A stretch of 64,000 nucleotides of DNA, taken from positions 8,449,100 to 8,513,099 of the forward strand of contig NC_049987.1 in the NCBI RefSeq assembly GCF_000003815.2, written 5' to 3'. The position numbers and the translations under genes were made by a program. Below are positions 1 through 64,000 of the stretch, in pieces. The notes under the pieces were generated by a model. The model was not told the DNA's origin. It ran no database searches and worked only from the letters and a program-made list of their open reading frames with translations. The stretch's first letter is position 1; each line of letters starts with the position of its first letter. The DNA is from Branchiostoma floridae (lineage: Eukaryota > Chordata > Leptocardii > Amphioxiformes > Branchiostomatidae).

Positions 1-596
1 ACCTTTAAATTGTTTTTGGTGACTGCAGAGTGTACGCACTGTGTGCATGTGTACGGCCGACTGTTACTGTGTTTCGCCATGATGTGTCCTTCCAGTGTCA
101 TCTTTCGTGCAGCAGAATAGTCACAAACAGCACACTGAAATGGTCGCTCACCCCCGTGTGTTTCCCGGACATGATTCACAAGGTGCTGTTTATTTGCTGT
201 TGAGTAGCCACAATGTCCGCAAATGTAGGGTCTCTCACCGGTGTGTTTAGCCCTTATGTGCCGTTTTAGGTTACCCCTCTGCGATGCTGAATACTCGCAG
301 TGCGGGCACTGGTGTGGTCTCCCACCAGCGTGAGTCCTGACGTGCAGCTTCATATTGGCCCCATCGTACTCACAGTGTGGACAGCAGTGTTTCTCCGTCA
401 GTTTCCTCTTCCCCGCGGCGTGTTCCGTCCTTACGTGCCGTTTCAGGGCGGACATCTTCGATGTGGCGAACTCGCATTCCCGACACCGATGTGGTCTCTC
501 CCCACTGTGAGTCTGGCTACGCAGTTTACCTGTCCCTCCATCGTCTGTTTCTGGACAGGCCTGGCTCTGGTGCAGATCTGTGGCTGAGTCTTCCAT
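1..596 (-). CDS. C2H2 zinc-finger protein, 3' part beyond the window
   Basis: The minus strand is open from an ATG at 596 to the left edge, giving 198 residues with no stop. Upstream of the ATG, reading minus, is a pyrimidine tract ending TTGCCAG, so the ATG sits at the first base of an exon behind a splice acceptor; 5' noncoding exons are probably upstream. Residues 1-35 are acidic and finger-free. C2H2 fingers lie at about 36-59, 70-89, 95-118, 124-147 and 153-176, and a sixth begins at 182. The linkers are TGERP or GGERP type. The finger at 70-89 is unusual: only nine residues separate its second Cys from the first His instead of twelve, so it may not fold normally. A nuclear DNA-binding role is expected from the family; the target is unknown. 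It is divergent from the zinc-finger gene at 5513 but differs from it in finger sequence. Confidence 0.85.
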   Translation of the reverse strand, partial: MEDSATDLHQSQACPETDDGGTGKLRSQTHSGERPHRCRECEFATSKMSALKRHVRTEHAAGKRKLTEKHCCPHCEYDGANMKLHVRTHAGGRPHQCPHCEYSASQRGNLKRHIRAKHTGERPYICGHCGYSTANKQHLVNHVRETHGGERPFQCAVCDYSAARKMTLEGHIMAKHSNSRPYTCTQCVHSAVTKNNLK

Positions 597-2140
597 CTGG
601 CAAGAGGAAAGAAAATTAGGCATAAACAATGACAGAACTTCACTTTGTATCATGTTTGCCACCATGAGATGAAAAAAATGTTTAAAAGTATACCAATGCA
701 CCACAAATGTAACTCATTAACGTTATATATTCAGATGATGCTTGACACAACATAAAAAGGGCCTGTCAAATTCCACCCCAAAAAAATGGTACCCTCCATT
801 GGTCACCATATCATGCATCTCCATGTGGAAGTCACCATCTTTAGAAATGGGTGGGGAGCATTCTGAAATAGGTCCTGACTTCTTTACTTGTGACTTTGGT
901 GATATTTTTTTAACTCTGTTTATTTCTGTTCGAGCAACAACTGCATAACCTAGTGTTCGTTTCTTTGGGGAAAGGAAAATTTGTTTCCCCGCATGGTAAA
1001 ATAAGAAATGTCACAATGTCTACAACCTCCCTTTTTTTTAAATCATATTGATACAGCGGAATCTTGTAAAAGTTGGTCCCGAAAAGCAAATCCTCATCTG
1101 ACTTCTGAGCGAAATTCTATCCCCACCTTGGACAAGTTGGACGTTCTCGGATTACCACGTACATGCTATGTGACACCCTAGAACCCAATCCGCCTTGAAG
1201 TTCGTGATATTTCCAAGATCGCCTTGCCTTACTTACAAACGTCGCTGTACTTTGGTTTTGTCAACATTAAGATTACTAGTGACCTATCTCAAAATGGTGT
1301 GATGGTACCGTTATGGGTACCGTTATTCAGTATTATTCTGGATTGCAGCTCTTCCAATGGCTGTCTTCAGGGTCTCCCCCTACCACCACCCTCCCGCCCC
1401 TACATCTGGTGTTGATTACAGGGATGCCACGATGTCACATTTTGTTTGTGTCACAACACGAAGTCAACAAGACAATACAAGATGAATGTGCCTTGCACAA
1501 AAGCAAAGATTTTAATCCTCTTAGGAAAATATTAAGTATGAAAAAAGAGGCTCGGCAACTATAATAGGTTTGGAGTAACCAGACTAGCAAAGATCCTACC
1601 ACAGTGCCATCTGTGAACAGGGAGACCGCCTGCTTGTACCCTTCCGAGCTGATCGATGAGAGCAAATTTTATTCTATCGCCATCGCCTCAACCCAGCACT
1701 TAATTTTTATCAGAAAGTTGTAAAAACAAACTCCATTCGAACCTGAAACAAAGCCTGGCCGCCAGGACGCTCTCGAAACGACGTCTCCTCTGTCAGGTTG
1801 GACGACATTTCTCTTCTACTCGATCGCGCCAAGAAACGTCAAGGGGTGAAGAAACCTCACTTTTAAAAGGTCAAGGGTTACGGTGCTTTGAACCTCCAAT
1901 AACGTCGTTGTATGTCAGATTGTCTTTCAATCGGCCGCCCATGCCGGGATACGAACATCAAACAAGAAATATGATACCCCACTTGAAACGAAATTGTTCA
2001 AGAATCTATCATGATTAGACCATAAAACAAGGAACCCTTACCGTTGGCGGTTTCAAGTTGCTGCTTTTTAATTAAAGACAACAACGGCATGGTTTGAATT
2101 TTAATATACCAGTATAGTGCGGTTCAAGAGCCACGGCCGA
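597..2140. other. noncoding interval upstream of the minus-strand zinc-finger gene
   Basis: No exon or recognisable element is visible. Short open frames at 742-948, 1224-1415 and 1435-1665 have no family resemblance. A CpG-richer stretch around 1750-1960 would be a reasonable place for a promoter or a noncoding first exon of the minus-strand gene, but no TATA box or donor decides this. Confidence 0.4.
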
Positions 2141-2144
2141 CCGG

Positions 2145-2225
2145 TCTAACTGACCCGGAGCTCAGTTTAGCCTAGAGGCGAGTGCGTTGGGTTTGTGCTC
2201 GGGTTCGATTCCCGGGAGCCTCGAG
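2145..2225 (+). repeat. tRNA-like sequence, probable SINE head
   Basis: A perfect RNA polymerase III B box (GGTTCGATTCC, 2202-2212) sits inside a T-arm with a paired CGGG/CCCG stem and a TTCGATT loop. About 30-40 bases upstream is an A-box-like stretch (either AGCTCAGTTTAG or TAGCCTAGAGG, 2159-2178). The D-arm and acceptor pair poorly, so a functional tRNA is unlikely; a tRNA-derived SINE or tRNA pseudogene fits better. A unique tail follows and ends just before the TTAA element at 2302. Confidence 0.45.
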
Positions 2226-2301
2226 ACTACTACACAACCTCCAAGAGGACAACCGCCAATACAGAGGGCTGATGACATTGAACAAGATAAATGTATATTA
2301 A

Positions 2302-5097
2302 AGAGGGTCTGCATGCTCTTTTCCGTAAGGCGTAGGCAGGCCTTTTAATTTCGCGTAATTCGTAGGGAAGCTATAATTTCATTTCACGTAATTCGTAGTG
2401 AGGATGGAAAATTGACTGTAAAGCGTAGCCAGCGTAATCTAGCCTAAAAATTTCACGTAAAGCGTAACCTAGCCTAAAAATTACCCGTAAATCGTAGCCT
2501 GGTCTCCCAAATTTCATATGTCGAAGGGTAGTCTACCAGTGAATTTAGCCCCTCAAAACACGGAAAATTGCGTTTCAGATGATCAAGATTTCAAAATTTC
2601 CCTTGCAAATCCTTTCACATTCGGTCATCGACAAGCCAAAATATGTATCGGGGGCCTCGCCCTCACCTTTTGCCGTTAATAGGAATGTTATTGAAGGTAG
2701 CTAGCTTAGTCTGGCAGCAAAATTTGCCTATCAAAATGCAGGAAATATCATCTTAGAGGTTCAAGATTTCAAAATTTCCATGGTCCTCCCGTTGCGCCGC
2801 CTCGTGCCTTTGGCGCTCGAAATGCTGAAAATATGTTGGGGATGTGACGTGTCAACCTCAAACACCTTTTTTGCTGATAGAAATGTCATTAGATTTAGCT
2901 TTATATAATATCCATCAAATCAAAATTTTCTTACAAAAACTCAGGACACGGCGTTTCAGGGGGTAAGGATTTCGAAATTTTCCCGGACATCCCTTGCGAC
3001 GCCTCACCCCTTCGGCGCTCGACATGGCAAAAATAAGTTGTGTGGCGTCACCCTCAAAAGCTTACACTAAATCCCTGGGAATCTTTAATTACTAGTAGAT
3101 ATGCCATTTAACTTTTGTCTGCCAGCGAAAATTTACCCTCAAAATGCAGGAAATAGTGTTTCAGAGAGTCAAAATTTAAATCTTCCCAGCGGAGCCTCTG
3201 TCGAGTGTTGACAGCCTTCCAGAATTTTACAGTCAAAGGTGTTCCAGATGTTGCGGGTCCAATTATTGCAAAGTTGCAAGCGAAGATATAATGACATCGT
3301 GGCTCGACATTTTCTTACAACAGAATTCGTTTGGTTTGATGTAGTCGGTAGATTTCTTTCCCTTCACTGTTGCAGGAGGCGTACGTATACTTCCGAACTA
3401 ATCTATTTGTACACAGTCGTCGTGACAGAGATGAGTCTAAACATGCAGGTAGTTCATGTGGTGGCGGTCATCTTCGGGCTGATGCTCAGTGTCAAACTCA
3501 TCACCATGGGGATAGTGTAATCAGGTATAAACTATTATTTAGGTTATTATACTAGTTAAACCACTATTATTTTTGTGACATGGCCAAAGAATTGTTTCTA
3601 GAGTATTCGCCTTTTTATTATGTTAAGTAGTGTTCTATCCGCTCCCAGCCCTTCTAACAGAGTCTTTTCGCAGTATCTTTCTGTAGCACTTCATCTCCAG
3701 GACCTGGATTCTGCGGCTGTCACTGGCGTGTAGCCCTGACTCATAGTAGTCATGGGTTACCACGTACACACAACACGGGCAGTGCTCCCAGGTTACATCT
3801 AGAGTTCGGAGGGCTGCACGAGCTGTTTCTAGGCGTATACTGACAGCTATAGTTGGCTATTTGTTCTATTGTGGGCATGAAGTACTTAGGTCCTGAGAAT
3901 TGTAGTTGTTCTTCTCGTCAGTACTCTCCAAGCAGAGGTTAGGCTCAGGCTGTTTTTTAACGTTTTTTTTAGTCGTTTTTATCGGGCTTTCGATTTTGTA
4001 TTATATCTTGCCGCGGCCGGACACAGCGTAAGAAAAATGACAAAATAGAAAGCCCGATAAAAACGACTAAAAAAACGTTAAAAAAAACATCCGGACCCGA
4101 AGCTCTGCGTTGGAGAGTACTGGACGGGTGGCTGTTACTTGAATGGGCCTCTGGGTCAGCGCCATTCTATGAACGATTTCTCCTTGCTGTGTCCCTAATT
4201 GTCATGCTCCACGGGACCTAACACTGTGAAGTTACATGCACAAAACACTGAAGTGCTCAACGAGTGGTGACTTGCAACCAAAGTCTTCTCGATAGCATAA
4301 ATCACAACATGCCGATCATTTCGGCTTTAACTTTCTGGGAATCTGTGCCACGACTCTGTGCGATATGACAACGGTCAACACGAGTACTATGCAGATACGA
4401 TAAGCTGTTGAAAATTTCCATCTAATTACGGACAGACTACTATAGTTACATATGCAAAAGGCTATTATCTCCTTCAGTCTGTTCATTCGTGATTCATCAA
4501 TCACCGGTCTAACCAGTTTTTAGGCATAAAGGCAGCTCCGAGTCCTACTTCCTACATACCAGACCATCTAAATCTACACGGGCTGTTCTCGGCATTGACA
4601 GGTAAAACTGCAGTCAAACGTTTATCTTCACTATTTGTTTGCATTGTAGTAGTTTCGTACTCTACAGAACGTTTAAATCGATAACACCAATTCGGTAACA
4701 TTTGTAACTTGTTCTTTATGTATCCGGATTTTCTTGTCCGGCTTAACTTGGTCACTCCCAATCCCTACATCCGAATGCCTGAGAATGCAGAGAATGAGTC
4801 AAAGCCTGTGTAGGCTTACGTGTGTTCATAACAACACCTACATGTATCTACTCGTTGATTTGTATTTGAGTCAATAACAGAAAAAGCAAGACAGAACATT
4901 CAGGCCGACTCTAGTATGTGGTTCATCTTTACGCTTGACAGGAAAATTGGGCAACATCTTTAAATAGCGTAAACCGTTGCCAGCCTTTCTGAATTTAGCG
5001 TAAAACGTTGCCGGCCTTCGTGAATTTAACGTAAAGCGTTGTCGACCGTCCCGAATTTAGCGTAAAGCGTTGTCAGGACCCTCCATGCAGACCCTCA
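2302..5097. mobile_element. TTAA-flanked DNA transposon, non-autonomous
   Basis: The left end is AGAGGGTCTGCATG (2302-2315) preceded by TTAA (2298-2301). The right end is the inverted match CATGCAGACCCTCA (5084-5097) followed by TTAA (5098-5101). The 13-bp core GAGGGTCTGCATG is identical at both ends. Inward of each end is a short array of about 30-31 bp units, each with two CGTWA-like motifs 6-7 bp apart (left: 2324, 2354, 2387 and onward to about 2500; right: 4967, 4998, 5029, 5060). No transposase frame is visible in the 2.8 kb. TTAA targets are used by piggyBac and Kolobok superfamilies; the G-rich terminus suits Kolobok better, which is inference. Confidence 0.7.
3921..4120. mobile_element. 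foldback/MITE with long inverted arms, nested in the TTAA element
   Basis: Arms of about 70 bases at 3921-3992 and 4049-4120 are near-perfect inverted copies, starting GTACTCTCCAA and including a T-rich core that ends in ATCGGGCTTTC. The loop is about 55 bases and contains a CCGCGGCCGG stretch. The outermost CTCCAAGCAGAGGTT motif is shared with the hairpin at 10423-10507. Confidence 0.7.
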
Positions 5098-5101
5098 TTA
5101 A

Positions 5102-5317
5102 AGAGGGTCTGCATGCCTTTTTCCGTTAAGCGTTACGAGCCATTTTAATTCACCGTTAATCGTTACCGTCCCGCTCGAATTCAACGTTAATCGTTATCGG
5201 TATATTCTTCGTGAAGCGTTATTGGTCGTTTTAATTCAACGTTAATCGTTATTTGTTATCCCGAATTCACCGTTAAGCGTTACCAAGAAATTCATCGTAA
5301 CCCGTTATACACACGAA
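5102..5317. mobile_element. solo end of a second TTAA-family element
   Basis: Directly after the TTAA at 5098-5101 a second AGAGGGTCTGCATG end begins. It is followed by six or seven units of about 30 bp with the core CGTTAAGCGTTA (5123, 5153, 5184 and onward to about 5310). No matching right end is seen before the zinc-finger gene at 5513, so this looks like a truncated copy abutting the complete one. Confidence 0.6.
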
Positions 5318-5512
5318 GTCGAATGTCAGATGGAGCCCCGGCTACAAGTGGGTGAGGTTTTAACGTCATTACGATCCGATGGGAGTGGAGCCAGGGCAGT
5401 TATTTTAGTAACTTTGCCCTTTTTGTATCAGCAAAAAGAAATAATCTGGACTCTGTTGTTGCATTCCCGATTGTTGTGTTCTTTCAAACTTTTTCTCTAA
5501 TCTAGTTCAGAC

Positions 5513-6724
5513 ATGGCAGAGACAGGTGATGGGTCTCCTACTGCTGTTCCACAGAACCACTGTGATGGGTCTCCTACTGAAGTTTTATTGGACAGAGATG
5601 CTAGTCCGTTTGAAGACAAGCTGACAGGAAACAAAGGTAGTTTGGACAAAGAGCCAGAAACACAAACTGGAGAGAAACCCTACATGTGTGGGGAGTGTGG
5701 GTACAGGACAGCTCGCAAGTCCGACTTATCCAAACATATGAGAACTCATACTGGTGAAAAACCCTACAAGTGTGACCAGTGTGAGTTTTCTGCTGTGCAG
5801 AAATGTAATTTGGACAGCCATCTAGCCAAACACACCGGTGAAAAACCCTACATGTGTGGGGAGTGTGGGTACAGAACAGCTGACAAGCGTAACCTATCCA
5901 GACATATGAAAAACCATACAGATGACAAGCCCTACATGTGTGGGGAATGCGGGCACAGATCAGCTCAAAAGTCTGACTTATCCAAACATATGAGAACTCA
6001 TACTGGTGAAAAACCCTACAAGTGTGACCAGTGTGACTATTCTGCTGCTCAGAAATCTACCTTGGACCAACATCTAACAAAACACACTGATGAGAAACCC
6101 TACATGTGTGGGGAGTGTGGGTACAGGACGGCTTGGAAACCTCACTTATGCCGGCATATGAAGACTCATACAGGAGAAAAGCCGTACAAATGCGACCAGT
6201 GTGGCTATTCTACTACTCAAAAGTGCAATTTAGACAGCCATATAGCCAAACACACCGGCGAGAAACCTTACATGTGTGGGAAGTGCGGGCACAGGACAGC
6301 AGACAAGGGTAATTTGTACAGACATATGAGCACTCATACAGGCAAAAAACCCTACAAGTGTGACCAGTGTGACTATTCTGCTGCACGGAAATACACCTTG
6401 GACAACCATCTAGCAACACACACCGGTGAGAAACCCTATATGTGTGGAGAATGTGGGCACAGGACAGCTAACAGAGCTAACCTATACCAACATATGAGAA
6501 CCCACACAGGTGAAAACCCCTACAAGTGTAACCAGTGTGACTATTCTGCAACAAAGAAATGCCATTTGGACGAACATCTAGCCATACACACCGGTGAGAA
6601 ACCCTACATGTGTGGGGAGTGTGGGTACAGGACAGCAAGGAAGTCTGCCCTATCCAAACATATGAGAACTCATACTGGTGAGAAACCCTACAAATGTGAC
6701 CAGTGTGACTATTCTGCTCAGTAA
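5513..6724 (+). CDS. C2H2 zinc-finger protein with 12 complete fingers
   Basis: The ATG at 5513 follows a pyrimidine-rich acceptor (TCTCTAATCTAG, ending 5503), the same layout as the gene at the left edge. The 403-residue frame has a 56-residue finger-free N-terminus, then 12 tandem fingers of exactly 28 residues (57-392), each with CX2CX12HX3H and TGEKP-type linkers. Fingers alternate between a YMCGECG type and a YKCDQC type, so the repeat unit is a two-finger 168-bp module. The alternation breaks once, where fingers 3 and 4 are both of the first type. The frame stops at residue 403, 11 residues into finger 13, because of a small insertion. Nuclear DNA binding is expected; the target is unknown. 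Further coding exons are not seen. Confidence 0.85.
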
Positions 6725-6960
6725 AATCCACCTTGAAAGACCATCTAGCAACACACACACCGGAGAGAAGGCCTTCATGTGTGGTGAGTGTGGGCACAGG
6801 ACAGCTCGAAAGTCTGACTTATCCAAACATATGAGAACGCATACAGGAGAAAACACACTATAATTGTGAGCGGTGTGACTATTCTGCAGCTCGGAAATCA
6901 GATGTTGTGAGCATCTAGCTAAACACGCTGATAAGAAACTATGTGGATGGAGTGGAGGTA
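6725..6960 (+). pseudogene. decayed C-terminal zinc fingers of the 5513 gene
   Basis: Finger-coding sequence continues past the stop at 6722-6724. Compared with upstream fingers there appears to be a two-base insertion at the stop, a further two-base expansion in an AC run near 6752-6763, a one-base shift near 6853-6860, and more disruption near 6902-6910. In between, one finger is still readable (Cys-Gly-Glu-Cys at about 6777-6792, and its His pair). At least three fingers were once present here. Repeated sequencing error is possible but less likely than decay, given four independent breaks. Confidence 0.75.
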
Positions 6961-7015
6961 AAGGACAACAGAAGTTATGGTATAGATATACATTGAACAA
7001 AACAGATAGATGTAA

Positions 7016-8461
7016 GAACACGGCTTGTGTCTCACGCCATTATCAGTAACTGTGTCACAGTTAAGAACACGGCTTGTGTCTCACGCCATTATCAGTAACT
7101 GTGTCACAGTTAAGAACACGGCTTGTGTCTCACGCCATTATCAGTAACCGTGTCACAGTTAAGCTTGTGTCTCACGCCATTATCAGTAACTGTGTCACAG
7201 TTAAGAACACGGCTTGTGTCTCACGCCATTATCAGTAACCGTGTCACAGTTATAAGAACACGGCTTGTGTCTCACGCCATTATCAGTTACCGTGTCACAG
7301 TTAAGCTTGTGTCTCATGCCATTATCAGTAACCATGTCACAGTTAAGAACACGGCTTGTGTCTCACGCCATTATCAGTAACCGTGTCACAGTTAAGAACA
7401 CGGCTTCTGTCTCACGCCATTATCAGTAACCGTGTCACAGTTAAGAACACGGCTTGTGTCTCACGCCATTATCAGTAACCGTGTCACACTTGAGAACACG
7501 GCTTCTGTCTCACGCCATTATCAGTAACCGTGTCACAGTTAAGAACACGGCTTGTGTCTCATGCCATTATCAGTAACCGTGTCACACTTGAGAACACGGC
7601 TTCTGTCTCACGCCATTATCAGTAACCGTGTCACAGTTAAGAACACGGCTTCTGTCTCACGCCATTATCAGTAACCGTGTCACAGTTAAGAACACGGCTT
7701 CTGTCTCACGCCATTATCAGTAACCGTGTCACAGTTAAGCTTGTGTCTCATGCCATTATCAGTAACCGTGTCACAGTTAAGAACACGGATTGTGTCTCAC
7801 GCCATTATCAGTAACCGTGTCACACTTGAGAGCACGGAGTGTGTCTCACGGCATTATCAGTAACCGTGTCACAGTTAAGAACACGGCGTGTGTCTTATGC
7901 CTCTATCAGTAACCGTGTCACAGTTATAAGAATACGGCTTGTGTCTCACGCCATTATCAGTAACCGTGTCACAGTTAAGAACACGGCTTGTATCTCACGC
8001 CATTATCAGTAACCGTGTCACAGTTAAGAACACGGCTTGTGTCTCACGCCATTATCAGTAACCGTGTCACAGTTAAGAACACGGGTTGTGTCTCATGCCA
8101 TTATCAGTAACCGTGTCACAGTTAAGAACACGGCTTGTGCCTCACGCCATTATCAGTAACCGTGTCACAGTTAAGAACACGGCTTGTGCCTCACGCCATT
8201 ATCAGTAACCGTGTCACAGTTAAGAACACGGCTTGTGTCTCACGCCATTATCAGTAACCGTGTCACAGTTAAGAACACGGCTTGTGTCTCACGCCATTAT
8301 CAGTAACCGTGTCACAGTTAAGAACACGGCTTGTGTCTCACGCCATTATCAGTAACCGTGTCACAGTTAAGAACACGGCTTGTGTCTCACGCCATTATCA
8401 GTAACCGTGTCACAGTTAAGAACACGGCTTCTGTCTCACGCCATTATCAGTAACCGTGTCA
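7016..8461 (+). repeat. 49-bp minisatellite, about 30 copies
   Basis: Thirty units carry the core CCATTATCAGTAACCG. The main unit is 49 bp. A recurring 42-bp variant lacks AACACGG (for example at about 7161, 7303 and 7737). Each unit has ACACGG near its start and CCGTGT near its end, an inverted pair that could fold. In some early units the junction reads AACTGTGTCACAGTT, a 15-base palindrome. Copies at the right end (about 8100-8460) are the most uniform, while the left and middle carry more variants. There are no unique spacers. Confidence 0.95.
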
Positions 8462-9219
8462 GTTCTGAGTGCGCATCTGCAGTCTGGTGCATTGTGGGTT
8501 AAGGTCAAAGTTTAAGCCTTAAGAAAGTCTTGAAGAAGAGGAGCGTGGTGTAACTCAGTAACAGTAAAAATTGGTGTAACAATTTATTTCTGTCAAATAT
8601 AATGTAGACTATCCAGACACCCTTTGTACTGACATTCTTAAATAAAGGTTGTACTTTAGTTAAGAAGTGTCCACAAACTTAGATACTGTGATGTTTATTT
8701 TCTTGTTTTTTTACTAACCTGTACACTGTATATTTGTACACTAATGATTATGCTATACCTGGAGTTTTTAACTTTGTGAAAAATTGTGAAATATGCTAAT
8801 GTTTAATATAAGAACACAGTTAAGTCAATACATGCTCATTTCTGACAAGCGAAAATAAAAATAATTTGATGAGGGAACAAGCTCCATTCCTTTTTCTTTT
8901 CTCATGTGGCAGATACAGGTCAGGCAATCAACCACCAACAGACATCACAGAAATGCGCCACAAACGAGAACACAAAGGTCAACACTAGCCTCCTTCACCG
9001 GCCTTTTTGGGAAGCTTGGCAATTTTTTTTTGGGGGGGGGGGGGGGGGGGTTGGGCGGCTTTAGGTCGTTTCGCGATTTTAAACCGGGAATATTATGCCG
9101 GGAAAGGAATATATGCCGGTAAATGAATATACAACGGAAAGCTTGTACGGGCTAGGCGAAATCGGCTTCCCAGTAGGCCTGCTACTTGTCGCTATCTACA
9201 AACGCAATAATGATTAAGA
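8462..9219 (+). other. 3' flank with polyadenylation-type signals and a T/G homopolymer
   Basis: AATAAA occurs at 8641-8646 and again near 8854. Either could end a transcript of the 5513 zinc-finger gene, in which case the minisatellite would be in its 3' untranslated region. At 9023-9050 nine T are followed by 19 G, which may be an assembly or polymerase artefact. No coding exon is seen. Confidence 0.45.
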
Positions 9220-10105
9220 ATGCCTTTCAGACGGCCAATTAAACCCACAAAGGTTTTGTCGGGAGTGCCCCAAGGAACTATTCTGGGACCCCTTTTGTTC
9301 CTACTTTATATAAATGATTTACCAAATATTGTTGGGTCCAATGTGCGTTTGTTTGCAGACGATTGCCTGCTTTACCGTATTATTGAACACCCAAGTGACG
9401 TGCAAGGCTTACAATCTGACCTTGACGCACTGACTCATTGGCAAAACCAACGGCAGATGTCCTTTAATCCATCTAAGTGCCACACACTTCATATAACTCA
9501 CAAACGTAAACCAATTATTTCTCAATATGTTCTCTGTTCAGAAAACATTACAAGTGTCAAAACCCACCCATATCTTGGTGTCCAACTATCTCACGACATG
9601 AAGTGGGACACACATATAAAGTACGCAACTGGTAAAGCGAATCGAATACTGGCGGTCATTCGCCGCAACTTACAGCACTGCCCACCACGCACGGGTTATA
9701 TCAACATGTTATAAGGCGTTGGTGCGCCCGCACTTGGAGTACAGCGCAGCAGTGTGGGACCCCTATACCATCAGTGGGGCCCAGGCACTGGAAAGAGTGC
9801 AGCGTAGAGCGGCAAGAGTGACCGTCAACGATTATCGCAGAACCAGTAGTGTATCTGAAATGCTCACAAGCCTACAATGGCCACTCCTCGCTGACAGAAG
9901 AAGAAATGCACGTCTAATCACTTTCTATAAAATTGTGAATGGCATCATAAGCATACCTCCATCCCAGTACCTTAAACCAGCCCAACGCAGAACCAGAGGA
10001 AGCCACATGTTTAAATATCAGTTAACCACAGCCAAAAGAGAGTGTTTCAAATTTTCTTTTTTCCCTCGCACGGTTGTCGAGTGAACGGACTACCGGGGCA
10101 CATGC
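9220..10105 (+). pseudogene. non-LTR retrotransposon reverse transcriptase fragment
   Basis: The first frame (9220-9714) begins in RT motif 4 (SGVPQGTILGPLLFLLYIND) and includes the catalytic FADD box (about 9352-9363) and the thumb region up to NRILAVIRRNL. A two-base loss near 9711 shifts the frame; the rest continues at 9719-10084 (LVRPHLEYSAAVWDP, then ERVQRRAARV). A further one-base loss near 10083 breaks the terminal EWNGLP motif. The 5' RT motifs and endonuclease are absent. The jockey/CR1 group is the likely clade. It is cut by the gap at 10106. Inactive. Confidence 0.85.
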
Positions 10106-10205
10106 NNNNNNNNNNNNNNNNNNNNNNNNNNNNNNNNNNNNNNNNNNNNNNNNNNNNNNNNNNNNNNNNNNNNNNNNNNNNNNNNNNNNNNNNNNNNNNN
10201 NNNNN
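10106..10205. other. assembly gap, 100 N
   Basis: A run of exactly 100 N, a conventional size for an unknown gap. It truncates the retroelement on its left. Confidence 0.99.
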
Positions 10206-10422
10206 GGTAAGTCAGCCATACCCAAAGTAAACCAAGCTATGAACAGGTGATCGAACACATGGGACATATAACATAATACAAACGAATGATTTCAGATCAA
10301 GATATTACTGATATTTGTATGGGCTTTTTCCCAACTGTTAATCGACATGGGACATGTGTAAAGCACAGAGTTGTTGAGCCTCATGTATAATGTATTTCGC
10401 TCTCCCTAGTAAAGTTAATTCT

Positions 10423-10507
10423 CTCCAAGCAGAGGTTCGGCTTCGGCTGTCTTTTGACGCCCTAAGAAACATGTCAAAGATAACCGAAGCCTAACCTCTG
10501 CTTGGAG
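10423..10507. mobile_element. short hairpin MITE with CTCCAAGCAGAGGTT ends
   Basis: CTCCAAGCAGAGGTTCGGCT at the left is inverted at the right as a near match ending CTCTGCTTGGAG; the arms are about 35 bases with a short loop. It shares its termini with the larger foldback at 3921-4120. Confidence 0.65.
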
Positions 10508-10669
10508 TCTCAGTGGTATTAAAAGCCAATCGTTTATTTCTCCATGGAAAGTGCCACTTGAAAACACGTTACGTTCTAGTGGGCGTGAACAAACATAAAC
10601 AGTAGTAAATCGGACATGTTGACAACACGCGCCCTGTCACTCCATAACAAGAACCCCCCGCTATTTAGA

Positions 10670-11955
10670 AGTAATCCACCACTAGCGGGTTAGCGGATGG
10701 ACCAGAGGGGCGTGACGAGTCCGGGGCGCGTGTTGTCGACGTCGGATCAGCTCAAAGTTTGTGTTTCTAATACTTTGGAAAAGCTGAATGTCCTACATCC
10801 CGTGTGAAATATTTTCCCCAGGGTATCAAATTGTTTCCTACAGCGCACTTCGATCGTAATGATTGGTTAGCCTCTTTACATAATCTTTTAAATCATCGCA
10901 TGCTGTTGGTTGATCTTGGTTTATTTTCATAGTAAACCGCACCGTACGTTTGCACAGTGGTAGGGGGCGCGTCCTTGTGTCTGACAGGTTGAACTCCTGA
11001 CCCTAACTGACCCAATAGTTGTACCCAGATCCAGCTGTGACCGGTGGATTGAACTGCGATCGAGCGAACTGTTCAACATCAAATCAGGTAAACGTCAATT
11101 CTGTCTTGAACGTAACATTAACTTGAAAATCCGGCAGTCAAGTTGAATAATATGTTACACATCGCCGCCATGGAACGTTGGACTTTTGAACTCTAGATCT
11201 GAGTACATGTCGGTTTAGGCAAAATTTTGTCTGGAGTTTGGACAAGACAATTTCAGCCATCAACCAACCAGTTTAATCACCTCATCCAATCTTAAGGTAT
11301 TCAATTACTATGTGGTTATAATGTATCGCTCGCCGTTGATTGGTGCTAAGCTATATTGATATTACTGCTGAAATAACTCAGTCTGGATCTTTTTTCAGTG
11401 ATTGACCAAAGATACAAATCACGGTATTTACATGTTCCGTCGGCCTTGGGTCAAAGTTGAACCTCAACAGTGGTAAGTGGTTAGGTAAGGTCATTAGGCC
11501 TAATTTAGGGATATTACTGTGCATAGGCAGACCCCTGTGTCAAGAATTCAACTCACTTGAGAATGCCAAGTGGCACCTTGCTTTATACACATTAATTATG
11601 AAAATCATTCAGGACGTGTCATCGATTTCGATCGACAGTTCCCATCTCACAACTATAACTGATCACCGACAAAAGAGCACAGATTGAATTGTGCAGGCGC
11701 CACAATATTGTGCATTGTCACCGTTCTTTGCGACGCCTCAGGGGGGAAGCCATCAGCACATAGATTGCTATGTCACGTCATCACGGATAACAGTTTTGGC
11801 TTAATTATCTAGAAAATTAAAAGCAATGTAGATATCATTGGTGAGAGTTACTTTTTTTTGTTTGTGAATGTGATATCCATCCGTAGACAGAAAATTATGT
11901 ATGGTATAGACTTCGATTGATGTATTTTTCGTTCATTCATATGGTTATAGAAAAA
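10670..11955 (+). promoter_or_regulatory. upstream region of oxidase copy A, duplicated upstream of copy B
   Basis: Blocks of this region recur upstream of copy B: 10685-10735 with 16165-16215, 10790-11180 with 16250-16560, and 11390-11560 with 16850-17000. The duplicated unit therefore includes promoter-proximal sequence. No TATA box is obvious near 11956. Near the left boundary GACAACACGCGCC (10620-10632) is inverted at 10724-10736. The true start of transcription cannot be placed. Confidence 0.5.
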
Positions 11956-14900
11956 ATGAAAGTCTCCGTCATAGGAGGAGGAATTGTGGGTATGACCTCT
12001 GCCCTGCACATCATGGAGCAGTGCTCGTCTGCGCATGGGCAGTTGGAGCTGACCGTCATCTCTGAGAAGTTCTGTCCGGACAATACGAGTTACGGAGCGG
12101 GCGGTCTGTGGAAACCGCCGTCACAGGAACATATGAGTGAGGCAGAATTGTGAGTACATCACTCGTTGTATTACATACTTCCGAACAAATCCTGCAAACA
12201 TTGAACGAGAACCATTTAAACTTGTTTTGCTGGATATGTCGCTTATTTTCGATAAGCAAAAGTTTACAATAAAGTTTATAAAACTTACCAGTACAATGTA
12301 AGGCTTACAAATCATTGAATGTATAAAATATTTGATAAGATTCGATTTTCTTAATACTCTGTCTGACTCTCATTTGTATCAGGAAACGCCTACAGGGTTC
12401 CTTTGACTTCTTGACATCGGTTCTCCGGACAAGCTACGCACATGAAGCCGGCATCTTCCTCCAGCCGGGTTACATCGTCCACATGGACCCCATACCGGTA
12501 GGTACTAACATATCGAAAGGGACAAACTACATGTTTTATAAGTACGCAAAACTACTGCAGACTGAATTCTCGTGTGGATTGACATGCATTGAACTCTTAA
12601 CCTTACATTATTTGGTCCGTATACAATGCAAAGGTTCAATCTTACCAGTCTAGTTATCAGTCAAGAATGTTGGCTGTTAACGGGTTTTACCAAGATAATG
12701 TGCATCTTTGTTATAAATTTGTGTGACCCTAACGTCTTCCCTCTTGACCTCACCGGAAAACGACCGATTCGAGATTATCATACAAGACAATGGTTCAAAC
12801 AATCGAATGAAACAGAATTATAAGTATTTGTATGTCTTGTGTTTAATGGATGACCACGTCTACGTTTTTTCATCCCTACAGGACCCGGCCTGGAAAGACA
12901 TCGTCGTTGGGTTCCGACATGTCACTCCATGGGAGCTAACCAACCTGTTTCCTGGTTACAAGTACGTCATGTTTCAAACTATACGTCAGAACGTAATTAC
13001 CCTTAAGTGCTTTCTTTGTCTGTATTTGAGCAAGATGTTCTTTTCCATGTCACAGAGATCGCTTGATTAAGCTTGCTGATATTTTCCAGACAAGGATGGT
13101 TCTACACAGCCTTTATCTGCCAGCCTAGAGACTTCTTACCGTGGGCAAAGAAAAGGTAAGAGACTCATTAAAGACATTAAATGACACTGAACTCAGATAT
13201 CGATGCGAAACCGGAAACGACCTATCGTGTTATTGTCTTGCAACAAAAATGACGGACAAAAGCCAATAACTCCATAAAGATATTGTATATCAAGATTGAA
13301 AGAAGAAGTAATTAAACTTACAACGTTACCTTTTTTCGCGTTTGCTTCACAGATTGACTCAAAGAGGGGTTAGCTTCGTACAGAGAAAAGTTAACTCATT
13401 GGAAGAGGTACGTATATATAAACCGGCAGCAGAATTTGTACTAACTAGTTAATTTATTGATTGATTGGTTTTTGTGTCATACAATTGCTTTGTTAATCTC
13501 ATGCCGGATTATGTAAATGCAGAAATGTTCGCGGTGGATTAATGTTCGCGGTTTTCGCGGTGGCCACTCCACCGCGAACATTTTTCTATAATGTTATTAC
13601 ACTGCAGTCTTCGGTGTTACCGCGAACTTAAAACCACCGCGAAAAGCAATTTTTCCCGCCACCGCTTAATTAAATCCCCGCGAACTTAAATGCATTTACA
13701 GTATTTGAATTTTCCCACAGTTGGCGCCACATTACGATATTGTTGTGAACTGCAGCGGCGTGGGAGCGACAAAGCTGGCGAGTGACGAGGCCGTTTCAGC
13801 GAGTCGGGGTCAGGTCATGAGGGTATGTACCATGATGTATTGTACTGCAAGTATAAAGGGTCTATGTAAAACGACTTTGATTTGGGACTATACTATTATG
13901 CTTTTGAACTTATGTCCAACTATTTTTACCCATGCTTAATATCTTGCCATACTCCCAAATACTGTCCTAGGTAAAGGCTCCCTGGCTGCGGTACTTTGTA
14001 GAGACGGACGGAAAAAATCCAGTCATCGACGGCATACCATATATGTACCCAAAGTGAGAACATTTTTATGTACAAATTCTTGTTTTTAGCTTAATGTATT
14101 CTATCAAGCAACAAACATATACGATGAAAATATGATCAGAATTTCTTCCCCTCTTTCCACGAAACTAATGTGTCATTTAGCAAAATGGACAAAGCTGATT
14201 GAAGCAACCAGATTCGGGTACTAGTACCTAAGAAATCTGTACGTATTTTTGATATTTTCTTTTGAAATGTGTTTTTAAATGTAGATGGCAAAAATAATTC
14301 TTCTGTAGTTTGCACAATGTAGTTATCGGTGGAATCAAACAGACTGGAAATTCCCGAATAACAAACGACCCACGTGACACGGACACCATCTGGAAGGGAA
14401 TCTTGGCGTTGAACTCTCAAATGAAGGTACATCGTGTTCTTTTTAACAAATTACTTAAAGGGTGATCTCAAGCATTCAAACGTGTCTTAGTTTCTTTTAA
14501 CGTAAATGTTGTATTGTCCTCGTGTGTTAAAGTGATAATAAAGCCATCTTGCTTCATGTTTGACCAGATCTTTATTTTGCACAGTTTTAAATACTATCCA
14601 ATAGTGAAATGAACTCATATTATAAACAGTAACATGCCTATATTTGCTGCAGGGAGCGGAGGTTGTAGAGGAGTGGACGGGTTTCCGCCCCATGCGGGAC
14701 GGAGGAATCCGGCTGGAGAGAGAAACACTGACGGGAACTTCAACAGGGCGGCCACTGGAGGTACTGACGTCACTCAGTAGTAGTCCAATGTGTTCTGCTG
14801 CTGCAGTGGTCTGTACACTCTGCAGCTGCCATTGAATCAGTCCTTCAACTCTCTTCCCTTTACCCTGTTCATCGCGAGCTTCCTTAGTTTCCGTAGTTTT

Positions 14901-15204
14901 CTTTCTGACCGCAGTGGTTCAGCCTCCATAGTAGGCTTCCTGTGGTCTTTTTTTGGCTCATAACACACCTTTGCTGGCCATTTCTTTTTGTAATGTACTG
15001 CATCCCTAGTGGGATGCAGTACAGAACCTCTACGATGACTAAGACAGTAGAGACAAACAGTCATACCGGTGACGTCTTTTCCAGGTGGTTCATAACTACG
15101 GGCATGGAGAGAACGGGGTCACGTGGTCACACGGCTGTGCCAAAGAGGTTGCCGACATCGTGAAAACCATCATGGCGGAACGACGTCCAAATTCTCGTTT
15201 ATAG
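11956..15204 (+). CDS. DAO-like: D-amino-acid oxidase family flavoenzyme, copy A (10 exons)
   Basis: Coding exons: 11956-12149, 12383-12497, 12882-12961, 13090-13155, 13353-13407, 13721-13822, 13971-14053, 14309-14426, 14653-14760, 15085-15204. All junctions are GT-AG and keep phase; the total is 346 residues, the usual length of animal DAO. The FAD-binding GxGxxG is at residues 7-12. Downstream, IPDPAWKD, VQRKV, VNCSG, RGQ, APW, FRPMR and HNYGHG are classic family blocks. Numbering runs parallel to mammalian DAO: Tyr228, Arg283 and Gly313 are kept, but the position of Tyr224 is Asp. The family oxidises D-amino acids to 2-oxo acids with ammonia and peroxide. The C-terminal SRL fits a type 1 peroxisomal signal. 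D-aspartate oxidase is the alternative; sequence blocks favour DAO. The start at 11956 matches copy B; an in-frame ATG at 11917 is less likely. AATAAA follows at 15445. Confidence 0.9.
13512..13700. mobile_element. MITE in intron 5 of oxidase copy A
   Basis: TGTAAATGCA at 13512-13521 is inverted as TGCATTTACA at 13691-13700. Inward of each end are repeated TTCGCGG/CCGCGAA motifs. The element is 189 bp and ends about 20 bases before exon 6, so it supplies sequence close to the branch-point zone. The equivalent place in copy B is inside an assembly gap. Confidence 0.65.
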
Positions 15205-15625
15205 GTTTCAACATGTTCGAGATAGTAATTCCCTGAAACGGTTTTCACTGAGAGGATTGGGCGAAAAATCTGTACAAGTAATTCCGAATCGAATTAATGT
15301 GAATAGCATATATACTCTGGAGGTTCCAAAAGCATTGTGAGCGCAGAGAATGAGAAAATCAAGGTGTCTAATTTCTTTCATCTAGCTAATTGTGACGACT
15401 GCAAAAATTATTGAACACGAAGAACATTTAATGACACGATGAAAAATAAAAGATATATAATCCTCTATCATGTTTTTTTTTCATTGGGAAAAGATCGTAT
15501 GTCCTTGTTTTGTGTAAAATTCTAAAGTGGCTAACAGGTGATGTCTATGTGTATCCTTAACCTACTCCTTACCTACAAGATGTAGCCGCTTGAACCCGAG
15601 ACTTTCAACTCCGAACATGGAAGTA
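15205..15625 (+). other. 3' flank of oxidase copy A, duplicated after copy B
   Basis: Similarity to 25238-25645 is clear (for example CCCTGAAACG and TATGTCTATGTGTAT-like blocks) and fades near 15620 and 25645, marking the right boundary of the duplicated unit. AATAAA is present at 15445-15450; the aligned position of copy B lacks it. Confidence 0.6.
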
Positions 15626-15897
15626 AAGTTATGATTACGCACTCATGTAGCTTCCCAAACTCCACATGGTCTATGCAATTGTACCGTCCAATGATGATTA
15701 ATAATAAGCCAACGTACCGTAGTTCCAATATCCCAAAGTCTCCGCTCATATCAGCAATCGTTTGCCCGTGCGAAAAGTTTGTCAGCGCTCGGTTTCCAGT
15801 GCTGAATATTCGTTAGCACTTTGTTTCCATTGCGGAACATCATTGGGCACTATGTGTCCAGTGCTTAGCAGGCTCTCCAATGGCTCTCCATTCATGT

Positions 15898-16127
15898 AAG
15901 GTGGTATCTCACTGCACTTGGGGCACCGGTGCGGCACTGCGGGGTTCGAAAGATACTCTACGAATTTCAGAGATGAAGCTTTCATTTTGTGTATTTAGTT
16001 GTCTTCTAAGACATACTTTTACGTATTACGTAATATCTAAATTATAAAAAAATCGGCGAAAATAACACAATAGTGTCGTAGTGAACGAACCCCGCAGTGC
16101 TGCACCAGTGCAGTGAGATACCACCTT
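15898..16127. mobile_element. MITE with 40-50 bp inverted ends between the oxidase copies
   Basis: AAGGTGGTATCTCACTGCAC at the left is inverted at the right (ending GAGATACCACCTT). The arms extend inward to GCACTGCGGGGTTCG with small differences, followed by an AT-rich middle. It lies between the end of copy A and the start of the duplicated upstream region of copy B. Confidence 0.7.
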
Positions 16128-16149
16128 TAGATAGGAGATCACATGGTCT

Positions 16150-17030
16150 ACCTGAGTAGCTGGATTGCGGATGGACCGGTGGGGTTAGTTATGAGCCCGG
16201 AGGCGGCTGTTGTCGACACGGGACCTAGCCTAGTTTAGGTGGCTAGATCGCCTCACACTTAATGACATGCATCCCCTGCAAAATATTTTCTCCAGAGCAA
16301 TTGTTTCTACATCGCACTTCGATCGTTATGAACGGTTAGCTTCCTTACATAAGTTATTACAACATTGAATACAGTCGGTTTCTTTTAATAGCAAACTACA
16401 TCGTTTAAACGGTATTGCACAGGGATAGGAGACGCGTCCCTGACATTGGAACTCCTGACCCAATAGTTGTACCGACATCCAGCTGTGGCTAGTAGATTGA
16501 ACTGTGATCGAACTATTGAATATCAGGTAAGCTTCAACTCTGTCCTGAACGTTAACTTGAAATTCCATAAGTTGAGCCTGCTTCCTAAATAACATTATTC
16601 ATTGTTGGTATACATGGTGGACTTTTAAACTCTGAGTACAGGTCGGTTTGGGGCAAGATTGTGTCAGGAGCTAGGACAAGACATCAGCCATCAACCAACC
16701 ACTTTCCTAGCCTCAATCTAAAGGCATTCAATATCTACGTGGTCATAAGGTATCACTCGATGTTGACTAGCGCTAAGTTTTACTAACTTATGAAATAACT
16801 CAGTCACTTGGACCTTTTTTTCAGTGATTGTATGTTGACCAGTGAAGTTATTGACAGAACAAAGATACAAATGTGTTTACATGTTCAGTTGGCCTTAAGC
16901 TTGGGTCAAAGTTGAACCTCAATTGTGGTAGGTGGTTAGGTAAGGTCATTAGGGATAATACTGTGCAGCGGCAGAGCCCTGTGTGAAGAATTCAACTCTA
17001 TGGGAATCGAAGTGACACCTTGTTTTATAT
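16150..17030 (+). promoter_or_regulatory. upstream region of oxidase copy B (distal part)
   Basis: This is the counterpart of 10670-11560. It is split from the proximal part (18161-18662) by the Tc1-like insertion at 17033-18158. A block at 16932-16994 (GTGGTTAGGT to GAATTC) occurs again at 18262-18318 and once upstream of copy A (from 11477). Confidence 0.5.
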
Positions 17031-17032
17031 AC

Positions 17033-18158
17033 ACTCAGCACAAAAAGTTTGGAATATCAACTTCGGTTGATCATATTTATGTTGTTTCTGCATCAATTTC
17101 AATATATTATATATCTATAGAAAGCTTGCATGATTTTCTTTCCAATGGTATCAAACTCATTATCATTGTTAAGTCATGGAACATACACTAGGCCTGCTAA
17201 CGTGAGTGGGTCACGAAAAAAAGTGCCCAAATTCCCCTATGTTTCTGTTCAAAACTGTATCGTCCGGTTCAACCGTTGTTATGGCCGCGGGTGACAATGA
17301 TTCAATCAATCCTTTTATCACCTAACGTTTGGTATACAGAACATCCAAGTTTCTTTTTAGCATATCTGAGTAGAGTATTTTATGAGTGTAAATTCATGGA
17401 ACGAGGACTAAGCCCGCTTACGTACAGGGGGTACTACAGATAGAGTGCCAAAATTACCCTACTAAAGTCAAACACTCCATGCTGCTCATTTTCTTCCATC
17501 AGTACTGACTTGTGAATGAAGGCAAGTTGAATAAACATGACATGTCAATCAAAGCTACTATTAATCTTTATTCAAGCAAAAAATCTGAACCATGGCAAGA
17601 GGTGAGCAATCGAGTGCTAGCCATAAGCCGTAGGAAGGCTATTGCACCCTAAGACTGTGCTCCAGCATCCACGAGTCTTGTTTACCCTATGGTGGTTATA
17701 CCACCCACACCATGACGCTGCCTCCACCACCAAATGCCGAAAGTTACTCTTGCCTTGTCAGCGTGCGGTTCTCCTTGCCGCATCCACGCTTTGATTCTGC
17801 CATCCAACTATTGAAAGGGCAGATGAACCCTACTCAAGTGTACTAAAACCTTGTATGTTCCATATACAAAATGTGAGGTGAAAAGAGGACTGATTGAACC
17901 AGTGACACACGCGCCAATATCAACATGACGATGCAGTGTTGAACAGAAGTAGGGGAATTTGGGCACTTTTTTTTCGTGACCCACTCACGTAAGCAGGCCT
18001 TGTGCTCGTTTCATGTGTTAACAATCATAATAAGTTTGATACCATGGGAAAGAAAATCACACAAGCTTTCTATTGATATATAATACATTGAAATTGATGC
18101 ATAAATAACAAAAATATGATATACCAAAGTTGATATTCCAAACTTTTTGTGCCGAGTG
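17033..18158. mobile_element. Tc1/mariner-type element with 218-bp terminal inverted repeats
   Basis: The left end CACTCAGCACAAAAAGTTTG (17033) and the inverted right end (to 18158) are flanked by TA on both sides (17031-17032 and 18159-18160). Similarity of the ends continues inward for about 218 bp, to 17250 and from 17941. The interior has no intact transposase, but on the minus strand around 17701-17740 GGGGSVMVW is readable, a block typical of Tc1-like transposases, followed by stops. The insertion site is clear because copy A upstream sequence is continuous across it. A dead element inserted after the oxidase duplication. Confidence 0.8.
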
Positions 18159-18662
18159 TATAACGTTACATAATGTAATTACTCCGGACGTGTCGTCGAT
18201 TTTGGGAGCCACCTCACAACTGTAACTGATTATTTTCTAGACCTCAGTATTGAGGTCTGATGTGGTTAGGTGAGGTCATTACGGATAGTACTCTGTCACA
18301 CCCCTGTGACAAGAATTCTCAGTACCTGTCGGCAATTTCAACAAGTGGACAATTGTTGACGCCTTACAACAAATGTACTGCATAGCATTATGTAGACGAG
18401 GCCATACAAGATGGAATGTGTATGATGTCATCGTTCTTTGCGACGCCTAAGGTACGAAGCCATTGGCACAACAATCAATATATGTTACTATCTTATGTCA
18501 CATTATCGTCATGGATACGAATTTTCAGTATTGACTCTGCTGCCGATTGCCAGAGCATCTAGGTGGCTATTACAGATAAGAGTTCTTTCTTTCTGTTTCT
18601 TGTATTCACCTGCACGGATGCCGAATAATTTTTTTATAAATATAAATATCCATTTTAGCAAA

Positions 18663-21600
18663 ATGAGAGTCGCCGTCGTAGGAGCAGGAATTGTGGGTAT
18701 GACCTCTGCCCTACACATCATGGAGCAGTGTTCGTCTGCGCATGGGCAGTTGGAATTAACAGTCATCTCTGAGAAGTTTTGTCCGGACAACACGATGGCG
18801 AGTTACGGACCGGCAGGTCTGTGGAAACCGCCGTCACAGGAGCACATGACTCACGCAGAGCTGTATGTGATTATAAATTACTCGTTGTCTGACAATTACA
18901 TAGTTCCGAGCAAATCTTGCACATTTAACGGGAGCTAAGTAAACTTCTGTATGTGATTATAAAATACTCGTTGTCTTAACAANNNNNNNNNNNNNNNNNN
19001 NNNNNNNNNNNNNNNNNNNNNNNNNNNNNNNNNNNNNNNNNNNNNNNNNNNNNNNNNNNNNNNNNNNNNNNNNNNNNNNNNNNNNNNNNNNNNNGGTATA
19101 CTCTGAACAATAAGACCATGGACCATCCTTTTCATAGCAAGTAGGACACGGCTTCCTCGATATGTATTGCACATTCATGCGATAAAGAAGCAAGAAAAAT
19201 GATTACCTAGATAATAATTTGTGAAGTATTTGAAATTGTCAGTAAGTTACAATAGCAAAGTTTACAATATTTGTAAAACTTGCCGTTGTACAATCTACAT
19301 ACTTTCACTGCATGTGAGATATTTGATAAGATTTGTAAACGTTTTTGTTTATATCCTTTCTGACCGTGACTTGCACGTACCAGGAAGCGGCTACAGGATT
19401 CCTTTGACTTCTTGACTTCGGTTCTCCGGACAAGCTACGCACATGAAGCCGGCATCTTCCTTCAGCCGGGTTACATCGTCCACATGGACCCCATACCGGT
19501 AGGGACTAACATATCGAAAGGGACAAACTACATGTACGTAAAAGTACTAAAGACCCAATCACTCATGTGTCGCCCTTTAACTTTTAACCTTGCATTACGA
19601 ATAAAAAGGTGTAGTCTTACATATAAGGGTCTAAAATGTTTACGGGTTTTACCAAAATAATCTGCATCTTTGTGATATTTTGTATGACCCTTTTTTCTTC
19701 CCTCATGACCTCAATGGAAACCGGCTGATTGGAGCTTCTCATAATAGACAAAGCTTCAAACAAACAAATCAAACAAAAATATAAGTACATTGTAAGCCCA
19801 GTGTGTGATGGATTACTATTATTAGGAATGTCTTTTTTTCATCCCTACAGGACCCGGCCTGGAAAGACATTGTCGTTGGGTTCCGACATGTCACCCCATG
19901 GGAGCTAACCAACCTGTTTCCTGGTTACAAGTACGTACATACGTCATGTTACAAAGTTGATATACGCTAGAACGTACTAGTAAGTATTTTTTGGTGCTTC
20001 TTTTGTCTGTATTCTATTAGAGCAAGACGTCACCACAATTGAAATACTCTTTTTTTTATGTCACAGAGGTCGCTTAATTACTCAAATCATGACATACTTT
20101 AAGCTTCCTGATGTTTTCCAGACAAGGATGGTTCTACACTACCTTCATATGCCAGGCTAGAGACTTCTTACCGTGGGCAAAGCAAAGGTAGGAGACTCGG
20201 CCAATGACATCAAACGCAGATGCAAAACCAGAAACGACCTGTCGTGTTATTGCTTTGTAAAAAAAATAACGACAAACAAGTGACCGTAGGTAACATACTC
20301 TGTGACCTAATTATGGTTTATGTTGGTTGTGATATTTTCTGTGGTGCATGACTCGGTGTTTATATCGCATACAGAACACATCATTGCCTTGTACCAAAAA
20401 CTTACTTAAAAGCTAGCATACCTATCACTTCCAAATTCAAAACACAGTCCTGCACGCATGAACAGCAAAATCAGCGTCTCAAATGAACGACACCAAATGC
20501 GAAAATTAACACTGGTCCAGAATTCATGTGTAGAAACGAGCTCTTGATATGGTACGTGCTAGAGCAAACCGTTCCTGTTTCCTGGTGTAATGCTACAAAT
20601 AGTTACGATTTTTCCCAACGTCTGCTTGGAGATCGTCACAATGCCACCACCCTGCTTGACTTGTATGTTAAAAGTGTGAATAGGGACATGAGCCCTGTAC
20701 CTAAATAACCGCCTCTGTCCTTGTACAGATTCTGACCCCTTATCGCTAAGTCTGCGTCTGCATATGGTGTAGACACCTGAGAGTGGGTTTAGTGGGTTAA
20801 AATTGTGTGTTTACGTTAGTATCTGCTTATTCCCGAGTTGTTGACAAAACCTTATCGCTTAGTTCATCTCCAACAGCTGTTCTGGAACATAGTTACCTTC
20901 CTGGCACATTGAGAACCGGCTTTTACCCGTCAATCAAATGTACTTTTTCCTGGTAGGAGGTAGCATAGCTGTTGTCAATTTCCGACGAGGACAACATCTG
21001 CTTGACGGTATCAAATTACTACAAGGCTTAGGGCGCTATCATAAGGAAGACATGAACCACTATACCGGACGGCGTAGGGGTGAAAACTGAAATTATTACC
21101 AAAGTAAAAACAGCTACGGCGAAAATAAAACAAGATGTACAAGTATATATGAAGACAGCATTATCATAATAAAGGTACCAACCATGTTAATTTAAAACGT
21201 AAATGGCGATTGGCCCGCAGCTACTTAGAATTACCGTAAATAGGTGATACTGTCATATTCAAAGTAGATCGATGTTATAAAGAATATCATGACCAGCTGG
21301 TCGCAACTGTTGACAACATGTACAGCTCGTCACAGCTGGCCACAGCTGGCCACAGCTGGTCACAGATTTTGACGAATTTTGAGCAACTTGTGTGAATTGT
21401 AAAATAAATATCCAACATATTTCGAGAAAGGTGAACAACTGTCAAAGCGGCCCAGAACCGAAGTACACCGCCAAAACAAACCCACGTGCATCATCGACAA
21501 CCTCAGTGTACATAGCGGACCTGCCAAACCACATACGATTTAGACAGAGCACATACAGATACAAATACGACCACGCGTAAACGTGATAAAACGACAGCGG

Positions 21601-24600
21601 AAATATGCAAATACAGATGAAAACGCGCGTAAAATTGATGTACATATCACGCATCTGCTTGAACAAGCAGACTTGGACCAATACATCGTGAAACGTACAA
21701 TTTCAAGGGGTGATATCTGACATTATTACATCCATAATGAAAGCAACTAGCGCGACAAAAAAACACCGTGCGTCATCGTCTAACACTGTGTGTGAGAACC
21801 TGCCAAACCACAAACGTATACGACAACGGAAACTACAGATACAGGTGCGAACGCGCGTTTGACGACAAGAAAACATTACGCATCTGCTTGCAATATTTCA
21901 TTATGGCAAGACTCACACAAAGCGGCTCTGGACCAAAACACCACAAGACGAAGAAATTGTAGGGGTGATATTTACCACAAGACGAAGAAATTGTAGGGGT
22001 GATATTTTTTTATACATCCATAATAAAACGAGCTGCCGCGAAAACAACAACAACGTGCATCATCGTCAACCTCAGTGCAGAGGACTTGCAAAACAACGTA
22101 CGTATGCGACAACGGGAACATGCAGTTACAGATGCGAACGCGAATAACTTTGACGATCAGATAAAACCATGCATCTGCTTGCAATATTTGATTCTGGCAA
22201 GGCTCACACAAAGCGGCCCTGGACCAAAACACCGCAAGACGAACAAATTGTAGGGGTGTTATTTTTATACACCCATAATAAAACCAGCAGCCGCGAAAAA
22301 AAACAACGTGCATCATCGTCAACCTCAGTGCAGAGGACTTGCCAAACAACGTACGTATGCGACAACGGGAACATGCAGTTACAGGTGCAAACGCGAATTA
22401 ACTTTGACGATCAGATAAAACCACATATCTACTTGACAATATCAGTTACCGCATGACCCATATAAAAGGGATCTGGACCAATACACCGGAAGATGAACAT
22501 TTTGTAGGGGTGTTATTTTTATAACATCCGTAATAAAACCGGCAGCCGCGAAAAAAAAACAACGTGCATCATCGTCAACCTCAGTGCAGAGGACTTGCCA
22601 AACAACGTACGTATGCGACAACGGGAACATGCAGTTATAGGTGCGAACGCGACTTAACTTTGACGATCAGATAAAACCATGTATCTGCTTGACAATATCA
22701 ATTACCGCATGACCCACATACAGGGAATCTGGACCAATACACCGGAAGATGAACATTTTGTAGGGGTGTTATTTTTATAACATCCATAATAAAACCACCT
22801 GCCGCCAAAAAAAATCCACGTGCATCATCATCAACCTCAGTACAGAGGACCTGCCAAACCACATAGAATTCAGACAACGGGAACATATAGATACAGCTGC
22901 GAACGCGCGAAAACCAGACAAAACTAAAAGTCTGTCGACCAGAGGTTCTGGTCACAGACTAATAAAAGTCAGGACTTACAAAACTACTTTTTTTCTCGTT
23001 TGCTTCATAGACTGACTCAGAGAGGAGTTGGCTTCGTGCAGAGAAAAGTGAACTCATTGGAAGAGGTACGGACAGCAGGCATTGTGCTACCTAATTGCTT
23101 GATTGATTGGTTTTCGTGTAATGCAATTGTGTTACAAATCTCATGCCAGATACNNNNNNNNNNNNNNNNNNNNNNNNNNNNNNNNNNNNNNNNNNNNNNN
23201 NNNNNNNNNNNNNNNNNNNNNNNNNNNNNNNNNNNNNNNNNNNNNNNNNNNNNNNNNNNNNNNNNNNNNNNNNNNNNNNNNNNNNNNNNNNNNNNNNNNN
23301 NNNNNNNNNNNNNNNNNNNNNNNNNNNNNNNNNNNNNNNNNNNNNNNNNNNNNNNNNNNNNNNNNNNNNNNNNNNNNNNNNNNNNNNNNNNNNNNNNNNN
23401 NNNNNNNNNNNNNNNNNNNNNNNNNCAAATACTGTCCTAGGTAAAGGCGACCTGCTGCGGGTATTTTGTAGAGACGGACGGAAAGCACCCAGTCATCAAC
23501 GGTTTTACATATATGGTCCCGAAGTGAGAAAATGTTTTCTAAAAGCTTTTTTTTTAGCTCAATGTACTTCATCAGAAATTCTTCCTCTCTTTTCACTAAA
23601 CCAATTTGTCATTGAGCAGAACACATCTATGATTAAAACAACCAGATTTGGGCACCAAAGAAATCTGTTCGTATTTTCTACCTCTTGTGTTGAATTGTGT
23701 AAATGATTGTAACAATATTTCTTCTGCAGTTTACACGACGTAGTTATCGGTGGGACAAGACAGACGGGGAATATCCGGAAAACGAACGACCCACGTGACA
23801 CGGACACCATCTGGAAGGGAATCTTGGCTTTGAACTCTCAAATGAAGGTACATCGTGTTCTTCTGTGGAAATAACTTAACAAAAATACTTGGGTAATTTT
23901 CAAACATTCCAACGTGTCTAATGTTGCAATCTTAAACTTTACATTCGTACACAAAATAAAGCGCTTACCAACAAGCTTTTGATCAGTCCTCTGATCCTTA
24001 TCAAGTTGAAATGACCCAAGCCTGTCACACATCCAAACCGGAAGTGTGACGTCAGTAAAAGGTCAAAGGTGCTTGGATGTCGGTATCGGCCCCCGTCTCG
24101 ATTGAGGAAAAGTTGGTGGGCTCTGATGTAAATGGCCACTTTCTCTCCCCTGAGAAAGTAATCCTGTTCGGAATTCAGTATCTTCACCTTGTCAAAATCC
24201 ACAGTGTCCCAGCGCACGTACTTTTAACGTACTTGTTGAATTGTCCTCCCTCGTGTGTTAAAGTTATGATGAAGCCATCTTGCTTAATTTTTGACCTGGT
24301 CTTTATTTTGTACAGTCAAATACTATCCAATAGAGAAATGAATCCATACATATATATGTGTAAACAGTAACATGCCTATATTTGCTGCAGGGTGCGGAGG
24401 GTGCGGAGGTTNNNNNNNNNNNNNNNNNNNNNNNNNNNNNNNNNNNNNNNNNNNNNNNNNNNNNNNNNNNNNNNNNNNNNNNNNNNNNNNNNNNNNNNNN
24501 NNNNNNNNNNNNNNNNNNNNNNNNNNNNNNNNNNNNNNNNNNNNNNNNNNNNNNNNNNNNNNNNNNNNNNNNNNNNNNNNNNNNNNNNNNNNNNNNNNNN

Positions 24601-25237
24601 NNNNNNNNNNNNNNNNNNNNNNNNNNNNNNNNNNNNNNNNNNNNNNNNNNNNNNNNNNNNNNNNNNNNNNNNNNNNNNNNNNNNNNNNNNNNNNNNNNNN
24701 NNNNNNNNNNNNNNNNNNNNNNNNNNNNNNNNNNNTATTTTCAAATGTTCCGATTTGAAACCACCGTCCGTCAACTTCATATCCCTAAATACGTTTTTTC
24801 TTACAACGTCAACCCTCGGATAAAGGTGAACCAGCGTTACTCATGGTATGGTATGTCATCGGTAGAAAATGAAAGTTGATATCCTTTTATGACTTACCAT
24901 CCGATCATCTATGAAATCCAGAGATACGTACAGTACTACTTAGTCTACGTATACAACTCTAGAGGGATGCATTCTTCTACGCAGAGGGGACCAAAGTCAT
25001 CTCAAAACTCCTCTTAGAATGGAGGGATACAGTACAAAGTCAAAACCTTTAAAATTTACGATGACAAAGAGAGTAAATAAAAACAGACAGTCATACCGGT
25101 TACGTCTTGTTTTTCAGGTGGTTCATAACTATGGGCATGGAGAGGCCGGGGTTACGTGGTCACACGGCTGTGCCAAAGAAGTTGCCGACATCGTGAAAAC
25201 CATCATGGCGGAACGACGTCCAAAATCTCGTTTATAG
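18663..25237 (+). CDS. DAO-like: D-amino-acid oxidase family flavoenzyme, copy B (gapped)
   Basis: Visible exons: 18663-18862, 19384-19498, 19851-19930, 20122-20187, 23011-23065, 23441-23523, 23730-23847, 24391-24411 (cut by a gap), 25118-25237. Exon 6 and the end of exon 9 fall in gaps at 23154-23425 and 24412-24735. Phases match copy A throughout. Exon 1 has two extra codons (Met-Ala before SYG). Exon 7 reads VKATCCGYF where copy A has VKAPWLRYF, consistent with one lost and one gained G; the family APW motif is gone. Exon 9 begins with a duplicated GAE. The counterparts of Tyr228 and of HNYGHG remain, and the C-terminus is SRL. The role would be as for copy A if exon 7 is tolerated. Intron 4 has grown from 197 bases in copy A to 2823. 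Functional status is uncertain. Confidence 0.8.
18861..18982 (+). repeat. 86-bp offset duplication at the exon 1 donor of oxidase copy B
   Basis: CTGTATGTGATTATAAA with its following ACTCGTTGTCT occurs at 18861 and again at 18947, just before the gap at 18983. The first copy holds the splice donor. This may be a real local duplication or two haplotype versions left beside an assembly gap. Confidence 0.6.
18983..19094. other. assembly gap, 112 N
   Basis: A run of 112 N within intron 1 of oxidase copy B. Confidence 0.99.
21331..21366 (+). repeat. short CACAGCTGG tandem repeat
   Basis: Four consecutive CACAGCTGG-like units (about 10-11 bases each) directly upstream of the satellite in intron 4 of copy B. 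Confidence 0.6.
21440..22960 (+). repeat. satellite of six 253-287 bp units in intron 4 of oxidase copy B
   Basis: The anchor CGTGCATCATC or a close variant recurs with its GTG at 21486, 21768, 22055, 22308, 22564 and 22820, giving periods of 282, 287, 253, 256 and 256. Each unit also has CTGCCGCGAAAA-like, TTGTAGGGGTG and CGACAACGGGAACA-like blocks. The first two units are the most diverged. The third period includes a small internal duplication around 21942-22010. No coding frame persists through the units. Copy A has only a 197-base intron here. Confidence 0.85.
23154..23425. other. assembly gap, 272 N, hiding exon 6 of oxidase copy B
   Basis: By alignment with copy A the 102-base exon 6 should lie inside this gap, with the counterpart of the intron 5 MITE if present. 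Confidence 0.95.
23940..24225 (-). mobile_element. retroelement C-terminal fragment, Penelope-like, in intron 8 of copy B
   Basis: On the minus strand from 24217 a frame reads KILNSEQDYFLRGEKVA, then IRAHQLFLNRDGGRYRHPS and FDLLL. The pattern of an invariant acidic-Leu stretch, E-A/V-I-x-I-R and LNRDGG is typical of the end of GIY-YIG-bearing Penelope-type polyproteins. Flanking intron sequence aligns with copy A on both sides (up to about 23925 and from about 24228), so it is a discrete insertion. Family assignment is from memory of the motif. Confidence 0.5.
24412..24735. other. assembly gap, 324 N, hiding most of exon 9 of oxidase copy B
   Basis: The gap begins 21 bases into exon 9. The remaining exon, with the FRPMR substrate-binding arginine, cannot be read. 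Confidence 0.95.
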
Positions 25238-25649
25238 ACTATAGTAATTCCCTGAAACGATTTTCACTGCGACGACTGGGTGAAAAATTTAACGTTGTAT
25301 GTACAACTATTCCGAATCGAATGTGGATAGCGTATTCTGGAAGTCAAAATCAGTGCGCAGGCAAAACAAAACTAGAATGAGACAAAGAAGGTGCCTAATT
25401 TCTTTCATCTTGCTAATGGCGACGACTAGCACTGCAAAAATGATTGAACAAGAAGAACATTTGATGACATGATAAAAGAAATAATCCGCAATCATTGTTT
25501 ATTTTTTCATCGTATGCCGTTGTTTTGTTTTACAGTGTTTCAAAATTCCAAACGGATTATGTCTATGTGTATCATTAACCTACTCGTTACCTACAATATA
25601 TTTGATTTCACCCTGACTTAGCCGCTTCAACCTGAGGCTTGTTGGTCTG

Positions 25650-27540
25650 GTGTTCATATTTTTTTGCATCATGAAAGCACGTAAAAGGTCATAGGAAATC
25701 GTCTCTCCAAGCAGATGATGGGTCAAAGAATGTAATGTTTTCTTGGTGATGATCGGGCTTGTATGACAGTACCGTAACCCATATAAGCAAATGAACAGCT
25801 GAGTAAAAGGCAAAAGTTGTTATTGGGAAACTCATAATGTCTACCATAATCTGCTCATTACGTATAATATCTGATGTATACGTGAATGTAGGCGGCGCTT
25901 CGATGGGCGGACATGGTGCTCACTTGGGCTCCTTACGTGGTGCCCAAATATCCATATTTTTATGGCAACTAATGTATTGCAAGCACACACAATCACAATT
26001 CTACTGTCAAAAGAAAGCTAATATATCATAAAATTAGAATTTTCATTTATGTTTGTCTAAATTGGTCACCAGCTTCCGAAGAGAGCAAATTCCAAAAGCG
26101 GGGCAGGTTAGGGCGCACTGTTTAACGCGGCTCAAAATCGGAATTCATATTCACGATAACGTCCTCGGTGTTTTCCAGTTGTAACGCGGAGGGTGAAGGG
26201 TTCATGAACAGTATGGATGCCTTCCTTATTCAAGTATGGTCTCCAGATGAATGTGTTAAAAATTCATTGATCAAAACTTGACCACTCTTTGGCAACTAGT
26301 GATGGAGCGTAAAAAAAGGGGGGCATCTTAGGGCGGCCCCCGTTATGTTACACAAACGTGCAAGCAGTGTTACTTAAAGTACCAGACAGCAGATGCGTCT
26401 TTCTGAATAATGAATTAAGGCCCATATTGCAGTTCTGCATCAAACAGCAATGACTAAAACTCGGCTTCTCACCAGTTCCCTGGAAGAGACTCAAGAGCTC
26501 TGAGGTACGATTTCTCTACTTTTGGGCCTTCCAACGTCAGGTAAATATTCTCATTAATTTACTTTGTACGATCGCCGTCCAACGCTTCCTTCTACAAGCA
26601 CATGAAGTGTTAACGTTGAAGGAAAAGCATGGCGTTGAACAATATATAAGGCCGGGTCACTCTTTTAGATATTTCCTATTATATAGACACAACCGTGGCA
26701 GGAAGCCTTCACCAAGTGATTAGCAAGTGTAGCTATTGTCATTGTTAACACTGGAAGCTACAATGGCTCTTTAGGCTGCCCCACTTTGATTACTTCTATT
26801 TCATTCAAAATATCTGATATTTCCCATCCAAACAAGTACGCCACAGCGTGTATTCATCTCTTAGTTTAGCTACAACATGTGCATCATTGTTTTCCAATTT
26901 TCAGTTGTTTGTGTATTTGACTAATGCAGTCCATATACCAATTTCGTGGTGTTCAGAGCATGAGGGAAAATATACTCACAACAATGAAACATTACATTTT
27001 GATGACATATTTCCTGCTCTATATCAAAGGTGGATGGTCATATTTTTTTCATATCTGACACTTATCACTGATATTAATTTAATAACAGAATATTTACAGC
27101 AAAATTAATTCAATGAGCTTATATAAATGATCAATACATTCTTGACTAATGGTGTCCAGTCAATAAAAACAGAAATGTCATCACATTCCAAGAAAAGTCT
27201 GAGCTCCATTTTGTACATAAAGTCTGGCATAGAGACAGCATTAACACAGAATGATAAAAATCTCTATTAAATGAGTTATTGTCAACTAATGTCCTGTGTA
27301 TTATCAGCTCCAATAGTGTATCAAACATATTATTGACTAGTGGCATCCAAGTAACAAATGGAAATCTCATTTTCAATTTATTCCAAAAAGAGTCAGTCCC
27401 ATGTACACATAGTATAAAAAGTCCAATATAGAGATAACTAGAGTTCGACGAACACATACCTTTGCCAAATAAACCAGGTTTGTTATGTAAAGCAAGGCTG
27501 TATAGAGTGATGTCTGTAGACATAAAATATGCAAATCAGT
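25650..27540. other. noncoding interval between the oxidase locus and the Helentron
   Basis: AT-rich sequence with no supported exon. The 86-residue plus-strand frame at 26848-27108 and the 125-residue minus-strand frame at 27146-27523 have no family features. CTCCAAGCAGA, the motif of the small foldbacks, occurs alone at 25705. Confidence 0.4.
27142..27436 (+). repeat. two diverged copies of a ~95-100 bp segment
   Basis: TTGACTAATGGTGTCCA at 27142 and TTGACTAGTGGCATCCA at 27333 begin segments that continue in register through TTCCAAGAAAAGTCTGAG/TTCCAAAAAGAGTCAG and end at CATAGAGA/TATAGAGA. Offset 191 bases. Part of an unidentified repeat. Confidence 0.5.
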
Positions 27541-27549
27541 TCCTCAATG

Positions 27550-27835
27550 GCATATTTGGTTTCTGCTTATGTTCCATATTTCATAATGTACATCTGTCAC
27601 ATTTCTTGAAGTCAAGTAATTGAAAACAATTGAAAACAATAGAGTTATAAAATTTCCTCATTAATTATGCAAATTAACTCCTCATTTGCGCAGAATTTAT
27701 ATTATTATGAACACTCTTGCCTAATGCCTAAAATGACAACAATCCGTCGTTTCTTTCGGTAGTTATCCTCAATGGAATGTCTTGACAAAAACACCCCTGC
27801 AGATCCAAAAGTAAATATTAGGGGTTGGAAACATT
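27550..27835 (-). repeat. partial copy of the 36.5-38.1 kb foldback family
   Basis: Reverse-complemented, 27720-27830 aligns with 36965-37055: CTGCAGG, then TTTTTGTCAAGACATTCCA, then GATAACT and a GGCAT end. TATGCAAAT-type motifs at 27529 and 27667 also match that family. It lies just beyond the 3' side of the Helentron coding region. Confidence 0.55.
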
Positions 27836-28100
27836 TTCATGACGCTAAAAGCTATCTATGATTGTAGATATTACAATATAATCATGAGTTTTAACATTGC
27901 ATTTCATGGCAGAAAACACATTGTAATGAAAAGAACTGATTACTTTATTATACATTTAATATTTATTTCCATTCGTGGGAATTAAGTATTCTATATAAAA
28001 TATTAGGAACAGTTGAAATATGTACATCTTTATATACAAAGAATTGCACAATCAATGTGTTAGGTTACTAATCAATCTCTGTAGTAGAGTACAATGAAAT

Positions 28101-28155
28101 TGGTCTGTGTTTCCTTGATGATGATGATTTTACAGCATCAACGAAACACAGACCA
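28101..28155. other. 20-bp-stem hairpin around the Helentron stop codon
   Basis: TGGTCTGTGTTTCCTTGATG (28101-28120) is inverted at 28136-28155 with one mismatch. The 15-base loop contains the stop codon of the helicase-endonuclease frame (28130-28132, minus), and the proximal arm encodes its last residues. Confidence 0.75.
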
Positions 28156-30679
28156 TGTCATGGTCGGAATAATATGTGTCCATGACACTGACGAGCACAT
28201 TGTCCTCTTTAAGGCCTCGGACATAAACATGGTCCAGAAGAGCACCACTGTCAGTTGTGGGAAATTTAACGTGTTGGCTAAAGCCAAAATGTCCCATTGC
28301 AGCCAGAATTTTTGGAGGTGGATGTTTCAAGAGGTCAAAATTAAAATCTCCAAGAATAATTGTCAATATGTCACTGGGAAGTTGTTCCAACAGTCTTTGC
28401 AGTCTGTCGATAAAGGATTCTTCTGGTAAGGACGGTGGTCTGTAGATGTTGACAATGTTGACTGTAGTGGATGCTTTGGTGACAGTGGTGGCTGTGCACT
28501 CAAGTCCACCGACTTCAATACGAAGCTGTGTGGGAGAGATGTCCTGTTTAGCAACCGTCATCACTCCGCCTCCTCTTCCAATTCTGTCTGCTCTGAAGGC
28601 CTGTGATTGTGGTAGGAAAGGTTCAATCTGCTGATTTGGGTACAAGAAGGTTTCCACGAAACAGAAAACATCAACGGGAAGTGTTGTCCTGTCTGCTGTC
28701 AAGTCTTGCAGATGTTCTAAGTAGGATCGTATATTTAGAAAGTTGATGTTAAGAGATGTTCCATCTGTAGTGGAGGAAGACAATTGGGATGCGTCTAATA
28801 AAGGCCGTTGTTGTAAACGCTTCATTTCCTTGATTATGGCTGAATTCACACGAATTGCACTTCTTTTGAATCCCAAAAGATATAATCCATTTAAGGTTTT
28901 TACACGGCTTAAAGCGACGTAACATTGGCCAGGCATGAAACCACCTTTGCCCTCCATGGAGACTACAATCTTATCCAACGTCTGACCTTGTACCTTGTGG
29001 ATAGTAGAGCCCCACGATAACGATAATGGAAATTGAGTTCGTTGGGCCTGGACCGACTGTCCGTTTGTATTGATGGAAAATTGGACAGTTTGTTTTTTGA
29101 TGGGTACAGCATCTGGGTATGTTTGTTTATATTGACTGTTGGATATAGTTTGCTTGCCAGCATTGTCACTGTCAAATCTAACCAGGATGGTATGAACTTC
29201 AAGGCCTGTGTTATCAATGGCTATCACCGTACCTAACGATCCGTTGACAAGTCCATCCGAGACATCAATGTTTGTAGTCACCATGACTCTCGACCCTGTT
29301 GCTATGGACAAAATTTCTCTCAAGCCACTTTGCTTAGGAGGAATGGCAACAGTTGTTGTATTAGTTAGAATGTCTTTCTTGGAGTCAATGGCCTTGATAT
29401 GAAATACCATGTTTGATAATTTGTTTAGGTGTGACATATTGTGTTCATCAACTTCTTTGTTCGTCCTGAAGACATGCAATGCTTCAGATGGATAGCTAGG
29501 GTCAGTTTTACAAATGACTCTGGACTTGAGAACATTTATGTCTTCCTCTGTGCNNNNNNNNNNNNNNNNNNNNNNNNNNNNNNNNNNNNNNNNNNNNNNN
29601 NNNNNNNNNNNNNNNNNNNNNNNNNNNNNNNNNNNNNNNNNNNNNNNNNNNNNNNNNNNNNNNNNNNNNNNNNNNNNGTTGTCTGAAGGAAGGCTGAAGA
29701 CATGATTCTGGCGGACGGGCTGCAGTTGGAACAGGTCTCCCACGGCCAGAATGCTTACCCCTCCAAAGCGGGAGTCAGGGTTGGAACTGCCACAGATGTC
29801 TTGCAGCCGACGGTGGAGGTGATATAGAAGATCTGCACCGACCATCGACACCTCATCCACAATGAGAAGTTTCAGCTTTCCTAACCGTGAGCGAAGCGTG
29901 TTCAGTTTGTCGCTGCTTAATGGCTGGTAGTCCTTGTTCTTCTTCAGACCACAGCTAAGACTGAAAGCTGAGTGCAAGGTCATTCCGTTGATGCCAAACG
30001 CTGCCGTTCCAGTGTAAGCAGTAAGTATAACTGGCAGGTCGTTTGGATCAAAGTAACGCCCGGACAAAGGTGTCAGAAGTCTCAATGTTTCATGGTGAAC
30101 CAACTTTATGATGTGGCTCTTACCAACTCCACCGGGACCACTTAAGAATGCTGTATATTGTGGCGCAGGCTGTCCATGTTTCAAAGCTATGATAGTGTCC
30201 TTGCACCATTTTCGATGGAACCTGAGTACTTCCATTTGTTTACTGTTCAGAGACCGCATCATGGTTCTGTATTCTTGGGAATCCATCCGCACTTTATTCA
30301 GTTCTGCTGTAAAGCGCGCGTGGAGTTCCTGACTATGATTGGATGTTGACTGCGGTGCAAGGTCGATGTTTTCGTGCTGATCTTCATCTGACATCTCTCT
30401 CTCCACAGTTATTCCTTCCGCTAGCTGTTCGGCCTGTTCGAACTCCACATTGGGCGCAACACTATCCCATATGTCTTCTGGGGGGCCATTATGCAGCAGG
30501 TCATCATATGCTGCATCGATGGCATCAGCGTTTATGCTGAACATGGCTTCATTAGTACGCACCGTATTGATCACGTGCTCATAGTGGCCTTTGTAAGATG
30601 GATAGCCGGCTTTCAGGTCCACTTCTTCATCCCGCCAGGGATAATACAGCATGAGTAGATTCCTGTACCTCTCCTCAGC
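28130..30679 (-). CDS. Helentron SF1/Pif1-like helicase fused to an EEP endonuclease domain
   Basis: The frame starts in or before the gap at 30680-30779 with ERYRNLLMLYYPWRDEE, a known Helentron block. Walker A GPGGVGKS is at about 30116-30139 and Walker B with VDEVSMVG near 29840-29865. GDLFQLQPV follows at about 29715-29745. After a 124-base gap (29554-29677), LSWGSTIHKVQGQTLD and QCYVALSRV complete a Pif1-type helicase. The C-terminal 220 residues are an endonuclease/exonuclease/phosphatase fold: FLNIRS near 28740, VETFL, GGGV, GDFNFDLL at about 28328-28351 and SDHDMV at about 28152-28168, the last two holding likely metal and catalytic residues. The fusion of helicase and EEP domain is the hallmark that separates Helentrons from canonical Helitrons. 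The frame is otherwise intact. Confidence 0.9.
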   Translation of the reverse strand, partial: AEERYRNLLMLYYPWRDEEVDLKAGYPSYKGHYEHVINTVRTNEAMFSINADAIDAAYDDLLHNGPPEDIWDSVAPNVEFEQAEQLAEGITVEREMSDEDQHENIDLAPQSTSNHSQELHARFTAELNKVRMDSQEYRTMMRSLNSKQMEVLRFHRKWCKDTIIALKHGQPAPQYTAFLSGPGGVGKSHIIKLVHHETLRLLTPLSGRYFDPNDLPVILTAYTGTAAFGINGMTLHSAFSLSCGLKKNKDYQPLSSDKLNTLRSRLGKLKLLIVDEVSMVGADLLYHLHRRLQDICGSSNPDSRFGGVSILAVGDLFQLQPVRQNHVFSLPSDNXXXXXXXXXXXXXXXXXXXXXXXXXXXXXXXXXXXXXXXXXXTEEDINVLKSRVICKTDPSYPSEALHVFRTNKEVDEHNMSHLNKLSNMVFHIKAIDSKKDILTNTTTVAIPPKQSGLREILSIATGSRVMVTTNIDVSDGLVNGSLGTVIAIDNTGLEVHTILVRFDSDNAGKQTISNSQYKQTYPDAVPIKKQTVQFSINTNGQSVQAQRTQFPLSLSWGSTIHKVQGQTLDKIVVSMEGKGGFMPGQCYVALSRVKTLNGLYLLGFKRSAIRVNSAIIKEMKRLQQRPLLDASQLSSSTTDGTSLNINFLNIRSYLEHLQDLTADRTTLPVDVFCFVETFLYPNQQIEPFLPQSQAFRADRIGRGGGVMTVAKQDISPTQLRIEVGGLECTATTVTKASTTVNIVNIYRPPSLPEESFIDRLQRLLEQLPSDILTIILGDFNFDLLKHPPPKILAAMGHFGFSQHVKFPTTDSGALLDHVYVRGLKEDNVLVSVMDTYYSDHDMVCVSLML
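29554..29677. other. assembly gap, 124 N, in the Helentron helicase
   Basis: The gap removes sequence between helicase motifs; the reading frame is the same on both sides if the size is real. Confidence 0.98.
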
Positions 30680-30779
30680 NNNNNNNNNNNNNNNNNNNNN
30701 NNNNNNNNNNNNNNNNNNNNNNNNNNNNNNNNNNNNNNNNNNNNNNNNNNNNNNNNNNNNNNNNNNNNNNNNNNNNNNN
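30680..30779. other. assembly gap, 100 N, at the start of the Helentron helicase exon
   Basis: The last Helentron splice acceptor probably lies here or just to its right. A run of 14 G at 30914-30927 is nearby. Confidence 0.95.
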
Positions 30780-31094
30780 AAAGAATACATAGCATGGTTA
30801 GCATGTTGAATACCAATGCTGAAATGACCAAATGCAAAGGACTTCTCAATGAGGTAAATTTTGATGTTGTTTTAGTGTCATTTAAGGTCCTAAAGAGTGG
30901 TGCCTGAGCCCTTGGGGGGGGGGGGGGTTCTGAAAATACCATCTTGAATAATGCATGGACCTTGATTTTTTTCAGGTGGTACCTTATTGTCTAAAGATAA
31001 TTTATGCGAATTGGTATGACGTCATGATTACGTCATCGAGAGCTATATGGCCACGCCCATTTTTAGAAAAAAAAATGCTAAAAAGGGTTGTGCC

Positions 31095-31204
31095 CTAGCC
31101 TGGGTACCATTCATATTGTATTCTACCGTTACACTAAATAATAATATTTTTTAGGGATGTGAGTGTAAGGAGCCCCGGTAGAAATAGGATGGTACTCAGG
31201 CTAG
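31095..31204. mobile_element. hAT-like MITE in a Helentron intron
   Basis: CTAGCCTGGGTACCAT at the left is inverted as ATGGTACTCAGGCTAG at the right. Immediately outside are GTTGTGCCC (left) and GTTGCGCCC (right), a 9-base direct repeat with one mismatch, consistent with an 8-9 bp target duplication. The shorter copy at 51660-51703 has the same ends. Confidence 0.7.
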
Positions 31205-31313
31205 TTGCGCCCCGCTTGTCATTCAAGTATTATCATCGATACTTTGCAGTAATGTAGATAATGGGTGATTTTATACAAACAGATCTGTGCAATTGGTGAA
31301 GTTAATGACATAC

Positions 31314-33341
31314 CTGATTATGCAGTATTGTCTGCGCCTCTTCATGTTGCCTAGGTTGTTTCGCAACTTGATGACAAGTGGATGCCTCTGTATGCCGTCT
31401 TGGTCGTCCCTTTCATTGTCGTCTGGGCCATCTAGCACATCTGGAATGTGGTCAGTTTCTCCGTCAGGTGGATCCCCTACACTAGTGTTGTAGGTGGCTC
31501 TAAATTCAGCGTAGGACATTTCTTCAAGTTCACTCGGTCGGGACGCGTACCTGTCAAGGGCCGAAGTGCAGAAGATATTGTCGTCGTTGTCATCCATACT
31601 TTCAAGGACATGTCGATGATTGAGCATTGATACGCGTTTGTCTCTTGTGGCAGTGTTGATATAGACTACTTGTCTGCTTTTTCTTTGTAGTGGTAGAGAT
31701 AGTAATCTGTAGACTGCCTCCTGTGCGCTCACCTCTCTGTTGTTAAGAAACGCTGACCCAACCTTTCTCAGTTTTGATTTCAAGTCTTCGGCCTTACTTT
31801 CCTCCAACACTTTTTGTAGGAGCTCACTCATGGCTCGTTCTGCTTTTACCATGTAACTTGTTATGTACATTATGCACGAGTAAGCATCTAACATGTACTG
31901 AATATCCATGTTGGCCCGCCAAAGCTTCAAGATCGTGGGATTAAAGTGATTGATGTAGATTCAGAAGGTTGCCGTTTTAGAATGATCTGCTCGCCTGACC
32001 TTGTTAGTTTCAATGCCTGTTGGTATTCGTGTTGATTTACCTTGGCTTTTTGCAACAAGTTCTCTAATGATATGTCAGGAGATGTGTTTTTGTCTTCCAT
32101 GATGGTTCTCACTTTTCGGAGCACATCTTCCTTAGCTTGCAGTTCTTTTGTTACCATTGTCGCATCCGTCTCAGTTGAAGGTCTACCGATGATGGTATGT
32201 TTGCTTGGTGGATGAGGAAATCTGAACCTGCACAATCCGTTCCGTCTACATGTTTTTGAATGGACATGTTTTTGTAGAGACAATACCAACTGCCTCAAGT
32301 CGTCTTCCTTTTCGTCCGGAATTGTACATGTTTGATGTTGATTGATGAAGTTTATAACGTCTTCGTCACTATCAACTCCAACCTTCGGAGCATTCTTCAT
32401 CCACAGAATAGTGTGTGCATGTGGGGATCCTCTGGCCTGTAATTGATAATACAGAGTATTAGTAATGTATGATAACTTGGTTAGTGTTTATTTCTTATTC
32501 TATTTTGTCATTTTTCTTTCTTTTCTTTCTTTTTGTTTCATTCTTATTTCATTTTTTGCTGTCCCTGATATCAAATAAAGCCTGGGATGCACAGCAAATT
32601 TACAACTATTATCAATTGTGCATGGTAGTGTATATCTGACTTTTGCGATGACTGATCACTATACTACAGCTGAACACTGCGTTATGATCTGGCATTGCTG
32701 TGTTTGGTGATTGTATTAGAAGCAACCACAAGGGTGGGGCGTATTTTCTAGATGCATTAGATGTTTATAGATAATGTGTCACATTTATAAGTCTGTATGT
32801 GATGGTTTATGTGGATATATAATATAGTTTAAAAGGTGTCTTACTTGAAACTCTATCCTTATCATGTAGTCTTGAAGTTCACCGATTGGATGGCATTGTC
32901 CTCCTATGACCTCCTTGAAGAAAAGGTTAAGTCTGTGGTTGAATTGGCGGGCTGCCGTTACAGGGTTGGAGCGGAGCCATTTACATTTCTGTTCCCAAGA
33001 CATGTTCTTGACATCGTCGTCTGTGAGATATGTTCCATACTGGTGAGCGATACTCCGGATAACTTCCGGCCACTGCATGTCTGCTGCTGAGAGAGTTAGA
33101 AACCAGGTAGGAATTCCCAGCTGACGTACCATAGCCAGGAGGTCAAGGAGCACAGAGTTCCAAAAGGCTGGAGAGCCGCGTATGTTTTTCATGAATTTGT
33201 ACGCATGGTGTGTCCGTAGCATGGCTTGCACATTGACCACATTTTTCATAAGACCAGCATTTATTCTTTTGTTCTGGAATGTCTGGCCTCTAGTTTGTCC
33301 TAAGTTAATCTGTATGCTGTCAGCCACTTGCTTAGCTTCTG
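31314..33341 (-). pseudogene. Helentron Rep (HUH endonuclease) region, one frameshift
   Basis: Exon 32845-33341 (start in a gap) reads QTFQNKRINAGLMKN, FWNSVLLDLLAMVRQLG and TLSAADMQWPE, the N-terminal Helitron-like domain. A GTAAGA donor at 32844 and an acceptor at 32438-32437 join QARGSPHAHTILW in phase 0, giving the HUH motif (His-Ala-His, about 32409-32423). The segment to 31970 continues in frame, then a one-base loss near 31960 shifts it; the next frame has NHFNPTILKLWRANMDIQ and LDAYSCIMYITSYMVKAE, the tyrosine-containing KYR region (31830-31913). The exon ends at 31314 before GTATGT, after RRRQYCIIR, which should join a block starting with Tyr. HUH Rep proteins nick and join DNA for rolling-circle transposition; this copy is broken. 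Confidence 0.85.
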
Positions 33342-33441
33342 NNNNNNNNNNNNNNNNNNNNNNNNNNNNNNNNNNNNNNNNNNNNNNNNNNNNNNNNNNN
33401 NNNNNNNNNNNNNNNNNNNNNNNNNNNNNNNNNNNNNNNNN
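33342..33441. other. assembly gap, 100 N, in the Helentron Rep region
   Basis: A gap between the N-terminal block and the Rep block. Confidence 0.98.
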
Positions 33442-35055
33442 TCTTTATGCAAGAGACGCTGGTTGAAATATCTTTTTGCCGTTATTTTTCCTCGGTCGCT
33501 TATCGTCTCCTAGTCCTCCATGACCGAACGGGTACTTTGAAGGATTAGCAAGTTCTTCAAATTTGTCGTCTGTAAGGAATGCGCACGGTGTTTGATTTTC
33601 TCCAGGTGCGAGGGAGTAGATATTGTCCCCATCAGTGACTTCCTCTTCTTGCAAGAGGGTGTCATAAGGTATGCCTCTAAGTTTACTTGTTTGCTCAAAG
33701 GCAATTCTGTCCTCTTCATCTTCCATCGGCGTGGTGGTACTTTCGGCTTGGGAATCTTCATTGACGCCCATTTCATCGTCTTGGCCTCCTTCTCTGTCGA
33801 AGTTGGCCGTCTTCTCATGAGATTGAGATGGGTTGACTAATGCTTCCCACAACTCAGGATCATCATTTGCCCATTGAGTTTGCCAATCAGGGCAAATATC
33901 AACGTCCTTGTAAAGAGGATTGTTTTGCTTAAGCCATTTAATTGCTTCTGTCACTCTGCTAGGACGGATAAACTCGTACATATGATGTCCTTTGTAGATC
34001 AATTTTCTTTTAAGCTTCAATGGCACCACCTCAGCTGTAGCTGGAAGCCTAGGCAGGAGAGACATCACTGACTGCAATTTTGACGGCACGTTTACTGCAC
34101 TGCCATGGATGGATTTCTGGCCTCCCTTCGGTAACCCTACAAGTTTCATGAATGGAATTCGTTGGCTTATCAGCCTCAGTTCTAATGACCTCAGATCTTC
34201 CAGCTCAGGTGGCACTGGGTCAAGGTCTAGGCCATTATCCCATGACTGCACAGGGAGTTCTCCTTTTTTAAGTGATTTATGGCAAGTTTGACAAATCCAA
34301 GACTTACCATTTGTTTGCAGCTTACAAACAGATGCATTCTTTAATATCTTTTTTGTTGTTTTATTGGCTGAGTAGTTGCCAGCTTTCATTTCCATGACTG
34401 TTTCTCTATAAAGCAGTCGGTAGCATGATATGCAACTGTAAATTGGTCCTTCAGCTATTTTTAACCTAAAGCAAGCGAAACAGTCTTCTTGTCTCCTTTT
34501 TCTAACTTCATTCATTTGATTTCTCGTAGTTGCATGCCTTCTTTCAGCAGCCTCGTATGTCTCTTGTGCTCTTTTTCTTTTCTTGCCAGTCCTGTCACAT
34601 TGACGCCTTCTCTCTGCAGCCTCGTGTGTCTCTTCTGCCCTTCGTACTTTCATGGACGTTCTGTTGAACTGACGCCTTCTCTCTGTCACCTCGTGTATCT
34701 CTTGTGCTCTTTTTCTTTTCTTGCCAGTCCTGTCACAATGACGCCTTCTCTCTGCAGCCTCGTGTGTCTCTTCTGCCCTTCGTACTTTCATGGACGTTCT
34801 GTTGAACTGACGCCTTCTCTCTGTCACCTTGTGTGTCTCTTGTGCTCTTTTTCTTTTCTTGCCAGTCCTGTCACATCTGCGCCTTCTCTCTGCAGCCTCG
34901 TGTGTCTCTTGTGCTCTTTTTCTTTTCTTGCCAGTCCTGTCACATTGACGCCTTCTCTCTGCAGCCTCGAGTGTCTGTTGTACCCTTTGTTTTTTCATCA
35001 GGGCAGCTATCAGCTTCCCTCTCTGCTTTGTACTTCTAGACTTTAAGCGAGGCAT
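33442..35055 (-). CDS. Helentron N-terminal region with basic repeats and Cys clusters
   Basis: The start at 35055 (MPRLKSRSTKQ) is preferred because an acceptor-like TTTTTGACACAACAG lies just upstream; the frame itself is open to 35172. Residues after the start form six to seven tandem 23-residue units (69 bp, about 34540-34995) with the core AAERRRQCDRTGKKRKRAQ, strongly basic and probably helical. Two unit types alternate: CDRTGKKRKRAQ and FNRTSMKVRRAE. Cys pairs follow (CFACF, CISC, then CQTCHKSL), likely zinc-binding. Then comes the block QSWDNGLDL to RIPFMKLVGLPKGGQ, known from Helitron N-termini. An acidic stretch and KYPFGHGGLGDDK follow before the gap. The function of this part is not established; DNA binding is plausible. 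Confidence 0.8.
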
Positions 35056-35172
35056 ACTTTCACCTGTTGTGTCAAAAAGAAAGTTAATCAGTTCCAATGT
35101 CATAGAAACTGCTGAATTATCAACATAAAAACAATTTTTGGGAAAACTCTGTAATTTAGTATTCAACCCCAA

Positions 35173-36458
35173 GGAGAGATGTAGTCAGATTCATGTTTAC
35201 CAAAATTTTTTGATTTTATATACTAGGTCATATAACAGCAATTAGATATGTTGTGGACTTGATATCTACTGGGAGAGTTATATACATCTCAATCATCATT
35301 GTAAGTTGTACCCTTAACTGACTTTGGAGGCCATACACTGAAATTCTAATGTCAAGTACTCAAATTTGTAGCTGCTTTCAATGCCCACGAACATTTTGTA
35401 CCTTAATTTGACACATGTTTGGTACCTATTGTCCTTTAAAGTATGAAAGGAAGCTGTGAAGAGCTCCTGTTCAATATCAAGTGAAAATACCCACATGCTT
35501 TCAAACTTGGACAAAGGCATAGTTCTCACTCACTGACATGCTATAAAACTGCTTTGAGAGTACCACTCCAATGATTCATGAACCGTCCCTTTTCCCTCCC
35601 ACTCTCTAGTCAGGCTGTCTTGATTGTGGCATGAAATCCAGATGTTAGAATTACAATGCAACGTTTTGGGACATGGCACATGAAGGGGTTTGCAGTATAC
35701 CTACGACGTGGGTCCTGATGAATGTTTGGCTTTCGGAACCTTATTATTAAATTTTGATTCTGACACTGTACACAAATAAACATGTCATTTTCCCCCGGAA
35801 AATATACGTATACGTATGGTACATATAAGATTCCAAGAAAATCAAAATCAAGTAACCCCCTAAAGACCCTCTACCTGTTTACTTCCCCATTACCGTCAGC
35901 TCCTACATCAAAACCACTTTTTGAGCACCAAACAACAAAATCCAAAGACGAAAAAATCACAAGCTTCCCTTATTCTAATTACATTATACTTTATACAGCT
36001 GTGCAAAAGAACACAGCTTTGACCAACTGATGGTAGTTCAGGGGAAAAGTCTTGGAACTTTTCTTCTCTCTCTATGATAACGTACATATCAACTGTTCTT
36101 ACCTGTAACTTAGTTGATACACAGTCGCCTGTAGAATCACAAGACTTTCACTTGATCAATTGATTCCGTGCTCGCACGTTCTCCACAGAAGTTGTTGCTT
36201 CTAAATGCGCGTACGGTTGTCTCCTGGACTGAAATGTAAACTCCTTGGTGCAGAAAGGAAAATCACAACTGACATGTGTTTCCTGTCCTGACAGTTCTGC
36301 AGCACTGCCTGGCAGGCCATATAGGTCAGTAGCCATCTGGCCAGTGACCTAGCTTGACCTCCACAGGAAGTGGAAAGTGGATACGGCATCAACCATTGTA
36401 AAACCGTATGGGGAGAAAATAATGGCCCTTTTAAAGAATATAGACGATGTCGATATCA
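35173..36458. other. interval between the Helentron coding start and the foldback
   Basis: No recognised gene. It may contain the Helentron promoter and 5' end. A 62-residue minus frame at 36148-36336 has no known motif. Confidence 0.35.
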
Positions 36459-38119
36459 ACATCATTATTACCTCCATGAAATGCTATGGAGGTTATATTT
36501 TACCCTGCGTTTGTCTGTGTGTCTGTGTGTAGACAAGATAACTCAAGAACGGCTGGGTGGATAGGTTTCATATTTGATGTGTTGATAGGGTGTGATGAAA
36601 GCTGGAAATGATTAGATTTTGGGCCCCCTAGCGGCTTCTCTTGGTACTGCAGCGCCCCTAGAAACTAGTTTTAAAATAGCAGGGGCATTTTTGTCAAAAA
36701 CTTCTGAAGAGGATAACTCAAGAAGGGAACAACGGATTTTAATGATTTTTTGTATGTTGGTACCTTAGACAATGTTGTACAAGATAAATGCTAATTATGC
36801 AAAATAGGAGTCCATTTGCATAATCAATGAGAATATTCAATCATAGTAGTTTTTCAATGTATCTCTTGTCCCAGACATGATATGGTCTTGAAATTTAAGT
36901 GGTAGATAGCTTTGAGTGTCATAACAAAGTGGATCAACTTTCAGCCCCCTAGCATTTAATTTCGGCACTGCAGGTGCAATTTTTGTCAAGACATTCCAAA
37001 AAAGATAACTGCAGGAAGGATTGACGGTTTGGCATCAATTTAGGCATGCAGGTAGCTTTGACAAAGATGTTTACAATGATATGCATGTTATGCAAATGAG
37101 GACTTTATATTTTAATAATTTGCATGATTATGGCCCATGCGTTTCGCGAGGTATCAAAACCAAAGAAATAATGATCTCATTTGCATAATCGATATGCATT
37201 GACATTATTCTCATTTTGTTACATATGTGAGAAGCTTGAGAGTCTGGAATGTAGTGGATTCGTGAATGTCCCTAATTACTGATGCAAAGAAATCCATTTG
37301 GGTGTTCCCACATAAATTATGTAAATGTAATATTAATATGCATGATTTATTTTTATAATGCTCACCTTCACTAAGCTTNNNNNNNNNNNNNNNNNNNNNN
37401 NNNNNNNNNNNNNNNNNNNNNNNNNNNNNNNNNNNNNNNNNNNNNNNNNNNNNNNNNNNNNNNNNNNNNNNNNNNNNNATTTACTGCCATGGTATTATAC
37501 TATTTTCTATTAATTATGCAAATGTGGTCTTCATTTGCATAATTGACATCTTTCATCATTTTAATCATTCTCAGTTACATATGTGATATGTTTGAGAGTT
37601 CTATCATGGAATGCAGTGGATGTACTAACTTTTCTCAATAATTATGCAAATGAGTTGCTGATTTGCATAATTAGTATTCCATTATGTACATTGTTACTTG
37701 GGCTATCTACATACCAAAAATCATGACGATCCATCAACACGTTCTCGAGTTATTCTCGTACAAAGTTTGAATGAAAATCAGCGACTGCAGTTCTTAACAA
37801 GCCGCTAGGGGGTCCAAACTTATAGCACTTACTCTCTGCCTCAAGGGCTATCTACCACTTAAAAATTAGAACCACAGCATGTCCAGAACAGGAGATATAA
37901 AAAATTGAGGTTCTGCTGCAGTACCTTAGCAAGCCGCTAGAAGGCCCATTATCGAACTTGACCTTCGTTTTCCCGACCCCTACCCACCTACCAAATATTA
38001 TCGGGATCCATCCAAGACTTCTTGAGTTATGCTGTTAACAGACAGACACACAGACACACAGACACACAGACTCACAAGCCTAAAACATAACCTTAGCCAT
38101 TCTGGCAAAGGTAATAATG
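36459..38119. mobile_element. long foldback repeat with subrepeats
   Basis: ACATCATTATTACCT at the left (about 36459-36474) is inverted at the right (AGGTAATAATGATGT, about 38107-38121). The left half carries TGTCTGTGTGTCTGTGTGT and CTCAAGAACGG; the right half has their inverted counterparts (GAGTTATGCTG and the GACACACAGACACACAG run at 38041-38075). Inside are repeated blocks about 320 bp apart (from about 36645 and 36965) with CTAGCGGC, GTCAAGACATTC-like and TATGCAAAT motifs. The 100-N gap at 37379-37478 is near the centre. No protein is encoded. Confidence 0.65.
37379..37478. other. assembly gap, 100 N, in the foldback
   Basis: It is positioned near the middle of an inverted structure, where assemblers often fail. 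Confidence 0.98.
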
Positions 38120-38441
38120 ATGTCAAATGTTATGAAATTAAGTTGTTTATGACTAAGACATGGCGACGATGGCAAATGCTCCCATACTACCAGACTACAA
38201 AGTAGGCGAGCGAGACGCACTGAAAGACCATCATACGGTCTGGCGATTTCCCGGCTTAGAGGTCACCCCAGGGTTCACATCCATCAGTTCGGCTATGCTG
38301 GGATTCGCAAATGGTATAAAAGTGTGCCTCACGCGAGTTTGAATATCATGCTTACATTATCGTTACTTGCGTTACCTTACAAAACTGGTAGGTGTCCATT
38401 CTACCCATGGTGTTATGTGTCCTGTGCCGTATTTGCACTCA

Positions 38442-38600
38442 TTACCTCCATGAAATGTCATGGAATGGAGGTTATATTTTCTGTTATGTGTCTCTGTCTG
38501 TGTAGATGATTACTCAAGAACGGCTGGATGGATTGGTTTCATACTTGTTGTGTTGGTGGAGTGTGATGAAAGCTCGAATCGATGAGATTTTGGGCGCCGT
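38442..38600 (+). repeat. truncated copy of the left end of the foldback family
   Basis: CATTACCTCCATGAAATG, GGAGGTTATATTTT, ACTCAAGAACGGCTGGATGG and GTGTGATGAAAGCT match 36462-36620 in order, then similarity stops at about 38600. Confidence 0.7.
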
Positions 38601-41600
38601 ATCTGTCGTTATAATCGATGTAATAATATCAGAAATCACCCCTATATCTGCGATATATTGGAACAGGCATCGTGCTTTAAGTGTTTGTTAATGGGCTTAG
38701 CTCCAAGCAGATGGTGAGGTGATTTGTATGAGGGAAACATTTGTAATGTTTGGGGAACCCCGAGGTTTTTTGAAGATGATGATTAGTTTTATTTCTGTCT
38801 GCTTAGGATATCATGGAGATGTGAAGCATAAGTATAGTTGTAAGAAGTTGAGGTACATTTAACGGTAATGCTTAACAGGTATGTATGTCTCACATACTGT
38901 ACTGCTGATTTGAGTGACATGGTGATTAAAATGCCATTAGGTCCTCTCATCTGGGTTGGGTTTCAGAAGTTTTATGGGCGTTACAGATGTTCTGATTTTG
39001 TTAGATAAGGGACAGTTGTTAGTTGTCTCTTTCTAGCCAATGGTACTTGTTTTTTAGCAGACGGGGTTGGCGCCAAGTATTCATCTTACAGTTGGTGTAG
39101 GGCTGTCAGAGGAAAGTGTGCATCTCGTTTTTGTACCGTGTGAACAGCTGATGTTATGACATATTGTTGGAAAATCAAATCAGCATCTGACTAAAGTTGG
39201 CCACATCCCTTCTGAGTTTCCCAACTTCCTCCCACCACACCGCTCTGAGGCACATAGTCGAACCTCAATAATGCTGACAACCTTAGACAGTTTAAATGCC
39301 AAACATCAAGCTTAAGGAACACCACGCTACCTGCCGTCGACCTCTTAAACGCACAATTAAGTGTCACATTTTAATAATTACTAATCAGATGGACATCCTC
39401 TGTGTCATTAAATAAATACACCACTACTTTCCCATAACATTTATAACCATTACTCTCAAATACAACCGACTATAAACATACATACCATCCACAAAAAAGC
39501 AATAAATATTTCATGGAGGTATGAGGTCCCCGAACTCTAGTTTAATAGTGAAAAATGGAGCAACTATTTATGGCCTTTTATCTTGTATTATCTCTACTCA
39601 ACACTGGGTTCGTACGTCTACAATGATATTAATGCCAACCACAGCAGTAACTTTTAGACTTAAAAATGACACAATTGAATCATGTAAGATCATACAATAC
39701 TTGCCTTTACTACTATACATACTACTAGCAACGTGATAGAGTTGTACAGAAGTGGGAAGAACAAACATTTGCTGAAGGGCAGCCAAGTGCAGCTACCCCT
39801 CCAGCCCTGTCCTGAGCAGGCCGACACGGGTTGATAACCGTAAAGGTAAAGACAGGTGAGGACACCTCATCACCAGGATCGACCTGATTGGCTGATTAAC
39901 TGCATGACAACGCAGCTGCAGCTGACGTACGCCAAATTCCCGCGCAGATCTTCAGGAAACACAGTTTATCTTCCGTCATACAGATGAAGGATCAATATGC
40001 CCACCAAACCGTAGGATTATCCAACAAATTGCTGACGAAAAACCCATTAGTGCGAGACATGGGTCATTAAAGTCGGGATCTCCCGGCCATCAACGACCTT
40101 ATTCTGTCCTTGATACTACTACGCACTGTTCAATTCATAAAGGCTGGGCCGGGTGGCAGGTGGGTGTTGACGGTTACAAATGGTCATGCTTATGAGCACA
40201 AACGTTTTTGAAGTCTTGGCGCCAGTCTTTAAACACCCTGCAATTGTCTGGAAGTGTGTGAGGGAAAGGTGATAACAGAGGCGTCTTGTGGCCTGTAAAA
40301 TGAATAACTTTGCACCAGCACCAAAGAGCAGGACGGTAATGCATCTCATAAGCTATCACTACGTGTTAGGAGAGTTTTCCATCAGTTCAAATAATTATCA
40401 ACATAATCTACCAACAGCTACCTTCTGTTTTTCACCATGTGAGTGTAAAGGTTGTACAGAGCAAAATGCACTATCTATCCATGCTTATTTCTCAGCTGTA
40501 TATGCGATGTAGCACGCAGTGAATGACTACTCAGTCTGTGAATACAACTTCTGTACAAATTTGAACATAAATCACATTTAGTACAATTCATATAGTTCTG
40601 CCAGAACCCGACGCTTTCATCCCGATTGCAGTCAACGTAGATGTCACTCAGCCACCTTCATCCAGCGACATGGCTCACGATTGTGAATTCTGACGCAACG
40701 CTATCTGACTCCTTCGTAATCGCATTGCGTGTAGCTGATACCGAATTACTTCGACTTGTCGTTGCGACTTTTCTGTAAAGATTGGTAAGCAGATTTCCAC
40801 CCGTCTGGCTGTACCGTATAAAATCGTTAGCGGTACTGCGATGGTCATGACCGGAGAACCGATAAAGTACTGCCTGTTCCATCGCCTGTCTCATATAGTT
40901 GCAGCAATTGGAAAGAAGGAGCAATTGCTTCTTCCTGAATTGGCTGAACAGTCTATATCGGGTCGTGCACTGGAGAACTACGAGATAGTGGTCATTTGGA
41001 TGTCTTCCCTTGGTGCACGTAACGGGTTACGCAGAGCATAATGGAAATATTCATTTTGCGAAAGTGGAAACAAAGTCCTTGTAGTTAAAGTCATTCGAAA
41101 TGTTGGTATTACATGAGGACATCAGGATGTTTTAACATGGCTATATAGCGTTGATATATTGGCTTACAAATGAATTGATTGTTCTGGGAAATGTACACAA
41201 AGGGCTTTGCAAAGCAATCGGTTCCACAAAATATTGGCGAGATCAACATGGCCTAATGTTTGCTCCTAATGTTCACAAAGTAAAATCGGTGTCCTGTTAT
41301 AGTTATGGGAATGTTGTCGCCAACAGCTTTGANNNNNNNNNNNNNNNNNNNNNNNNNNNNNNNNNNNNNNNNNNNNNNNNNNNNNNNNNNNNNNNNNNNN
41401 NNNNNNNNNNNNNNNNNNNNNNNNNNNNNNNNTAGCTACCCTGCCAACATAGCGAGGGCTGACCAAAGCGAACATGGCTGGACTCCAAGCTAACTTTAGT
41501 CTTGCCAGTGTTGTTTTATCTGTATGAATGTGCTAAAGTATTCCACTAAAATGTCACGTCATTCTATCACCCTGATTCCGCTTTAAACCTACATTCAGTG

Positions 41601-44600
41601 TAAAAATGAAGCCGTTATCATCCAGTCATCGCTGATGCCACCAAATTCCACATGGCTGTAATCATCAGTATTTAATGGCTCTCCAAGTCATACCCAATAG
41701 CTACTTTATTGAACCAATGTTACATGAATTCTGTATAGTGGCCTCGATTTATCGTTTTTCAGTGTTGATCCAACTGCGACCCCATACTTATCTTACTCTG
41801 TCTGACAGATAATCAAAAATACTTCGTGTATCGCCTGAACAGTGCCTTAAACCAGTCTGGCAATAACATTGACAATGGACGTTCTAATGCTGATGGCCAA
41901 GATACTAACCCCTTTATTGGGCGTGTCTCTATAACTTTATTATTTTTTTTTTCAGTAAAATGTACATTACAAAAACAACTTCAGGAAATTACGTCAAGCT
42001 TAACTGAATGGCAGTAAAGATGTTTTCGATTTCGAAACTGTTTGTAATTTCTAATGCAACTCGTTAAGTTTCCCCTGGCACCCACTAATAATCGTTATTC
42101 GGCAAGAAATGGGGCGCTTTACGCATGCATCAGCGCACCTCATGAACCCCTGTTGGGTACAAATCCCTTCCGCTTTAATGAACTCTAAACTTTTCTTTAT
42201 TACTGGGCACCTCGCGTGACTTCCAGTCGTTAATTCCGTCCCCTCATTCTTTCCTGAAGGGTGACTGTGTGTAATGTACAATATTGATTTTTTTCTTGTT
42301 TATTTATTTCATTTATTCAGTAAGAAAATGCATTTTGCCTGTTGGCCGTATCCAAAGATGCGGAAGGTGGTCGAACCTCAACATAACAGAACAGAACAGA
42401 ACATATATAACATAGCACCAAATGATCATAAAAGGATACGTTCGTAAATACATGATGCATCTCACTTATATATGTGACTAGTAATGCATGATGCATTTAT
42501 TTTACATGATGCATCTGTGGAAGTGCTTCATAGTATTAGTCTTCATTAAAGTCATGATGTCCAATTCTAAACAAATACTTGCATCTTAATTGAGGACATG
42601 CGTTGGGGAAGGATGATGAGTTGTCGTACCTGCACGTGTGATGTTCGCGTCTTGTTGGTAATGGCCATGTGTATTGAATGATAAATCGACGATATGGTTT
42701 CGATTATTCAGTTGTATAATGCTTCGAGAAATGTTCATTAATCAGAGTTACAGTCATTATTTATGTATTTATTTATTAGTTTGGCTGACATTAGAGTCAT
42801 TATCAGAAAAGCAATCCTTATCGCCATGAATGAACCCCTCGGTAGAAACTATAAAGTGCATGGGCTACAGCGTGGATTTATGGATAGCAAACATACGCTT
42901 GTAAACGTATACACAGTTGTGTTATAACTAATGTATCATTACGAGACCTTCATCTCAGGGTAAAGTCGTTTCTTCCCAGTAATAAAGTGATGATTTCTTC
43001 GCGATGATGGCTTCTCGTTTGGATATTGTTGGTCCAAATGTCCGTGACGATGCGCAGCTGGTCTCTGTCACCAAATTTGTGATTCAGCGTCTAATAACAT
43101 TTTTGAAGACTGTCGTCTTCATCTAATGTTATGTATACATGAAGTTACTCAGTTGGAAAGTAATAAAATGCTGATGAAATTTGCACAGCTCGTTTCAACG
43201 AAAGCCTCAACTTAGAAGATAACCAGGTACGCTGATTACTTTGCTTGCGTTTATTCAGCTCCCCTGTTTGCAATTATAGATACATGGTTCAGCAGCAATC
43301 CTTCATCCCACACACAAGTTCAACCTTTGGGTGATTTAGTTTTGACTTCCCGGCAGTTAATCTTCAACCCCTCCATAATCAATTCACCATGTCGTTTTGT
43401 TAGTCTCCATCTATGACTGATGGTGTATTACCTGAATATGAATCGGTGTCTGCATCAAACGGACACACACTAAGTATGAATGCCAGAGCGCCTTTGATGA
43501 CATGACAGTAACATATAACTGCAACATTACTGGCATTTTCTTCTGTCGGCCTCCCACAAATTGCGTTATTTCATTACCTTGTGGTAAGCAAAGGAGTCTT
43601 CCAGACTCACTCGTCGTTTATAAAGCAGACGCATCCCATAATCTGTCTTCCATTAAGTAATTACTTAACCATTACGCGATTTATGTTGGTAAAATGGATG
43701 GCATTATAATTCACGCTTCTTCACTTTAACATTTCAGAATATATGATGAAATTATGAATATGCTAATGGTACTAAATGATAATGAACCTCCTTCATTCCT
43801 ACGTAGCATTGGCTCTGTGGGCACATTCGTCGTTCTTCAAGAAGGTAAAATTTGGCCCCAAAATTTCCAGAATTCTATCTGGGGTTTTAAAATCCGAAGC
43901 GTGTTCGATCTGACGTAATAGAACAGAACAGGCGTTCTATCAGGGGCCACCTGCGGTCATCTGCAGGTTTCCTCCGTAAACAAGCTTCAAGAACATGAAA
44001 AGGACATTACAAAATATCTCATTGAGAAGATGATTGTAGGTAATTGTGCTACCATTTGACTAGACTATTGTTCGCAGACTGTACCATACGCACTGGTCCA
44101 GAAAAGAGTCACGTTATGTCCTGTGAGACATCGGTCCGTTCTGCACTGACGGTCCAGGAAAGGTTAGTCCCGCTGATGAATGCTGTACAGCTGGCATGTG
44201 GCACGGCGGATGTTCCAACGCTACTTCTGTTCACAAGACAATTTCATAGATTGGAAGCGTATGTAGACACAACAAACTAAGCCTGATGTAAGACAATATG
44301 CCCATGTGCATTAGATATCAGTTTATTAACATGTTAACGTTTGTGTTATTACATATCAATAAATATCTCGTAACGTTACATGGAGCTACTGCCGACTAAA
44401 GTAACACTTGGCCATGGAAAACTGCAACTAAGCCATGGGAAATTGTTATGTACGTCAACATCGCAGACGATTTTACTTGCTAAACACAGTCTTCATAAAA
44501 ATCATAATAAATGGCGCTCCAAAGCCTGCATTGATTAATCTTAACTGTAAGAGCCACTGTTAGAGCCTCACCGTCACGTCTTCGTAAGACAGGAAGTAAT

Positions 44601-44692
44601 TCTTGGAGACGTTTTGACCAATGGCAATCCAATGAAAGACATTTATTACCAACAAGATTCTATCGCACAAAAGTGCTCACACAGTTTTTCAT
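38601..44692. other. noncoding interval
   Basis: No exon with family features was found on either strand. Visible items: a lone CTCCAAGCAGA at 38701, a 100-N gap at 41333-41432, an AACAGAACAGAACAGAAC run near 42380-42402, and several CATGATGCAT motifs at 42451-42520. Open frames here are short and look random. Confidence 0.4.
41333..41432. other. assembly gap, 100 N
   Basis: A run of exactly 100 N in noncoding sequence. Confidence 0.99.
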
Positions 44693-46490
44693 CATCATCA
44701 TCATCATCCTTTATTGATTTCAACATAGCAGACAAAATAGCAGCCTGAATAGCGTTGAAATTTACAACATAAAAACCGTATATATACAATAAGAAACAAT
44801 ATACTAAAGTAGTAAACAACATCTCCGACGTTAGGTAGCCATTGTTACTGCCTACATGTCTACAGTCTTGTTGTACAGCTTGATAGCTGTGTGCAGGAAA
44901 GAGTTCTGAAGTCTTTTAGTTCTAGCTGGGGGGATGGAGAAAGTGTTTTTGTTTCTCAGTGATCGTCCCGTGGCAGTTGATCTGGAAGGTGGAACCATGT
45001 CGTGTAGGGGATGGTCAACATCCAACATTTGTGTGAAAAGTTTGACAGCTGCATCCTCGCGTCGCGACTGGAGGGTGGGTAGGTCGGGCACATCGCGCCT
45101 GCCCGCTCGGCTGATGATCCGTAGAGCCCGCTGTTGGACTCTCTGCATTGCGCGTTCCTGTTCCTTGCTACAGCCTACAAGGAGGACATTACCGTACTCG
45201 AGGACTGGGCGCACGAGGGACATGTAGATAGTCACTAGGTCGGCGACACTGGTCCCTTGCTTTGCAAGTAGTCTCAAGAAGTGCAGTCTACGGGAGGCTT
45301 TAGTAACCATTGAGGTTACTTGTTCTTGCAGGGTGAGATTTTTGTCCAAGATGAAGCCCAGACCTTTTGCGGACGCGACCCACGGAACGCACACACCCCC
45401 GAGGGTTAACCTTGGTGGGCTGGGAACGGATCTGCAGACACAGATTTGTAGCAGTTGGCTCTTCTTCCCGTTTAGCAACATGTTGTTGGTGTCAGCCCAC
45501 GAGTCGAGATGAGATGTCTCTTCCTCAAGTGATTTGTCTTCGATGGCTTGAGGTACTGACAGAGTTCTGGACATTCCGACATCGTCCGCATAGCCCACAT
45601 TCATAGTGTCAGGATGTACTGTTGTCCTTGAGCTCATAAAGAGTAGGAAAAGGTACGGGGACAGTACACCACCTTGTGGGACACCAGACGTCGGTTCCTT
45701 CCAGGTACTGGCCACGCCATTGACTACTACCCTCTGACGCCGACCGCTGAGGTAGCTGTGGATCCAAGACACCATACGTGGACTGGCCTGGATATCGATC
45801 ACACGCTGTAGCAGTATGGCATGATCGACTCGATCGAAGGCTTTAGACATGTCAGCAAATAAAGCTCTGACCAGAGTTGGCTTCTTAGAATCCAGCGCAG
45901 TTAGCCAAGTTTGTACCATACGCACAAGAGCGATCGTAGTTGAAGAGCCCCTCATGTACGCGTACTGATCTTTAATGACGGCGCGTAAGGAAGGAAGAAG
46001 TCTCTTCAGGATGCATCGCTCCATCAACTTAGCCAGCACAGACAGTAGAGAAATGGGTCGCATGTCGCAAACATCAGTTGCTCCCGCGGACTTCGGGACA
46101 GGTGCAATGTTGGCTGATTTCCATATGAGGGGCACTGTACCGTCTTCGTACGAGGCATTGAAGAGGTGTGTTATGATGGGTGCAAGATCTTCAGCGTGTT
46201 CTTTAAGGATCCAGCTGGGGAGATCGTCCGGACCACTTGCCTTTCTGGGGTTGATGGACTTCAGCAAGGCTTTTACTTCTCCAATCGAGCAGAGTTCATG
46301 ACCACTGGCTCCACGTGGGAGAGGGAACAAGGAGAGTGGCCGGCCCTGGCACCAAGATTCGGAGAAGTGCTTGTTGGTGCTTTCTGCCACTTCCACAGCA
46401 GATAGTCCACCCGTTGTGACAGGCCCAGACCTCTCGCACGTTCTTCCAAGCTCCTTATTGATGCATGTTTGATAGATTGAAATGTTGAAC
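44693..46490 (-). mobile_element. 5'-truncated CR1/L2-type LINE with (GAT)n tail
   Basis: On the minus strand a reverse transcriptase frame runs without a stop from beyond 46396 to 44852. It contains INPRKASGPDDLPSWILK, RPISLL, ADMSKAFDRVDH, SGVPQGGVLSPYLFLLF and the catalytic YADD box (about 45583-45594), then the thumb (KGLGFILDKNL) and the C-terminal ending LYNKTV. The 3' end is AATAAAG followed by a short GATGAT run (44694-44713, minus), a tail type seen in CR1/L2 elements. The endonuclease domain and first RT motifs are missing, the usual 5' truncation. Open coding sequence suggests a fairly recent insertion. ATG at 46396 is simply the first in frame; in-frame coding sequence continues upstream to about 46480. 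Confidence 0.9.
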
Positions 46491-49400
46491 AGAAAAACAA
46501 AGTAGAAAAGTTTGTTGTGCTGCTAACAGACTTCCAAGTGACTCAGATTCTAGATAGAAGTACAAGTTTTGCCTGACAGAATCAAGAATGATGTCGACTT
46601 AAAGAAGTGTGTTGTACATCGCCCAAGGAGGTTTGGGGTAACTTCAGAGCAAGACAAACGATTAGTTTGTGTCCTTTCCAGAAAGGTCACAAAGAAGATA
46701 TGAATTAATCTCCGTATGTGCCCCAGTATCCATCATACATCGCATCGGGGACCATGTGTCGTTCTGTGGAGGACAGGGATGTATAGGATACACATAGATC
46801 ATACTAATTGCTAGTCGACAACAGTCCATTAACAATGTCCAAAGCCTTCAGGTGTCCTTTGGGTAAAACATATACCATATTTCTTCTGGATCCTTGAGGA
46901 CCCCTCGGGAGAATTTCAGACACATAAAGGCTGTGGAATCATCGCTTTAAGACTAGTTACGTAGTTCTTACAAACTTTCAGACTGTAAATCAATAGTAGG
47001 TATAATCAATATCAGCCAATCATATGTATAGTACTAGCGCACACACATTTCTGAGCTAGACACATAGCATCTATGGACATAGATTCATAGCATGCATGTA
47101 CTGTCATCTGACTTCGTCTAACAATAGTGCTAAATTGGATGGCAATGCGATGCCACATAGACAAGATGATGTATCAAGTACCAAGGGGAAGTTAGGAATT
47201 ATTTCCCTCGGTGACATTCAATAAGCCGATTTGGTTTTACCTGTCTCCGCCGGAGACTGATCTGAATCATTGGAGCGCCTCTGGAGTCATCGGTGTCCTC
47301 GTAACTAGGATCTGGTCAATACGGCTGACACTCAACATTTGCATTTAGCCGCTGGGAATGGCTTTCATGAATTGTTAAAAGAAAAAAAAATCTTTGATTC
47401 TCCTCAGGCTATAGTAACTTCACTGATAAATATAAAAAATTCACACGATGGAAATCTTGTTACTTCTTCTGGCAGACATAATGAATAGAGCTGATGGAGT
47501 AGCGCTATTTGATGCCTCATTGGGGTGGTTTTACGAGTGTGTGTACCTTTTTCTTGTATCGATTATATCGGGTGTAGAACACACACTCTTTCCGCCTTAC
47601 TTTAATCAATCACTACTGCCGCTACACACCAGCAATTTACAGGACATATCATTAAGTAGTTGGTGTATCAAGATACATCATAAGAGTATCCGTACATAGC
47701 AACAATTGGATCTATGTCGTAGGAAACAAAACACGGGCATATGTAATTTTTATTTTACTCAATTCCATTCATTTCATTTCATTTTTATCTTAGTCCATTC
47801 ATCTTTGTCTATATGATTTCCTTTATTCTTTTTATTCAGCTTTACAGATTTAAAAGGATATCAAAGGAGCCGGTAACAAAAGCAAAGTGGTTCCTCTACA
47901 AGGAAGACTCGTGACTGGTATAGAAATAAGTGGACGAAGTAAAGGAATGCAAAGACTGAACGACGCCAAACCAATGCTAATAGTCAAATGCAAGAAATGA
48001 TACTAAGAATTAAATAAGTACATGATTGAAGCGACATAGAGTAACAATATAATGATACAAAATAGCCAACAACAAAATGATTGATGAGACAAGTAGTGAA
48101 AAATCAAGTATCGCGTCGCTAGGCAGTGCTGGTTTATGTATTCTCGACACTGACCTTGTCTATTCAGAGGTAATTCTAGCCTATTGGATAATGATACAAG
48201 TGGATCTGAGAAAGCGCATCAAAAGAGAAAGAAGCTTATTGATATGCATCCGAGCAGCACATAACATCTTGTTGCTTCCACGTTGCACACCAGAAACAGC
48301 ATCGACAATGATGCAGCTGGCGTTGCCGCCTTGTCCATGAGAATAAGTATCAGCAGACGACCATTATTCTTGTCTACTGGCACTCAATACACGGCAGAGG
48401 TCGTGGTGGTATTGACACCATCGCACTTTGCGAGATCTATTCTTACTTACGGAAGCAATATTTCACAGGCGGAACGGGCGCTAGATGCCGCTTTGTGTAT
48501 GCACCAGCATGCTCGACGCGACCACTCAGGCAGGTCTGTCTGACGATTTCTCACCACCACGACTGGCAAAAGTCTCTCCGATTCCCCTCACATGACATGT
48601 GTAGTGGAGAATTACCTACAAGGGCGTTGTGACAAGTTCTCCGGAAAGTTGCGCCCTAACTACCGTAGATAGCATTGGTGACGATTAAGAAACAGCTTGA
48701 TGATACCGCATGAAGTAGAATGATAGCTTTCCCCTTAGTCCGCATCATTACACGATCATTAGTGTGCATGGGTTTTAGCATTGTATTCTAGCCAGGGGCG
48801 CCCAGTTGCATTCCAGTATCGAAGCTGACCGAACACAAGTTTGCCAATTAAGTAGAAGACATGCCAACAGATAAGTCATGCTCTGAATAGGGGTGTGTTT
48901 ATAGGATAAAAAGGAACGATAACTTTGTAGATGAGAGCCGACTAGAGTAGATCATTTCACCACCGAACGCAGAAGCCGAATATTGCAAACTTAGAGAAAA
49001 CAGATAATAGATCAACCATCGTATGTCCGATGGAAAACTTAATTCAAATCTCCAAATAAATGACAGAGTACGTGACATGTTGGAGTTGGATTTCGTTAAA
49101 CCCTCTCTCATCTATCACAAATCAGAAAATGTTGGACGTAAGAATTTGGACTGGATCCTATCCTTCTATAATGTGAAGGACGCCTTCGGAATAGTTGTGA
49201 ACATCAGACGAGAGCTCATTGTCATTCTTGACCAGCGCCCCTGATTGGAATATATGTGACCTCACGAGGGTGTAATGTTGAAAAGTGACTTTGTGTCAGC
49301 GAGATACCTTCCGTAATACCATCCCAAATCTCCTGGTCGTAGTATTTCTAGCTTAATGCCTTCATATTCTATCAGGCTGTACGTTTCACCACTCAAAATC

Positions 49401-50113
49401 GCTGCCTACGTTGTTGTAAAACAAACATAGATTTTAGATTTAAAATCCTCTGGAGAGTTAGGATAATCAGTGGTATTTTCTAGAGATCTATGATGTCTGT
49501 AATATTGTTACAGTTGTAGAAAGGTGGTTTGGATCGCAGTAGATTTCAGGTCACACGGTGCCATTAGCATTCAGACAAGTAAACTGGGACAAAGAGCTGA
49601 GAGAGTAGCGGCGGGTGAAATGACATCCGATCGATCTTTTATCGCGCGCCAGTCTTCATGGCTCAATACTGGGCATGGGATTTGACGGGAGTTAAGGTCA
49701 AGCGATGTGTAGTGCATCGTAAGGGCTTTTGTAAAGCAAAGTCATGCATATCTTAGACCATCTGAATTTTACATGAGGAGTTTCATTCGGCGGAGGTGAT
49801 ATTTCTGGATCAGGATGGGCCTACACATACCAGGCATGAACTTCTAATGCTTACATGTCCTTTGAACTGTGAGCTATCTAAAGAATAAAACGTCGGGCGC
49901 TTAGACAGAAACATGCACGTGATGTTACAGTAATGTAATGAATCCGTCTTTCTCGGGATCTTCATTTTCTGCTTTGCAGAGATTTCGCTTCTGTTGTAAC
50001 AGCTTCAATTTAGAGTGCAGCTTGTTTTGGTTTGTATGCTTAAGAAGTGACTGCATTTGTAACGGAACTTTGAAAAAAGACGTCTACTAGACATCGGGCG
50101 TGCTAAGATTTCG

Positions 50114-50300
50114 CTGCGACCTAAATTGGATTTGTGCAACCCATTCCTTCATTATTGGAATATCCTACAAATGTAAAATTGTGACTGAAAAAGAGCATAA
50201 ATTATAAACTGATTCTTTATAGAATCGATGAAATTCGTTGAGCGCTCTGTCAAACCGCTCGGTTGTACCGAGGTCGCCGCCCTACTGGAATGGGGGCATA
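50114..50300 (+). repeat. dispersed repeat, copy 1
   Basis: It matches 62722-62930 in the same orientation: CTGCGACCT, ATGAAATTCRTTGAGCGCTC, a GGTCGTACCT-like block and TGGAATGGGGGC occur in the same order, about 190-210 bases in all. It is not coding and the family is unknown. Confidence 0.65.
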
Positions 50301-51659
50301 AACACTGTTGCCATTGCTTACATAAACTTAACTGGGGTGTAATACAAGCTGACATTTCATTAGTGACCATAAAAACCTTTCCGCACTAGGGTCCAGGAGC
50401 ATCGCATTTCGGTGAAACGACGTCGGAGATAATTATATTTCCCTTCGCTAGGAATTCTCTCAGGCTTTTTCTCCGGTGATTGGCTTAATAATTTACTCAC
50501 CGTGATCACGAAGGGTCGATGATTTCAATTTAGCTTTAACGATTTTGAAAAGGAATGGTAACACTTCGAGAGTTCGAAATATGAGAAATTGTGACAGCTT
50601 TTCTATGACAGAACGTTTTCCCTCCCGCTTGTGAATGAACTATGTGTTTTAAGATGACACATTGTCAGCACACATTAACGAACCATCATATCTCAGCAAC
50701 ATCAGTCTTAACAAAACAAATTCACAAGGACACTTTATCAGGATCGGTGGTTGTTATCCTTTTTATCAGCGAATTAATTACTGCAGCTCCGGTTGAGCCG
50801 AAAAGAGATTGTTCTTTGAAACGCACTTGACCTCCAGACACGGCCCGAATACCAACAGAGATCATGGACTTATCTTACATCTTGATCTGATGCCACCGAG
50901 CCTGGACTGGTCACGGTTGACCTTCCAAAGAAAGGAGAAGGGAATTGTCAAGAATAATTAATCAGTTTAGTTCAGTTCATCCTCTGAGAGAATTTCTACT
51001 CACAACACAGAAGACACCTAACGTCTTCGACTTTAGCATTGCTGTAGAATTCCTAACCAGGCTTTACTGGCAAATCTTTGGGCAAAGAGAAAATTGTGAA
51101 AATCAAACATCTAGTACAGCTCCCATTACCTGGATTTCACATTATTATGCAGGTTACAGGTGAAATTGCATAGATAGATCCTACGTAAAGCGAACTGAAG
51201 CGTCAGAAAAGACAGCGCTTTCGATATACATATATACATGCACATAACCTTCGATACGATATACCACAGTATTTAAAGCTTGGCACTACATTGATTCGCC
51301 CCGTAGAAAAAGATCTTTAACCCCATCGAGGGGTTAACGAGTGTCCGTCTTCAGCTGTATTCTACCCGGGAGCAGATGTATGGATGTGATCTCCTCTTCG
51401 CAGAGTTAATCTGCGGCACGAAATAGGGATCCTGACCCGGTGAAAAGGTCTTTTACATGCCATAATGCCCCGGCATAAATTCTGCTCGCTCACCGGCAGA
51501 TTAAAAGAGAGCTAGATGGGGCCGCGTTATGCTGCAATTTCACCTGGGAAGATGCGAATACATATCGTTCATTCACATCAAAATTAAGTTTTTTGGCTCC
51601 TTATTGTCAATATGTTTCAGCTCGTGGAGTATCTTCTAGTCGCCATAGGACTAATACAT

Positions 51660-51703
51660 TAGCCTGGGTACCACCCAGTATAAATAGGATGGTACTCAGG
51701 CTA
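51660..51703. mobile_element. hAT-like MITE, minimal copy
   Basis: TAGCCTGGGTACCA is inverted as TGGTACTCAGGCTA with only about 16 bases between them. CTAATACA flanks it on both sides (51651-51658 and 51704-51711), an 8-bp target duplication. It has the same ends as the copy at 31095-31204. Confidence 0.75.
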
Positions 51704-54700
51704 CTAATACAATCTATGTTCCACAGGATGTCGCTCTTTAATTGATTTTGACCCAGCGCAAATTTTCATTCTATTTTATGTTGATGAATGTTTGCATTGG
51801 TGATGAATGTGTATAGGAGAACAAAGTGACTGTGTCGACTGTTCTCTTCTGCATTAGGCTGCTCGTAAATTGCGTTATCTAATTTAGTTGTGACTTGGTG
51901 AGATCATGTTTAGGAGAGTGTCATCGATCTTTGATAGTGAATATAGTCACGACAAGGTCACGACAAGCTGCCGTTAGACACACAGTACTTACAAGCAATA
52001 TGCGGCATGATGCAGTACGGGAGATGGTTGTGAAGATATCCCTGCCATGGAGTAGTACCGTGGACAGTGTTCGTTGTACAGCAAACAGCCAATCGTAGCC
52101 ATTGCAGCAGCTATGCTCAACAAAAATGGCTGTTGTTTTGAGGAGGAATCTCTGGAAAAGAAATATATTTTTGTCTTCCCCGTTGTACATAAGATGATAG
52201 AGAAGAAATTGATAGTGCCCGGCCATGCCTATTGAAAATTTAACTTCTCCTTCTAGTTCTTGCATTATTGAGATTGAGATATCCTGCACATTTTGATTGA
52301 GATATTGTGCATTTTATTCAGATATTTGATGCAAAGTAGCTCTCGTGAAAAGGTATATAGTGTATCCAAAATGTCAAGGACTCTAAATCAACATTGACGT
52401 AGATCAGAAGCTTGTGTCTGTCTATTTTTACTTTCAACGGTTAATGCTCATTACTTGGCTAAATGCACGGATGTGTGCTGCTCATCCTCAAGAGGCAAAG
52501 TTTTAGTGTTTGCTCAGTTGGTATTCAAATCATCGGTATAATGTTCACTGAACTTCCGCCGTCTTGTGAACGCTAATCCAAGTTCTTGATTATTCTGACC
52601 CACGCATCTCCCATTATTCAACAAAACTATCATTCCAAGTGACTTAAGCCGGAATTACCCGAAAGCTATACCCCACCATAAAGGAACATGTAATTTAGCA
52701 AAGTCCTTCACGCGATAGCGCCGTAAGTGGTAAATTAGGCTTATTGCATTGAGGAGATTGTAGCCTCTAGCTTTCCTTAACGTCTGAAAGGAAATGAGGT
52801 AGCTGTGTATCAGCACGTAATTTTGCAAGTGGAGTGTTATAATGCATCTACTTCGTCAGCTAGGTGCCGCGTAGGTATTATTTCTATATTAGGCTGGACA
52901 CTGATAGCTCAGAAGGGCTATTAGCCATTGGTGCTTGGCAAATGATCAAAGCATGTTTTATCTTGCCAACGTATTGTGTCAAATAAGGTGTTGCTCCATT
53001 GCTTGCCAGCGTCAGTTACGCAGAATACTATTACTGTGTTGTATAATCTTTGTTTGAAGATTAGTTCTTTGCAAGGCTAAGTGGTGTTTGAAGAAGAGCT
53101 GTCTGGATTCGAAAATATAAAAAAGAGACTGGGCTGCCAGCTGTAAACTCTCGTGAGAAATACCATTTAAGGGTGTTTATTGAACCCAATAACAAAGGCT
53201 GGCTCCTTCTAGAGCAGGAGTCGTTCCGGGTCGCACATTTCGTGTGAGTAGAAATGCAAAGCCCCCGAGCACCGAATAAAGCTCTGCAAAGCCGGAGAAA
53301 CAAAGCCAGGATGACTACATCGGACTTGACATATTAGCTATGGTACACCTTCAAACACATACGATCCCTACGATACATCATATGTCCATTAGAACCCCAG
53401 TATCTACTTTCGTATGGAGATATATCTACTTTCGTATGGAGGCGCCGGTATAAAAGTATCCGTGTATCATTTTTCAAAACATAAATATTAGTAACCTGTT
53501 CTATCAAATATAACATTAACGTGCCTCCACCAAACCAATAGATCCAAACAACCCCTTTCCTCATACTACAAGAATAACGCATTAACAGAAGCGTAAAAAT
53601 GATATCCACAGTTATGGACGATGACCAAACGAATATCGCCAGTTGGTGGGCATTAAGCGCATCTATGGCCAGACTACCACTCCGGGCAATGGTGCTAGAT
53701 AAATGTTTGGATACATGCCAGGACGAAGGCATCGCGAATGCGTCGTTTTGACAAGGTGGATTGGTATTGAGGCGGCAATACTCCAACTAGATGATGTTAT
53801 AAATGTTAATTCACACATTCAACCCCTGCTTTACCCCAGAGTCCTGTGTGCAGTGAGAGGTGTTTACGAGTCAGGTCGTTGATTCAGGAGCACTATGAGG
53901 ACGCCGCGGGGATACTTCATCAAGTTTAACGACACTGGTTGATTCTAATGAGTCGGTTTGCTTGTTCCTCGTGTAAAAATGTCGCGAGTAACGAGCACCA
54001 AATCACCTCTCTAGATTGCTCAAAGACTAAAAGCGACCGGACCGTAGAGTGATGAGGTGGAGAATTCTTCAACTTGAAGTACGTATTAGTCACATCAACT
54101 GTTTATTAGCATCAACTGCATTCGTACGGCAATGGTCGCAGCGTCGGGGTACAAGTATGTAGCATAAACATTATATAAAAAATAATGTAGATTTTTATCA
54201 TACACGTATACAAACCTATCATGCGTTTAAAGGGGCAAGAAACAATGCCCTTGTTTCGTTATCATATATGCGTGCGTCGTTGGCTGGTCCTATGACGTCA
54301 AACACTATGCTTATGTGAAGCTTGAAGCTGGTCCACTCAGATAACACTTTAACCATGTGGGTATTCTCGGGAGGGAAAATTCCACTTAACTTTTAACCAA
54401 GGACTTGAGCGAGGAGAAGCAAAAGTCAGTGATATCGAAAGAGAGGTCTCTCGTATTTGTTTAAGATCAGAAATGGCAACAGAGAGTGGAAGTACCCAGT
54501 TGAAGTACTTTCTTCACTTGATCATCATGGCTGACTAATTCATTGTGAGATGCATGAACTACAGATGAATCATTCAAAACCTAACGCCCACACCTCGCGC
54601 TCATCAACGCTTTGAACGCCTCTAATTGTTTATTGTTGTAGAGTACTCTCCAGCAGTAGAGTACAGATGTGAATTTTATTTGACGATTCACCAGTGCTTC

Positions 54701-57700
54701 TTATAATTTGCCTTCGTTAGATTAGTGTTCATAATATTAAAGTACTAATTGAAAAGTAATTTGAAATATGTTTTTGTCTCTACATTGTTTTTTTTTCTAT
54801 CGGGAGAAAAAACAACAACACAAACGTCTTCCAGGACGAGCATTTCATTTCTTAATTGACCCAAACAATCCAAGTAATGCGATTGCGATGTATCTAACGA
54901 ATGGGATTGATGCTTGTTTCTTAATGGATGTCTTGTTGGTGGACGTGATCTGTAGGAGAAGTACAGAATCTAATTTCGTAACCGAGTGTCCTGGGTCTGA
55001 CTTCAGGATTCACTACAGCGGCGGTGATCCATCACTGTCTGCCGCCCACAATGACCGTGTAGATCACATCATCAGCACCCGGCCCCTCCTGGTGACCGTA
55101 CAATAGGATCTGACCAGTACCCGGCACCCATACCAGAGGAACAGGACAGGCAAGCCTTGAAACATGTCCTGATATAAGCATCGAAAGGGCATGCATAAGA
55201 CACTTCCTTTTCTAATGCATATTGCTTTATCGACTTTCCCGCCAGCAAGTTTGTGCAAATCCTTTCTCCACAAAGGCGAACCCAACATGGCACAAGTCGC
55301 TGCCATACGTTACCTCCACAACAATGGTGACTGACACCAAGAAGCGATCATCAGGTTCATTATTTCTTTCGCACATTCATATCGCGCCGGAGCGATATCT
55401 TTTCAATTATCTGCGTAGTCAGGCGGGTATCATTAACCGTTGTTGTAGATTAGTACCTTCCGATTACGGCATCCATCTCAATCCCACCTACATTGTCTAA
55501 GCTATCATCAGTGGAGCAGTTAATGGTACCGCCGAAAACTTCTGAGCATTTTGCTCCAGATCGCGCGTGTCATCTGCAAGGGAAATGTATGCGACAGATG
55601 GTTTGGGGTAATTTCCGTGATTCCAGGCCATGAAGTAAGATATGCCTGGGTAATGATGGGTAATCAAAACCTAATGTACAAATCTAGCTGCGGCAAATTT
55701 ACCCACCTAACTCCCAGGGGTGCCAGAGAAATGAAGTGATTATCAATGTGTTTATGCCTCGTTTGTGGAACCGCGATACATACACAGGTTGAAACGATGT
55801 ACGAAAAACAATGATTTCTGATATTCTGGACTCCAGGTAAGTACTTGTCATATCATTTTCTATTACAATAGTTTAAAAATTGTCGAATATTGTTGGGAAG
55901 GCACAAGAATTTTGGCACCGCTATATCTGTAGAACTACGCGGAACGCTCATTGTTGTACCACATCTGAACATTAAAGCAAAACGCAAAGATACCTGATGT
56001 GTATGTATAAATCGACAATAAATACCTGTAATATATGCAGATTAATGACATTGATTAAAGTGATATCGTATAGTCTCTTGTTTTTTTCCAGAAGAGGAGA
56101 AAATAATTGGGTTTGTACGATGTCAAAACCATGCTTACGGTTCGTTAAGCGGTTTCAACCAGATATCTGAATCGTACGAGTGTTCATATTTCTAGATTTT
56201 CCCAGCCCGTTATGTCTTCTCTTGGATATTAACTATTTTACGACCTTGGCAGTCGAGTTTCGTTACCAGATTCTGTTCTTCTGCATCTCGAACAATCAAT
56301 ACCAATATAGGTAATCGTTTTATAGAAATCAGGAGTGAAATCATGGGATAAAGCAATAACAATTCTATCATGAACAATTGCACAGACTCCTCTGTCTAAC
56401 TTGTTAAATAGCCATTTATGTCTGGATGCTAATGTAACAAATGTCATTGCAAAGCGGCGAGGCTTATGTGATTGGAAACTCATATTCCGGCAAGGAAATC
56501 GGTTGTCAGTTATATCAGCTCGTCGCAATCCACACGAAGCATCCAATGTGTTTTTATTAAATGTCATAGCGATAAAATCTATCAATATTACAGCTAATGA
56601 AATTGGTTTCGTTATAGCTGGATTGCAATTTCACGCTGTGAGCCAAATCAACTGTTTTCATATATACGTGGTACGATATTAGCTTTAAGAGAAAATGTGA
56701 CGTGTCAATCCTTTACTCCAATCGAGCTCTCCCGGAGGCATGTCACGCGTTATACTGAATAATACAATCCTAACACGACGGGATTTGCTCGACAGACTCC
56801 CACTTGGCGTGAATATGGTAACTCAACGCGGCTAGTAATCGCCGCGGTACCGGAGAGGCCCCGTTCTTCAATAATAGAACCGACGCCTCGATATTCTGTC
56901 TGACATGCGAAGCAATTTCTGAGCGCAACATCAATCTCCTTATGCGGTATAGTAGAAAGATATTAACTAAACCGGCGATAAGCACCTGTGCACTTCATCC
57001 AGGGCATTCATTGTGGCGCGCTGGCTGCAGGACAATTCCAGGCCTGACTCACATTCAAAAGCATCATTATAGAGGCCGTTCTGCTCGGAATGTCTGCACT
57101 ACACGACGTAACGGATTATAGCACAGGGGTCTAAATTACAGCACGTTTAGATCTAGGGCAATGTTTATGGACGCTTAAGCCATTCTTCTCCTTTAAAACG
57201 AAATGGTTATTCCGCAGGAGTGAATGGGGTCCTGTAGGGGTCTATATCTAGCGCCGTAAAACGGACGCCAAATCAAGTTTCAATAACCGCCGCAGATGAA
57301 GCCCAATAAACCATCAACGTAAATCAAGAGTATGCATCATCTATTATGATTTTAGTAACAGTAAGGCTGTAGCCTCAAACGCACTATACGACGCAAATGC
57401 CTTGTTTCATGCTCTAAGTCAAGATTTAGGCGGGTTTTGACATTCGTGTTCACTGACAGTCAATGTACTCGTTACGATACAAAGCTGAAAGTTCTGTAGG
57501 CAGGAAAATTTTATCTATATCAATGTTGACTTTTGCCTAGGTACCCTTTCTAGAGCTGCTGGTCATTTGCCAACAGTGAAAGAATTATTGATACAAAAAC
57601 GCACGTAAGCAATTCCATCTCTGGCACAATGGCAAACTCGAAAAGGCTAGACCACTACAAGCTGTATATTCCAGGGCAGACACCAGTTGGTCGAATGTTT

Positions 57701-58347
57701 GCCCATCCTTTGGATCGATTTATCCTGTTATTGACCTCTCTCTGGTCAGGCTTCCCCAACAGTGGTAAATTATCCCCGTAAATATGCCATGAGGCGGTCT
57801 CAAAGGTGGAAAAACACGAAGAGTGGGCTGCGAACCCTTAAATTAAGCGTTACTTAGGAGAAGTGGTATTGACCTCATAATGATGACGATAACAGTGAAG
57901 CTCCGGAAGCGGACCTGACCTGCATCCCTGTGTTAATGAACATCCGAGGATGTTCTCCCTTTGGACGATCAGATATTTGGCAACAAAATCAAGAGCTCGT
58001 CAAAAATTGTATCATGATGCTTGATGTAAAGCGGGCTAGCAAGATCTGAAGGGATTTGCATACTACAACCCCCCAACTCCTTCTTAATCCATCATCTGCC
58101 TTCAGAAACCAATCAGTACCTCTCTTTTGCAGCAATACCCGCCATGCACCGCGATGATCAGGCGTGGTGGGCGTGCTAAAGATGCACCTCGGCGGCAATA
58201 AGCCATGATGCAATCTTCCTCTGCTGTTTATCTGGAGGTTCTTTACTCAAGAGACGAGATAGAGACGACGGTGGCTCTGCGTGGAACAGGTGTATGGCAT
58301 TCGTCGTCCGCTACATTGTGACTAACGGTAGGAGACGAGGCAGTAGG

Positions 58348-58732
58348 ATGGAATATTCAGGTCTGTGGTCGTGTTCTCTCCTTCTTCTGACTGTACTGTC
58401 CACCGTCAGCGCTGCCTTTTACCGCAAACGGCCCGAAGCCACTGCCGTACTGGTGAACCACACGGCAACGTTGTATTGTGCTTTTGACGGCTTGGGGCCT
58501 ACGGACGAAGTGAACTGGTACTGGTACAACCCTGAAACGGACGACAAACTGTACCACATTTCTGCCAGAGGCCGAGTCGCCTCCGAGTTCTCCAGACATT
58601 CTATCGTGGGGAGTTCACGGCGGGGTGAGTACAACCTGAGGATACGGGATGTCCAGCCTGCCGATGAGGGGAACTACCGGTGTAGCGTCTTCACGGTACG
58701 GGACGCCGGCGATGCCAGGCTCACCGTTGTAG
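58348..58732 (+). CDS. first coding exon of an immunoglobulin-superfamily protein
   Basis: The exon encodes 128 residues plus one base and ends at a GTAAGT donor, phase 1, as is usual for Ig domains. The start at 58348 gives a clean signal peptide (MEYSGLWSCSLLLLTVLSTV, then SA at the likely cleavage site). An upstream in-frame ATG at 58294 would bury it. The Ig domain covers residues 23-128: N-glycosylation site NHT before the B-strand Cys (TLYC), core Trp in VNWYWY, RHSIVGSSRRGEYNLRI, and DEGNYRCSV with the F-strand Cys. The EYNLRI/GNYRC arrangement and the position as N-terminal domain recall Kirrel/nephrin-type adhesion proteins, but other IgSF families are possible. No further exon is visible to 64000, so intron 1 exceeds 5.2 kb. 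Confidence 0.8.
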
Positions 58733-61700
58733 GTAAGTCGGATACTTCGAATCCTACGAATCTTAGAGAGAATCTAATACCATATGGACAACTCCATTCA
58801 AAATGAACCATGATAGTACGTGAAGTGCAGTTAACATCCTAGGTGTCCTGATAACGCCGATATAAAACGAATGCAACTACGTGAAAGCCTTGGTGTAAGT
58901 TTTAGACCATTTTTCACATCCGCAGGACACTACAAAGCACATTTAGTGGGTTCCCAGATGGCAGGTGGGATTTGCTTGGCCCTATCTGCATCGATCATCT
59001 AAAGGTCGCCTTAACGAATATTCACAGCTTCGCTCCACGCTTATAGAAATTACCCTTCATCATCTGTCGTAGACACTTTGTTAAGGCTGTGGTTAATAAG
59101 GAAACGAAACGCCGTAACACCATTTTATGGCGTGGCATTGTCCTCAACTCTCATAATTGTTATTTTGAAGTACTGTGCTGTACGTGTAATTACAGCCCGG
59201 GGAACTAACGTAGCCTAGCTTGAGATAAAAGCCTGGCTTTTAACTGCGCCCCACCTCTGCCATAGATCGGTTCCTTAGCATTGGGCTGAACGTGATGGGG
59301 AATAAAAGTGCAATCTGACTGCTAATGAGGCGGGGAGAGGGTTGTTATGATCACAGGTTGTTCGGGAAGGGTGATTATGTTTGCACGCAGTGTAACATCT
59401 GGGAAGGAGGAAATACAACCGTCCCTAGGGGCTCGAGAAAAATGACGTTATATTATGGGAGAAAGTTTTATTTTTCCACTAGAGCAACCCACCCTTCTGT
59501 TGTTACCGTAGGAAGGTTGAATTTGAGAACACAAATGGGTTTGCAACAGTTTTTATAACAGATTCCCCTTAGAATTCATTGTTGGCTAAACTTTCCCTTC
59601 AAATGGAAGTCGTTGCGGTACCAATCATTGTTACTGTGGCGATGTCATTTTTCAGGAAGCCATATCTGCACCATATGTCTACATTTTCACGATTGGTTTT
59701 CGACTTAACGTAAAATGCCACAAAAATACGCTGTACTCAGCGCTGTTAGTGCCTTTATGTTTCCAAATGGCCGGATCTGCGTCGTAAGCCAGTTTTGCTT
59801 GCATGCATTGTACATCAGCAGACGTCTGCTGAGCTTCATTAGGCACGCCATCTGTCAGTATTAATTTAGACCAGACGGCATCAATACAGGAAAAGTGCAG
59901 TCTCTGGGGAGGATGATGTCTGCGCATCAGATTTTTATGTTATAATTCTACTCACAGAAATATTATCTCTGTCTTAAGTCTATGAGACCCTGCAAGATCA
60001 GATTAATCCTTCCAATATATTCTCATAAACCAAGCAGGCAGGGTGATTTGTGAATGCTAAGAAAAATCGTAAACAATTCATACCCCATCCAGTACATACG
60101 TTATTGGTTGCAAAGACGGAGCAATATGATTTGCCACCAAAAAAAGGTCTGCTGGTAAAACGGATGTTGACCTTACGTTTCCAAATAAAACTACCGTCAT
60201 CGATTCTTTGACTGGAAGTCGTGCGAAAAGGTCAAGTACGCCATTTCTTTGCAAAGCTATGGGATGGCATGGTGGGAAAGAAGTGATAAAATTTGATTGT
60301 ACCATAAAACAAACACGGCATAACATTTAACATGGGTTTGATCGGTTCGGGATGGAAGGTAAGCCGACAATAATACAAACAGTAAGCAAGTTATGAGCTC
60401 TCCAAAAGACACACGGATAGGCTGTGATAAAAAAGACTCTATGATGACGAAAACATCTAGCGTTTGATACTGTAGCTCTGTTTTGCCGGGGAGGTTAAAT
60501 AGGCTATTGGTAACCTCCTTGGTTTTGCCAGGTACTACCAATAGGAACAGCAGAGAGAGTCATACATGCACTATTCTAAGTTGTCAATATTGTGGCTTTT
60601 GTCCCAAACTTTGAGATCTTATATCAACATAAAAAGATGAATCTATCTATATATCGGCTGACATGTTGTCCCATGGAGTATCGTTGATTTAGGACCATAT
60701 GGAAATATATTTCAACTCCTATGGCGGAAAATCATAAATCTTTGCACATCATGATGACAAAATTCTAGAAGCGTCAAGTCCCTTTGTGAAGTTTAAAGCC
60801 GTAATTTCGCCCCCTCCCAACGCCGAAGGCATTACCCCAACCCCGGCAGTCCCCTGTCATTAGTGTTCAGTAATTTTCCCCTACACAATTAACACAGCGG
60901 GGTGCCGGGTTGGAAGCCCAGAGAAATGATTATTTCTCCAGGATACACGCACGAATATAAACGACGTAGAGGTGAACCTGTTAATGAAACGTTCCGAACA
61001 CAAGCGAGGTAATGAGCTCCTGGGTGGTTTTGCTGATGAGGAACCTCGCCGTAACAACGTCTCGGTGGGAGTGTTAGGGACAGGGAGATGCTTCTCTAGA
61101 TAAGGCAGGTTAGGCAGCGTTCAACAGCAGTCCTTGCTAACAGAAATAGATTTCATCTTTCAATGTATGTCATTGGTTTGGAGAAGTAAAGTTGAAAGTT
61201 TTTAGGAGTGAAAATGTTGAGATTATTGTTGAGATTATTTTCTTATCAGGTTGGACACAGGCGTTGCGAACGTGACCTGATCGTATAAAGCTCGATAAGA
61301 AATATTCTTAGATTTTTACGTTGATAACATTAGCAATTTATTTCCTCTTCCCAAATTTCAGAAATTATAGCTCTTTTTGTTTGTTGATATGATCTTAACT
61401 GTTTCAAAAGAGCATAGATTAAACTCCTACTAAAAGTCTTCTTCAGGCTCAGATACCTTGGAGGAACACGTGATCTCACGGAAACGTTGCGAGTAGCGGT
61501 TGTCACAAAGATACGATGATTGGTGTGCTCTGACATAGATAGCTCCCTTTCTTTCCCCAACATAAAACATTGTTCAGTGCCTGGGTTATGTTGTTTTGTT
61601 GTTAATGAGAAAGTAATAAACATAACCAATATATCACTTTTCTGACCTGATAAACGATGGCTGTATTGTTAGCTGGAGGCTAGAAATGAATGAACAGTTG

Positions 61701-64000
61701 ACATAGGCTGTATTTCTTAGATTCTTCAGGAATAAAAATCACAGCGTCTCTCTGTGGCGTCTATCTAGGCACATGCCTGGGGCGAACATGCCATAATACA
61801 TGGCATCGCCTGCAGTTGTCTTTACACACTAATCCTTTCAGCAGGGCAGTCAACAGGACAGCGCCATATGCTGCTAGCTAAGCCAGCAGATTTTCTTGCA
61901 TGATGTATCAGTTGCCTTTGGGTACGACTGAGTTTTAACTGATGGATGATGTACGAAACTTTTGCTCTATTTAAAAAGTTTACATCCGTTTTGAGTAATT
62001 GCATGTAACTTTTTGGAACATGCATTGGTAGACAATGAGTAAGAACAGCACGGCATTGCCAGCTGGGAGTATACATATTGCTGATTGCGCTTACAACAGG
62101 AAGCCCATTCCAATGTCACAACGTGGGCAAAACAACACTATCAACTGCGGTCGCTGAGGTTATACCCTGCAAGATAGGAACAACTTTCTTCCCACAGGAG
62201 GCTAACATTTCCCAGAGTCCAGTCACGTAGTGTCTGCACCGTTTGTCACATACGTCATTCCGAATGGGTGGTGATGAAACCGCCCCAACCTCACAGTCAT
62301 CCCGAAGATGTGAGGCTGCAATCTTCCAACATTTGTACCTTGAAGTGCGATTTCCTGGCTGCGGCCCTGACGGGTTGACCTGTGTTACCTCTGCATGTAG
62401 TTAAAGCCGCAGCGACCTGCCGAGAATCTAAAAGCCAATCCTAAATGTATGTCCGCTTTGAACTGAGTCCAAGCAACTCTTTCGTGAAATAAGCTCGATA
62501 CCATCTAAGGCGGGTGGCCTAAGAAAAATCAATCCGCCTTGAGAAGTGCGCCTGGAGATTACTTCTGGCCGTAATGTTCACGTAAGAGGCGTCTGCTGCA
62601 TCGCCATTAACCGTACTAGCAGATCCCTGAACAGGTAGAGGTGTTTATCTACCCCACCGCATCCCCTCCCCCCCGCATCCCCTCCCCCATGCCGCGAGGC
62701 GGCGATCGGCTTGCAACCTGGCTGCGACCTTAATTGGATCTCGACTTCACAATTGAAATATCATGCAAAATGTAAAAGGTCAAAAAGGACGAAAAAAGCA
62801 ATTAAACACACAAAGCTTCAAAACTTTACTTTTCATCCATGAAATTCATTGAGCGCTCTCTCAAATAGGTCGCTGGCAGCTAGCGCGGTCGTACCTTGGT
62901 CGCCACCTCAGTACCAGTGGAATGGGGGCGTTGCTATACTACGATTGTGAAAGTCTACATAGGTCTTTTATATAGGTCTCAGATGAATTTGTTCTTGTAT
63001 TCGAGCGGGAAGAAAACATTTCATTTTGTTAGTGTTGCAACAAGTCAGTGCCCTGGATGAAATATAGTGTCATATTCGTAACAGAAATGGAAACAGAAAG
63101 CTTTAGAAAAGCAACCTTTCCAGTGGAAGACCCCCGACAGCCAGAGATTGTGCACATGTGCAGCAAAGGCCGCTCGCGGGTGGTTGTTACGACAAAGATA
63201 TGATCCTATTTACTGTCTAGTGGAACAAGCATTCTATAAATAAGGCCACACAGACTTAATTTTATGGATGACCTTCGCGCGCTCATTGATTTTCGCCTGT
63301 TAAAAGAAATGTGGCCACGTATTACACAATAGCGTCCCTGGTCAATCAGAATTTCATGCTTGCCATAGGATCTGGTCTCCATGGTAAGGGACACATGGTC
63401 AGGGCATGTGGCGGCAGCACCCTTTATCCTTCTTTAAACAAGAATAGCAATATAAATATGATTGAACTGGCGACGATTGTCTCTTACAGTCTTAATGTAG
63501 GTGAACATAAGACAAACCAAGCCTGGGAAGAAGATTCTGTTTGTTTAGTCCTGTGGTTAAGCAGCATTTTTTAAGGCTAGATTTGTCTTTTGTTCGCCCG
63601 TGCGCATTAGTTTTGGGGTCTCCACAGGATGTCATCCGTAAAATGAAGTTGGTGTGGCCTAAACCATGCAGGCGGAGGGAAGTAAGAGAGATATTAGGTT
63701 TACGTCTTCCTTTTAGAATGGATGGAGGGGGGTCAGGACGGTCACTTTGGTGGAAATGTCATTTCTTCAACGGGAGGTCAAGAAACGCATTTGGAATAAT
63801 TTGCAGAAAAGAACGTGCATAACGTTGGTCTTCAGAGTCGTAAACGTGATGTCCTCTTGATATCATATCTTTGGTACCATATAAAAGCCATAGAATACTA
63901 CCTCAAAACCATTTTGTTACATCTTTGAGGTAAAACGTTGAAGCTTAAAGCGGTCGATGACTCGTCTGGTGAATTTAATTTCCTGCATCCTTTTTTCAAA
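58733..64000 (+). other. probable first intron of the Ig-domain gene
   Basis: No second Ig exon was found on the plus strand before the window ends. The stretch contains a dispersed repeat at 62722-62930 and a C-rich run near 62655-62690. Open frames are short and lack family motifs. Confidence 0.45.
62722..62930 (+). repeat. dispersed repeat, copy 2
   Basis: The same-orientation partner of 50114-50300; best kept are the GAGCGCTC and TGGAATGGGGGC blocks. A 20-25 base length difference comes from small insertions in the middle. Confidence 0.65.

Follow-up and report, generated by a model that had tools for sequence, protein, structure and literature searches.

The window analysed here, that is, the whole stretch of 64,000 nucleotides from Branchiostoma floridae, contained two adjoining transposable-element sequences: E1, a 2794-bp non-autonomous element of a family designated A (2303..5096, + strand), with its L end on the left and its R end on the right, and E2, the left end of an element of a second family, B, truncated after 237 bp (5103..5339, + strand). 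The 13-bp terminal inverted repeat GAGGGTCTGCATG was exact at the L end of E1 (2303..2315, + strand), at its R end (5084..5096, - strand) and at the start of E2 (5103, + strand), bearing out the preliminary description of this DNA, which had reported three ends with one terminus. No further match with two or fewer mismatches was found in the window, the stretch between the two ends of E1 included; at this tolerance 7 of 100 shuffles also gave at least three matches, whereas the three in the window were all exact. E1 was flanked by the duplication ATTAAA (2297..2302 and 5097..5102), the right copy of which doubles as the left flank of E2.

Inward of each end lay an array whose unit, of ~30 bp, consists of an AATT box and a doubled CGTWA core. 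The left arrays of E1 (2324..2497, + strand) and E2 (5124..5307, + strand) comprised six and seven units, respectively, each including one core with a mismatch, and the right array of E1 (4968..5072, + strand) comprised four units oriented as in the left array. All 15 CGTWANNCGTW cores on the + strand of the window fell within these three arrays, which hold 17 units when one-mismatch cores are counted; the three cores on the - strand were isolated and lay outside them. The arrays and doubled core first described were present, with spacings mostly at the proposed 30-31 bp, but also at 25, 33, 55 and 69 bp. The AATT box, which played no part in unit selection, stood at -7 from the core in 12 of the 17 units (shuffled spacers: mean = 0.26, maximum = 3). 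Observed/expected CpG ratios reached 1.55, 1.90 and 2.93 in the arrays (0.81 in the window), partly by construction, since CG-containing cores define the arrays.

E1 aligned with five family A copies of ~1.1-1.2 kb (L021, L023, L034, L035 and L038), except for an insertion of ~1.74 kb (approximate limits 3228..4964) missing from the remaining family A copies in the comparison. Between 5103 and ~5339, E2 was 92-93% identical to three family B copies (L025, L026 and L037), with no match beyond, and its unit spacing was that of L026; no right array for E2 was found in the window, where a position matrix gave no further cluster on either strand. The best reading is that E1 arose when a family A copy later received the 1.74-kb insertion, and that E2 is a family B stump sharing the duplication of E1. 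As their junction was the sole genomic locus found with two perfect ends back to back within 30 bp (counts being lower bounds), it was taken as a single event and not as a system.

Within the insertion, a palindromic repeat of 204 bp (3919-4122; inverted arms ~82% alike) was related to a stretch at 10421-10507, matched loci that include L044, L045 and L049, and would be a separate MITE-like family; the remainder of the insertion had no match in the 53 fetched loci. Four diverged tandem copies of ~190 bp each also occurred inside E1 (2529-3190; starts near 2529, 2707, 2921 and 3117). The right 140 bp of E1 (4965-5096) shared 96-99% identity with four copies of family A, compared to ~83% for the interior, a contrast for which gene conversion, a chimeric origin or constraint are alternative explanations.

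The surroundings of the elements held several other features. A C2H2 zinc-finger ORF (5513-6724) started ~170 bp after the end of the E2 stump, and its first 60 residues, used as the query, shared 51% identity at 92% coverage with REST of Branchiostoma lanceolatum, the sole match among 10 candidates. Upstream of E1, a tRNA-like stretch at 2160-2222 contained GGGTTCGATTCCCGG, which we take to be a B-box-like motif, and is perhaps a SINE; ARAGORN detected no tRNA and Rfam gave no match at the gathering score, this stretch included. Further along were a 49-bp satellite of ~30 copies (7013-8461), Helitron-like ORFs with PIF1 helicase, Helitron_like_N and DUF6570 domains (28130-35184, - strand), a reverse-transcriptase ORF (RVT_1; 44852-46522, - strand) and an immunoglobulin V-set ORF (58180-58806, + strand).

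Abundance and target sites across the genome

In the genome searched (513,431,437 bp in 431 contigs), the end gave 2252 + 2318 matches, against 154 + 201 for the reversed control. The element family with conserved ends proposed from the window alone is therefore real and abundant. Its members measured mainly ~200 bp or ~1.2 kb; the array occupied much of the length of the small form, and larger forms carried arrays at both left and right. Among the matches listed for family A, agreement was exact over 44 bp at all 100 L places and over 51 bp at 50 of 100 R places, which suggests a young family. The terminal repeat string occurred in two papers, both unrelated as judged from titles and the starts of abstracts, and the family may well already be named in Repbase, which, like Dfam, was outside the scope of this search. 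Matches in other genomes were taken as chance: ten prokaryotic contigs had the end next to TTAA (nine without any core and one with a single core), and of three viral scans two gave none and one gave two (L011, with three scattered cores in an ORF-filled contig, and L012, with one core).

At one locus (L014; G000:C1:424794-424938), the terminal repeat was amplified into a minisatellite of five 33-bp units, each carrying GAGGGTCTGCATG or a one-mismatch form of it. The R ends of L061, L064 and L065, and likewise those of L062 and L063, sat in larger repeats with flanks that were also shared (91-99% identical pieces), these copies being carried along by other repeats.

Target sites were compared across 41 elements, namely 40 fetched with both ends plus E1, a sample drawn almost wholly from contig C1. 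The set omits the loci with one recognisable end (L042, L047, L049, L053, L058, L059, L061, L062, L064 and L065), one more pair from L032, loci L014-L017, which are tandem repeats, and L018-L020, which are redundant with L021 and L022. An exact 6-bp duplication flanked 26 elements, an exact 7-bp duplication three, and a 6-bp duplication with one mismatch four; seven of the eight elements without duplication came from loci fetched for an end lacking a perfect partner. The 26 exact 6-bp duplications were diverse in sequence, with T the commonest base at positions 1 (15 cases) and 2 (18 cases), and 25 of them ended in A or T. TTAA occurred in a single one, the ATTAAA of E1. It follows that the first base of the element is the G of GAGGG, the preceding A being part of the duplication, and that E1 spans 2303-5096.

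The preliminary description had taken TTAA as the target and had fixed the boundaries by the TTAA flanks at 2298 and 5098. Those letters are present, but the repeated flank is ATTAAA and other copies carry 6-bp duplications without TTAA, so neither claim held. A target-site call that seemed perfect at one locus is hereby corrected, TTAA having fallen by chance within a 6-bp duplication, and for amphioxus genomics an abundant repeat now has defined boundaries, sizes and subfamilies.

Orientation and pairing of the ends

The terminal repeats of E1 are inverted, yet both of its arrays read on the + strand, as does the array of E2. The same was seen across the 41 elements: cores lay on one strand only in all 37 elements with any core (four had none). 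When the genome was searched for the end together with nearby cores, as had been proposed, 519 perfect ends had an inward core within 4-30 bases (L-type; 236 + 283) and 519 had an outward core (R-type; 289 + 230), with no match for either reversed-pattern control.

Pairing was assessed with all 100 listed R places and with the 100 listed L places, of which 89 were typed (11 on contig C3 omitted). Among these matches, 59 of the 89 L ends faced an R end, which lay 175-215 bp away in 14 cases and 1020-1787 bp away in 45, and 29 had no facing end; the sole L-L pair was formed by two small copies lying next to each other in L032. For family A, the listings covered 100 L places (of 160) and 100 R places (of 143). 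Among the matches listed, 61 L-R pairs, no L-L pair and no R-R pair were counted, the commonest length being ~1.2 kb. Long L-R pairs among them included spans of 8509 bp (G000:C10:20188250-20196758) and 42884 bp, and for 39 of the 100 L ends no facing end was listed within 60 kb.

The elements thus combine the 13-bp terminal inverted repeat with a 6-bp duplication with T/A-rich edges and directional units of ~30 bp, and array polarity, overlooked in the earlier work, is a family trait. With hundreds of ends and two families, they offer a natural case for asking why some transposons retain directional, unequal ends.

Conservation and possible role of the arrays

As the three arrays of the window differ in unit sequence, they had been thought to be re-homogenised separately by slippage between fixed termini. 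In the left array of family A (6 copies), units at the same position were 94% identical between copies (n = 80), compared to 64% between units at different positions of one copy (n = 109); the corresponding values for the four copies of family B were 95% (n = 30) and 62% (n = 50). This in-register identity contradicts re-homogenisation copy by copy. Slippage itself was retained in part, as the array was duplicated in at least one copy (L053, where it runs into an assembly gap). The units of the three arrays are indeed distinct, but the cause lies in the type of end, since they belong to a family A left end, a family A right end and a family B left end. The concerted array-wise change that grouping statistics within the window seemed to show is explained by the same three end types. 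The arrays remain in register as the element spreads, and they vary by family and between the left and the right end.

Mean ungapped identity among copies was 0.950 in the left array, 0.869 in the interior and 0.946 in the right array of family A, and 0.939, 0.847 and 0.876, respectively, in family B. Core columns also exceeded spacer columns (0.967 vs 0.933 in A; 0.941 vs 0.912 in B). These comparisons cover six A and four B copies, in which close pairs showed no difference, and in two of the three pairs involving L025 the right array (0.818) fell below the interior (0.889 and 0.905). Arrays mostly better conserved than interiors suggest working ends and make protein binding plausible, so that the transposase-binding role first assigned to them is kept as putative.

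On this evidence, the sequences are probably non-autonomous lancelet (Branchiostoma) DNA transposons with directional, unequal ends, whose arrays would be putative sites for a transposase or an accessory protein. Such a protein, supplied by an autonomous relative, would recognise the arrays as binding sites and pair one L end with one R end, and each family would stem from its own founder, hence the differences in arrays between families. Unequal ends of this kind are described for piggyBac and piggyBat, which are reported to have asymmetric ends with subterminal binding sites, some subterminal sequences inhibiting activity (PMC11707139). Two observations fit this explanation poorly, namely the one-way arrays at both ends, which lack the mirror symmetry expected for simple transposase sites, and the growth of the array in L053.

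Both would be natural if the arrays were passive minisatellites, a directional array having been trapped between terminal repeats and inherited without function. We regard this as the less probable course, although it deserves some weight: it yields the one-way orientation directly, it agrees with a small form that is largely array and with the duplication in L053, and internal tandem arrays on MITEs have been described for Xmix and Xstir of Xenopus (PMC6004289). The retained AATT box, and the higher conservation of arrays mostly over interiors and of cores over spacers, speak against it. A bolder proposal, which we hold to be doubtful, is a lineage outside the named superfamilies, whose transposase would require a directional iteron array of each kind, left and right, making the element polar as a whole; the smallest member would then amount to little more than a pair of inverted repeats enclosing binding sites that all point one way. 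It is improbable that the arrays are instead bound by host proteins, such as silencing or zinc-finger factors: the zinc-finger ORF just downstream of E2 and the CpG-rich arrays (in part a product of their definition) could be cited in favour, but that neighbour is present at one locus only, and sites for a host silencer would be expected to decay in a successful element. A TTAA-targeting element of Kolobok or piggyBac type with separately re-homogenised arrays agrees with the TTAA letters at 2298 and 5098, the array-specific cores within the window and the GA..TC ends, but is refuted for the copies examined by the duplications and by units kept in register, and retains next to no credence.

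Relation to known transposons

Terminal inverted repeats, target duplications and many copies together identify the family as a DNA transposon, and E1 as non-autonomous, no transposase gene being present: none of its ORFs exceeded 102 aa, and a Pfam scan of nine of them at E-values up to 1 gave no convincing match. Kolobok elements, including the Xenopus T2-MITE/Xmix and Xstir array elements, share short inverted repeats with a purine-purine start, and their non-autonomous members may bear tandem arrays, but they duplicate TTAA, whereas the lancelet family duplicates 6 bp without TTAA (PMC6004289). Kolobok proper was rejected on that ground. Its ends follow a 5'-RR..YY-3' rule (PMC9587614) with which the GA..TC ends of the lancelet family agree, so the family may be a Kolobok relative with a different target. 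KolobokP, reported in three Branchiostoma species, resembles the present elements in host genus and in combining direct repeats with inverted termini; it differs in its terminal direct repeats, which are long (~450 or 660 bp) and each include inverted repeats, and in its duplications of 3-5 bp (PMC9587614). It was set aside, as no further end match between the ends of E1, and hence no long terminal direct repeat, was found and the duplication length differs.

PiggyBac and piggyBat likewise have asymmetric left and right ends, with subterminal transposase-binding motifs (PMC11707139), but piggyBac is characterised by a TTAA target and CC[C/T]T ends (PMC2872659), both absent from the lancelet family, and was rejected. 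IS3EU/GingerRoot shares the 6-bp target duplication but has TA..TA, occasionally TG..CA, ends (PMC10045372), and was ruled out by the GA..TC ends. Dada, whose targets are multicopy RNA genes, shares duplications of 6-7 bp, but Dada-U6 and Dada-U1 are described without terminal inverted repeats (PMC3706591), and the 13-bp repeats of the lancelet family ruled it out. The duplications of 4-10 bp given for the hAT, MuDR and P groups would allow the 6 bp observed (PMC3706591).

The full-length copies with a transposase for which the preliminary description had suggested looking were not found among the loci inspected. No autonomous copy was recognised in L041-L060, 20 loci (9.9 kb each) adjoining perfect ends without a nearby perfect partner, nor in L061-L065, where copies lay mostly within larger repeats. 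The former comprised ordinary copies, single ends and one copy with a nested ORF. In this last case (L048, 6151-9604), the copy was flanked by the duplication ATTACT, and its ORF of 1050 aa looks like a LINE-like reverse transcriptase.
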